A stretch of DNA of 64,000 nucleotides from Rhodamnia argentea. Lineage: Eukaryota > Streptophyta > Magnoliopsida > Myrtales > Myrtaceae. The stretch spans positions 16,864,001 through 16,928,000 of the forward strand of contig NC_063153.1 of the NCBI RefSeq assembly GCF_020921035.1. Direction: 5' to 3'. The notes beneath the pieces were generated by a model, which was given only the letters and a program-made list of their open reading frames with translations, was not told the DNA's origin and ran no database searches. Of the stretch, positions 1 through 64,000 are shown in pieces (position 1 is the stretch's first letter; each line of letters begins with the position of its first letter). The translations under genes and the position numbers were made by a program.

Positions 1-250
1 AATTACCAACCCAAAAAAAAAAAAAAAATCCCGAGCCTATTCCGGGGCGATCAATTCATCCTAAACCATTTGATTGCGTCAATTTAATTATAGACCTTTT
101 GATTATTCATCGATTTAGTCACAAATCTTTCAATATTGTACCAATTTAGTCATTCCGATCAATTTTGACAGAAAATCCACGTGTCGGTTAATCAAGATCG
201 GCCGTCTTAAGTGGCATGGCCGGTATCGACGTGAATAATTTTTTTCTTTT
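1..250. repeat. MITE-like repeat fragment
   Basis: AT-rich non-coding DNA with the recurring phrase style 'tttagtcac...tttagtcatt', followed by a GC patch (ggccgtcttaagtggcatggc). The same arrangement recurs at about 11,120-11,340, so this is a member of a dispersed non-autonomous repeat family. No coding content is visible. Its termini lie off the left edge or are not clear, so the superfamily is not assigned. Confidence 0.45.
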
Positions 251-1317
251 TTTTGTAAGTTTTGTCAGTTGTGATCATTGCCACATTATGTGGTGGATCG
301 TATACTTCTTAATTCTTACGGCTCCTTCTAATTTAAAAAAAAAAAAAAAAAAAAGAAGATGGCAAGCATATCCCCCTTTATGAGCGCATTTATTAGCTTT
401 TTAATTTCATCAGCCAACTGTCGATGGCGATTTTTTTGATGAACTTCCCACATGGACAACATGAGCTGTCCCACATTGGGAGCACAACCAGACAGTGTTT
501 TGGCCCCTCATCACGCGGCTCAAAACTAAATGCAATTGTGACGTCATCAGCCCATTATATATTTTCTATATATTTCATGTAGGTGGGAAACAGGGAATTA
601 ATGTTCTCCGATCCCCCTACCCTACCTCATCTCATGCACATGAAGCTGGTCAGCGTGGACCGACCGACCGACCGTTCTTAGGTTTCACTATGAATAGGAG
701 TTGGCAAATTAAGGCACGCAGAACGTATGGCCCATAAAGTAATAAGGCCATGCTTGACCTTTGTTCTTATCATTAGAACGTACGATCCGACTCAAAATCG
801 ATCCGACACACCTATTTAATGGGTCCAATTATTAGGTTATTCCTGAAGATAGGGAGTGTTTGTCGAGTGAAAAGTGCAGTTATCATGCAAAATTGTCATT
901 TTCTATTGTCATTTTCACAAACAATTCGGAGAATGAAATTCAAATGATTCGTCCCTCGCTTTTGTCTAATTATCCAATATTCATTTTCCGGATCGTTGAG
1001 TTCCCATCTATCTTATTCTTGGTCATCAGTAATTCATAATTGACGGTAGATTTGTCATGTCAAAAAGGTTGTCTTTCGCAAGACGCGGGGTTCCGTGAGC
1101 TAATTAAAAGGGTATTTAAACGGTGGGTAAGACACAAAAACCCTAACAACTTTTGCCACCTTAATCTCCAACTTAATTTTGCAAAACGAATTGTTATGTA
1201 TCTCTTTTATTCTAACGCAATGGTGAGAAAAGAATGCATGGTACGGATGCAATTTGGCTGCCCTTTTGACCCCGGGTCTCCTATCAAGTAAGTTGTCATG
1301 ATTTTTATCCGAAGCGA
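251..1317. other. intergenic, no gene seen
   Basis: AT-rich sequence with homopolymer runs (A-run near 334-354). The short open frames here match no family and look like chance. No splice-supported coding segment was seen. Confidence 0.5.
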
Positions 1318-1534
1318 ATGACTGGGGTTCCAACCCTTAAGGCATTTTCACCGTTTGCTGAGGAATTGGAAGATTGTCAACTCGAGAAGTGGAGATCACC
1401 CGTTCGAGTCCCATCAATTACATGCGATTGCCGTAAGCCAGGGTTACGTACACAAGAGCCACGCACGCAAGCCAAACGCCTAGAATTACCGATTAAAGTA
1501 ATCGGATCTCCACGTTGGCGCTCTTGTATTATAA
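1318..1534 (+). repeat. possible SINE-like segment with a B-box-like motif
   Basis: Around 1,401-1,412 lies cgttcgagtccc, a good match to the RNA polymerase III B box found in tRNA genes and tRNA-derived SINEs. A clear A box at the right spacing, a cloverleaf and a poly-A tail were not convincingly found, so this is a tentative call. The segment runs into a CAGAGA microsatellite. Confidence 0.25.
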
Positions 1535-1569
1535 AGAGACAGAGACAGAGACAGAGAGAGACAGAGAGG
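1535..1569. repeat. CAGAGA-type microsatellite
   Basis: Simple purine-rich repeat of agagac/agagag units. Confidence 0.85.
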
Positions 1570-1944
1570 GTCATATTTGATATTCCCAATTTCCTTTTTA
1601 CTCAATTGTAATGGTCGAGGAAGTCCATTAATTTGTTCAAATAATTAGAAAAAAGTTTAAAATTCAACTGAAAAAAGAAGAAAAACTCTCAACTGTTTAA
1701 AAAGCAAAAGAATGTTTCATGGTACTCGGGTACATATTAAAAAAAAAAACTTGCAAAATCTTAGCTCCGACAAATGAAAAGATTAAATGATAAAATAAAT
1801 TTACAAAAAAATTAGGCCAATGGCTCATCGCGGCCCGGGGGTTAGGGGACGTGCATGGCAACACTTGTACTTCAAAAATCAACTTCCGGCGAGAAGTTGA
1901 TTTTTCTACTTCTACTCATAAGCAAAAGTCGATATTTTTACTTT

Positions 1945-2645
1945 TACTCTAGAAGTCGATTTTTAATCGGAGAAATTCGTTTGGTAACGGTTGAAAATTT
2001 CCACTTCTGAAATATTATTAACACAAAATCTTCTACGAAAAATCATTATCGGCTATCGAAAAATTTCTATTTCATTTTTAATTTTTTTGAATTAGTAATT
2101 TTTATTATTAAAAAATATAATTTACTTTTTAAAAATATTTTTTTTTTATTTTAACTCCAACAGTTGGAGACGGCGACTCGGCGGCTACGGTGATCAACGG
2201 TGGTCGACGGCGAAGGTTGGCGATAGACCACCAACGATGCCGCGATGGTCCGTGGTGGGCGACAGTGGTTGCGGCGATGGTGACGCGGTGGATAGCAGTG
2301 GGCGGTGGCGGCTAGCGGAGGGCAATGTTCGGTAGTGGCCGGTAAAGATTGGCGGGTGGCCAAAGATGGTGGAGGCTTGGTTAGGAACTTAGGAGAGAGA
2401 GGCGTTGAGAATGAAAAGAGGACAAATTGAGAGAGATATTGATGTTGAGATATTTTTATTTCTTAAAGAGAAGTAAAGTTTTTGAAAAAAAAAAGAGAAG
2501 TGATATTTTTTAACTTTTGAAATTGGCTCAAAAACAACTTCAAAAGTAAAAATTTGCTTCAGAAGTAGAAATGTAATGTTGCATAATCAAATGAATTTCT
2601 ACTTCATAAGTTGAATTACCAAACGGATTTCTTCTCTAGAAACAC
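1945..2645. mobile_element. TIR element with GC-rich core
   Basis: The left arm (about 1,945-2,000, containing gaaattcgtttggtaac) and the right arm (about 2,590-2,645, containing ttaccaaacggatttcttc) are imperfect inverted repeats. Between them lies a GC-rich core (about 2,150-2,370) made of gtggcggcg-like words in AT-rich surroundings. This is the design of a non-autonomous DNA transposon. No transposase is present and the exact ends are approximate. Reading the core as protein gives low-complexity frames only. Confidence 0.5.
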
Positions 2646-2814
2646 TTATGTAGTATAAATTCATTTCCACACATGGAACTTTTTTCTAGTGCATTTGTAT
2701 GAAATAATTGTTATCATATATTGAAACTTGATGAAACAAATAGTATATTTATGCTTCAGTGAGACAAAATGAGCATGGACAACGTGCATTATAAAAAATA
2801 ATAATAATAATTGT

Positions 2815-3000
2815 TTGGCCCGATTTGATCATGTATCCCTGGAAACCAAGAACCGAATCGTTCAACCAACGATTTCAACTTCAAGAACCGAAAATCGGAT
2901 CGCCACCCTTTAGAATCGGGAATCGGATCACTAGTTTGGGCGGTTCCCTATTCGATCGGTCCAAATCACTTGTCCCCGGTTCAAAGTCAACCCGAAGTTG
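2815..3000. repeat. GGTTC/GAACC-rich repeat fragment
   Basis: Contains many copies of aaccg, gaatcgg and cggttc words in both orientations, like the subterminal repeats of some plant hAT-type elements. It resembles in style the element at 7,431-7,684 within the kinase gene. Ends are not resolved. Confidence 0.35.
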
Positions 3001-3400
3001 TTTTCACAATTCTCTCCATTAAATGATATTTTCTAGTTTTAGCAGAAAAGTTTAGAAAGTAAAAGTGAGGGTAAGTTTGACCCGCAAGAAGTAAAGAAAA
3101 GAAAAGAAAAAAAGTGATATTTGTGCTTTCTCCGAAGATATTCCATTTGTGGGGCCCACAGTCCTGAGGAATTATTTTCCTTTCTTCCACAGCACGTGAG
3201 AACCGTTTCACACTTCGACCAAGAAAAAAGGTTTCACACTGTCGGACGTGTCATGCACGCGGCCGCGACCGAGAGACGGCAGGCCGGGGGGAGCTTTGAT
3301 CCCTTGATCCGCCACCGCCCATCGCGGAAGATGAACGGGCAAGAAAGAGAAAGATAGAAAGAAAAAAGAAGAAGAAGAGAAATTTATCCCTTTTTTAAAT

Positions 3401-4154
3401 GGAAAATTTCAAAAGAAATTTCAAATATTCTCATTTTATCAAATAAAAACCTGAAGTGAGCTTTATTTTAAATAAAGATCTAAAGTGAACTTTACTTCAA
3501 ATAATGATCTCAAGTATTCTGATTGTGTCAAAAAAAGGCTTGAAGTGCATATTATTTCAACTAATGACCTAAAGTGACTATATTAGTCTAAAAAAATGGT
3601 CTAAGTCATTTTAGTTAGGGATATTTTGATCATTTACTATTTTATTTTATTTTTTCCTTTTTCTATTTTTCAAGAAATTTTGAACACAGGCGAGAGGGTT
3701 TTGACCTCCCACATGTGGCTCCATCTACCCTCGATCCAGTCCCAGTCTAAACCGGCCCTCACCCAAATCTAAGAGAGACGGTCGGGGCCCTCTCCCAACT
3801 CAAATGGGGGCTAGCGACCCCGGTTGATGGGGTCGCCAACGACCCCGAAGGCCAGACCCGGTGGGGCGGTGATGTGTTCTTATTTTTTCTTTTAATTTAA
3901 AATTTTTGTTTTTTTGTTTTAATTTAATTTAATAAAAATTTGGATTAAATTTATATTTTTACCAAAATCCCCTCAATCGGCTTGAAAATTTGGTCGGCCA
4001 GCAAGGCTAGGCCCTTATTTAAAATAATTTAACCATTTTAAGTCCTTTTTTGAGGCAATAATGGCATTTCAAGTTCCTTATTTGAAATAAAGTCAACTTC
4101 AGATCTTTATTTGAGAAAATGAAAATATTTTAGGTTTTTTTTTGAAAATTTTCC
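3401..4154. mobile_element. putative non-autonomous Mutator-like element
   Basis: Inverted arms begin ggaaaatttc at 3,401 and end gaaaattttcc at 4,154. Both arms continue inward with phrases such as 'tcaaataaaaacctgaagtga' and its complement-like partner. The flanks ttttttaaat (3,391-3,400) and ttttttagaa (4,155-4,164) match at 8 of 10 positions, consistent with a 9-10 bp target duplication as expected for Mutator-like elements. The middle (3,690-3,880) is GC-rich. Fragments of this family also lie upstream of the lectin kinase genes at about 21,985, 34,045 and 47,865. Confidence 0.55.
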
Positions 4155-4329
4155 TTTTTTAGAATGAACTTTGTAATTTATATCAACGATGACGTAATAA
4201 CTCAATTAAAATACCTCTGGATCGTCCGGCTCCCACGACACCCGACTCCCAAGTCAACGCATCCCCCCCCTCAAATCCAATCAGAGACTCGCGACTTTCC
4301 GCCAGAAGTATTGTCCGACTTGAAATGAC

Positions 4330-5215
4330 GAAAACGCCACTCCTCCGACGACTTTGCTTCGAAAGTCCCACAACGCCAGCGCTGCTCCACAACAGCGAGG
4401 GAAGTTGTTCATTGCTCTCTCCCTGTCGATTCCTCCAAAACTTCCACTCGACAATCTTCTTCTTCTTCTTTTTCGTTTTCTTGTACTTACGCCGGTCATA
4501 CTTCCCTCTCTCTCTGTCTCTCTGGCGGCCATTTACTGAAGCGAGGCGATTATCCGAAGTTGCAGGCCGAGCATCACTCCATCGCGACCACCCGGTTCGC
4601 GGTAAATTCGGTTTCTGTGATGAGATCGTGGTTTTTGTCCGGTGATCGAGCTCGATTGGATCGGAAATTCTGGCGGTTTAGCTTGCTCTGACTGAGATAT
4701 TGAGTTAATCGGTTTGCTAGCTGAGTGGGCGGCGACCTGTTGCGCACCTTGGTGAGGTCAATCGCCGTGGTCTTTAGGGGTGGGCATGCCTGGAATCTCG
4801 AGGTGAGGAGTGAGAAAACTCGAGTTTTCTCGGACTGCCAGTAGTGTGAAGAGACGGAAGCACTTTGGTAAAGGTTTGGTTTTTCCACCGTGGGGTGGTT
4901 CCGAGGACATTGGATTGCGCGAACTGACTTTGCAAGAATTGATTCTTGTGAGGTTTGAACAAAATCTGGGTGGGTTTACCTCGTTTGGTCTTTGTTTCTC
5001 GTGGTCAGTGCTTGGTCGGATGGAATGACCTTCGAAGGCCACAGAGTTGGCATCTATTACTGAACCACATACAAAGGGATCTCGATCGGCTCTGACGGCT
5101 CCAGTTCCTCCCCATGTCCTGTTCTTAGTGTCGGGCCTGGTAGCTGGAGAGGTTGGTCAATCCTCCCAAGGTTTTAGCTGCCATGACAGATTTTGGAGGT
5201 ACCTGAGAGTTCTAG
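4330..5215 (+). promoter_or_regulatory. presumed 5' UTR/promoter region of the CRCK3-like gene
   Basis: CT-rich leader-like sequence (about 4,390-4,540) followed by mixed sequence up to the ATG at 5,216. Plant 5' UTRs often look like this, and a leader intron cannot be excluded (a gag|gtgagg donor-like site lies near 4,800). Open frames in this stretch match no family and are probably chance. Confidence 0.35.
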
Positions 5216-8200
5216 ATGTCAATTTCAGCATTGACTCTGCTGTTGTTCGCACAATTTCTCAGAGCATCAGCTTCGGGGTTGGTACTTAAGTCAAGCGTTT
5301 GTGGTGCCGATCGAATAGTATATTCAAGCTATCTAGGTCGTGAGTTGTTTTTCATCAATGGGTGTCTAGTCGACAAAATTTTGTTCTGCGAGGCCCTCAA
5401 AATCTGCGGCGCGAAAGATTGCGACTTTGAAGAATGCTGTGGCGTGATTCCATGTCGACTCGACCTTCCACAAGGTGCAGGTGGTGTATAAATTCATTGT
5501 TTACAGGCTTGATTTTTGAAGGTCTATTGAGTGCGGAAGCTTTAGAATTCAAATGTCCATAATCGTGCCAAACCTTTTCTTCTGGCAGCACGTTGGCGTC
5601 TTAGCGGAGGAAGAAAGCTTTTCCAGAAAGAATCAATGGACAAATCTGCAATGAATCGTAAGAGTAATCGGGCAGGGGATAGCATTGACGAAGATCATAA
5701 ATCTCTATCATCCTCCAAAATTTTTGGCATGGCAGTACCGGGAACTTTTGCTGTCTGTTGTGTTTCACTTTGTGCCTGGTTCTATAGGAAAAGGAAGGCA
5801 AATGCTCACACAATGCTTTCAAAGGACCTGAATTCAAGTAAGTACAGCACATCATCATCGGTATATGGACCAAAATTATTGACTTTGGTACTGTTTGTTT
5901 CTTTTTCAATCTTGGTTTCTAACACATCTTTCCTCCCAGTGGATTCAATTTCCTCCTTGGAGAGGAACTCTGTTTCAGAAAAGGTTTATTCCCATGAAAA
6001 GTTCCTGGGCAGTCCAGCTCGGGTGCCCCCTAGTCCAATGAGGGTTCCACAGAGTCCTAGATTTTCAATGTCCTCATCTCCAAGACTCAGTAGACTTGGA
6101 TCGCTGCATCTCAATTTCAATCAGGTCACTAAAGCAACAAACAATTTTTCACCTTCAGTCCGAATAGGGAAGGGAGGCTTTGGGACTGTGTACAGGGCAC
6201 GGCTAGATGATGGTCAGGTGGTTGCCGTAAAAAGAGCAAAGAGGGTGAGTGATTACAACCATAGCCTTTCCTACATAATTATTGCCAGTGTGAAATCTGA
6301 TGAGTCATGAGCGTACGCCTATAAGAATGACTAGCAAATTATATGCTTTAAGTTCCTGTTGGGTACCGTGCTCCAGGTGTAAAGGACTTTTGATGTCATC
6401 ATTTAGAAATAGGCAGTTCTTTTCCTGAGAGGATTATTATAATAGAACAGCTTGTTTTTATGCATGTATGCTTGTCCCAGCAGAAGCAATTGAAATAGAG
6501 ACTAAAAGGAAATTTCGGTTACTGTTTTATTGCCATCTAAATTTTACCTCAAATGAAGTAAAAGACAGATGTTTCTCGCTAAGTGTATGCCTACGGCATT
6601 CCATAACCCCACTTTGTTCTGTTGGATATTTTAATGCTGTCCAACCTGAAACAGTTGGACCCTAAGAGAGAGAGAAGGGGGGAGGCTGGGGGGGGGGCGC
6701 GGAGTGGGGTTGTTTAAGGGGAGGAAGGGTGGGGAGTTTCTTATGGAAGGAAGCGAATAGTATGCCTTCTTTACTGAAAGCAAAGTTCAATATATTCCGC
6801 TTCGGTCTACTTCGACATGGCATTCTTTACTGTTGTCAGACTGATTTAAAGATGGTTTGCCTACCTAAATTGTTTTTCATTTTATTATGCGGACATGAGA
6901 ATATCTCACTTTTTGCAGGAGCATTTTAAGGGTTTGCGAACTGAATTTAGCAGTGAAGTTGAGCTTCTAGCTAAGATTGATCATCGGACTTTGGTGAAGC
7001 TGCTTGGGTATGTTGATAATGGAGACGAACGCTTTATCATCACAGAGTATGTGCCTAATGGTACTCTAAGGGATCATTTGGATGGTAAGATCTCTAAACT
7101 TGAGTTTGGACATGTTTTTCATTTCAAAGGTGATACTTATGCCCGATCCTTGCAGGCCGTCGTGGTAGGATTCTGGATTTTAATCAAAGACTTGAAATCG
7201 CCATTGATATTGCCCATGGCTTGACTTATCTCCATCTATATGCTGGTAATAGATTTGAGCTTACAGTATTTTGATGTTTTTTTTTTTTTTGGTTGAATCT
7301 TTCACCAAGAATGTAGCCAAATGTTTCTTACCCATCTAATTCTGCATGATAAAGATCATCTAAATTTCTCATTCTACTCAATTTGGCAGGCATGGTTGCT
7401 TGGGTACATATAGTTTTGTGAGAGTATAAGTGGCCATGCCTAGACTTGGCCGGTTCCATGGAACCCGGTTCCGGTTCCTAAAAAGGTGGAACCGGAACCG
7501 GCCCTTGAAGAGCCGGTTCCGGTTCCGGGTTTGGAACCGCCGGTTCCTAGGCCCAATAACTCTTTTTTCCAGGGCCTCCTCCCTTTTTTTTTTTTTTTTT
7601 TTTAAAACAGGGTCGGAACCGTGGGCCCGGTCAACGGGCCGGTTCCGGGCCCCGGTTCAATTATGGTCATGTCTAGCCGTGCCATTGTCAAGCAAGTTAT
7701 GAATATGACTTAATCCTCCATGGTGAGTCGGTGTGCAACTATAAACCATGAGGGCAATTTTCAACAAGTTTATCTTTTAATCTTCTCTTCCATTGATTCT
7801 CTATTCTGTTCCCTTTTAGTAGCTGCTAAATGCTACAGACATACTGTTTTTCTTGACTAATGGTCATGATAGGTAGCTGTTCCTTGAAAACCAAAACTTG
7901 TACTTTGAGATATCATCTTTTCATTTGAAGGTAATCCTTCATCCATTCTTGATAGTCGTGTTCACAGTTAAAAGTCCTCTGCACCCCGTACAATGAATGG
8001 GTTTTGCAGAACTTTGCAAGGGCACTTCTGGTGGAGACAACATCCTCTAGAATTAGCCCTTGCTTTGATTTGATTTGTGTCAGATAGCAAAAGGATGCAA
8101 TTCATATAGATGACAATAAACAGATTTGAAAGAGCAAATAGCAATGTAAACATGACCTACGGATTTATCAGCTATTAATGTCTCTACTTGTAGCTGCTGC

Positions 8201-9593
8201 ATATAGGGACAAATTAGGAAGGGAAACAGCATCCTTGCTTTAACCTACTGCATGTAATATTTCTATTTCACCTGGAGGGATGCAAAAGCTGTCAAGGACT
8301 CGGACGGAAAGTGCTGATAGTTTCTGTTCTTCTAGTGCTAATTGCGACTGGCATGAATCTGCAATCTCCGTCATCCTAGCACGGTCACTAATACTATCTT
8401 TAGCCTTCAAATCAATTGTCTCTTCCTCACACTTTTGCATAGAAGATGTAATAACCATAACATGATTCACGCATTGTGATCCTGCTGGCCACTCACAATT
8501 CTTGTTGTTTAATGTCATTCTTTTGTCTTTGCCTTACAATTCAAATCTTGTCTTCTGTTGTCCTTAATAGAAAGGCAAATTATCCATCGCGATGTGAAAT
8601 CATCGAACATCCTTTTGACGGAGACATTGAGGGCTAAGGTAGCTGATTTTGGGTTTGCAAGGCTTGGTGCTGTGGATTCAGATGATTCCCATGTCTCAAC
8701 AAACGTGAAAGGGACTGTTGGTTACCTAGACCCAGAGTACATGAAGACCTACAAGCTTACTACCAAGAGTGATGTGTACTCGTTTGGAGTTTTACTTGTA
8801 GAAATGCTGACGGGCCGTCGTCCTGTTGAACTAAAGCGGCCTTTTGAAGAACGTGTGACACTTATATGGGTATGCTAATCTCACCTTCTAAAATCAAACA
8901 GCTTAGATACTAGAATATTCATCATAATGTGGGAAAACTCGGACCCCATTGCGTGTATGCTTTTTCAATATTGAATAACAGTGAAACCTGCATCGATACA
9001 GAACAGCACCAGTTGATGGATAATAGCTAACATAGGGATAACCATAGTATGAGATGACTCATGATTGAAAAAAATGAAAAAGAAAAAAGAGAACCCATTG
9101 GATTCCCATTGTTTTCATCAACTGCTAAATTGCACCCAAGCTTGGTTAGATAAACCACTACTCGTTAAGCATATCTTCGACTAGATCACATCACTTGTTA
9201 AAAGAAAAGGACAATATCATCATGTCATTATATTCAGGTTGACGCCAGAAAAATGATCATGCTAGCTTGATGCATGGGTGAGAGTAGTTTGTCGGTTACC
9301 TTCATTGACCTAAACTTCTATACTTAATTTAGTGAATTACTAGTTAAGTCAGGAAATCCAACAGACACATATCTGTGCAGGCCTTCAAGAAGTTCGATGA
9401 GGGAGAGGTTGTTGACCTTGTGGATCCAAGATTGGAAGAATCAGTTGATCCTGGGATACTTGGGAGGATCTTTGGGTTGGCCATTCAGTGTGCGGCACCC
9501 ATCCGGGCTGATCGGCCTGATATGAAAGCAGTTGGCGAGCAGTTGTGGGCAATCAGGGCAGACTATGTTAAGACTGCAAGGAGGGGCAACTGA
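5216..9593 (+). CDS. CRCK3: CRCK3-like calmodulin-binding receptor-like kinase (7 exons)
   Basis: Predicted join: 5216-5474, 5589-5837, 5940-6244, 6919-7084, 7156-7245, 8571-8869 and 9381-9593, giving 526 aa (Arabidopsis CRCK3 is about 510 aa). All introns are GT-AG and all phases fit. Exon 1 gives a hydrophobic signal peptide (1-21) and a Cys-rich ectodomain. A transmembrane helix spans about 131-152 (ending FYRKRK). Next comes a Ser/Pro-rich juxtamembrane stretch with four SP sites (S194, S201, S208, S216). The kinase domain has glycine loop GKGGFG (246-251), Lys267 in VAVK, an RD-type HRD (362-364), DFG (382-384) and a [10 protein letters not shown] activation segment. It ends naturally at TGA 9,593. 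In Arabidopsis, CRCK3 is a substrate of MPK4 and is monitored by the NLR SUMM2; the SP cluster fits that, but transfer to this species is inference. Intron 5 holds a DNA-transposon remnant. The start at 5,216 is chosen because it supplies the signal peptide and because the exon 1 phase (1) matches exon 2. Confidence 0.85.
7431..7684. mobile_element. small TIR DNA transposon in the kinase gene intron
   Basis: Ends tggccatgcctagacttggcc (left, 21 nt region starting at 7,431) and the reverse-complement partner tggcacggctagacatgacc (from 7,684) form imperfect inverted repeats. Inside are many ggttcc/ggaacc words in both orientations and a T-run. It is about 254 bp, non-coding and probably hAT-like and non-autonomous. 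A clean 8-bp target duplication is not visible (agtataag versus ttgtcaag), so the insertion is old or the ends are slightly off. Confidence 0.5.
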
Positions 9594-10575
9594 TCAAAAT
9601 GTGGGCAAGTGGGCCTGGTATGAAGCAGTTGGCGCAGTTCATTTATTTACCCTTCTGAAGCTTCACACGGTCTTCACAGGTTTTCTCCCCTTAAGGACTG
9701 CGGTAGTCATTAAATTTGCTATTTGTGTATATGTATTCATTGCAATGTGTATGGCCATTTCAAGGGAAGGAATAGTTCACCTTCTTTTGTGAAAATTTAC
9801 TGTTTGATGACAGAACTTTGCTGCATTAAGTACCGAGCAAACTACGAGGAAACGATAGTAGCTTGCTGCATATGGTCATTGTTTTATTCTACCTTCTTTG
9901 CTCCGTTTTGTTTTCCTTCCTATTGATCGTTCATTCGTTCATCCTTTGCCTAGTTGTCACGTGCCAGCTGTAGTCACCAGTATGCTAACTAATTGGAGAA
10001 GAAAATTATGTTCACGAGTGAGATAAATGCTACCTAGAGTTTCCTGTTTTTTGTCCATTTTAACAACCTGAATGATGGATTTAAGATAACTTTCATATAT
10101 GAATGCGCATCAACCTACTTCTGTGTGTTATGGGCATGTGTTTTACCCGTCCTTAAAGCAAACACAGAAAGTAGAGAAATCATGCTATGCCATTTAAGGA
10201 CTTCTAACATCATGCTGTACAACCTCAGGCCAGTGTCACAGGACAAGACATAGACCCCATTTGGTGTGACTTTGAACACAAAGGCGGATGCGGTAATCAC
10301 GCCCGCGCTCGCCATTATAAAAAAGAAACGAAGGAAAACGTGCAGTACATTGACCGTACATCATAACGATGTATGGAATGTGAAAGGCACTCTACTTTAT
10401 GTCCTAACTGAAGAGACAAACCTTAAAACCCTCTAACTCTTAAATAGGTTGACATGCTTCATAAGAGGCTAATCGAGAAGACAGAATGTCACTTGACGGA
10501 TGGAAAAGGAGAAAAGGGAACAGAGCAATATTCCGTACTTTACTTGCAGAGGAGCGGCTACACGACGATGAATAA
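9594..10575. other. 3' flank of the CRCK3-like gene; no further gene
   Basis: Presumed 3' UTR of the kinase followed by intergenic sequence. The short open frames at 9,723-9,926 (+) and 10,115-10,315 (-) have no recognisable domain. Confidence 0.45.
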
Positions 10576-10579
10576 GAGG

Positions 10580-10850
10580 CAGTTTTCCTTTCTATAAGTA
10601 TCTACACAACAGGAAACTAGCTAAAGTTTGCTGCATAAAATGCTGAATGTAGGAGCTCTCTGCATCTTTAGCATCTCAGTCACAGTAAACGTATTCTATT
10701 TCTCGCCCACCATGATAGTGCAAGTCCAAAACTTCCTGTTTATACAGTCTGCCCACAAATAGATCCAACCGGTCGCTTTCGTGACGCTCAATTAGTAGCA
10801 AGGCAAAGGGCCAATTTTCCGAGGTTTGCAGCTTTCAAATTCGATTAGAG
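10580..10850 (-). pseudogene. diverged relic of a CLC gene 3' UTR
   Basis: This segment aligns by eye with the 3' UTR region of the CLC genes in the array (for example 52,010-52,260). Shared landmarks in the same order are 'gaggaaact(a)', 'tttagcatctcagtcacag', 'ccaccatgat / ccgccatgat', 'aaacttcc(t/c)gt', 'cccacaaata', 'gctcgatta / gctcaatta' and 'aaagggccaattttcc'. It is clearly more diverged than the copies inside the array and no coding exon is left. I infer an older CLC copy, in the same orientation, beside the CRCK3-like gene. Confidence 0.65.
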
Positions 10851-11119
10851 ACCCCTCATGTTTTTTATGGTGTTTATGCCTGGTAAATTTCTGCTTCACC
10901 AGGTGCATTGATGGGCATTCATCTGCCTATATAGAATCGACGCAAGCGGGCTTTTCCAAAGTGAAATAAACGAAAGTTGAAGACCTTACCCAAGACATAT
11001 TCCTTCTATTTATTAAGCTTTTCACGCAGATTGATTGTTGGATTTTGATCTTCAGGATCTCTCCTTTGTCTTGTCTCGGTATGTTTTCCAAGTTGCTTCT
11101 TGTTTGGATCCCTTTATCA

Positions 11120-11345
11120 AATGCAGGTAAATTGTCATAAAAGTCCTAAACCTTTCACACTTTTACCAATTCAGTTCCCAACCTTTTAAGTTTTGCTGAT
11201 TTAATCCTAAACCTTTTCATCTTTTGTCTATTTAATCCTAATGACCAGAAATCTTTGATGTGGACAATGGCCGTCCTACATAGCATTGTCGGTGCTGATA
11301 TAAACAATTTTTAATAATTTCATAAAAAATCATTTATTTATTTAT
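11120..11345. repeat. MITE-like repeat (same family as the window start)
   Basis: Recurring 'tttaatcctaa' and 'cctaaaccttt' phrases followed by 'gtggacaatggccgtcctac...gctgatataaacaattttt'. This is parallel in order to the segment at 1-250. Non-coding. Confidence 0.45.
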
Positions 11346-11369
11346 TTTCTCTTCTTTTTTTTCTTTCAG

Positions 11370-11906
11370 GGCACTAATCCATGAGTTGAGGATCAGCAAG
11401 TTTCGTATGGTCCTCATCAGTCTAATTTAGCAGATGGGGTCTATTTTGCTTAGATCAGGTTAAGATACTCTTCTACTGAGTCGAATGCAATTTTGATGAA
11501 GCAAAATTGCCGATGAAAATGCTGTGATGGAGCCACATTAGTTTTCCTGTAACATACAGGATATGATCCATGAAGAATTACAAAGAGATTCATAACAATA
11601 ATGCCTGTGAGTTTGATTTTTCAATGACCGATACTGCAGCAGTCGATGGGGTTACTTGATCACTCAGCAATTTAAATCTCTTTTCATAACTTCATGCTGG
11701 TTCGCCTGCAGTCTCTTTTGCCGACGATCGTCAAACTCTCTCTCTTTGATCCATGCAAGGGAGTGTTAAACTTCAGGACGATTTAGCTTATTTAAGCTGG
11801 ATCAATTTCAAGATACTCTGGGAAAGTTTAGTCTAGCGTAGTAGCACTTACAGACCATGCAAATACAATAACTGATTACAGACACCAGTGGTCTGGATAA
11901 GCAATA
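11370..11906 (-). other. 3' flank of LecRLK-A, shared with the LecRLK-B flanks
   Basis: Homologous to about 18,810-19,342, 30,925-31,459 and 44,680-45,214. They share 'ttgaggatcagcaagtttc', 'gcagat(g)...atctgttttgctt' and 'gatgaagcaaaattg'. This shows that the A and B lectin kinases descend from one gene together with their 3' flanks. Confidence 0.6.
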
Positions 11907-12970
11907 TCATATTGAACTGATAAAAGAGCTTGGATCTGGAGGGACTGGGACTTCAACAGTTCCTCCCAACATCTGAGTGACTTTCTTCATGGTCGGCCTC
12001 AAAGCCTGGTCTTCCTGGATGCACCACAATGCTGTCATCACAAATCTTATCAACCTCTTTATGTCACTTGATGCCTCCTTGTCGCTCTCCACCAGCACAG
12101 GTACATTCCCGTCGGGGCAGCAGTCGTAAACCCAGCCGACCAGTATAATTTGAGCTTCACTTTTCGCTTCTGGCTTATAGTTCTTTCTGCAGCAGACGAG
12201 CTCTACCAACAATTTGCCAAAGCTGTAAACATCTACTTTGCTAGAAATAGGGATATTTGAACCATTCTGGTGCTAAATAACCTCTGGTTCCTCTGATTCC
12301 AGTGGTTGTTCTTGTTTGGTTTGCCATCAAGAGCTTAGCTAAGCCGAAGTCCGATATTTTTGCAGCGAGAGAGCCATCGAGAAGAATGTTTTGCGGCTTG
12401 ATGTCGCAGTGGATAATATGCCTGGTGCAATCATCATGCAAGTAAGAGAGCCCCCGCGCAACACCACTGGCAATTTCTATCCTTTTGTACCAGCTGGGCC
12501 TTAAAGCGCCAAAATGAAAATCCGCCAAAGTGCCGTTGCTCATGAATTCATACACTAGTAATCGGTGTTGACCCTCATTGCAGAATCCTAGCAACTGTAA
12601 TAAGTTCTTGTGGTTAGTTTGGCCAATTGCACTCACTTCTGTTTCGAACTCCTTTTCGCTTTCTCCGGTCCTTGTCGCCAACAGTTTTACTGCCACAAAG
12701 TTTGTATCTTCCGATCCGAGAACGCCTTTGTACACTGCTCCATAGGAACCCCTACCCAGTTCTTCTTTGAATCCGTCTGTCGCTTCTTGAAGCTCCTGAT
12801 AAGTGAAAGTCTGCTTGCCTGCGGCTTGATTGATCTGGACTGGTTGCGACAAGTTCGAATCCCTAGCTCGGAGGCTTCTAGGATTTAAATAGGTGATGAT
12901 GAGTAAAATCAAGTTCACAAAGATGGAGCTACTCAACAGCACTAATCCGATGATCATCAGAGTCGAATTC

Positions 12971-13007
12971 CTCTTCTTCTTCTTCTTCTTCTTCTTCTTC
13001 TTCTTCT
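12971..13007. repeat. CTT trinucleotide expansion in LecRLK-A
   Basis: Uninterrupted run of ctt units, read as a lysine run on the minus strand just before the transmembrane helix. The LecRLK-B copies have only the short KKNKN equivalent at this position. Confidence 0.9.
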
Positions 13008-13703
13008 GGCCGTCTCCCATACATTTTGAAGCGGAGTTATCTATCCTGACCTTGATCAGAGCTTTTCCAACAACACTAGGATCCATCCTACCATTTGAAA
13101 GAGGGATCTTCTTTCTCCAGCAATGTCCTCCGTCTTGGAAAATAGCGACTTGCGCAAAAAGAATCAGCCAAGCAAGCCTGTCTGCACCAGTCCTCGCTTT
13201 GTGGCGCGCCATGCTCGTAATCAGACCACACCCATTCTGTATTGGGCATTTCTTGCAAAGCGAATTGGTCAGTTTCAGGCTTACTTCCATCACAACCCTG
13301 TGGTACGAAGTCCTGTCTGCATCCATTCATCTCGTTCATCGGATCTAGCAGAGTATATCCATTGCCCAGCCAGAACTCGAATTTGCTGTCTTTGGTGGAC
13401 GTATTGTCTGAAGACCCCACCGTATTCCAGGATAGCTCTTTGGTAAAATCCGCCAGTCGGGAAGGTGTCTGAGGTGACGCGATTGAGTACTGTTCCATTC
13501 ATTGCCGTGAGGTAGACCTGACCACTTTGATTGAATGTCAATAGGAAGCCGCTGCCTATGGTGTCGCTGACCCAGTAAGCATCTGAGTCAACCTGCTCAT
13601 TAGGATTGGCATAGAACACGAAATTTCCGTCATCTTGTAGGACGTAGTGGAATCTCTCGGCAGAGTAACTCGTTTCGGAGTACCGAGCGAAAACTTTAGT
13701 CCT

Positions 13704-14755
13704 TGCGTTAGGATATTATATTTGATATTGAAGGAAACAAAACTACCATACTTTGTGAAAAGAAAATATATCTCTATTCCTTTTATACTTAATGTGTTTA
13801 ACACTTTTATCTTGATAGAAGCAGGCACGATTTGTGGCAGAAGCAGACTCATATGAGATTCTATGGGATGTATATTTCGATCTTCATATTAATCCTCACT
13901 GTTTATTCAATCTTATTCTTGATTATTTAGCATATTTGAGTTTTCCCACTAACGTCAATTATCTGGTTAGGAGTGTGTTTCTAAGTTAAATTGATCGACC
14001 ATCAATCACAAAGATATTCTCGTGACTTTCCATTCGGGGAATTTTGTTTGATTGGTAATCACCATTAGATAATTTCCTTTATTAGAAGCTTGATTTATGG
14101 AGTTAAGGATTTGATTGTATGGGTAAGCAAATCCTCTCAAATCTCCGATTTCTCTCACCTCAACGACTCGTGATCTTTATTCGACAATCAACCAACGGCT
14201 AGTTTTGGAGTTTGATCCTCGGAATGATTATGTCCGCCGGGAAACTTGAAAGACGAGGAGTACATAAAGAGCACTAAGTTCGAACAGAAGTAAGAGAGAT
14301 CAAGAGATCAATATCCATATCTCAAGAGAGCTTCATCTGTTTCAATTATCTACTAGTGCTTAAAATGAGATCTTATGAGAGGTGTAATGCAGAGTTAAAT
14401 CAGTAGAGTGGGATAGCCATGGTAGAGGCAGAGCTCGCTTCTGTTGGAAGTGTTTGTAGTCAAGCAATCACATCTTTCTACAATCTCTCATTTGATTACT
14501 TAGCGAAATTCAGCTTAGACTGTTAGTGTAGGAGAATGGATGTAGGCTTACCAAAAGCCGAACTACTATAATCTCTTGTGCATTATTTTTTACTTTCTAC
14601 TCACCTCTATTTACTGTCGGGTAGAAACATTGCATGGTTCTGTTAACTACATCCGCTCCTATCAAACTTGAAGTTTTCAATTTCACATTATCTTATCAAG
14701 TTTGATTATATTAACCTATTCATCCCTCGAGGTGTTAGGTCTAGCCAAAACAACA
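13704..14755 (+). mobile_element. solo LTR (Copia-like) inserted in LecRLK-A
   Basis: Compared with intact copies, the kinase reading 'actttagtccc|ttgatctaac' is split here. The insert starts TGCGTTAGGATATTAT and ends CTAGCCAAAACAACA, that is TG...CA, and cct occurs on both sides as a remnant target duplication. The right end (cctattcatccctcgaggtgt...) resembles the ends of plant Copia LTRs. There is no internal domain, primer site or second LTR, so it is a solo LTR. Its last ~230 bp reappear at 26,647-26,878 and 40,397-40,627, where they form the array junctions. Confidence 0.7.
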
Positions 14756-15314
14756 CCTTGATCTAACTATTGAGTAGGTAGTATCGTATCAATCGGTTGG
14801 CTGAACGTCTCCCACAAGTTAATGTAGCTCTGGCTAAATTGGACAATGTTCCCAGTGTCGAGCATGGCCGCATACGCTACACTAGCAACGGTCTGGTTCT
14901 GGTTAGGAGACCACAACTCTCTTCCTTCTGGGTCGCCAAGCACCAATCAGACTGTCGGCAGTCAACTGGATCTTCGAACCCTCCGGCACTAGATTATCGC
15001 CGTTTGCGGACCAGACGATGGCCTTGTCCTCTATCTTCTCAAACCATATAGCCAACAAATGAGCTCCTCTTTCCATTTTTTGGAACCCGAAGGCGAACTC
15101 GCTGGACGGCGACAGCCAGGAAGAGTTCTTGTCATTCGCTGTTAACGAGGAGCCCAAGGTGAGGTTGCTGTTGGTCTGAGCTTTGGCGGAATGTGGTAAG
15201 TGTGCCAAGTAGGAGAAGGATTCGGAGCATCACTGAAGCCAAAGGAGATGAAATTTCTTTCAGGTGCTCCTTGAGTGGATCTACTTCAGCGTTGAGGATG
15301 AAAAAACCAGCGCT

Positions 15315-15321
15315 CTTTATA
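15315..15321 (-). promoter_or_regulatory. candidate TATA box of LecRLK-A
   Basis: TATAAAG on the minus strand, about 85-91 nt upstream of the ATG at 15,230, in the context ttcTATAAAGagc. It is conserved in the two LecRLK-A fragments at 27,429 and 41,178. No experimental support. Confidence 0.4.
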
Positions 15322-15479
15322 GAATTGATGTCTCTCTGGTACGCCCCGTCGTTCAAGGCAGATGACGATCCGTTCTCCGTGCTTTTTACCAGAGGTAGTT
15401 CGAGCCAAATCTGTCGCACTCGGGCTGTCCATGTTAACGTTGCGGACTTAAATCTAAAACAATGACTTGGTATCATTTA

Positions 15480-16929
15480 TGAATCAGCAAGGACGACCTG
15501 TCATGTCCTAAAGTACTTTCTATCAGTCAACATTCTTGTCATTGAGACATTGGGCATCTCGGAATTGGGTTTTCCCTTAACTATCTTCCGAGTGAATGTA
15601 TCATACTTTTGTTGCGCATTCCCGATAATATATAAACTGATTGATCAAGCTTTTGATTTGCTTTTTTTTTTTTTTTGGTCGAAAGCTTTTGTATTTGGCA
15701 CTTGCGAGATTATAGATAGCTGTTTTCGCCATGATCAAAGTTCCACAAAACTTATTAACATTGAAATTTCATGTAAAAGTTAATTTACTGTATTTTTTCA
15801 TCCGCTCGAAACAATTTATAGTTTTCGAACGAAAGTATACCTTTCCCAAATCTAATATCCACGTGTAGATTTGCCAATTATCTTTTGATTTAACAAGCAG
15901 CCCGTCACTTGTCAATAAGATAATGAATCCACCAACTTGACATCTAGCAGTAGATTACCAAGTGTTTCATATTTTTAAGTGAACCCGTCGATTGACCAGT
16001 AAATCATCAACAAAATACAAAATTGGTTTTTTTTAAGAGTTTTACAAGTGGCTCCCTTCAGTTAATTTGTAACCGATCAACGAAAAAATAATTACCCAGT
16101 ATTTTAACATACAAATTTTAGGTTTTATCTTGTTTTCTTGTTTTTGTCAAAAGTAACATTTTGTATCATTTACTGGGAGACAAGAGAGAAAAATTTCAGT
16201 TCAAACGAAAATATATATTGGATAATTTCAAAATAAAACAAACTCCGGATGAAAAGAAAAGTCATCGGAAGAAAGATTATGTATCACACACTTAAAGAGC
16301 GCATCTATGACTTTTTCACAACATAATCGGCGGCTGATCACCGAATTCGTCTTCATGAATGAGCACACACCGAAAACTTTATCTATTATTACGGCTTTAC
16401 CTTTCAACAGTGTGCCCCTAGATTTGGTGTCATCCACTTGCTGAGCCCACAGCCGGCCCTAGTTTTTTTTTTTTTCTCTCTCTCTCTCTCTCCTTCACAC
16501 ACTTTCTTCTTCAACCTCCATGGATGGGAGGGTTTGACCTAGATCTCTCCCCTCTCTTTCTTTTCTTAAGCTGTTTTGTTTTTCTATTTTCTCTTCTTGC
16601 TTTCCTCTCTTTTAGGAATTTTTCTCTTCCTATTTAGTCTAAATCTGGAATCCTTTTTATCTTATTTTTGAGGAGATTTCTATCTCGTTCTAGTTTAGAT
16701 TAGGGTTTTTTGCCTGCATGTTTTCATGGTTTTGCTCTTCTCGAGTTTCATCGGTGAACAAGTCCAATTTCAAAAGGGATCATAGGAGTTTCGTGAAGGT
16801 TTCGTTCTCACGGGTGTCAATTGTATACTCGTTCAACCGATTTTATATTGTTGGAGTCTTGCATATAGTGGCAGATCCCTAAAATTGCTTTAAAATTAAG
16901 GATTTTATCTTGTTCGAATCTTGTATAAA
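15480..16929. other. LecRLK-A upstream spacer, no gene
   Basis: AT-rich spacer repeated in all units (27,590-29,060 and 41,340-42,800). It contains a T-run plus CT microsatellite (about 16,458-16,492) followed by a pyrimidine-rich, leader-like stretch. No coding segment was recognised; the small minus-strand frame at 16,228-16,437 is not kept open in the other units. Confidence 0.5.
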
Positions 16930-17420
16930 GTGGTTTAAAATTTTACGAGTGAGCCCGTCAAGTAATTAGTAACTTGCTAATGAAACTATGATGCGGCCAA
17001 GTGGGGTAAATTTCTAACGAAGTTGATAATTTACTATTTCAATGTTTGGCAACTTACTAAGCTAAAAGCCAGCTTAAGTTGGTAAATTACTACTTTCACG
17101 GTCCTTAACTGTACTCGCATGATCTTGTCTCCAAAGACAGCCTCCTAAGTTACTAATTTCACTGCTAAGTTTTTGTTGTGAGTGGTAAATTATATTCTAC
17201 TTGTTCCTTACTCTGCTAGTAACTTGTTATCGTATGAGTTGATTTATGTCGAGTCATTAAATTAGCAGGTAAGTCATTAATTTTACCGCTAACTTTTATT
17301 TTAAGGGCTAGATTCCTAAGAAAATTGATAACTTACTCTAGCATTTAATGTTGGTAAAATTGCTAACATTGTCCGTAAATTACCACCAGTAGGTTGGACA
17401 ACTATTAAATGATATTGCCA
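16930..17420. repeat. motif-dense segment (TTACTAA/TTAGTAA words)
   Basis: About a dozen short related words in both orientations (ttagtaac, ttactaa, gtaaattac, tgctaac, aagtcattaa) are packed into 500 bp. Dense inverted short motifs of this kind are typical of subterminal regions of DNA transposons. No termini were identified. It is repeated at about 29,050-29,530 and 42,800-43,270. Confidence 0.4.
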
Positions 17421-17541
17421 AAAGTACCCTGCACAGAAATTTGTTGACAAACGGAATATGATAATTCTACGTGATTGGAGTAGGCTTATGTCGTAATTTC
17501 ACTGGCCGGCAGCGCAAACTTATCTAATTTAGAACAGGGCA

Positions 17542-17970
17542 AGTCTGCATGGGCGTGACCCTTAAGCTTGCCGTGCCGCGACCCAGAAACTTTCCAAGAA
17601 GAAACAGACACATTTGGAAGACTATGACCAAAAAAATTCTTCTATGTTTGGTGGAGATTTTATGAGATGAAAACGATGGAGAAGAATGCAAGACCACAGT
17701 TGATTTCATTCCCTATGAAATGAAATCAAATCGATTAAAGTTGTTTTGTGGAAATTGAATGTTTCGGTCATAATGGCAGATGCTCGAACGTACGTGAAAA
17801 TTTCCTATGATGTCCCACATCAAAAGTGCGCTCCATGGATGTGATCTGTGGCGTTGCGGTGATGTAACGCTTAGACTGCGATGAGCCTTTTGCAGCTCGG
17901 AGAGAAATGGTTACATCAATTGAAGAACAAGCATAATTCTGCATATACGCTGCAACAATTTGCATTGAGG
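17542..17970. repeat. R repeat, copy 1 (A-type)
   Basis: Member of an eight-copy repeat family found upstream of each lectin kinase. Landmarks in order are 'agcttgccg', 'ttggaagact(a/t)tga', 'ttatgagatgaaaa', 'gaagaatg', 'atggatgtg(at/gt)', 'ggagag(a)aatggtta', 'cataattctgca' and 'tttgcat'. Function unknown. Confidence 0.6.
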
Positions 17971-18480
17971 AGGGGTTAATAAAAATGAGGATAAGTGCAC
18001 AAGAAGTCTCAAAACTTGTCGCCAAAGTGCAATCGAATATTAAAACTTTGAAAATGTGCAATCAAGTCCTAAAACTTGTTAAAGTGATGCAATTAGATCT
18101 CTTCGCTAGCTCGTTCACTTTGGCTAACGGAAAAAGTTAATCTTTCCATTGATGTTCAAAGAGTGAGAGGCTGATGTTGCCATGTCAGCCATTTTAGAAT
18201 AGAGAAATACTAAAAGATATTACTAATCAAATGTTCTATGGTGCAACTAATTTATGAATAATTGTTTTAAAAATTTTAGAGAAATAAAAATCAGAGTAAA
18301 AGGAAAAATCAAATAAAAAAAATTGCTTGTGTCGATCACAAAAATACATGAATAAAAAATATTTTCATCATCCAAGAAAATGTTTAGACATAAAAATTTT
18401 GTCGATAATGAAAATATATTTCATTGACTAATTACTACAAGCGATATAGGCGATTATTTTTAAGAAAATATTTTTCAAAT
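17971..18480. repeat. AT-rich repeat between R1 and the LecRLK-B 3' flank
   Basis: Starts with phrases like 'aagtctcaaaacttgtcgcc...caagtcctaaaacttgtta', typical of non-autonomous plant repeats, and continues as AT-rich DNA. It is repeated in units 2 and 3 (about 30,090-30,600 and 43,840-44,350). No gene. Confidence 0.4.
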
Positions 18481-19342
18481 CGTTCATTTTTCACGAGACA
18501 AACGCATCCTTAGAGGCATAATCAAAATCATAAGGTGAATGAACTTGAGCCGTGGCCCAAATAATTTAATGGGGGCCGGCCACATGGAGATGGAATTGGG
18601 CCACATGCTCTTGAAATTGACCTTGCATTGGAGATCTTGAGAACTGGAGTGACAAAGGAGGAAGTGTACACATCGACTGTAGCTCACGGAGTGATTTGCA
18701 GACTCTGATTTCTTTGGCCTGCAAGCAGTAAGTTGGTCGCAAAGAAAAGGAAGTGAGAGTCCCTTCTGTATGAATAGAAACGCAGCAGAACTGTTGAAAT
18801 CGGGATTTCCGGGCACTGATCCACGGCTCGAGGATCAGCAAGTTTCATATAGATCTCGTCGTTTAATTCAGCAGATGAGATCTGTTTTGCTTGGGTCAGG
18901 TTAAAACACTGTCCTACCGCCTCGAATGCAACTTTGATGAAGCAAAATTGTCGATGAACACATTAGTTTTTCCCGCGACATACAGGGATATGAATCCACC
19001 CATAATTCTTTAGAGATTCGACAAGATATGGCCCGTGAATTTATATTTTTCAGTGACCGATTCTGCATCATTCGATGTAGTTACTCGATCACTCAACAAT
19101 CTGAATCTCTCTTCAAAGTTGCATGCCGCCGGCAATGCAATCCCTTTTCGCCGACAATCATCAGCCCGTTCTCTCCTGGATACATGGGAGGGAATATTAA
19201 AGCTCGAGCGAGATTTAGCTTATTTAAGCGGGATCCATGCAAAGAACATTATGAAGCAGTTTATTCTGGCGTAATAACACCAACAGACAATACAAAATAC
19301 TTCTCATGATTAGACAGACACCAGTTGTCTTACTTACCAAAA
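18481..19342 (-). other. 3' flank of LecRLK-B1
   Basis: Conserved with the flanks of B2, B3 and LecRLK-A. It probably includes the 3' UTR and polyadenylation region. Short frames here are not conserved as protein. Confidence 0.45.
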
Positions 19343-21730
19343 TCATATTGAACTGAGAAAAGAGGTTGGATCTGGAGGGACAGAGACCTCAACAGCTCCT
19401 TCCAACATCTGAGTGATTTTCTTCATGGTTGGCCTCAAAGCCGGGTCTTCCTGGATGCACCACAACGCGGTCATCACAAATCTTCTCACCCTCCTTATGT
19501 CGCTTGATGCCTCCTCATCGCTCTCCACTAGCTCGAGCATGCTCCCCTCGTGGTAGCAGTCATACACCCAGTCGACCAGCACAATTTGAGCTTCGCTTTC
19601 CGCTTCTGGCTCGTAGTTCTTTCTGCAGCAGATGAGCTCTAGCAACAGAATGCCGAAGCTGTAAACGTCTACTTTTCCAGAAATAGGCATGTTCCTGAAC
19701 CATTCTGGCGCTAAATAACCTCTGGTTCCTCTAACCCCGGTGGTGGTTCGTGTTTGGTTCGCCATCAAGAGTTTAGCCAATCCGAAGTCTGATATTTTTG
19801 CGGTCAGAGAGCCATCAAGAAGAATATTTTGCGGCTTGATGTCGCAGTGGATTATATGCCTGGTGCAATCATCATGCAAGTAAGATAGCCCCCGCGCAAC
19901 ACCACAGGCAATTTCTACTCTTCTGTACCAGCTAGGCCTTGAAGAGCCAAAAAGGAAATCTGCCAAGCTGCCGTTGCTCATGAATTCATACACCAGAAGT
20001 CGGTGCTGACCCTCATTGCAGAATCCAAGCAACTGCACTAAGTTCTTGTGGTTAGTTTGGCTGATCGCACTCACTTCTCTTTCGAACTCCTTTTCCCTTT
20101 CTCCTGTCTTTGTCGCCAACACTTTTACCGCCACAAAATTTGCATCTTGGGATCTGAGAACACCTTTGTACACTGCTCCAAAAGCACCCCTACCCAGTTC
20201 TTCTTTGAATCCATCTGTTGCTTCTTGAAGCTCCTGAAAAGTGAAAGTCTGCGTGACTGCAGCTTGATTGATCTGGACTGCCCATAACAACTTAGAATCC
20301 CTAGATCGGAATCTTCTATAAATTAAACAGGTAATGAGGAGTAAAAGCAAGTTCACAAACACCGAGCTACTCAACAGCACTGATCCGATGATAATCAGGG
20401 TTGAATTCTTGTTTTTCTTCTGGCCGTCTCCTGTGGATTTTGAAGTCGAGTTCTGTATCCTGACCTTGATCAGAGCTTTTCCACCCACACTAGTATCCAT
20501 CACACCATTTGAAAGAGGGATCCTCTTTTTCCAGCAAGTTCCCTCGTCGCTGAAAATAGCAACTGCGCAAAAACAATCAACCAAGCAGGCCTCTCTGCAC
20601 CAGTCCTCAGTTTGTGCCGCGCTACGCTCATAATCAGAAAATGGCCAGTTTGTATGGAGCAGGCGATTGAAAGTGAACTGGTCTGTCTCGGGCCTACTTT
20701 CGTCACAACTCTGTGGTGTGAAGTCCTGTCTGCATCCGTTCATCTCGTTCGTTGAATCTAACGGAGTATATCCAGGTGGGCAGTGGCATCGGGGCCTCTG
20801 ATCGTCTCCAAGACTACAGTAGCTGTTGAAGCCACAAGCTCCAGTACCGATATTTAGAGGGATGCTTGTGCATATGTTTGGAGGGACCGGGGAAGAGACC
20901 ACCGACCAGCCCCTTGGCCATCTGGAACTTGAATTTGCTGTCTTAGGGTGGACATATTGCCTGAAGACCCCATCGTATTCAAGGATCGCCCTTTGGTAAA
21001 ATGCGCTGGTCGGGACTGTGTCTGAGGTGACGAGATTGAGTACTGCTCCATTCGTTGCCGTGAGGTAGACCTGACCACTTTGATTGAATATCAATTGGAA
21101 GCCGCTACCATTGGTATTGATGACCCAGTAAGCATCTGAGACATCCAGCGGGGTAGGAGTGGCATAGAACGCGAGATTTCCGTCTTGTAGTATGAAGTGG
21201 AATCTCCCAGCGGAGTAATTCATTTCGGAGTAGCGAGCGATAACTTTAGTCCCTTGATCTAACTGTTGCGTAGGAAGTATCGTGTCCGTCGGTTGGTTGA
21301 ACGTCTCCCACAAGTTGACATAGTTCTGGCTCACCAGGACAAAGTTCCCTGTGTCGAGCAGGACCGCATACGCTACACCAGCGACGGTTGGGTTAGGAGA
21401 CCACAACTCTCTTCCTCCTGGGTCGTTAAGCACCAGCCGACCGTCGGTGGTCAACTGGATCTTCGAACCTTCTGGTGCTAGAGTATCGCCGTTAGCCGAC
21501 CAGACTATTGTTTTGTCCTCTATCTTCTCGAACCATATAGCCAACAAATGAGCTCCTCTTCCCATTTTCCGGAACCCGAATGCGAACTCGCCTGACGGCG
21601 ACTGCCAGGAAGAGTTCCTGTCATCCGCTGTCAACGAGGAGCCCAAGGTTAAGTTGCCATGGGTCTGAGCTCCGGCGGAAAGGGGAAGCGCAACAAGTAC
21701 TAGAAGGATTCCTAGTACCATTGAAACCAT
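19343..21730 (-). CDS. LecRLK-B1: G-type lectin S-receptor-like Ser/Thr kinase (LECRK3/RLK1-like), intact
   Basis: Single-exon gene of 795 aa, the usual length and structure for this subfamily. Signal peptide 1-21; bulb-type lectin domain about 28-150; EGF-like Cys-rich module about 286-335 (CHCPPGYTPLD); PAN/apple about 342-423 (WCREACLVDCFC); transmembrane helix about 444-470 followed by YRRFRSR; kinase about 507-780. Kinase landmarks: glycine loop GRGAFG (513-518), Lys536 in VAVK, IIHCD (626-630), DFG (648-650) and LAPEW (673-677). The HCD in place of HRD makes it a non-RD kinase, as is common in plant immune receptors. It sits at the plasma membrane with an extracellular lectin domain; the ligand is unknown. 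There is no stop, shift or deletion, which makes it the only intact lectin kinase in the window. The ATG at 21,730 is used because it begins the hydrophobic signal; Met4 is an alternative. The upstream minus-strand region has only a weak TATA-like ACATAAGA. Confidence 0.93.
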   Translation of the reverse strand: MVSMVLGILLVLVALPLSAGAQTHGNLTLGSSLTADDRNSSWQSPSGEFAFGFRKMGRGAHLLAIWFEKIEDKTIVWSANGDTLAPEGSKIQLTTDGRLVLNDPGGRELWSPNPTVAGVAYAVLLDTGNFVLVSQNYVNLWETFNQPTDTILPTQQLDQGTKVIARYSEMNYSAGRFHFILQDGNLAFYATPTPLDVSDAYWVINTNGSGFQLIFNQSGQVYLTATNGAVLNLVTSDTVPTSAFYQRAILEYDGVFRQYVHPKTANSSSRWPRGWSVVSSPVPPNICTSIPLNIGTGACGFNSYCSLGDDQRPRCHCPPGYTPLDSTNEMNGCRQDFTPQSCDESRPETDQFTFNRLLHTNWPFSDYERSAAQTEDWCREACLVDCFCAVAIFSDEGTCWKKRIPLSNGVMDTSVGGKALIKVRIQNSTSKSTGDGQKKNKNSTLIIIGSVLLSSSVFVNLLLLLITCLIYRRFRSRDSKLLWAVQINQAAVTQTFTFQELQEATDGFKEELGRGAFGAVYKGVLRSQDANFVAVKVLATKTGEREKEFEREVSAISQTNHKNLVQLLGFCNEGQHRLLVYEFMSNGSLADFLFGSSRPSWYRRVEIACGVARGLSYLHDDCTRHIIHCDIKPQNILLDGSLTAKISDFGLAKLLMANQTRTTTGVRGTRGYLAPEWFRNMPISGKVDVYSFGILLLELICCRKNYEPEAESEAQIVLVDWVYDCYHEGSMLELVESDEEASSDIRRVRRFVMTALWCIQEDPALRPTMKKITQMLEGAVEVSVPPDPTSFLSSI

Positions 21731-21984
21731 GTTAGATGAAACTTGCGTGCTCCTTGAGGTGAGCTACGGCCTACTTCAGCCTTAAGGATGGAAAACCAGC
21801 CTTCTTATGTAGATTTTCCCACTTTCTATGCTACCCGAGTGTCCGCCGTACGTCCCCGTCGTTCACGGCGGTTGACTATTCTTTCTCCGTTTAATGTCCC
21901 ACAGCCAGTTTGAACTTTGAACCTAAGTTTGTGGATAGGCTTTGCCCATATCAAAACATAGTTGGACATATATCTACAATAATG

Positions 21985-22160
21985 TTTTTACCAAATTTTC
22001 TGAAGTTTTAGAGAAAATTTTAAATAAAGATCCGAAGTGCCCTTATTTTCTCAAATAAGGGTTTAAAGTGGATCTTGTTTAAAATAAGAACCACCGCAAG
22101 CCTTTAATTGAGAAAATATAGACACTTCGAGCCTTTTCCCAAAATTTTATAAAAGCTCCA
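21985..22160. repeat. fragment of the Mutator-like family seen at 3,401
   Basis: Phrases 'gaaaattttaaataaagatccgaagtg', 'tattttctcaaataagg' and 'cttgtttaaaataagaacc' match the arms of the element at 3,401-4,154. Related, shorter versions occur at about 34,045-34,150 and 47,865-48,015. Confidence 0.45.
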
Positions 22161-22163
22161 TCC

Positions 22164-22560
22164 GTAGTAAAAGCAAATGATTAAGCAAAATATAAGGTGA
22201 TATTTGTAGATATGATTTATTAATCAATCTTGTTTTTTGTCTTAATAAACCATTTGAAAGTATATGATCAGTATCCAATTTTTGTGATTTGATCTTTAAG
22301 TTATTGAGGCCTTTTTTTTTTTTTTCTTTTTTGCCCTTTTCACTTGATTTTGTTTCTGTTTTCCTTAAAGTTCTTATTAGTTCTATTATTATATTCATCC
22401 AAATATTAGAAAGTTATTATCTTATTATCTTATAATATTAACATGGATGGTAATTTTCTGATAACAATATCTTTGTAAATTTATTTTTCTTCATTTTCTT
22501 CATTTTTCCCTTTTTCTTTTTTTTTTTCCATAGAAAACAATAGTGAATGAAAATTTTCAA
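22164..22560. repeat. S repeat, unit 1
   Basis: AT-rich block starting 'gtagtaaaagcaaatgatt' and ending near 'tagaaaacaatagtgaatgaaaa'. There is one copy in unit 1 and two in each of units 2 and 3 (34,152; 35,976; 48,022; 49,801). Always followed by an R repeat. Confidence 0.65.
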
Positions 22561-22564
22561 ATTT

Positions 22565-22925
22565 AGAATAGAGGCAAGTCTGCTCCAAAAGCTTGCCGGG
22601 TCCAAGAAATTTTCCCGGGAACACGCCAATCCGGAAGACTTTGACCAGGCATCGCACATGTTTCTTTGGAGACTTCGTGAGATGAAAATGAATGGAGAAG
22701 AAGGCGGGGGCCGCCGTAGATTCAATCCACATGAATTCAAACCCTCGAAGGGACGAGGAAATTTGCTGCGTAGGACCGCGTCAAACATGAGCTCGATGGA
22801 TGTGGTCCGTGGCATTGTGGTGATTCAATGCTCAGAATGCGACGGGGTCTTGTGCGACTTGGAGAGGAATGGTTACAGCAATGATAAATGAACATAATTC
22901 TGCAGATACTCTGCAAAAGTTTGCA
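22565..22925. repeat. R repeat, copy 2 (B-type)
   Basis: Same landmarks as R1 but with 'gctccaaaagcttgccggg' at the start. A plus-strand frame of about 114 codons (22,547-22,891) is open here and parts of it are open in R5 and R8. It matches no family I know and is broken in the A-type copies. It is recorded as a repeat rather than a gene. Confidence 0.6.
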
Positions 22926-23094
22926 TACAGGAGTTCCGGGCTTCGACCTGGAACTCCTGTGTGTTTGGCTAAAGGGATGGGGTAGCGACATAACGATATC
23001 TTATTCTCGTGGACGAAACCACATCGTGCAAAACTTGCCACATCATGCAAAACTTACCACATCTTATAGCAAATTTGGTGTACATTTTAGTGTA

Positions 23095-24433
23095 AGGGCC
23101 TATATGTTAACGATTTTGTTTCTCTAATTCTGTTTATTAAAACAAAAATGAATGAAAATCATGGTTGTTAACATAAATAATTCTCATTCTGATTTTGTTC
23201 CCGGAAACAGTTTTAGAGCAAAAGCAAAAGCAAAAACAAAAACAAAAAAGTTAGTTACGGAAAAAGAATCGTTTTTTAGAATCACAAAATAGAACACATC
23301 TATCGCATTTTTCTTTCAGTTCTTTTATCACTTTTCACTCGATCTAAAATGTAACGATGTCTCATTTTCAAAGAAAAATATACAAGATAATAAAAAATAA
23401 AAATAAAAATAAAAAAATTCGACAAAATTAAAAAAAAATCAAAAAATTTCAGAAAATCCGTAAAAATAGAAGAAGCTTAGATTAGGCTAGTTTGACTTCA
23501 TTTTTATTGGGCCTAGATTCCCTAGATTTCATAAATTTTATTCATTTTTGGAAAAATCATAAATACTTTTGAAATTAAACCCGAACCATATTGCTTTAAG
23601 CCTTTACGGCTTCTTTGGGTTTTTATGATGCAATTTATCAATTTCATGATTCCCTAATTGATCGCACTTGATTTCATTGGTTGTGATTTGTATAGGTTTA
23701 AGTGCTTTTTACTTAGTCTAATTTTAGAAAATTTAGAAAAAGACAAAAAGAACCCGCATGAACAGTTAGCATTGTCAAAAGGGCATCATTGGAAACACCT
23801 ACGTAATCAAGTCCCTAGACCCTAAATTTCTCCAATTACGTAGAATCGAACGGTTTCTCTCGATTGTTCAATAAAGTTTTCGATCTACCTTCCTCAAATA
23901 CTAGTACCGACTTCATTTGTCAGTACACATCAACATGTCATTGATCACACTAAGATCGAATTTGGTATTCCTTCATTGCGATTTGATATAGACTCGTGAA
24001 GGTCCTAGTTAATCCGAAAGCACGCACTAACCTAACATGGTCTATCTTTTTTAAAACTTAAAATTACTCGTCATAATATGACAATTAAACATAATAACAC
24101 GAAAAAAATATTATATGTAATATGTAATATGTTAGACAAGAGAATCAATATAAATTAATCTTCGATTAATTCGAAATTTTGGATGAAATTTCACAAAGTA
24201 ACTATAATTATTTAACTTAAATGACAAAAATTGAGAAGAGAAATTATTTTCAAGAATAAAAATTTTATACAGTTATCAAGCACGTTTCTGTTTCAGGAAT
24301 AGAAATTTTATGCATTTACCAAGCACGTTCCAATTCTCTAAAACTCATCCCGAGAATAGAATCAAAAAAAAAAAAAAAAACAATTCTAATCAGAATTACA
24401 TTTTAGAATTAGAATCGTTGCTATGCATGCCCT
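23095..24433. mobile_element. 1.34-kb inverted-repeat element, unit 1
   Basis: Left end agggcctatatgttaacgatt and right end (reverse complement) agggcatgcatagcaacgatt are inverted repeats. The interior is AT-rich and non-coding. Copies in units 2 and 3 (36,792-38,182 and 50,629-51,976) have cleaner ends (AGGGCCTG). It is probably a non-autonomous DNA transposon; no clear target duplication, so the superfamily is left open. Confidence 0.55.
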
Positions 24434-26649
24434 AAGTGATCAATCCACAAAGCCGGAGTGTTCCTATTTATAAAGTTCACTGCATAAGAGGAAACTATCT
24501 ACAATTTTCTGCACATCTCTGATCTTACTGTCAAGAGTCCTGTGCATGTTTAGCATCTCAGTCACAGCAGAATTATTCCCGCCTGCACCGCCATGATAAC
24601 GAACGCTAAAACTTCCCGTCTATACATTCGTCCCACAAATAAATTACAACCCGCCGCTTACCCGATGCTCGATTAGCAGGGCCAAAGGGCCAATTTTCCA
24701 AGGATCGTAAGAGTTCAATCAGGTCATGACCTGATAATGAGCAGCTTCCGATAAGCTCTATACTGCATGAATCCCGCAAAAAATCTGGCCTGATTGAGTA
24801 GCAATTTTCCTGGATAAATTCCTGAATGCTCGACGGTTATGCTAAAATAGTTTGAATAGGCGGGGAAACTGTAGTCTTAATCTCTTCCATCTGCTCCTAA
24901 CAAGAGTCGGGTGCAATGCCAACACGTGCTCAGGCATAAAATCATGTCTTGTTAATATGCCCACCACAGGCGATCTCTGCAATGAAAGAGCGTCAAGGTT
25001 AAACAGAACATAAACATTAAAAAAAAAAAAAATACGTTCAACCAGAGCAGGATGTATTACAATAAATTCACCCCCGTTCACATCGAAGTATCACACCAAA
25101 TACTCGCAAGAGATGAGAAGAAAAATCAATCGTGATCCCTCACCCTGATCTCCTCCGATTTTCAAGTGAAACTAGGAAGCCACTAATTGTCAAGTAGCTG
25201 TATTTACAGAATTTCAGCTGAACGGAGAGGAGAACATCTTAGTGCAAAACTGAGCTAGTGAAGATACAAAAATGTTTGGCAGTCCTCACCAGAATCCTTT
25301 TCACAGGGTTAAACTCGAACATAAGAAATATAATCTAGTGAAATAAGAATGGAATAGGTGAGGGTGAGAAAATCGAGCACATGAGGGCAAAGGAGGATGG
25401 TATTAGTGTACTTCTGAAAAATGGCACCCAATTTGCTGAAAAGAAGGACGGCATCTCTGTTCTCTACATATCGTCAATTATCCAACCAAGAAGACAAAGC
25501 CTATTTTGCAAGTAGACACAGGGCTAGAGCAAGATCAGTGAATTATGTTGTAATACTCTGATGCAAAAGTAAAAAAGAACAATAGAATAGCTTTCGATAG
25601 AATTAAAGAAGTGAAGAAGAGAGCTAACGCCAGAGATTTTAGGTATCACCAGCAGATGTCTCAAGCCAACTTCCCGGAAAAGTATAAGAGCCTTCGCAAG
25701 TGACATCGTCTCCACGACCGTGTAAGGTGAAGCATTAGTAAATGGATGTAAATCCAAGAACATCTCCATCTCTTCTTCAGTCAATTCTATATCTTCTATC
25801 AAATTATAATGACCCAATCCCCTCTTCATGAAATCCTCCGCTGAAATCTGCTTGAAGGCATCAATATCTGCCGGAACTGGATCAGTCAAAAAAGCTTTCT
25901 TCTTTATAAGCTCTGTCAGATGAGCACGTAGAATCAACCCATACAGAAAGGGGGACTCTGAATGTGGAGGTTCATCAATTACGGGAAACCCGTTGTGCCT
26001 GGTAGTTCGCAACACGTGTACCACATTAGCGACCTTCTCGATGCCATGAAACAGCTGAAGGGCCCGCTCACTACATCACCAACCGTTAGTTGTCTCATAT
26101 ATGGCTCGGCATGGGTCTCAAGGTAAGGAAAGCCCTTTGCTTTCATTATAAGGTCATAGATGTTGCCGTTGAAAGCATCAGCTACCATCTTTGAAATAAG
26201 AAGAACCACCATCATCAAGGGCAGCAACAACAGATTGTTAGTCAGTTCCAAAAGGATTACACAGAGAGAAACTGTCATCCTCATAGATCCACCAAGAAAA
26301 GAAGCGGCACCCAGCACAGCAAAAAGACCACGGTTAAGATTGGAATGAGAACCGACCAACATTCCAACAAAACGCCCATAAGATGCGCCAGTAACTATTA
26401 CAGGAACAAAAAGGCCAGCAGGAGCAACAACGCCATAGCTAAGTATACTCAAGAAAAAACAAGTGACAAAGAATATAATTATAGAAGAGTAATGGAACTC
26501 GTCATCCGTGCCCTTGCTAAAGAGATTTTTTATTGCATCATCATTGGTGTTAAATATTAGGCTGGCAAGGTCGTTGTAATGTCCAGAAGGATATTGAAAC
26601 TTCTTGTAGTTGCCAGATCGGCCTATTCTGGGTCTCCATTTGATTTAGT
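24434..26649 (-). pseudogene. truncated CLC-c copy 1 (3' UTR, exon 7, part of exon 6, scrap of exon 1)
   Basis: Exon 7 is at 24,842-24,976 and the exon 6 remnant at 25,629-26,627, homologous to the intact gene at 52,385-56,635. The frame is broken by loss of one G in a G-run near 26,060. At 26,627 the exon 6 sequence jumps directly to about 20 bp of exon 1 (ctgggtctccatt...), skipping everything between the positions equivalent to 54,171 and 56,608. That scrap then joins the LTR. The copy lacks all the ion-selectivity motifs encoded by exons 3-4 and cannot make a transporter. Its splice donor and 3' end remain, so spliced read-through RNA is possible. Confidence 0.9.
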
Positions 26650-26878
26650 GTGAGAGAGTGGACATAGGCTTACCAAAAGCCGAATTACTATAATCTCTTG
26701 TGCATTATCTTTTACTCTCTACTTACCTCTATTTACTGTCTGGTAGAAATATTGCATGATTCCGTTGACTACATCCTCTCCTATCAAAGTTGAAGTTTTC
26801 AATTCCGCATTATCTTATCGAGTTTGATTATATTAACCTATTCATCCCCTCTAAGTGTTTGGTCTAGCCAAAACAACA
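26647..26878 (+). mobile_element. 3' fragment of the solo LTR (junction copy 1)
   Basis: Matches 14,526-14,755 at about 90 percent by eye (tggacataggcttaccaaaa..., ending ccaaaacaaca). It is bounded on the left by the CLC exon 1 scrap and on the right by LecRLK-A sequence. Confidence 0.8.
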
Positions 26879-27344
26879 CCTTGATCTAAATGTTGAGTAG
26901 GCAATATCGTATCGGTCGGTTGGCTAAACGTCTCCCACAGGTTAACGTAGCTCCGGCCAAATAGGACAATGCTCCCCGTGTGGAGCATGGCTGCATACGC
27001 TACACGGTATGGTTCTGGTTAGGAGACCACAACTCTCTTCCTTCTGGTCGGCAAGCACCAATCGGACTGTCGGCAGTCAACTGGATCTTCGAACCCTCCG
27101 GTGCTAGATTATCGCCATTCGTGGACCAGACGATGGCCTTGTCCTCTATCTTCTCAAACCATATAGCCAACAAATGAGCTCCTCTTCCCATTTTCCGGAA
27201 CCCGAAGGCGAACTCGCCAGACGGTGACAGCCAGTAAGAGTTCCTGTCATTCGCTGTTAACGAGGAGCCCAACGTGAGGTCGCTGTTGGTCTGAGCTTTG
27301 GCGGAAAGTGGAAGTGTGCCAAGTACGAGAAGGAATCGGAGCAT
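26879..27344 (-). pseudogene. LecRLK-A 5' fragment, copy 1
   Basis: ATG at 27,344 starts an intact signal peptide (MLRFLLVLGTLPLSAKAQ) and about half of a B-lectin domain. The frame stops after SPNQNHTV near 27,001, where about 10 bp present in LecRLK-A are missing. The rest of the kinase gene is absent because the sequence runs into the LTR fragment. It could encode only a short secreted lectin-like peptide of about 115 residues. The upstream TATAAAG is kept. Confidence 0.8.
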
Positions 27345-27428
27345 CACTGAAGCCAAAGGAGATGAAATTCCTTTCAGGTGCTCCTTGAGTGGATCTACTT
27401 CAGCGTTAAGGATGAAAAAACCAGCGCT

Positions 27429-27435
27429 CTTTATA
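27429..27435 (-). promoter_or_regulatory. candidate TATA box of LecRLK-A fragment 1
   Basis: TATAAAG on the minus strand about 90 nt upstream of the ATG at 27,344; same position as in LecRLK-A. Confidence 0.4.
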
Positions 27436-27589
27436 GAATTGATGTCTCTCTGGTACGCCCCGTCGTTCAAGGCAGATGACGATCCGTTCTCCATGCTTTT
27501 TACGAGAGCTAGTTCGAGCCAAGTCGGTCGCACTCGGGCTTTCCACGTTAACGTTGCGGACGTAAATTTAAAACAATGACTTGGCATCA

Positions 27590-29650
27590 TGTATGAATCA
27601 GCAAGGACGACCTGTTATGTCCTAAAGTACTTTCTACCAGTCAACATTCTTGTCATTGAGACGTTGGACGGCTCGGAATTGGGTTTTCCCTTAACTATCT
27701 TCCGAGTGAATGTATCTTACTTGTGTTGCGCGTTCTCGATAATATATAAACTAATTGATCAAGCTTTTGATTTGCTTTTTTTTTTTTTTTTTTTGGTTGA
27801 AAGCTTTTGTATTTGGCACTTGCGAGATTATAGATAGCTGTTTTCGCCATGATCAAAGTTCCACAAAACTTGTTAACATTGAAATTTCATGTAAAAGTTG
27901 ACTGGCCGTATTTTTTCATCCGCTCAAAACAATTTATAGTTTTGGAACGAAAGTATACCTTTCCCAAATCTAATATCCACGTGTAGATTTGCCAATTATC
28001 TTTTGATTTAACAAGCAGCCCGTCACTTGTCAACAGGACAATGAATCCACCCGCTTGACATCTAGCAAGAGATTACCAAGTGTTTTATATTTTCAAGTGA
28101 ACTCGTCGATTGACCAAGTAAATCATCAACAAAATACAAAATTGGTTTTTTTAGAGTTTTACAAGTGGCTCCCTTCGGTTAATCAAGAATCGATCAACGA
28201 AAAAATAATTACCCAATGTTTTAACATGCAAATTTTAGGTTTTATCTTGTTTTTTTTTTTTGTCAAAAGTAACATTTCGTATCATTCACTAGGAGACGAG
28301 AGAAAAATTTCAGTTCAAACGAAAATATATATTGGATAATTTCAAAATAAAACAAGCTCCAGATGAAAAGAGAAATCATTAGAACAAGGTTATGGATCAT
28401 ACGCTTAAGAGCGTCTCTATGACTTTTTCACAACATAATCGGCAGCTGATAACCGAATTTGTCTTTAGTAATGAGCACACACTGAAAACTCTATCTATTG
28501 CTATGGCTTTATCTTTCAATGGTGCGCGCCTAGATTTGGTGTCATCTACTTGCTGAGCCAACAGCTGGTCCTAGTTTTTTTTTTTTCCTCTCTCTCTCTC
28601 TCTCTCTCTCCTTCACACACTTTCTTCTTCAACCACCATGGATGGGAGGGGTTGACCTAGATCTCTCCCCCCTCTTTCTTTTCTTAAGCTGTTTTATTTT
28701 CTATTTTCTCTTCTTGCTTTTCTCTCTTTTAGGAGTTTTTCTCTTCCTATTTAGTCTAAATCTGGAAGCTCTTTTATCTTATTTTTTAGGAGATTTCTAT
28801 CTCGTTCTAGTTTAGATTAGGGTTTTCTGCTTGTATGTTTTCGGAGTTTCGCTCTTCTCGGGTTTCATCGGTGAATAAGTCCAATTTCAAAAAGGATCAA
28901 AGGAGTTTTGTGAAGGTTTCGCTCTCACGGGTGTCAATTCTATACTCGTTCAATCAATTTTATATTGTTCGAGTCTTGCATATAGTGGTAGATCACTAAA
29001 ATTGCTTTAAAATTAAGGATTTTATCTTGTTCGAATTTTGTATAAAGTGGTTTAAAATTTTACGAGTGAGCCCGTCAAGTAATTAGTAACTTGCTAATGA
29101 AACCATGATGCGGCCAAGTGGGGTAAATTTCTAAAGAAGTTAATAATTTACTATTTCAATGTTTGGCAACTTACTAAGCTAAAAGCCAGCTTAAGTTGGT
29201 AAATTACTACTTACACGGTCCTTAACTGTACTCGCAAGATCTTGTCTCCAAAGACAGCCTCCTAAGTTACTAATTTCACTGCTAAGTTTTTGTTGTGAGT
29301 GGTAAATTATATTCTACTTGTTCCTTACTCTGCTAGTAACTTGTTATCGTGTGAGTTGATTTATGTCGAGTCATTAAATTAGCAGGTAAGTCATTAATTT
29401 TACCGCTAACTTTTATTTTAAGGGCTATATTCCTAAGAAAATTGATAACTTACTCTAGCATTTAATGTTGGTAAATTGCTAACATTGTCCGTAAATTACC
29501 ATCAGTAGGTTGGACAACTATTGTATGATATTGCCAAAAGTACCCTGCACAGAAATTTGTTGACAAACGGAATATGATAATTCTACGTGATTGGAGTAGG
29601 CTTATGTCGTAATTTCACTGGTCGGCAGCGCAAACTTATCTAATTTAGAA
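27590..29650. other. unit 2 spacer, no gene
   Basis: Counterpart of 15,480-17,540, including the CT microsatellite (about 28,588-28,612) and the motif-dense stretch (about 29,050-29,530). No coding sequence recognised. Confidence 0.5.
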
Positions 29651-29654
29651 CAAG

Positions 29655-30085
29655 GCAAGTCTGCATGGGCGTGACCCTTAAGCTTGCCGTGCCGTGACCC
29701 GGAAACTTCCCAAGAAGAAACAGACACATTTGGAAGACTATGACAAAAAAAATTCTTCTATGTCTGGTGGAGATTTTATGAGATGACGACGATGGAGAAG
29801 AATGCAGAGACCGCAGTTGATTCATTCCCTATGAAATCAAATCAAACTGATTATAAGTTGTTTCGTGGAAATTGAATGTTTTGGTCATAATCGCAGATGC
29901 TTGAACGTACGTGAAAATTTCCTATGATGTCCCACATCAAAAGTGCGCTCCATGGATGTGATCTGTGGCGTTGCGGTGATGTAACGCTTAGACTTCAATG
30001 AGCCTTTTGCAGCTTGGAGAGAAATGGTTACGTCAATTGATGAACAAGCATAATTCTGCATATACGCTGCAACAATTTGCATCGA
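29655..30085. repeat. R repeat, copy 3 (A-type)
   Basis: Counterpart of R1 in unit 2. Confidence 0.6.
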
Positions 30086-31459
30086 GGAGGGGTTAATAAA
30101 AATGAGGATAAGTGCACAAGAAGTCTCAAAACTTATCGTCAAAGTGCAATCGAATATTAAAACTTTGAAAATGTGCGATCAAGCCATAAAACTTGTTAAA
30201 GTGATGCAATCAGATCTCTTCGCTAGCTCGTTCACTTTGGCTAACGGAAAAAGTTAATCTTTCCATTGATGTTCAAAGAGTGAGAGGCTGATGTTGCCAT
30301 GTCAACCATTTTAGAATAGAGAAATACTAAAAGATATTACTAATCAAATGTTCTTTGGTGCAACTAGAATATGAATAATTGTTTTCAAAATTTTAGAGAA
30401 ATAAAAATCAGAGTAAAAGGAAAAATCAAATAAAAAAATTGCTTGTGTCGATCACAAAAATACTTGAATAAAAAATATTTTCATCATCTAAGAAAATGTT
30501 TAGATATAAATTTTTATCGATAATAAAAATATATTTCATTGACTAATTACTACAAGCGATATAGGCGATTATTTTTAAGAAAATATTTTCCAAATTGTTT
30601 ATTTTTCACGAAACAAATGCAAGCTAAGAAGCATAATCAAAATCATAAGGTGAATGAACTTGACCCGTTGCCCAAATAATTTAATGGGGGCCGGCCACAT
30701 GGAGATGGAATTGGGCCACATGCTCTTGAAATTGACCGGGCATTGGAGATCTTGAGAACTGGAGGGACAAAGGAGGAAGATATACATCGACTGTAGCTCA
30801 CGGAGTGATCTGCAGACTCTGATTTCTTTGGCCTGCAAGAAGTAAATTGGTCGCAAAGAAAAGGAAGTGAGAGTCCCTTCTGTATGAATAGAAACGCAGC
30901 AGAACTGTTGAAATCGGGATTTCCGGGCAACGATCCACACCTCGAGGATCGGCAAGTTTCGTATAGATCTCATCGCTTAATTCAGCAGATGAGATCTGTT
31001 TTGCTTGGATCAGGTTAAAACACTGTTCTACCGCCTCGAATGCAACTTTGATGAAGCAAAATTGTCGATGAACACATTAGTTTTTTCCCGCGACATACAG
31101 GGATATGAATCCACCCATAATTCTTTAGAGATTCGACACGATATGGCCAGTGATTTTATATTTTTCTGTGACCGATTCTGCATCATTCGATGTAGTTACT
31201 CGATCACTTAACAATCTGAATCTCTCTTCAAAGTTGCATGCCGCCTGCAATGCAATCCGTTTTCGCCGACAATCATCAGCCCGTTCTCTCCTGGATACGT
31301 GCGAGGGAATGTTAAAAGCTCGAGCAAGATTTAGCTTATTTAAGCGGGATCCATGCGAAGAACCTTATGAAACACTTTATTCTGGCGTAATAGCACTAAC
31401 AGACAATACCAAATACTTCTCATGATTACACAGGACACCAGTTGTCTTACTGAGCAAAA
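30086..31459 (-). other. unit 2 AT-rich repeat and LecRLK-B2 3' flank
   Basis: Counterpart of 17,971-19,342. No gene. Confidence 0.45.
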
Positions 31460-33784
31460 TCATATTGAACTGATAAAAGAGGTTGGATCTGGAGGGACTG
31501 AGACCTCAACAGCTCCTTCCAACATCTGAGTGATTTTCTTCATGGTTGGCCTCAAAGCCGGGTCTTCCTGGATGCACCACAACGCGGTCATCACAAATCT
31601 TCTCACCCTCCTTATGTCGCTTGATGCCTCCTCATCGCTCTCCACTAGCTCGAGCATGCTCCCCTCGTGGTAGCAGTCATACACCCAGTCGACCAGCACA
31701 ATTTGAGCTTCGCTTTCCGCTTCTGGCTCGTAGTTCTTTCTGCAGCAGATGAGCTCTAGCAACAGAATGCCGAAGCTGTAAACGTCTACTTTTCCAGAAA
31801 TAGGCATGTTCCTGAACCATTCCGGTCCTAAATAACCTCTGGTTCCTCTAACCCCGGTGGTGGTTCGTGTTTGGTTCGCCATCAAGAGTTTAGCCAATCC
31901 GAAGTCTGATATTTTTGCGGTCAGAGAGCCATCAAGAAGAATATTTTGCGGCTTGATGTCGCAGTGGATTATATGCCTGGTGCAATCATCATGCAAGTAA
32001 GATAGCCCCCGCGCAACACCACAGGCAATTTCTACTCTTCTGTACCAGCTAGGCCTCGAAGAGCCAAAAAGGAAATCCGCCAAGCTGCCGTTGCTCATGA
32101 ATTCATACACCAGAAGTCGGTGCTGACCCTCATTGCAGAATCCAAGCAACTGCACTAAGTTCTTGTGGTTAGTTTGGCTGATCGCACTCACTTCTCTTTC
32201 GAACTCCTTTTCCCTTTCTCCGGTCTTTGTCGCCAACACTTTCACCGCCACAAAGTTTGTATCTTGGGATCTGAGAACACCTTTGTACACTGCTCCAAAA
32301 GCACCCCTACCCAGTTCTTCTTTGAATCCACCTGTTGCTTCTTGAAGCTCCCGAAATGTGAAAGTCTTCGTGCCTGCAGCTTGATTGATCGGGACTGGCC
32401 GTGACAACTTAGCTTTCCTAGATCGGAATCTTCTATAAATTAAACAGGTAATGAGGAGTAAAAGCAAGTTCACAAACACCGAGCTACTCAACAGCACTGA
32501 TCCGATGATAATCAGGGTTGAATTCTTGTTTTTCTTCTGGCCGTCTCCTGTGGATTTTGAAGTCGAGTTCTGTATCCTCTTTTTCCAGCAAGTTCCCTCG
32601 TCGCTGAAAATAGCAACTGCGCAAAAACAATCAACCAAGCAGGCCTCTCTGCACCAGTCCTCAGTTTGTGCCGCGCTACGCTCATAATCAGAAAGTGGCC
32701 AGTTTGTATGGAGCAGGCGATTGAAAGTGAACTGGTCTGTCTCGGGCCTACTTTCGTCACAACTCTGTGGTGTGAAGTCCTGTCTGCATCCGTTCATCTC
32801 GTTCGTTGAATCTAACGGAGTATATCCAGGTGGGCAGTGGCATCGGGGCCTCTGATCGTCTCCAAGACTACAGTAGCTGTTGAAACCACAAGCTCCAGTA
32901 CCGATATTTAGCGGGATGCTTGTGCATATGTTTGGAGGGACCGGGGAAGAGACCACCGACCAACCCCTTGACCATCTGGAACTTGAATTTGCTGTCTTAG
33001 GGTGGACATATTGCCTGAAGACCCCATCGTATTCAAGGATCGCCCTTTGGTAAAATGCGCTGCTCGAGACTGGGTCTGAGGTGACGAGTTTGGGTACTGC
33101 TCCATTCGTTGCCGTGAGGTAGACCTGACCACTTTGATTGAATATCAATTGGAAGCCGCTACCATTGGTATTGATGACCCAGTAAGCATCTGAGACATCC
33201 AGCGGGGTAGGAGTGGCATAGAACGCGAGATTTCCGTCTTGTAGTATGAAGTGGAATCTCCCAGCGGAGTAATTCATTTCGGAGTAGCGAGCGATAACTT
33301 TAGTCCCTTGATCTAACTGTTGCGTAGGAAGTATCGTGTCCGTCGGTTGGTTGAACGTCTCCCACAAGTTGACATAGTTCCGGCTCACCAGGACAAAGTT
33401 CCCCGTGTCGAGCAGGACCGCATACGCTACACCAGCGACGGTTGGGTTAGGAGACCACAACTCTCCTCCTCCTGGGTCCTTAAGCACCAGCCGACCGTCG
33501 GTGGTCAACTGGATCTTCGAACCTTCTGGTGCTAGCTTATCGCCGTTCGCCGACCAGACTATTGTTTTGTCCTCTATCTTCTCGAACCATATAGCCAACA
33601 AATGAGCTCATCTTCCCATTTTCCGGAACCCGAATGCAAACTCCCCCGACGGGGACAGCCAGGAAGAGTTCCTGTCATCCGCTGTCAACGAGGAGCCCAA
33701 GGTTAAGTTGCGGTGGGTCTGAGCTCCGGCGGAAAGGGGAAGCGCAACAAGTACTAGAAGGATTCCTAGTACCATTGAAACCAT
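31460..33784 (-). pseudogene. LecRLK-B2: near-complete lectin kinase with a nonsense codon
   Basis: Same gene as LecRLK-B1, with the start codon at 33,784 and end SFISSI at 31,460. Codon 59 reads TGA (33,610-33,608) where B1 has GGA in M-G-R-G-A; translation from the normal start would stop after 58 residues. Downstream the frame is open for about 713 codons. A 63-bp in-frame deletion (near 32,575) removes 21 residues between the PAN domain and the transmembrane helix (CWKKRI joins QNSTSK). The APE motif reads GPE, shared with B3. A late downstream start could give an intracellular or membrane form without a signal peptide, but that is speculation. Confidence 0.9.
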
Positions 33785-34044
33785 GTTAGATGAAACTTGC
33801 GTGCTCCTTGAGGTGAGCTACGGCCTACTTCAGACTTAAGGATGGAAAACCAGCCTTCTTATGTAGATTTTCCCCCTTTCTATGCTACCCGAGTCTCCGC
33901 CGTACGTCCCCGTCGTTCACAGCGGTTGACTATTCCTTCTCCGTTAAATGTCCCACAGCTAGTTTGAACTTTGAACCTAAGTTTGTGGATAGGCTTTGCC
34001 CATATCAAAACATAGTTGACATATATCTACAATAATACTTTTAC

Positions 34045-34151
34045 CAAATTTTCCGAAGTTTTAGAAAAAATTTCAAATAAAGGCTGAAACTGGATCTTGT
34101 TTAAAATAAGAACTTCTCCAGGTCTTTAATTGAGGAAATGTAGACACTTCT
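34045..34151. repeat. Mutator-like arm fragment, unit 2
   Basis: Short counterpart of 21,985-22,160 with an internal deletion. Confidence 0.35.
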
Positions 34152-34550
34152 GTAGTAAAAGCAAATGATTAAGCAAAATATAAGGTGATATTTGTAGATA
34201 TAATTTATTAATCAATCTTGTTTTTTGTCTTAATAAACCATTTGAAAGTATATGATCAGTATCCAATTTTTGCGATTTGATCTTTAAGTTATTGAGGCCT
34301 TTTTTTCTTCCTTTTTTGCCCTTTTCACTTAATTTTGTTTCTGTTTTCCTTAAAGTTCTTATTAGTTCTATTATTATATTCATCCAAATATTAGAAAGAT
34401 ATTATCTTATTATCTTATAATATCATCATGGATGGTAATTTTCTGATAACAATATCTTTGTAAATTTATTTTTCTTCATTTTCTTCATTTTTCCCTTTTC
34501 TTTTTTTAATAGAAAACAATGGTGAATGAAAACTTTTCAAAGTTAGAATA
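34152..34550. repeat. S repeat, unit 2 first copy
   Basis: Counterpart of 22,164-22,560. Confidence 0.6.
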
Positions 34551-34629
34551 AAGGCAAGTCTGCTCCAAAAGCTTGCCGGGTCCAAGAAATTTTCTTAGGA
34601 ACACACCAATTTGGAAGACTTTGACCAAG

Positions 34630-34798
34630 TGTAACATCTTGTCCCACATCGCCTAGGCCCTCTTTTGATTTGTAAGACGCGTTTTCTAAGAGTTGTATGG
34701 GTGGCCTCGGAAGAACAAAACTATGAGAACTGTGTGTCCAAAGTGGACAATATCTTGGAAGTGGCGCAGCGAAAGCGTGGTGGGCCTAGGCCGTTACA
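34630..34798 (+). mobile_element. TRIM-like solo LTR, 169 bp, with 5-bp target duplication
   Basis: Starts TGTAACATCTTGTCCCACAT and ends GGCCGTTACA. It is flanked by CCAAG on both sides (34,625-34,629 and 34,799-34,803). The internal phrase 'aaagtggacaatatctt' is typical of small plant TRIM-class LTRs. The empty site is preserved in unit 1 (gaccaggcatcg near 22,645), which proves insertion. A counterpart is at 48,500. Confidence 0.75.
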
Positions 34799-34990
34799 CC
34801 AAGCATCGTACACGTTTAGTTGGAGAATTCATGAGATGAAAATGAATCGAGACCCCGCCGCCTAGGCCGTTACACCAAGCCTCGTACATGGGGGGTGGGG
34901 TGGGTGGGGCGGGGGTGTGTGGTATGGGGCCTAGGCCGTTACATCAAGCATCGTACATGTTTAGTTGGAGACTTCATGAGATGAAAATGA
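34787..34990. repeat. local tandem repeats of about 70 bp
   Basis: The string cctaggccgttac(a/t)ccaag followed by 'catcgtacatgtttagttgg' and 'gagatgaaaatgaat' occurs three times in variant form (near 34,786, 34,863 and 34,929), with a G-rich spacer (ggggtgggg) between the later copies. It looks like local slippage that copied the end of the TRIM LTR with its flank. Confidence 0.6.
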
Positions 34991-35243
34991 ATAGAAGGCG
35001 GGCCCCACCGTAGATTCAATCCACGTGAATTCAAACCCATTGCTCGCGGAACTTGAATGCTTCAATCAGCTCCAACGTACGTGAAAATTTACTGTGTAGT
35101 CCCGTGTCAAACATGAGTTCAATGGATGTGGTCCATGGCTTGGGGTGATCTAATGCTTAGAATGCGACGGGTCTTGTGCGACTTGGAGTCGAATGGTTAC
35201 AGCAACGATGAATTACCATAATACGGCAGTTACTCCACAAAAC

Positions 35244-35699
35244 TGTTGGATATAAACCAAATTCATAAATGTCGAGACTATCGATCGACTTCCAATGTGC
35301 CGATTCAGTATCAATTCAGTGAATGAGGTGTTGATCGGTTGCTGATGTCCCTTGGACTCCCAAGGCGGATGCACGAATCAAGTCAAGTCTTTATTGTAGC
35401 CTTATTTTTGACAATCTTTATTATTGAGTCATTATTACTTGAGTCTATCAAAGAATCGGTTCATATTCCGATGTGTAGTTAATATAATGTATTTACATCT
35501 CGCATATTCGTGTTTCTAGAGTAAATCAAGAGTCGTGTGCCAAGCCTATAAATAGACGTGTCTTGTAACCATTTTGATATAGGTGAATCGATTATAAATG
35601 TACAGAATATTGAAAAGTCATTTTCTATATTCTCTTCCTTCATGAGCAGAGTTGAGTTGTGAGTGTTTGTGAGTGCCCCACCTTCAATTTATCCCATCA
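35244..35699 (+). mobile_element. Copia-type 5' LTR (about 456 bp)
   Basis: Starts TGTTGGATATAAACC and ends TTATCCCATCA. It contains a TATA-like tataaat and is followed by attGGTGTCAGA, a match to the primer-binding site complementary to initiator-Met tRNA that is usual in plant Copia elements. The element is truncated a short way into gag. A counterpart is at 49,076-49,523. Confidence 0.75.
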
Positions 35700-35748
35700 A
35701 ATTGGTGTCAGACCTTATGATTTTCGTAAAAGTTTACTGTTTGTAATC

Positions 35749-35975
35749 GCGGCTACAAACACTCAGCTTCCTCTTTAGTATCCTCGTCTTACCAAAGAAA
35801 ATTTTGGTAATTGGGCTTCTAGAATGAGAGCCTTTCTCGGCGCCCATGGTGTATGTGAAATGGCGAATGATGGCTATGAGGAGCTAGATGACGAAGCCAC
35901 CTCGAACCAAAACCATATGAATGCCCTGGGGACGGTAAGAATGAAAGACCAATATGCCTTGTTCATAATCAATCT
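35749..35975 (+). pseudogene. truncated Copia gag remnant
   Basis: Reads as the beginning of a Copia-type gag-like protein (NFGNWASRMRAFLGAHG). The start codon is replaced by GCG, and the sequence breaks off exactly where the second S repeat begins. No protease, integrase or reverse transcriptase follows, so the element is dead. Confidence 0.7.
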
Positions 35976-36290
35976 ATTAAAAGCAAATGATTAAGAAAAA
36001 TATAAGGTGACATTTGTAAATATAATTTATTAATCATTCTTGTTTTCCTCTTAATAAGCATTTAAAAGTACATGATCAGTATCCAATTTTTGTGATTTGA
36101 TCGTTATTGAGGCCTTTTTTTTTAACTTTTCACTTGATTTTGTTTGTGTTTTCCTTATAGTTCTTATTAGTTCTATCATTATACTCATCAAAATATTAAA
36201 AAGATGTTATCTTATTATCTTCTAATATCATAATGGATAGCAATATCATCATAGAAAACAATGGTGAATGGAACATTGTCAAATTTAGAA
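35976..36290. repeat. S repeat, unit 2 second copy
   Basis: Starts 'attaaaagcaaatgattaag' directly after the gag break. It is shorter than and diverged from the first S copy. Confidence 0.6.
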
Positions 36291-36291
36291 A

Positions 36292-36635
36292 GTTTGCTCC
36301 AAAAGCTTGCCGGGACCTAGAAATTTTCCCAGGAACGCGCAAATTTGGAAGACTTTGAGCAAGCATCGTGCATGTTTTGTTGGAGACTTTATGAGATGAA
36401 AATGAAAGGAGAAGAAGGCAGGGGCTGTTGTAGATTCAATCCATATGGATTCAAACCCTCGGAGGGACGAGGAAATTTGCTGCGTAGGACCGCATCAAAC
36501 GTGAGCTCGATGGATGTGGTCCATGGCATTGTGGTGATTCAATGCTCAGAATGCGATGGGGTCTTGTGCGACTTGGAGAGGAATGGTTACAGCAATGATA
36601 AATGAACATAATTCTGCAGATACTCCGCAAAAGTT
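36292..36635. repeat. R repeat, copy 5 (B-type)
   Basis: Counterpart of R2 with good similarity, including the partly open plus-strand frame (36,345-36,605). Confidence 0.6.
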
Positions 36636-36791
36636 TGCATACGGGAGGTTCCGAGGCTTCGACCTGGAACTCCTGTGTGTTTGGCTAAAGGGATGCCGTA
36701 GTGACATAACGATATTGTATTCTCGTGGACTAAACCACATCATGCAAAACTTACCACATCTTATAGCAAATTTGGTGTACATTTTAGTGTA

Positions 36792-38182
36792 AGGGCCTGT
36801 CTGGTAACGATTCTGGTTTTCTATTCTGTTTATTAAAATAAAAAAGAATTAGAATCATGTTTGTTAATGTAAATGATTCTCATTTCGATTCTGTTTCCGG
36901 AAATAGTTTTGGAGCAAAAGCAAAAAACAAAATAAAAAAAATTTTGATTTTAGAAAAAGAATTTCTTTTGAGAATCACAAAACAGAACACACCTATCACA
37001 TTTTTTTTTCAGTTTTTTTTAGCACTTTTCGCTTGATCTAAAATATAACGATGTCTCATTTTCAAAGAAAAATATACAAGATAATAAAAAAAATAAAAAT
37101 AAAAATAAAAATTCAACAAAATTAAAAAAATAAAATAAAATTCAGAAAATCCCTAAAAATAAAAGAAGCTTAAATTAGGCTAGTTTGAATTCATTTTTAT
37201 TGGGCCTAGATTTCACAAATTTTATTCATTTTTAGGAAAATCATAAATACCTTTGAAATTAAATCCGAACCATATTTATTTAAGATTTTAGGGCTTCATT
37301 GGGCTTTTATGATGCAATTTATCAATGCCATGATTCCCTAATTGATCGCACTTGATTTCATTGGTTGTGATTTGTCTATGTTTAAGTGCTTTTTACTTAG
37401 TCTAATTTTAGAAAATTTAGAAAAAGACAAAAAGAACTCAGCGTGAATGGTTAGCATTGTCTTACCTCATAAGTTTAAAAATAAATCAAAAATTTACATG
37501 AAACACGGTTATAAAACAATCAATTTCGAATCCGAAAGGCCGTCGTTGGAAACACCTACGTAATCAAGTCCCTAGACCCTAAATTTCTCTAATTACGTAG
37601 AATCTAACGGTTTCTCTCGATTGTTCGATAAAGTTTTCGTTCTACCTTCCTCAAATACTACTACCGAATCCATTTGTATGTACACATCGACATGCCATCG
37701 ATCACACTAAGATCAAATTTGTTATTCCTTCGTTGCGATTTGATATAGACCTGCGAAGGTCCCAGTTAATCTAAAATCACGCACTAACCTAACATGGCCT
37801 ATCTTTTTTAAAACTTAAAATGACTCGTTATAACATGACAATTAAATAGAATAACACGAAAAAATTTTATATGCAATATGTAATATGTTAGACAAGAGAA
37901 TCAATATAAATTAATCTTCGATTAATTCGAAATTTTAGATGAAATTTCACAAAGTAACTATATAATTATTTGACTTAAATGACAAAAATTAAGAAGAGAA
38001 ATTATTTTCAAGAATAAAAATTTTACGCAATTATCAAACGCGTTTCTGTTTCAGGAATAGAAATTTTATGCATTTACCAAGCACGTTCCGATTCTCTAAA
38101 ACCCATCCCGAGAATAGAATCAGAAAAAATAATTCTAATCAGAATCATATTTTAGAATTAGAATCGTTGCCATGCAGGCCCT
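36792..38182. mobile_element. 1.39-kb inverted-repeat element, unit 2
   Basis: Ends AGGGCCTGTCTGGTAACGAT (left) and, reverse-complemented, AGGGCCTGCATGGCAACGAT (right). AT-rich, no open frame of note. Confidence 0.6.
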
Positions 38183-40400
38183 AAGTGATCAGTGCACAAA
38201 ACCGGAGTGTTCCTGTTTATAAAGTACACTGCACAAGAGGAAACTATCTACAGTTTTCTGCACGTCTCTGATCTTACTGTCAAGAGTCCCGTGCATGTTT
38301 AGCATCTCAGTCACAGCAGAAGTATTCCCGCCTGCACCGCCATGATAACGAACGCTAAAACTTCCCGTCCATACATTCGTCCCACAAATAAATTACAACC
38401 CGCCGCTTACCCGATGCTCGATTAGCAAGGCCAAAGGGCCAATTTTCCAAGAATCGTAAGAGTTCAATCAGGGCCTGACCTGATAATGAGCAGCTTCCGA
38501 TAAGCTCTATACTGCATGAATCCCGCAAAAAATCTGGCCTGATTGAGTAGCAATTTTCCTGGATAAATTCCTGAATGCTCGACGGTTATGCTAAAATAGT
38601 TTGAATAGGCGGGGAAACTGTAGTCTTAATCTCTTCCATCTGCTCCTAACAAGAGTCGGGTGCAATGCCAACACGTGCTCAGGCATAAAATCATGTCTTG
38701 TTAAAATGCCCACCACAGGCGATCTCTGCAATAAAAGAGTATCAAGGGTAAACAGAACATAAACATTAAAAAAAAAAAAAAAATACGTTCAACCAGAGCA
38801 GGATGTATTACAATAAATTCACCCCCGTTCACATCGAAGTATCACACCAAATACTCGCAAGAGATGAGAAGAAAAATCAATCGTGATCCCTCCCCTGATC
38901 TCCTCCGATTTTCAAGTGAAACTAGGAAGCCACTAATTGTCAAGTAGCTGTATTTACAGAATTTCAGCTGAACGGAGAGGAGAACATCCTAGTACAAAAC
39001 TGAGCTAGTGAAGATACAAAAATGTTTGGCAGTCCTCACCAGAATCCTTTTCACAGGGTTAAACTCGAACATAAGAAACATAATCTAGTGAAATAAGAAT
39101 GGAATAGGTGAGGGTGAGAAAATCGAGCACATGAGGGCAAAGGAGGATGGTATTAGTGTAATTCTGAAAAATGGCACCCAATTTGCTGAAAAGAAGGACG
39201 GCATCTCTGTTCTCTACATATTGTCAATTATCCAACCAAGAAGATAAAGCCTATTTTGCAAGTAGACACAGGGCTAGAGCAAGATCAGTGAATTATGTTG
39301 TAATACTCTGATGCAAAAGTAAAAAAGAACAATACAATAGCTTTCGATAGAATTAAAGAAGTGAAGAAGAGAGCTTACGCCAGAGATTTTAGGTATCACC
39401 AGCACGTCTCAAGCCAACTTCCCGGAAAAGTATAAGAGCCTTCGCAAGTGACATCGTCTCCACGACCGTGTAAGGTGAAGCATTAGTAAATGGATGTAAA
39501 TCCAAGAACATCTCCATCTCTTCTTCAGTCAATTCTATATCTTCTATCAAATTATAATGACCCAATCCCCTCTTCATGAAATCCTCCGCTGAAATCTGCT
39601 TGAAGGCATCAATATCTGCCGGAACTGGATCGGTCAAAAAAGCTTTCTTCTTTATAAGCTCTGTCAGATGAGCACGTAGAATCAACCCATACAGAAAGGG
39701 GGACTCTGAATGTGGAGGTTCATCAATTACGGGAAACCCGTTGTGCCTGGTAGTTCGCAACACGTGTACCACATTAGCGACCTTCTCGATGCCATGAAAC
39801 AGCTGAAGGGGCCCGCTCACTACATCACCAACCGTTAGTTGTCTCATATATGGCTCGGCATGGGTCTCAAGGTAAGGAAAGCCCTTTGCTTTCATTATAA
39901 GGTCATAGATGTTGCCGTTGAAAGCATCAGCTACCGTCTTTGAAATAAGAAGAACAACCATCATCAAGGGCAGCAACAACAGATTGTTTGTCAGTTCCAA
40001 AAGGATTACACACAGAGAAACTGTCATCCTCATAGATCCACCAAGAAAAGAAGCAGCACCCAGCACAGCAAAAAGACCATGGTTAAGATTGGAATGAGAA
40101 CCGACCAACATTCCAACAAAACGCCCATAAGATGCGCCAGTAACTATTACAGGAACAAAAAGGCCAGCAGGAGCAACAACGCCATAGCTAAGTATACTCA
40201 AGAAAAAACAAGTGACAAAGAATATAATTATAGAAGAGTAATGGAACTCGTCATCCGTGCCCTTGCTAAAGAGATTTTTTATTGCATCATCATTGGTGTT
40301 AAATATTAGGCTGGCAAGGTCGTTGTAATGTCCAGGAGGACATTGAAACTTCTTGTAGTTGCCAGATCGGCCTATTCTGGGTCTCCATTCAATTTAGTGT
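38183..40400 (-). pseudogene. truncated CLC-c copy 2 (3' UTR, exon 7, part of exon 6, scrap of exon 1)
   Basis: Exon 7 is at 38,591-38,725 and the exon 6 remnant at 39,379-40,376. It has the same exon 6 to exon 1 jump as copy 1 (cctatt|ctgggtctcc at about 40,376), so both derive from one rearranged ancestor. The exon 6 frame is open for 270 codons, then shifts near 39,405 (a net two-base loss) and stops. The G-run that is short in copy 1 is normal here, so the two copies broke independently. Confidence 0.9.
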
Positions 40401-40627
40401 GGGAGAGTGGACGTAGGCTTACAAAAAGCCGAATTACTATAATCTCTTGTGCATTATCTTTTACTCTCTACTCACCTTTATTTACTGTCTAGTAGAAATA
40501 TTGCATGATTCTATTGACTACATCCTCTCCTATCAAAGTTGAAGTTTTCAATTCTGCATTATCTTGTCAAGTTTGATTATATTAACCTATTCATCCCCCC
40601 TAGGTGTTTGGTCTAGCCAAAACAACA
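40397..40627 (+). mobile_element. 3' fragment of the solo LTR (junction copy 2)
   Basis: Counterpart of 26,647-26,878. Confidence 0.8.
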
Positions 40628-41093
40628 CCTTGATCTAAATGTTGAGTAGGCAGTATCGTATCGGTCGGTTGGCTAAACGTCTCCCACAGGTTAACGTAGC
40701 TCCGGCCAAATAGGACAATGCTCCCCGTGTGGAGCATGGCTGCATACGCTACACGGTATGGTTCTGGTTAGGAGACCACAACTCTCTTCCTTCTGGTCGG
40801 CAAGCACCAATCGGACTGTCGGCAGTCAACTGGATCTTCGAACCCTCCGGTGCTAGATTATCGCCATTCGTGGACCAGACGATGGCCTTGTCCTCTATCT
40901 TCTCAAACCATATAGCCAACAAATGAGCTCCTCTTCCCATTTTCCGGAACCCGAAGGCGAACTCGCCAGACGGTGACAGCCAGTAAGAGTTCCTGTCATT
41001 CGCTGTTAACGAGGAGCCCAACGTGAGGTCGCTGTTGGTCTGAGCTTTGGCGGAAAGTGGAAGTGTGCCAAGTACGAGAAGGAATCGGAGCAT
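40628..41093 (-). pseudogene. LecRLK-A 5' fragment, copy 2
   Basis: Identical in translation to copy 1: signal peptide plus half of the B-lectin domain from the ATG at 41,093, stopping near 40,750, then LTR and CLC sequence. The identity with copy 1 points to very recent duplication or conversion. Confidence 0.8.
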
Positions 41094-41177
41094 CACTGAA
41101 GCCAAAGGAGATGAAATTCCTTTCAGGTGCTCCTTGAGTGGATCTACTTCAGCGTTAAGGATGAAAAAACCAGCGCT

Positions 41178-41184
41178 CTTTATA
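41178..41184 (-). promoter_or_regulatory. candidate TATA box of LecRLK-A fragment 2
   Basis: TATAAAG on the minus strand, same position as in the other A copies. Confidence 0.4.
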
Positions 41185-41339
41185 GAATTGATGTCTCTCT
41201 GGTACGCCCCGTCGTTCAAGGCAGATGACGATCCGTTCTCCATGCTTTTTACGAGAGCTAGTTCGAGCCAAGTCGGTCGCACTCGGGCTTTCCACGTTAA
41301 CGTTGCGGACGTAAATTTAAAACAATGACTTGGCATCAT

Positions 41340-42326
41340 GTATGAATCAGCAAGGACGACCTGTTATGTCCTAAAGTACTTTCTACCAGTCAACATTCTT
41401 GTCATTGAGACGTTGGACGGCTCGGAATTGGGTTTTCCCTTAACTATCTTCCGAGTGAATGTATCTTACTTGTGTTGCGCGTTCTCGATAATATATAAAC
41501 TAATTGATCAAGCTTTTGATTTGCTTTTTTTTTTTTTTTTGGTTGAAAGCTTTTGTATTTGGCACTTGCGAGATTATAGATAGCTGTTTTCGCCATGATC
41601 AAAGTTCCACAAAACTTGTTAACATTGAAATTTCATGTAAAAGTTGACTGGCCGTATTTTTTCATCCGCTCAAAACAATTTATAGTTTTGGAACGAAAGT
41701 ATACCTTTCCCAAATCTAATATCCACGTGTAGATTTGCCAATTATCTTTTGATTTAACAAGCAGCCCGTCACTTGTCAATAGGACAATGAATCCACCGAC
41801 TTGACATCTAGCAAGAGATTACCAAGTGTTTTATATTTTCAAGTGAACCTGTCGATTGACCAGTAAATCATCAACAAAATACAAAATTGGTTTTTTTAGA
41901 GTTTTACAAGTGGCTCCCTTCGGTTAATCAAGAATCGATCAACGAAAAAATAATTACCCAATGTTTTAACATGCAAATTTTAGGTTTTATCTTGTTTTTT
42001 TTTTTTTGTCAAAAGTAACATTTCGTATCATTCACTAGGAGACGAGAGAAAATTTTCAGTTCAAATGAAAATATATATTGGATAATTTCAAAATAAAACA
42101 AGCTCCGGATGAAAAGAGAAATCATTAGAACAAGGTTATGGATCATACGCTTAAGAGCGTCTCTATGACTTTTTCACAACATAATCGGCAGCTGATAACC
42201 GAATTTGTCTTTAGTAATGAGCACACATCGAAAACTCTATCTATTGCTATGGCTTTATCTTTCAATGGTGCGCGCCTAGATTTGGTGTCATCTACTTGCT
42301 GAGCCAACAGCTGGTCCTAGTTTTTT

Positions 42327-42358
<32 letters not shown>

Positions 42359-43395
42359 CTTCACACACTTTCTTCTTCAACCACCATGGATGGGAGGGGT
42401 TGACCTAGATCTCTCCCCCCTCTTTCTTTTCTTAAGCTGTTTTATTTTCTATTTTCTCTTCTTGCTTTCCTCTCTTTTAGGAGTTTTTCTCTTCCTATTT
42501 AGTCTAAATCTGGAAGCTCTTTTATCTTATTTTTTAGGAGATTCCTATCTCGTTCTAGTTTAGATTAGGGTTTTCTGCTTGTATGTTTTCATGGTTTTGC
42601 TCTTCTCGGGTTTCATCGGTGAACAAGTCCAATTTCAAAAAGGACCAAAGGAGTTTTGTGAAGGTTTCGCTCTCACCGGTGTCAATTTTATACTCGTTCA
42701 ACCGATTTTATGTTGTTAGAGTCTTGCATATAGTGGCAGATCACTAAAATTGCTTTAAAATTAAGGATTTTATCTTGTTCGAATTTTGTATAAAGTGGTT
42801 TAAAATTTTACGAGTGAGCCCGTCAAGTAATTAGTAACTTGCTAATGAAACCATGATGCGGCCAAGTGGGGTAAATTTCTAAAGAAGTTGATAATTTACT
42901 ATTTCAATGTTTGGCAACTTACTAAGCTAAAAGCCAGCTTAAGTTGGTAAATTACTACTTACACGGTCCTCAACTGTACTCACAAGATCTTGTCTCCAAA
43001 GACAGCCTCCTAAGTTACTAATTTCACTGCTAAGTTTTTGTTGTGAGTGGTAAACTATATTCTACTTGTTCCTTACTCTGCTAGTAACTTGTTATCGTGT
43101 GAGTTGATTTATGTCGAGTCATTAAATTAGCAGGTAAGTCATTAATTTTACCGCTAACTTTTATTTTAAGGGCTATATTCCTAAGAAAATTGATAACTTA
43201 CTCTAGCATTTAATGTTGGTAAATTGCTAACATTGTCCGTAAATTACCATCAGTAGGTTGGACAACTATTGTATGATATTGCCAAAAGTACCCTGCACAG
43301 AAATTTGTTGACAAACGGAATATGATAATTCTACGTGATTGGAGTAAGCTTATGTCGTAATTTCACTGGCCGGCAGCGCAAACTTATCTAATTTA
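41340..43395. other. unit 3 spacer, no gene
   Basis: Counterpart of 15,480-17,540, with a CT microsatellite (about 42,332-42,358) and the motif-dense stretch (about 42,800-43,270). Confidence 0.5.
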
Positions 43396-43399
43396 GAAC

Positions 43400-43835
43400 A
43401 AGGCAAGTCTGCATGGGCGTGACCCTTAAGCTTGCCGTGCCGTGATCCGGAAACTTTCCAAGAAGGAACAGACACATTTGGAAGACTACGACAAAAAAAA
43501 TTCTTCTATGTTTGGTGGAGATTTTATGAGATGAAAACGATGGAGAAGAATGCAGAGACCGCAATTGATTCATTCCCTATGAAATCAAATCAAATCAAAT
43601 CGATTATAAGTTGTTTCGTGGAAATTGAATGTTTCGGTCATAATCGCAGATGCTCAAACGTACGTGAAAATTTCCTATGATGTCCCACATCCAAAGTGCG
43701 CTCAATGGATGTGATATGTGGCGTTGCGGTGATGTAATGCTTAGACTGCAATGAGCCTTTTGCAGCTTGGAGAGAAATGGTTACATCAATTGATGAACAA
43801 GCATAATTCTGCATATATGCTGCAACAATTTGCAT
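43400..43835. repeat. R repeat, copy 6 (A-type)
   Basis: Counterpart of R1 and R3. Confidence 0.6.
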
Positions 43836-45214
43836 CGAGGCAGAGTTAATAAAAATGAGGATGAGTACACAAGAAGTCTCAAAACTTGTCGCCAAAGTGC
43901 AATCGAATATTAAAACTTTGAAACTGTGCAATCAAGTCCTAAAACTTGTTAAAGTGATGCAATTAGATCTCTTTGCTAGCTCGTTCACTTTGGCTAACGG
44001 AAAAAGTTAATCTTTCCATTGATGTTCAAAGAGTGAGAGGCTGATGTTGCCATGTCAACCATTTTAGAATAGAGAAATACTAAAAGATATTACTAATCAA
44101 ATGTTCTTTGGTGCAACTAGAATATGAATAATTGTTTTCAAAATTTTAGAGAAATAAAAATCAGAGTAAAAGGAAAAATCAAATAAAAAAATTGCTTGTG
44201 TCGATCACAAAAATACTTGAGTAAAAAATATTTTCATCATCCAAGAAAATATTTAGACATAAATTTTTATCGATAATAAAAATATATTTCATTGACTAAT
44301 TACTACAAGCGATATAGGCGATTATTTTTAAGAAAATATTTTCCAAATCGTTTATTTTTCACGAAACAAACACAGGCTAAGAAGCATAATCAAAATCATT
44401 AGGTGATGAACTTGAGCCGTGGCCTAAATGATTTAATGGGGGCCGGCCACATGGAGATGGAATTGGGCCACATGCTCTTGAAATTGACCAGGCATTGGAG
44501 ATCTTGAGAACTGGAGTGACAAAGGAGGAAGTGTATACATCGACCGTAGCTCACGGAGTGATCTGCAGACTCTGATTTCTTTGGCCTGCAAGAAGTAAGT
44601 TGGTCGCAAAGAAAAGGAAGTGAGAGTCCCTTGTATGAATAGAAACGCAGCAGAACTGTTGAAATCGGGATGTCCGGGCACCGATTCACACCTCGAGGAT
44701 CGGCAAGTTTCATATAGTTCTCATCGTTTAATTCAGCAGATAAGATCTGTTTTGCTTGGATCAGGTGACAACACTGTTCTACCGCCTGGAATGCAACTTT
44801 GATGAAGCAAAATTGTCGATGAACACATTAGTTTTTTCCCACGACATACAGGGATATGAATCCACCCATAATTCTTTAGAGATTCGACACGATATGGCCC
44901 GTGATTTTATATTTGTCAGTGACCGATTCTGCATCATTCAATGTAGTTACTCGATCACTTAACAATCTGAATCTCGCTTCAAAGTTGCATGCCGCCTGCA
45001 ATGCAATCCGTTTTCGCCGACAATCATCAGCCTGTTCTCTCCTGGATACGTGCGAGGGAATGTTAAAAGCTCGAGCAAGATTTAGCTTATTTAAGCGGGA
45101 TCCATGCGAAGAACCTTATGAAACACTTTATTCTGGCGTAATAGCACTAATTAACAGACAATACCAAATACTTCTCATGATTACACAGGACACCAGTTGT
45201 CTTACTGAGCAAAA
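43836..45214 (-). other. unit 3 AT-rich repeat and LecRLK-B3 3' flank
   Basis: Counterpart of 17,971-19,342. No gene. Confidence 0.45.
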
Positions 45215-47601
45215 TCATATTGAACTGATAAAAGAGGTTGGATCTGGAGGGACTGAGACCTCAACAGCTCCTTCCAACATCTGAGTGATTTTCTTCATGG
45301 TTGGCCTCAAAGCCGGGTCTTCCTGGATGCACCACAACGCGGTCATCACAAATCTTCTCACCCTCCTTATGTCGCTTGATGCCTCCTCATCGCTCTCCAC
45401 TAGCTCGAGCATGCTCCCTCGTGGTAGCAGTCATACACCCAGTCGACCAGCACAATTTGAGCTTCGCTTTCCGCTTCTGGCTCGTAGTTCTTTCTGCAGC
45501 AGATGAGCTCTAGCAACAGAATGCCGAAGCTGTAAACGTCTACTTTTCCAGAAATAGGCATGTTCCTGAACCATTCTGGTCCTAAATAACCTCTGGTTCC
45601 TCTAACCCCGGTGGTGGTCCGTGTTTGGTTCGCCATCAAGAGTTTAGCCAATCCGAAGTCTGATATTTTTGCAGTCAGAGAGCCATCAAGAAGAATATTT
45701 TGCGGCTTGATGTCGCAGTGGATTATATGCCTGGTGCAATCATCATGCAAGTAAGATAGCCCCCGCGCAACACCACAGGCAATTTCTACTCTTCTGTACC
45801 AGCTAGGCCTCGAAGAGCCAAAAAGGAAATCCGCCAAGCTGCCGTTGCTCATGAATTCATACACCAGAAGTCGGTGCTGACCCTCATTGCAGAATCCAAG
45901 CAACTGCACTAAGTTCTTGTGGTTAGTTTGGCTGATCGCACTCACTTCTCTTTCGAACTCCTTTTCCCTTTCTCCGGTTTTTGTCGCCAACACTTTTACC
46001 GCCACAAAGTTTGTATCTTGGGATCTGAGAACACCTTTGTACACTGCTCCAAAAGCACCCCTACCCAGTTCTTCTTTGAATCCACCTGTTGCTTCTTGAA
46101 GCTCCCGAAAAGTGAAAGTCTGCGTGCCTGCAGCTTGATTGATCGGGACTGGCCGTGACAACTTAGCATTCCTAGATCGGAATCTTCTATAAATTAAACA
46201 GGTAATGAGGAGTAAAAGCAAGTTCACAAACACCGAGCTACTCAACAGCACTGATCCGATGATAATCAGGGTTGAATTCTTGTTTTTCTTCTGGCCGTCT
46301 CCTGTGGATTTTGAAGTCGAGTTCTGTATCCTGACCTTGATCAGAGCTTTTCCACCCACACTAGTATCCATCACACCATTTGAAAGAGGGATCCTCTTTT
46401 TCCAGCAAGTTCCCTCGTCGCTGAAAATAGCAACTGCGCAAAAACAATCAACCAAGCAGGCCTCTCTGCACCAGTCCTCAGTTTGTGCCGCGCTACGCTC
46501 ATAATCAGAAAGTGGCCAGTTTGTATGGAGCAGGCGATTGAAAGTGAACTGGTCTGTCTCGGGCCTACTTTTGTCACAACTCTGTGGTGTGAAGTCCTGT
46601 CTGCATCCGTTCATCTCGTTCGTTGAATCTAACGGAGTATATCCAGGTGGGCAGTGGCATCGGGGCCTCTGATCGTCTCCAAGACTACAGTAGCTGTTGA
46701 AACCACAAGCTCCAGTACCGATATTTAGCGGGATGCTTGTGCATATGTTTGGAGGGACTGGGGAAGAGACCACCGACCAGCCCCTTGACCATCTGGAACT
46801 TGAATTTGCTGTCTTAGGGTGGACATATTGCCTGAAGACCCCATCGTATTCAAGGATCGCCCTTTGGTAAAATGCGCTGCTCGAGACTGGGTCTGAGGTG
46901 ACGTCTTTGAGTACTGTTCCATTCGTTGCCGTGAGGTAGACCTGACCACTTTGATTGAATATCAATTGGAAGCCGCTACCATTGGTATTGATGACCCAGT
47001 AAGCATCTGAGACATCCAGCGGGGTAGGAGTGGCATAGAACGCGAGATTTCCGTCTTGTAGTATGAAGTGGAATCTCCCAGCGGAGTAATTCATTTCGGA
47101 GTAGCGAGCGATAACTTTAGTCCCTTGATCTAACTGTTGCGTAGGAAGTATCGTGTCCGTCGGTTGGTTGAACGTCTCCCACAAGTTGACATAGTTCCGG
47201 CTCACCAGGACAAAGTTCCCCGTGTCGAGCAGGACCGCATACGCTACACCAGCGACGGTTGGGTTAGGAGACCACAACTCTCCTCCTCCTGGGTCGTTAA
47301 GCACCAGCCGACCGTCGGTGGTCAACTGGATCTTCGAACCTTCTGGTGCTAGCTTATCGCCATTCGCCGACCAGACTATTGTTTTGTCCTCTATCTTCTC
47401 GAACCATATAGCCAACAAATGAGCTCCTCTTCCCATTTTCCGGAACCCGAATGCGAACTCGCCCGACGGTGACTGCCAGGAAGAGTTCCTGTCATCCGCT
47501 GTCAACAAAGAGCCCAAGGTTAAGTTGCGGTGGGTCTGAGCTCCGACGGAAAGGGGAAGCGCAACAAGTACTGGAAGGATTCCTAGTACCATTGAAACCA
47601 T
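45215..47601 (-). pseudogene. LecRLK-B3: lectin kinase with a one-base frameshift near the C terminus
   Basis: Opens at the normal ATG (47,601) and keeps signal peptide, lectin, EGF-like, PAN, transmembrane and most of the kinase domain. One C of the run at about 45,415-45,418 is missing (gctccctcg versus gctcccctcg in B1). The frame then ends as YHEGACSS, giving 733 residues instead of 795. The lost C-terminal stretch (MLELVESD to SFISSI) contains the last helices of the kinase C lobe, so activity is doubtful. The APE motif reads GPE. A single-base change in a short C-run could also be an assembly error, which should be checked before calling it dead. Confidence 0.85.
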
Positions 47602-47864
47602 GTTAGATGAAACTTGCGTGCTCCTTGAGGTGAGCTACGGCCTACTTCAGCCTTAAGGATGGAAAACCAGCCTTCTTATGTAGATTTTCCCACTTTCTAT
47701 GCTACCCGAGTCTCCGCCGTACGTCCCCGTCGTTCACGGCGGTTGACTATTCCTTCTCCGTTTAATGTCCCACAGCTAGTTTGAACTTTGAACCTAAGTT
47801 TGTGGATAGGCTTTGCCCATGTCAAAACATAGTTGGACATATATCTACAATAATGTTTTTACCA

Positions 47865-48015
47865 AATTTTTCAAAGTTTTAGAGAAAATTTCAAATAAGA
47901 GTCCGAAGTGCTCTTATTTTCTCAAATAAAGGCTCAAAGTAGATCTTGTTTAAAATAAGAACTTCTCCAGGTCTTTAATTGAGAAAATATAGACACCAAG
48001 CTTAATTTTATAAAG
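47865..48015. repeat. Mutator-like arm fragment, unit 3
   Basis: Counterpart of 21,985-22,160. Confidence 0.35.
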
Positions 48016-48021
48016 CCCTTC

Positions 48022-48420
48022 CGTAGTAAAAGCAAATGATTAAGCAAAATATAAGGTGATATTTGTAGATATAATTTATTAATCAATCTTGTTTTTTGTC
48101 TTAATAAACCATTTGAAAGTATATGATCAGTATCCAATTTTTGTGATTTGATCTTTAAGTTATTGAGGCCTTTTTTTTTTTTTTTGCCCCCTTTTCACTT
48201 GATTTTGTTTCTGTTTTCCTTAAAGTTCTTATTAGTTCTATTATTATATTCATCCAAATATTAGAAAGATATTATCTTATTATCTTATAATATCATCATG
48301 GATGGTAATTTTCTGATAACAATATCTTTGTAAATTTATTTATCTTCATTTTCTTCATTTTTCCCTTTTCTTTTTTTCATAGAAAACAATGGTGAATGAA
48401 AACTTTTCAAAGTTAGAATA
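48022..48420. repeat. S repeat, unit 3 first copy
   Basis: Counterpart of 34,152-34,550. Confidence 0.6.
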
Positions 48421-48424
48421 AAGG

Positions 48425-49072
48425 CAAGGCTGCTCCAAAAGCTTGCCGGGTTCAAGAAATTTTCTCTGGAACACGCCAATTTGGAGGACTTTGACCAAGT
48501 GTAACATCTTGTCCCACATTGCCTAGGTCCTCCTTTGATTTGTAAGACGCGTTTTCTAAGAGTTGTATGGGTGGCCTCGGAAGAACAAAATCATGAGAAC
48601 TGTGTGTCCAAAGTGGACAATATCTTGCAAGTGGTGCAACGAAAGCATGATGGGCCTAGGCCGTTACATCAAACATCGTACATGTTTAGTTGGAGACTTC
48701 ATGAGATGAAAATGAATCGAGACCCCGCCGCCTAGGCCATTACACCAAGCCTCGTACATGTTGGGGTGGGGGTGGGGTTGGGTGGTGTGGGGCCTAGGCC
48801 GTTACATCAAGCATCGTACATGTTTAGTTGGAGACTTCATGAGATGAAAATGAATAGAAGGCGGGCGCCGCCGTAGATTCTATCCACGTGAATTCAAACC
48901 CATTGCTTGCGGAACTTGAATGCTTCAATCATCTCCAACGTGCGTGAAACTTTGCTGTGTAGTCCCGTGTCAAACATGAGTTCAATGGATGTGGTTCATG
49001 GCTTGGGGCGATTTAATGCTTAGAATGCGACGAGTCTTGTGCGACTTGGAGTCGAATGGTTACAGCAACGAT
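48425..49072. repeat. R repeat, copy 7, interrupted
   Basis: Same structure as R4, split by the TRIM-like LTR and local duplications with a G-rich spacer (about 48,760-48,790). Confidence 0.55.
48500..48668 (+). mobile_element. TRIM-like solo LTR, 169 bp (unit 3)
   Basis: TGTAACATCTTGTCCCACAT to GGCCGTTACA, exactly the same length as the unit 2 copy. The left flank is CCAAG; the right flank has decayed to TCAAA. Confidence 0.75.
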
Positions 49073-49075
49073 AAC

Positions 49076-49523
49076 TATTGGATATAAACCAAATTCATAA
49101 ATGTTGAGACTATCGATCGACTTCCAATGTGTCGATTCAGTATCAATTCAGTGAATGAGGTGTTGATCGGTTGCTGATGTCCCTTGGACTCCCAAGGCGG
49201 ATGCATGAATCAAGTCAAGTCTTTATTGTAGCCTTACTTTTGACAGTCTTTATTATTGAGTCATTATTAGTTGAGTGAATCGGTTCATATTCCGACGTGC
49301 AGTTTATGTAATATATTTACATCTCGCATGTTCATGTTTTTAGAGTAAATCAAGAGTCGTGTGCCAAGCCTATAAATAGACGTGTCTTGTAACCATTTTG
49401 ATATACGTGAATCAATTATAAATGTACAGAATATTGAAAAGTCATTTTCTATATTCTCTTCCTTCATGAGCAGAGTTGAGTTGTGAATGTTTGTGAGTGC
49501 CCCACCTTCGATTTATCCCATTA
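49076..49523 (+). mobile_element. Copia-type 5' LTR (unit 3)
   Basis: Counterpart of 35,244-35,699. The first bases have mutated (TATTGG instead of TGTTGG). It is followed by attGGTATCAGA, a better match to the initiator-Met primer-binding site than in unit 2. Confidence 0.75.
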
Positions 49524-49572
49524 AATTGGTATCAGACCTTATGATTTTCGTAAAAGTTTACGGTTTGTAATC

Positions 49573-49800
49573 ATGGCTACAAACACTCAGCTTCCTCTTC
49601 AGTATCCTCATCTTACCAAATAAAATTTTGGTAATTGGGCTTCTAGAATGAGAGCCTTTCTCGGCGCCCATGGTGTATGTGAAATGGTGAACGATGGCTA
49701 TGAGGAGCTAGATGACGAAGCCACCTCGAACCAAAACCGGATGAATGCCCTGGGGACGGTAAGAATGAAAGACCAATATGCCTTGTTCATAATCAATCCA
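49573..49800 (+). pseudogene. truncated Copia gag remnant (unit 3)
   Basis: Retains the ATG (49,573) but carries an in-frame TAA about 17 codons in, where unit 2 has GAA. Like unit 2 it breaks off at the second S repeat. Confidence 0.7.
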
Positions 49801-50115
49801 TTAAAAGCAAATGATTAAGCAAAATATAAGGTGACATTTGTAAATATAATTTATTAATCATTCTTGTTTTCCTCTTAATAAGCATTTAAAAGTACATGAT
49901 CAGTATCCAATTTTTGTGATTTGATCGTTATTGAGGCCTTTTTTTTTTTTGTCCTTTTCACTTGATTTTGTTTCTGTTTTCCTTATAGTTCTTATTAGTT
50001 CTATCATTATACTCATCAAAAGATTAAAAAGATATTATCTTATTATCTTCTAATATCATAATGGATAGTAATATCATCATAGAAAACAATGGTGAATGGA
50101 AACTTGTCAAATTTA
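49801..50115. repeat. S repeat, unit 3 second copy
   Basis: Counterpart of 35,976-36,290. Confidence 0.6.
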
Positions 50116-50117
50116 GA

Positions 50118-50475
50118 ATAAAGGCAAGTCTGCTCCAAAAGCTTGCCGGGACCAAGAAATTTTCCCAGGAACACGCCAATTTGGAAGACTTTGAGCAAGC
50201 ATCGTGCATGTTTTGTTGGAGACTCCACGAGATGAAAACGAAAGGAGGAGAAGGCAGGGACGGCTGTAGATTCCATCCATATGAATTCGAACCCTCGGAA
50301 GGGACGCTGAAATTTGCCGCGTAGGACCGCATCAAACATGAGCTCGATGGACGTGGTCCATGGCATTGTGGTGATTCAATCCTCAGAATGCGACGGGATC
50401 TTGTGCGACTTGGAGAGGAACGCTTACAGCAATGATAAATGAACAAAATTCTGCAGATACTCTGCAAAAGTTTGC
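50118..50475. repeat. R repeat, copy 8 (B-type)
   Basis: Counterpart of R2 and R5. The plus-strand frame open in R2 is cut short here. Confidence 0.6.
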
Positions 50476-50628
50476 ATACGGGAGGTTCCAGGGCTTCGAC
50501 CTGGAACTCCTGTGTGTTTGGCTAAAGGGATGCCGTAGTGACACAACGATATCGTATTCTCGTGGACTAAACCACATCATGCAAAACTTATCACATCTTA
50601 AAGCAAATTTGGTGTACATTTTAGTGTA

Positions 50629-51976
50629 AGAGCCTGTATGGTAAAGATTTTATTTCTCTAATTTTGTTTATTAAAATAAAAAAGAATTAGAATCATGTTT
50701 GTTAACGTAAATAATTCTCATTCGGATTCTGTTCTCGGAAATAGTTTTGGAGCAAAAGCAAAAACAAAACAAAAAAATTGATTCTGAGAAAAGAATTTCT
50801 TTTAAGAATCACAAAACAGAACACGTCTATCACATTTTTTTTTCAATTTTTTTATCACTTTTCACTCGATCTAAAATATGACAATGTCTCATTTTCAAAG
50901 AAAAATATACAAGACAATAAAAAAATAAAAAAAATTTCCTAAAAATAAAAGAAGCTTAGATTAGGCTAGTTTGACTTCATTTTTATTGGGCCTAGATTCC
51001 CTAGATTTCATAAATTTTATTCATTTTTAGGAAAATCATAAATACCTTTGAAATTAAACCCGACCCATATTTCTTTAAGCCTTTAGGGCTTCATTGGGTT
51101 TTTATGATGTAATTTATCAATGTCATGATTCCCTAATTAATCACACTTGATTTCCTTAGTTGTGATTTGTCTAGGTTTAAGTGCTTTTTATTTAGTCTAA
51201 TTTTAGAAAATTTAGAAAAAGACAAAAAAAACTTGCGTGAACGGTTAGCATTGTCTTACCTCATAAGTTTAAAAATAAATCAAAAACTTATAGGAAACAC
51301 GTTTATAAAACAATCGATTTCGATTCCGAAAGGGCGTAGTTGGAAACACCTACGTAATCAAGTCCCTAGACCCTAAATTTCTCTAATTGCATAGAATCGA
51401 ACGATTTCTCTCGATTGTTCAATAAAGTTTCCGATCTACCTTCCTCAAATATTAATACCGACTCCATTTGTATGTACACATCGACATGCCATTGATCACA
51501 CTAAGATCAAATTTGATATTCCTTTGTTGCGATTTGATATAGGTCTGCGAAGGTCCGAGTTAATATAAAATCACGCACTAACCTAACATGACCTATCCAT
51601 TTTAAAACTTAAAATGACTCATTATACCATGATAATTAAATGGAATAACACGAAAAAATATTATATGTAATATGTAATATGTTAGATAAGAGAATCAATA
51701 TAAATTAATCTTCAATTAATTCAAAATTTTGGATGAAATTTCACAAAATAACTATATAATTATTTGACTTAAATGACAAAAATTGATAAGAGACATTATT
51801 TTCAAGGATAAAAATTTTATGCAGTTATTAAACGTGTTTCTATTTCAGGAATAGAAATTTTGTGTATTTACCAAGCACATTCCAATTCTCTAAAACTCAT
51901 CCCGAGAATGGAATCAGAAAAAACAATTCTAATCAGAATCATATTTTAGAATTAGAATAGTTGCTATGCAGGCCCT
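50629..51976. mobile_element. 1.35-kb inverted-repeat element, unit 3
   Basis: Left end agagcctgtatggtaaagat; right end ggccct at 51,976. Same family as 23,095 and 36,792. Confidence 0.55.
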
Positions 51977-52384
51977 AAGTGATCAGTGCACAAAGCCGGA
52001 GTGTTCCTGTTTATAAAGTTCACTGCATAAGAGGAAACTATCTACAGTTTTCTGCACGTCTCTGATCTTACTGTCAAGAGTCCCGTGCATGTTTAGCATC
52101 TCAGTCACAGCAGAAGTATTCCCGCCTGCACCGCCATGATAACGAACGCTAAAACTTCCCGTCCATACATTCGTCCCACAAATAAATTACAACCCGCCGC
52201 TTACCCGATGCTCGATTAGCAAGGCAAAAGGGCCAATTTTCCAAGGATCGTAAGAGTTCAATCAGGGCCTGACCTGATAATGAGCAGCTTCCGATAAGCT
52301 CTATACTGCATGAATCCCACAAAAAATCTGGCCTGATTGAGTAGCAATTTTCCTGGATAAATTCCTGAATGCTCGACGGTTATG
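51977..52384 (-). other. presumed 3' UTR of the intact CLC gene
   Basis: Conserved in the two truncated copies and, more weakly, at 10,580-10,850. No coding content. Confidence 0.5.
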
Positions 52385-55300
52385 CTAAAATAGTTTGAAT
52401 AGGCGGGGAAACTGTAGTCTTAATCTCTTCCATCTGCTCCTAACAAGAGTCGGGTGCAATGCCAACACGTGCTCAGGCATAAAATCATGTCTTGTTAAAA
52501 TGCCCACCACAGGCGATCTCTGCAATAAAAGAGCGTCAAGGTTAAACAGAACATAAACATTAAAAAAAAAAAAAATACGTTCAACCAGAGCAGGCTGTAT
52601 TACAATAAATTCACCCCCGTTCACATCGAAGTATCACACCAAATACCCGCAAGAGATGAGAAGAAAAATCAATCGTGATCCCTCACCCTGATCTCCTCCG
52701 ATTTTCAAGTGAAACTAGGAAGCCACTAATTGTCAAGTAGCTGTATTTACAGAATTTCAGCTGAACGGAGAGGAGAACATCTTAGTACAAAACTGAGCTA
52801 GTGAAGATACAAAAATGTTTGGCAGTCCTCACCAGAATCCTTTTCACAGGGTTAAACTCGAACATAAGAAACATAATCTAGTGAAATAAGAATGGAATAG
52901 GTGAGGGTGAGAAAATCGAGCACATGAGGGCAAAGGAGGATGGTATTAGTGTAATTCTGAAAAATGGCACCCAATTTGCTGAAAAGAAGGACGGCATCTC
53001 TGTTCTCTACATATCATCAATTATCCAACCAAGGAGACAAAGCCTATTTTGCAAGTAGACACACGGCTAGAGCAAGATCAGTGAATTATGTTGTAATACT
53101 CTGACGCAAAAGTAAAAAAGAACAATAGAATAGCTTTCGATAGAACTAAAGGAGTGAAGAAGAGAGCTTACGCCAGAGATTTTAGGTATCACCAGCAGAT
53201 GTCTCAATCCAACTTCCCGGAAAAGTATAAGAGCCTTCGCAAGTGACATCGTCTCCACGACCGTGTAAGGTGAAGCATTAGTAAATGGATGTAAATCCAA
53301 GAACATCTCCATCTCTTCTTCAGTCAATTCTATATCTTCTATCAAATTATAATGACCCAATCCCCTCTTCATGAAATCCTCCGCTGAAATCTGCTTGAAG
53401 GCATCAATATCTGCCGGAACTGGATCAGTCAAAAAAGCTTTCTTCTTTATAAGCTCTGTCAGATGAGCACGTAGAATCAACCCATACAGAAAGGGGGACT
53501 CTGAATGTGGAGGTTCATCAATTACAGGAAACCCGTTGTGCCTGGTAGTTCGCAACAGGTGTACCACATTAGCGACCTTCTCAATGCCATGAAACAGCTG
53601 AAGGGGCCCGCTCACTACATCACCAACCGTTAGTTGTCTCATATATGGCTCGGCATGGGTCTCAAGGTAAGGAAAGCCCTTTGCTTTCATTATAAGGTCA
53701 TAGATGTTGCCGTTGAAAGCATCAGCTACCGTCTTTGAAATAAGAAGAACCACCATCATCAAGGGCAGCAACAACAGATTGTTTGTCAGTTCCAAAAGGA
53801 TTACACACAGAGAAACTGTCATCCTCATAGATCCACCAAGAAAAGAAGCAGCACCCAGCACAGCAAAAAGACCATGGTTAAGATTGGAATGAGCACCAAC
53901 CAACATTCCAACAAAACGCCCATAAGATGCGCCAGTAACTATTACTGGAACAAAAAGGCCAGCAGGAGCGACAATGCCATAGCTAAGTATACTCAAGAAA
54001 AAACAAGTGACAAAGAATATAATTATAGAAGAGTAATGGAACTCATCGTCCGTGCCCTTGCTAAAGAGATTTTTTATTGCATCATCATTGGTGTTAAATA
54101 TTAGGCTGGCAAGGTCGTTGTAATGTCCAGGAGGACATTGAAACTTCTTGTAGTTGCCAGATCGGCCTATTGTTGGACAGGCTTCTCCAGCATCTGTCGG
54201 ACAAACTCGACAAGATGCCAGCCACGGTAGTCCAAACAGGAGACACGACGTGAAGATTGAAATCCAGCAAGCAAGTGCAATTTTGTAGGCAATGCCCTTT
54301 CTGAAAGAAAGAAGTCATTGTGATCATTGATCGGTACCGCATAATCACATACTTGTTACTGCAAAGGGAAGGAAAGGAAAGGGAGCTTACTCGTTGATGA
54401 GGTTGTAGACACGAAGAACCTTCTCCAGCAAGAAGTTATACAAGCTACCCAAAAATCCACCTATTATCCCAAGGAGAAGTACGGGAGGAACATCTACAAT
54501 GTGATAGGCAACATTTGACGAGGTAACATCGTACATTATCAACCCTCCTTTACCAAAGAGCCCACATTTCCCACTCATACAGACATCAATGAGAGCCCTT
54601 AGCACGATTGCCACTACAGCTGTAGTAAAGAAAGCTCTCCACACCAGTGCACTTCTCCACCTGTAAAAGACATAAGAGTATGCCATGCAATGACGTCACA
54701 TAACACCATGGAATATAAAACACTTCGAGATCTCAGATAGTCAATAGTTGCAGCGACATATCTCAAAACCAGATAATAAGAGCAAGGAGAAAGTGCAAAC
54801 AATTTAAGCAAACACAGCCAAGAACCAAAAACAGGGAGAAACAAACTGGCTGATAGAACAAAAAGGAAGCCTAGAAGCATCGCTTCCTGGTAATCAGAAT
54901 AAGTTAAAATAGGAATTCACATAAACAATTAATATCAGAACATCAGATTTCTGTACTTGACTAGCAATTTTTTTTTTTCCGGCTTTTCAGAACTAAGGTA
55001 AATATGACCTGCTAACAAGTCAGTTATCCAGGACTTGTAATAACAACGAGATTATGCATCACAAGGATTCTACTTGCTAAATAGACAAGCTGAGGCATCA
55101 GAAGAAAGCAGTGTATCAGGACACTTCATCATACCAAGATGCCATCTCTTCAAGGGCGAACAGCAAACCACCAACCGGGGCACGAAATGCGGCAGCAATT
55201 CCAGCAGCTGATCCACATGTTACAAGGTCTCGCCGATCTCGATCGTTCTTGAAATACCGAAGCCACTTCCAAGTTAAACCATATTTCTTTGACCCACCTT

Positions 55301-56635
55301 GACCCAATAGTGATGCGATACAAGCACCAGTGTGGACCAAGGGTCCAGCCTTGCCAACAAGAAGAGATGATGACACTGCAGAAATGCTCCCAATAATCTG
55401 TCAATTGAATAATGCCCCATCAGATTCACAAACTTGAGACAGAACATCCTTACAAGGCTATGCCTTAAATGACAAATTAGCTGAACAGTTACCCTTCCAG
55501 ACATGGGGGAAAATCATGTTAACTCAAACGGCTCTATTCCAAGCATAATATGATGCTACTCTCTTACAAGACTATTAAGCTCCATCTCACACCCAGGGTT
55601 GGAAGAGATGCTTATGAAACCACGAACAAGGAAATCTCAAGATACTTGCAATTAGAAACCTGCCCAGCAAGAAACCAAATGCATGAAATTTTACCTTCAC
55701 AAATAACGTTCTCAATGTAAAAATTCCTGGTGCATCCACACCATTGAGGTAAGCCTTAACTTCTGGAATACCCGAACCAGTAGCAGCTGGTGACACCAAT
55801 GCTGTGATAAGGGCCGCAAAAAAAGTGAGCCCGAAATTGGAAAGAGAAAAAACAAGAAAGGCCATTCCAAACCTGCAGGAGGAATTAGATGATATTACCA
55901 AGGTTTCCTCTACTTGGAAGATGGAAAAAAGCAAACTTTTACTGACAAAGCTAGTCCAAAGCTTTCTTTTCGGAGTACTTAAGAATCTGAGAAAACTAAA
56001 CAGTTCTGATTGCAAATTTCTTTGACTCTGCATACATCCACAGATAACATAAGACCTCCAATTTAACTAAGCCTATTTTGATCAATGCTCTTAATATTAG
56101 ATGACCTCAGAGACACAACAAATAGCAATGATTTTAGTATTGATTTCACTACCTGCGTTCCAACATCATATCTGAAGTGATCACGAACTTAATTCCTGCA
56201 AGGTTCTCAACAGCAAGGTTGATGCAGAACCCAATAACACCAACAATCCCACCAATCAAAAAGCACAACAACCACTTCATAAAAATGTACTGGAAAATCT
56301 GGATCTTCCCTCTTGTCCTCCAATCTTGCTTGAAAAAATCATTTTCTGCAATCCTGCACCCAAGAGCCAACAATTCCCACGAAAAATAACTAAAAAAGCT
56401 CCAATTTTTGCTAGTTAAATAACTCGGGTACTGAAAAAGACAAAACATGATGATGAATCAAGTCTCAGAAAAAGACCCCAGAAAGGAGATAAACTTACTC
56501 ATAATCAAGGCTCTCAATCGGGCACACGTTGGCTCCAACAATGGCCACCTGTGAAGTGGAGTTTATGGTGGATCTTTGCAAGGTGAGTAATGGCTGCGTG
56601 AGCGATTCTGGGTCTCCATTCGATTCAGTCGTCAT
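52385..56635 (-). CDS. CLC-c: CLC-c-like chloride channel/transporter, intact (7 exons)
   Basis: Predicted exons on the minus strand: 56635-56499, 56353-56153, 55872-55695, 55397-55135, 54660-54391, 54300-53172 and 52519-52385. The total is 770 aa; all introns are GT-AG with matching phases. CLC signatures: GSGIPE (145-150, from exon 3), GKAGP (187-191), FALEE with Glu256 at the proton-glutamate position, and GLFVP (464-468). Two C-terminal CBS domains span about 571-757, ending in RHDFMPEHVL and FKLF. Ser rather than Pro in GxGIP marks a chloride-preferring rather than nitrate-preferring member. Ala in place of the gating Glu in GKxGP is typical of plant CLC-c/CLC-g. In Arabidopsis these sit in the tonoplast and act in vacuolar chloride storage, guard cells and salt tolerance; that role is inferred here. 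The start MTTESNGDPES follows a GA-rich leader. It is the parent of both truncated copies. Confidence 0.93.
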
Positions 56636-56679
56636 GGTTCTTACAGAAAAATTTCTATCTTCAGATGTATTGCAAAAGC

Positions 56680-56688
56680 CTCTCTCTC

Positions 56689-56720
<32 letters not shown>
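56680..56720 (-). repeat. CT/GA microsatellite in the CLC leader
   Basis: Run of tctctc (GA on the coding strand), 45 nt upstream of the CLC start codon. GA-rich leaders are common near plant promoters and may bind GAGA-type factors; no function is shown here. Confidence 0.85.
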
Positions 56721-56835
56721 AATTGTGAAGCATCAGCTCCAGTTCTTGCAGTTTTTGAGAGAGAAACCCGGAAAAGAGTCAAAGGACGAGCACCAATACC
56801 TGACACGTTCAAGTCGAGTGTCAAATATGACAAAA

Positions 56836-57750
56836 AAAAAAGAAGAGTCGAGTGTCAAAAAAAAAGAAAAGAACTAAATTGAGGTGGTGGAGTTCAAAAC
56901 GAATTAGCATTTTCTTGATTCGTATTGGTGTCAATCCGGGAAGAGCAGAGGGCAAGGGGCGGCTGAGATTCGATCTGGTGGTGCTCAGGACCACGAAATC
57001 TCTAACTCATTAGCAATTAGCAATTACTTTAAACCTGATTGATAATCTGGTTTTGAAAATCCAGCTTTGAAAATTAGGTGGGACTATAGGATAAATTTCC
57101 CACGCGGGTCAGAAGAATCTGTGTGCTGTTTTGGAGAACTACCCAAGAAAAAATAAATGCAGCAGCTTGTTGTCCTCCAGAATCGTGGCTTGTGTCCCAT
57201 GTCGATCGCCAATCTCTCAGACGTTAGTAACATGATTGCCCTGAAATACTTGAATAAAATATCTCTGTCTTTGTCCGACCGACATGTCACTTATCCTCGA
57301 ATGGGGCAATTCACAAATTAATGTTGCCTAAAAGATGTCCTTAGCCATCTGATTTTACTCATTCTTAGTAACACTTTTACGATAATTCATCTTTCATGTG
57401 ATTTTTCTTTCGGGATATGCACTCCTTGAACTTTAACCAACAAACAAATGTCACACCCCAAACTCTACAAAAACATATACATCCATATATATATTTGATA
57501 AAAGAGTCTATCTAATTACGATATCACGCTTTTTCTAATCCAACAAAAAGATATATACATCTCCATTCGACAGCTAAATTCATAAGTTTATCTTAAACAT
57601 AAATAACTCATACCACACAATCCCACTATTAAAATGTGCTCATAATAGTGTAAACGATCTAGTCCTATTTGCGGCTCACTAGTGTTTCAATGCGATTACA
57701 TTTTTTTTTCCTGTTCCATTTAGTCCTTGCAATTTTGAATACAGATGCAA
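56836..57750. other. CLC upstream and intergenic region
   Basis: Presumed CLC promoter side, then AT-rich intergenic DNA. No gene recognised. Confidence 0.4.
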
Positions 57751-57751
57751 T

Positions 57752-57778
57752 GTGCTGCACTCCAATCAAGTGCAGCAC
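57752..57778. other. perfect 10-bp hairpin
   Basis: gtgctgcact and agtgcagcac are exact reverse complements separated by seven bases (ccaatca). It may be a chance palindrome, a transposon end or a protein site. Confidence 0.5.
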
Positions 57779-57984
57779 CAGATGATGTGTTTTTCCTTTC
57801 TTTAGCTGAGGGGGCTGCCAAGTTAGCATTGTGGGCTCTCAAAGCATTGGAGGGACTGCCAAAATCTTATGGACAACCCCAACAATGCCAACATAAACCG
57901 CCATAGTCTCCAGACAATAGCTTAATAAAAACCTTATGAACAGTGTGATAAAGCTTGGTTAGTTGACTGTCGGCATTGTTGTTA

Positions 57985-59415
57985 GAGAAAAAGTCACCAA
58001 AACTCATAAATTATGCCCTTTGTGACACATTTATTTCAAACTTTTTTGGTAACACAAAAAAATATCAAATTTATACAAGTGAGCCCATTTACTCCAAACT
58101 TGTTTTGTAAGACCCAAAACCCAAGTTTTTACCCGTATGACACATTTATCCCACTAATTTTTTGTGACACCAAAATTTCAAACTTGTAAGCTATGACACA
58201 TTTGCTCCAAATTTTAAGGGTAAAAGAACACCTGGAGTGTCAATATTTGTATATGGCGCTCACTTTAGTATCAATCTTTTTTTTATCACTTAAGTGCTAG
58301 TTTTTTTTAAAAAAACGATTATTTCAATGACAAGTCTTACTTGGCTTGCCGAAAATCATACATAGCACATACGTGGCACACCGGGAATCCCAATCAGCAA
58401 TAAAAAAAGTCAAAACTTAATAAAAAAAATTCCATCTAATAAGCTAAAAATTGGGAAAAAAATAAATTTAAAAAAATACCTAAAAAATCAAAACTTCAGC
58501 ATTTGTAATTGCAAAATTGACTAAATAACCAAAAAAAGGTAAAAAAAAAAATCAAGATGAGCAGCAATGGCCGGGGCTTGCATAGCCCTCATCGGCAATG
58601 GCAAGCAACGAGTGGGGGAGGTCGGGGTCGGCACCCCAACCATTGGTCGGTGGGGGCGGTCGCCCGGCCATTGGTCTAGGGGGGAGGGGGCCCTATCGGC
58701 AGGTCGGCGCCCGCCAATGGTTGCCGACCCCCACTAGTGGAGGCTAGCGACCAAGCCTAGGCGGGGGCCGCCGACCCTCGCCCGGATCCGGGCGAGGGTT
58801 GCTAGCCCTCTGTGGGGAGACCCCCACCCCGCCGACCCCGGTCGACCAGGCCCCACCCGTCGCCGGCCATTGCCGACGATGGCGGGGTGGCGAGGGCTCC
58901 AATTTTTTTTTTAGGTTATAAAGATTTTTTTAAATTTAATTTAAAATTTTAAAATATTTTGGCTTATTTTGTAAAATGATATTACATGTGGCGTCCATGT
59001 GGACTATTTAAATGCTAAATTTTTTTAAAAAAACTTCGCATAATATTAAAAAATTAATTAAAATTGCCACGTGTCTTGTTTGGTTGGAATTGGCATTTAA
59101 GTCATCGTTTTTGGCTAAAATTGGCACTTAACTGATCCTTTTTCTCCAATTTTGACACTTAAGTGGTCTAAAAAAATTATTGGCACTAAAGTGAGCATCA
59201 TACAAAAATATTGACACTCTAGGTATTTTCTACCAAATTTTGAGGTAAATATGTCACACGGATGTAAGTTTAGGATTTTTGGTGTTACAAGAAAAATTTT
59301 GGGATAAATTTGTCACACGCGTACAAGTCTAAGGTAAATATGTCACATGAATACAAGTTTGGGATTTTTGGTGCTACCAAAAAATATTTTGAGTAAATAT
59401 ATCACAGTGGATATA
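57985..59415. repeat. outer repeat with imperfect tandem and inverted units
   Basis: Repeats of the phrase 'gtgacacatttat(c)ccaaact...ggtaacacc' on the left and its reverse complement ('aatatgtcaca...aagtttgggatttttggtg') on the right. The Mutator-like element at 58,219 sits inside it. Confidence 0.5.
58219..59233. mobile_element. nested non-autonomous Mutator-like element, 1.0 kb
   Basis: The left end (gtaaaagaacacctggagtg, continuing through tcaatatttgta to gctcactttagta) and the right end (its reverse complement with few changes) form inverted repeats of more than 50 bp. The flanks CAAATTTTAAG (58,208-58,218) and CAAATTTTGAG (59,234-59,244) are an 11-bp near-perfect target duplication, right for the Mutator superfamily within a base or two. 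The core at 58,560-58,910 is strikingly GC-rich (ggcgggggccgccgaccc). No transposase. Confidence 0.7.
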
Positions 59416-62107
59416 GTTTCCATTTTTCATAAGCATGATGATGTACATATTATCTCATTTACAACATTCTATTTAAATTGAAAGCATAATAGATTGCATT
59501 TCTTCGATCTAGAAAAATAGATTCAATACTTATGAAAAAGCCAATGCACTTCATCATCCATAAACAAATTTCACCATAAATCCTAATCCATTTTTACGCA
59601 TCCAAGCAAAACTCAAACGCTTGGATAGATAAATCTGATCCTAAAATCTCGAAAGTATAGAAAAGCATAATCGAACTCAACCCTTCAATTGATGCAATTA
59701 GTAAATCCGAAATCTTTTACGTGAGAAAATGCTATCGAACCATGATCCTATATTGACAAATGCAGCCTAAGTTGTTACACAAATTTAATGGATTTAAAGA
59801 TTTGATTGTGCTTCGTATAAATCTCATAACAATTTTAAAGATGGTTATTAAGATAATTTATTGGCCTAGATTTGGTCAATCTAATGAGAAGAAAAAGGAA
59901 GATAAACCATTTGAAAGTGGGGCTCCATCATGGATTTGCTTCATGATCTCTTGTCCTCTTGTGTGCCAAAACCCTTAAGCCCGAAGCTTCTCCACAGGAC
60001 CCGTACCTTTCGTTTTTTCCGTGTCTCGTTTCTCTTTTGTCGCTCGATGACAAAAAGGTGATTTGCCTTTCTCCAACTGGACTCTCCAAACGAGAGGATA
60101 GGGCATCAACCTCGCAAAATAAGGTAAAACAATTAAAAGATCGGAATTATTGATGAATGTTCTCACGGCAAGCGTCCATTGCCAGCCAAAATTGGTAAAA
60201 CGAAATTACATTACCAAATCGTCAAAAAATTTAAGACTAGATTATCATTTGTATAATAAATTTAAGTTTTTCTTGACCATTTCTTTTGAGAAAAGATAAA
60301 TTGACTCTGACCACCGTCCTCGACTTCTCCTACCACTACTATTGCTAGTAGTTATGTACATCACAAATTCACTGAAAATGACACCTTAAATCATTGTGAG
60401 AAGATTCATCTGTCGTGAGTTAGCAGTGATGTGAACGATGCTTTATGATCACATGACCCCTCCTTTTTAATTGCTTGGTGCTTGACCTCTCCATCCCCAC
60501 TTGGCCCAAGTCCGGACAGAGAAGGAAGGTGGATGGACTCCTTTTCCCTCACTCCTTTGGCATTGGCAATGCATCCAAGAACTTGATGCGTGGACTCTCC
60601 GTAGCTTCTGCATCACAAGTAGACAATGGAGACGAATTCTTGCCTGTATCCGAGTCTATTCAATCGGATCCATCACCACTCTCTGTTTCGGGAGGTACGC
60701 ATGGGGATCATTGGCAACCCGCCAAATTGAAGGGTTGTAATGGACCCGAACACAAGCAAGTAATTCGCAACTAATATAGGTTAATACGTCAGTAAATCTC
60801 TCTTTACTTTTATGAGAAAAAAGAAATAGAATGTCAAGTACTTAAAGAATCATGATGTGGCAGATTATTATTAGGTGTTAAACATGACTCGCGTTATCGC
60901 TTATCATATCTCTTAGAAAAACATTTTGATGACTCAGCCTTAGTATCTTTAGCATTAGATATGTATAGATTGCTTATATGCTGTCCTTTTCCCCTTTTCA
61001 GAATGCAAATGTCTCTGTCCTTTGGGAGGAGAACATCAAAGTGGCCCATCTTATCCTACCCAAGCTATGCTAACAAAACAAATGAGAGGAGGGAGGACTT
61101 AGGCTTTTGAGCTCCCTCAATGGCCACACCAAATTCAAATCACTTGCCAAGAGTACTGCAGCAAATTTTTCACCCTGACATGTAGTAGCAACCTTGTCAT
61201 GTAAATGTTCTACCAGCACCAAGTTCCGGTGGTCTGCGAGGTAAACTTTAAGTCAGTGGAATCAGGAGGCATACGACTCAAAATTCAAATCAAAGTCGGG
61301 ACAAATTGTGGCTGAAATATCACATTATTACCACAGATTGGTGAATGCAACTGATCATTTTGCGAGATAACGACCATCTCAAGCCATTTGTGACATGTAA
61401 TTCAGAAGATTACAAACACCCAAGTGTCAGAGATGCATATGAACGTCTCTCCCATCTATTACCAGCACGAGATGAATATTCTGGGTATTCCCATTTGCAA
61501 ATTTGAAGAAAGTAACGAGTGCTATCACATGCTCCTGAGCACACCAAGTTGCAATAGTTCAAAAAAGTCTCCTTCATCCCAACATCTTAACCTTAGAAGT
61601 ACCTTTCAAGTGCCATCTTCTGCAGCTGATTTTGTCGAAGCAACCATATTCTTACTTCAAGATGCATATAAAAGGGAAAGAAAATGGTATGACATAAAGC
61701 GTTCATACCAGCATTATAAAATTTATGGTGAGTAACGCCCAAAATGCCATATACATTCATCAAGAGCATGGGCAATCGTTTATGTCACAAACAACATCAT
61801 TCCGAAGAAGAACAAGAAACCATTTTAGGGTGTTCCACTTGATTAATATCACATAGAAGGAGTATAAATAACAGCTAGTTAAATGTGATATCCGCTAAAC
61901 AAGATCCCTTGCTTTTGGATGGAATTATCCCAGCGATGCAGGCATACACAGCAACACACAGATTAGCAGTAGCAGGAGATGCTGTGCATCTAAAATTGCT
62001 CTGGATGCGAGGCTATTAAACTGAACAAGACTGGGCCAGCTTAGCACTTTGCTTGATTGACTCCGTCGAGTCAACAAACCGTCCTATGTGACAGCTTGAA
62101 CTTCTGC
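59416..62107. other. intergenic, no gene recognised
   Basis: Short open frames (for example 60,475-60,774 and 61,424-61,735 on the plus strand) have no recognisable domain or splice support. The part next to 62,107 is probably the 3' UTR of the phosphatase gene. Confidence 0.4.
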
Positions 62108-63042
62108 TCAGTAAGCCACAGTCTGGCCCACTAAGCTCATCAGATAATGCTTCTTCTTCAGTTTTCTTCTCCTTCCATTGGTTGCCCTGCATTACCCGAA
62201 TCAGGAACATGTTGAACATGTTTACACTCAAAGATAGCATACGACATGTGCGAGATGTTGTAGTGCCATAAAGCAGTAAGAGGTCCTTGCCCGCCTGACA
62301 AAATGCTTTCTACCAATTAAGTTAAGCAGTTTCCAACTAACCGTTCTGAAAAGTTTCAAAAATCATGGGAGATCTATTTCTGTAGGATCTATTTATCATT
62401 TCAAACATGATAATAAAATTAACAGTTCCAAATAATGAAAACTAGTTTCAGATAACAACTGGTCAGACTCAAAAGCATTCGTCAACACGATTCTATATTG
62501 TAGTATTCGTTCTTGAAACTATTTTTGGGAATAGGATTTAGAGGTCACTCCGAATAACCAAATTCATCATTTAGTCTATGGCTAAAAAATGGGGCTGAGA
62601 GACAGAGAGAGAACAAAACTTACCAAAATTGATTATGGAGTACAAAGGAGTCTGCTCCCACCTTTTTGCCATCATCATTTCGGTTCCAGTGGTAGAGTGC
62701 ATGTGTTCTATTTTTTATTTCCAGTGTTGAATGACCATAACTGGCTTCTCGGAATGCAGAATATTCTGGTTGCGGATCTCTAAACCTGCAAATACAATGA
62801 GATAGTACTCTGGATTAATCTTCTTTTCTGGATGAGATCTCGACAAGAAACACAACTTAATCTCACTTCTTGAGCGCCGCATACAAAATTGATGGGTGTA
62901 AGCTTGTTAGTCTCACTCACCTTCCAGCAAGGCCTTCCTGATTGCCTCCATCTCCAACAGTAATGTAGACAGGAGCCGACTCGTCCGGGACGGGGTAAGG
63001 ATCACCAGTTGACACGTTGTAATGTATATTTGAGATCCGATA
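62108..63042 (-). CDS. PAP26: purple acid phosphatase (PAP26-like), last three exons, 5' part outside the window
   Basis: Exons on the minus strand: 63042-62921, 62785-62624 and 62186-62108, joined by GT-AG introns in compatible phases and ending at TGA 62,108. They give the C-terminal 120 residues: [20 protein letters not shown], then [16 protein letters not shown], then [43 protein letters not shown] and a basic tail [11 protein letters not shown]. These are hallmarks of plant high-molecular-weight purple acid phosphatases, closest by memory to PAP26. Such enzymes are binuclear-metal phosphomonoesterases of vacuole and apoplast that recycle phosphate. The metal-binding exons, including the GHVHAYER region, are not in the window: the intron upstream of 63,042 runs past the right edge or at least 900 bp. 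The last exon also has a longer alternative frame to 62,016, rejected because it breaks the family's C terminus. Confidence 0.9.
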
Positions 63043-64000
63043 CTGAGTACGAAAAGAACAAAATTTATCAGATCTTTGGAGATGGTATGATCAGTTATCG
63101 AAGTTGAAAGGTGATAATTTCATGAGTCGAGTTTAATAGTCTGTCAATGTGTTCTCCGTTCCAGGATTCATTGTCCTTCTCTAGTATTTCATGGAAGAGG
63201 ACGGCATTTTAAACGAACATTCAAGAACTGAAAACTTCTATATAGTCTAGCAGTTGTAAAAAAAAGAGCTTTGGTCTCATTATCATATCTAAAAATCACA
63301 TCTGACATTTCTTCACTGTTTCTTCACCATGGTAGGATGCGTTGACCTTTGGTTGCTCACAATTATCCAAATTATTGTTTGCTTAAACTATACTTTTCAT
63401 CCTCGAGATATGAGCCATTCGCCTAATTTTGGATTTGACAATTGCACTCTTCAACCACCCTTGATCGAGAGAGAGAGATACTTTTCATCACTGAGATATG
63501 AGCCATTCACCTAAATTTTAGATTAGACAATTGCATTCTTAAACTACCCTCAACTGATCAATCGAGAGAGAGAGAGAGCAAACCAAATTTCTATTGATTT
63601 TATCAACATCATCTACTGTCTATGATGTGCACAAGCTCAAGCCACTCCAGCTCAACAAATTCATCCACCGGTTTAATTAGACTATATAGATTATGAAATT
63701 TCGCATCTGTTGTAAAATGGGGGATTTACACTTCCTAAAACTGAATTTCGTCAGTAGGTGATTATCGAGCACAAATCTAGCACCAAGTGAGAAGTCACCA
63801 GATTGCAAGCATCATTCACTCTAAAGCCCACGGATTTGATACAGAAAATATCTTGCTTCATGGACAAACAAAATCCTAGCAGCCTGGGTTAATTTAAAGA
63901 TATCCTAGCTACAGGAGGAAAAGATACTTGATCTTACATGTACAAAGTAGATCTGACTTAATTATCTCCCAACATGAAATATGGATTCAGAAAGTGATAA
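63043..64000 (-). other. intron of the PAP26-like gene, no other exon seen
   Basis: No segment resembling the preceding PAP exon (HAYERS) was found, so this appears to be intron. It contains short GA-runs near 63,466 and 63,563. Confidence 0.45.

What the first reader, a model, noticed from the sequence alone, without database searches (positions are those of the whole stretch)
26600..26900. Chimeric junction: CLC exon 6 / CLC exon 1 / solo LTR / lectin kinase
At about 26,627 the CLC exon 6 sequence jumps to a 20-bp piece of CLC exon 1 that lies about 2.4 kb away in the intact gene (shared att at the joint). That piece then jumps into the last 230 bp of the LTR that interrupts LecRLK-A (shared agt at the joint). 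The array was thus born by two microhomology joints, which is unlike simple unequal crossing-over between repeats.
Basis: seen in the sequence. Interest (0 to 1): 0.8.

Follow-up and report, generated by a model that had tools for sequence, protein, structure and literature searches.

The report
Tandem duplication with a copied patch
In the genome of a myrtle-family tree, a block of about 13 kb was duplicated head to tail by a faulty DNA repair that pasted in a 17-letter scrap copied from 2.4 kb away, and the block was later copied again, probably by ordinary recombination; it is a clear example of a known kind of repair scar.

Summary
The joint is real. Both inner borders of a three-unit array (14,523-26,627; 26,628-40,376; 40,377-54,171) read: CLC-g exon 6, then 17 nt copied from CLC-g exon 1, then the last 233 bp of a solo LTR lying in a lectin-kinase pseudogene. 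The donor (56,608-56,624) is 2,436 bp beyond the exon 6 break, on the same strand. Within the 17 nt each joint differs from the donor at one base, the two bases of one CpG, so the original patch was probably exact. The left joint shares ATT. Intact outer flanks show that the joints are derived. The CLC-g protein is 100% identical to one of Rhodamnia argentea. The first duplication was not unequal crossing-over; it fits templated end joining (Pol theta) or microhomology-primed template switching, which cannot be told apart here. The third copy repeats the same joint; unequal crossing-over is the simplest source, but the evidence for where it crossed is weak. I found no sign of a new fusion gene; the CLC fragments are decaying. 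It is a well-preserved member of a known kind.

The parts
13706..14755 (.). insert read as a solo LTR (1,050 bp, orientation unknown) in lectin-kinase pseudogene A; CCTTG repeats at 13701-13705 and 14756-14760
   Evidence: empty site in the 3 lectin-kinase B copies; coordinates, right end corrected by one base
14523..14755 (+). part of the LTR that is repeated at both inner joints; left breakpoint of the duplicated unit
14523..26627 (+). unit 1 of the array
   Evidence: self-comparison and three-way alignment
26625..26649 (+). joint 1: ATT shared by exon 6 and donor, 17-nt patch (26628-26644), T shared by donor and LTR (26645), then LTR
26628..40376 (+). unit 2 of the array, beginning with the patch
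40374..40398 (+). joint 2: same breakpoints as joint 1; differs from the donor at the other base of the same CpG
40377..54171 (+). unit 3 of the array, running into the intact CLC-g gene
52385..56635 (-). intact CLC-g gene, 7 exons, 770 aa; right breakpoint in exon 6 (54300-53172) at 54171
   Evidence: gene model; 100% identical to P0001 of Rhodamnia argentea
56605..56625 (+). donor of the patch, in CLC-g exon 1
24845..26632 (-). truncated CLC copy of unit 1, with a frame change near codon 583
   Evidence: tblastn, ORFs
38594..40381 (-). truncated CLC copy of unit 2, with a frame change near codon 716
   Evidence: tblastn, ORFs

Best explanation
The array arose in two steps. Step 1 (joint shown, process inferred): in a single-copy locus with the LTR insert in lectin-kinase pseudogene A at one end and an intact CLC-g gene at the other, a 3' DNA end in CLC-g exon 6 (or the one in the LTR) annealed through a few bases to CLC-g exon 1, 2.4 kb away, copied about 17 nt, let go and was joined to the other end. 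The result was a head-to-tail duplication of about 12-14 kb with a templated patch. The route is Pol theta-type templated end joining or microhomology-primed template switching (MMBIR/FoSTeS); I hold these about equal. Step 2 (inferred): the two-unit array grew to three by unequal crossing-over between the units, which copied the joint, followed by patchy gene conversion. The truncated CLC copies and two of the three lectin-kinase B copies then decayed.
For: Joint and donor at base level. Chance controls. CLC-g intact across the break, and residue 393 is T in unit 3 and in both outgroup proteins compared (P0003, P0002) but R in both joints. LTR insert whole on the left flank, empty sites in the 3 lectin-kinase B copies. 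Same breakpoints at both joints, and in the patch only the two bases of one CpG differ. The stretches across the two joints are 97.2% identical over 8,819 columns. Units 2 and 3 group in lectin-kinase B (100/99). In the last 1.35 kb sites joining units 1-2, 2-3 and 1-3 are 17, 10 and 6, and units 1 and 2 share one derived residue, V459. Precedents seen as passages: PMC7368036, PMC12426944, PMC13015775, PMC6902434.
Against: Exact microhomology is weak at both joints. For step 2, the strongest change along the array is from strong to mild affinity of unit 2 for unit 3 (at about 28,897; 0 of 2,000 shuffles reach it), not a switch to unit 1; a second change was weak and not tested, and sites favour 2-3 over 1-2 in 6 of 7 segments. 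Divergence is a mosaic, 0.9% to 10% by sub-region, so the crossover point is not located. The donor is 2.4 kb from the break, while the papers seen place or seek templates close by (PMC7368036 'immediate vicinity'; PMC5730883 and PMC8421209 within 100 bp), so distance does not favour either route on what I saw. No reads and no related genomic DNA were examined.
Confidence: 0.75

Rival explanations
1. The joint first closed a DNA circle (exon 6 joined to the LTR with the patch), which then recombined back into its own locus and gave the same tandem duplication.
For: The final sequence would be the same. A paper on circular DNA and structural variants in Arabidopsis mutants exists (PMC10462705, listing and start of abstract only).
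Against: It needs an extra step, and nothing in the window calls for it.
Confidence: 0.1
2. The array arose by unequal crossing-over alone, between repeats that flanked the unit.
For: Unequal crossing-over is the usual explanation for tandem gene arrays (PMC12405883, passages) and probably made the third copy here.
Against: At the founding joint exon 6 and the LTR share only a few bases, and a 17-nt patch from a third place lies between them.
Confidence: 0.03
3. Both joints are assembly artefacts.
For: No reads were examined.
Against: The units differ by about 1-10% by sub-region, the two joints differ from each other, and the patch is a proper copy of a third place.
Confidence: 0.03
4. The third unit came from a second, independent templated duplication.
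For: None found.
Against: Both breakpoints and the LTR-derived T are the same at the two joints.
Confidence: 0.01

Closest known systems
Pol theta-dependent tandem duplications of brc-1/brd-1 worms (PMC7368036, passages)
   Same: Head-to-tail, mostly about 10-20 kb, joints with microhomology; the figure legends also have a class of duplications with insertions (numbers not seen).
   Different: There the enzyme was shown by knock-out; here it is inferred. The templated insertions counted there (24 of 33) were at deletions, with templates in the immediate vicinity; here the template is 2.4 kb away.
Templated insertions of Pol theta end joining, including plants (PMC12426944, passages)
   Same: Short patch copied from nearby DNA, primed by minimal pairing.
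   Different: Typically seen at deletions and T-DNA joints, not at a duplication that founded a gene array.
MMBIR/FoSTeS template-switch joints (PMC8421209; PMC6902434; passages)
   Same: Microhomology or mismatched microhomology at the joints, a near template followed by a distant one, duplications.
   Different: The search in PMC8421209 was for inverted copies within 100 bp; the patch here is direct and from 2.4 kb.
Kochia scoparia EPSPS tandem array (PMC6808082, passages)
   Same: A plant array modelled with both unequal crossing-over and a microhomology-mediated joint.
   Different: There the first step is modelled as unequal crossing-over between mobile elements; here the first step is the templated joint.

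Membership tests
Templated-insertion joint (Pol theta end joining or MMBIR) | Insert copied from an identifiable template near the joint | tested here: met
   17 nt, one CpG base off the donor in each joint; 0 of 300 random 17-mers within 1 mismatch near the breaks
Templated-insertion joint (Pol theta end joining or MMBIR) | Microhomology at both ends of the insert | tested here: inconclusive
   3 nt on the left (6% of random joints), 1 nt exact on the right (45%); the right joint is 4 of 5 with a mismatch, a pattern at 0.35% of random positions
Pol theta end joining | Dependence on Pol theta | not testable with these tools
   needs mutant plants
MMBIR/FoSTeS | Replicative template switching rather than joining of two ends | not testable with these tools
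   final sequence is the same
Unequal crossing-over (first duplication) | Long homology between the two breakpoints | tested here: not met
   no match between exon 6 and the joint past 26,627, only 1 base between LTR and joint upstream of 26,645
Unequal crossing-over (third unit) | Same joint at both inner borders | tested here: met
   same breakpoints, 97.2% identity across the joints
Unequal crossing-over (third unit) | Middle unit switches from unit 3-like to unit 1-like | tested here: inconclusive
   unit 3-like end is clear (155 v 15 v 21 sites); unit 1-like end is weak (17 v 10 v 6)
Solo LTR | Target-site repeats and empty site | tested here: met
   CCTTG repeats; empty site in 3 lectin-kinase B copies
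Solo LTR | TG...CA ends | tested here: inconclusive
   CG...CA
Solo LTR | Related full-length element elsewhere | not tested
   own-genome search did not complete (8 tries)

The most novel reading that the evidence does not exclude
The joint is a germline fossil, in a wild tree, of a Pol theta-dependent tandem-duplication process like that of BRCA1-deficient worms (10-20 kb, templated patch, mismatched microhomology), and such events, rather than unequal crossing-over, are the usual founders of plant receptor-kinase arrays.
Probability: 0.15. Interest if true: 0.55.

Novelty: new member of a known kind. Interest (0 to 1): 0.3.

Why it matters
The founding break of a tandem gene array is often blurred by later recombination (my general knowledge). 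Here one founding joint survives in two copies with its template still beside it, so the non-homologous first step can be told from the later copying at base level. It shows how an array can start without flanking repeats, and it cautions against assuming unequal crossing-over for the first duplication in receptor-kinase clusters.

Tried and rejected
Two independent templated events for the two joints: rejected, since both breakpoints and the LTR-derived T are the same. Unequal crossing-over for the first duplication: rejected, since exon 6 and the LTR have no long homology at the joint. A fusion gene at the joint: not supported. In the CLC frame the open frames begin at a stop (TAA) directly upstream of the patch and the first in-frame ATG of joint 1 is about 95 codons in (25979-26644; similar at 39389-40393), and both CLC fragments change frame; splicing from an upstream exon was not tested. 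Donor from the second R. argentea CLC-g (P0087): unlikely, because its N-terminus reads IEANGDDES against TESNGDPES in the donor gene; its DNA was not seen. Hairpins at the breaks: two weak inverted repeats near the exon 6 break (one of 12 nt, 83%, at 54,117-54,144), one near the LTR break (10 nt, 90%, arms 139 apart), none near the donor; no control was run, and I did not pursue them. Dating: not attempted, because divergence runs from 0.9% to 10% by sub-region. My first splice of CLC-g was off by one at the exon ends and its CLC tblastn is void; redone. One search puts the LTR end one base too far; corrected.

Full report
What the window is. The CLC gene at the right end of the array splices to an intact 770-aa protein (exons 56635-56499, 56353-56153, 55872-55695, 55397-55135, 54660-54391, 54300-53172, 52519-52385; minus strand). 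It is 100% identical over its length to P0001, 'putative chloride channel-like protein CLC-g [Rhodamnia argentea]', with a longest contig of 32.7 Mb. The three lectin-kinase B translations among the six proteins given to all match B_lectin and kinase models. Rhodamnia is in Myrtaceae, tribe Myrteae. In Syzygium oleosum a CLC-g (P0003, 96%) and a lectin kinase (P0122, 86% to lectin-kinase B) are both listed with a contig of 2,189,202 bases, so the two genes are probably linked there too.

The array. Self-comparison and a three-way alignment give three units in one orientation: 14,523-26,627, 26,628-40,376 and 40,377-54,171. The left outer flank carries the rest of the LTR insert and of lectin-kinase pseudogene A; the right one carries the rest of CLC-g. 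Each inner border is CLC exon 6 joined to the LTR.

The joint. The exon 6 match ends at 26,627 with ATT (54,169-54,171 in the intact gene). The 17 nt at 26,628-26,644 match 56,608-56,624 in exon 1 of CLC-g, 2,436 bp further on and on the same strand; the donor too is preceded by ATT. From 26,645 the sequence is LTR (14,523 onward). One T is shared exactly by donor and LTR. The joint then has LTR's T where the donor has C, and after that AGT is common to all three. The right-hand microhomology is thus 1 nt if exact and 4 of 5 if one mismatch is allowed. That mismatched pattern, at one fixed position, occurs at 0.35% of random places, against 45% of random joints with 1 nt or more of exact overlap and 6% with 3 nt or more. 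Mismatch-containing microhomology is described for Pol theta (PMC13015775, passages) and for replicative template switching (51 of 159 join-points in PMC6902434, passages).

The patch is not chance. Within 2 mismatches the 17 nt has 3 matches in the window, in line with the two joints and the donor listed. Of 300 random 17-mers with the window's dinucleotide make-up, 0 matched within 1 mismatch and 3 with 2 mismatches in the 12 kb around the two breaks. In the patch joint 1 has TG and joint 2 has CA where the donor has CG. The simplest ancestor is an exact copy whose CpG decayed on opposite strands in the two joints (inference).

Polarity. The break lies inside an open exon, and residue 393 is T in the intact copy and in the two outgroup proteins compared but R in both joints. 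The LTR insert is 1,050 bp long (13,706-14,755) with CCTTG repeats, and the three lectin-kinase B copies show the empty site, though with one more C than the flank in A. Both outer flanks are therefore ancestral and the joints derived. That the insert is an LTR rests on its ends (CG...CA; TG...CA is canonical), its repeats and its length; its orientation is unknown, and no relative of it was found, since the own-genome search did not complete.

How the third unit arose. Both joints have the same breakpoints, so they descend from one event. Unequal crossing-over in a two-unit array predicts a middle unit like unit 3 at its left end and like unit 1 at its right end. Of 720 informative sites, 172 join units 1-2, 399 join 2-3 and 149 join 1-3. 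The left end is clear: 155 (2-3) against 15 (1-2) and 21 (1-3) in the first 2.5 kb of the alignment; in lectin-kinase B units 2 and 3 group with 100/99, and the three copies with 100/100, in a tree with 17 outside proteins. The right end is weak: 17 (1-2), 10 (2-3) and 6 (1-3) in the last 1.35 kb, plus one shared derived residue, V459. Against a single clean crossover, the strongest change along the alignment is from strong to mild affinity for unit 3 (near 28,897), and 2-3 leads 1-2 in six of the seven segments. Divergence by sub-region runs from 0.9% (units 2-3) to 10% (units 1-3), and the stretch with intron 6 is about as similar as exon 6. Later gene conversion is likely, and the crossover point cannot be placed.

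What it does. I see no gain at the joint. The CLC fragments lack codons 1-391, have no near in-frame ATG at the joint, and change frame near codons 583 (unit 1) and 716 (unit 2). Of the three lectin-kinase B copies only that of unit 1 is open throughout (795 aa); unit 2 has a stop at codon 59 and a 63-bp gap, and unit 3 changes frame near codon 730. Expression was not tested.

Mechanism and literature. Tandem duplications of brc-1 and brd-1 worms, which polq-1 knock-out suppresses, are mostly about 10-20 kb, and the figure legends have a class with insertions whose numbers I did not see (PMC7368036, passages). Templated insertions are called a hallmark of this pathway in metazoans and plants, up to about 35% in A. 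thaliana (PMC12426944, passages). MMBIR makes joints of the same look, including a near template followed by a distant one (PMC8421209, passages). The papers seen place or seek templates close by for both routes, so the 2.4 kb does not decide between them; I hold the two about equal. In rice, 4,872 of 9,196 copy-number deletions were assigned to non-homologous recombination by their authors (PMC4812662, passages). The Kochia EPSPS array is modelled as unequal crossing-over with one later microhomology-mediated joint (PMC6808082, passages). Seven paper searches listed nothing that I recognised as this locus; only named the species, and its eight papers were not read.

Limits. The own-genome search was tried eight times and never answered. 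No reads and no related genomic DNA were available, so an assembly artefact is unlikely but untested.

Noticed in passing
10581-10823: About 245 bp are 72-73% identical to the stretch just downstream of the CLC stop codon in the three units (for example 24457-24703), beside lectin-kinase pseudogene A: perhaps the remnant of an older CLC copy and an older duplication of the same gene pair.
   Followed up: partly
22519-22631 against 34357-36345 and 48227-50181: Unit 1 lacks about 1.8 kb that units 2 and 3 have between two similar segments (34153-34439 and 35975-36244, 85%): either a deletion between repeats in unit 1 or an older internal duplication.
   Followed up: no
27015-28013 against 40764-41759: Units 2 and 3 are 100% identical over about 1 kb although their flanks differ by several per cent, which looks like recent gene conversion.
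   Followed up: no
5546-8878: Plus-strand open frames of another receptor-like kinase, outside the array and only distantly like the lectin kinases (39-59% over short stretches).
   Followed up: no
58127-58296 and 59156-59326: An inverted pair of about 170 bp (77%) about 860 bp apart downstream of CLC-g, possibly a mobile element.
   Followed up: no
protein P0087: A second R. argentea CLC-g (79% identical) is listed with a contig of the same length (32.7 Mb) as that of the window's CLC-g.
   Followed up: partly
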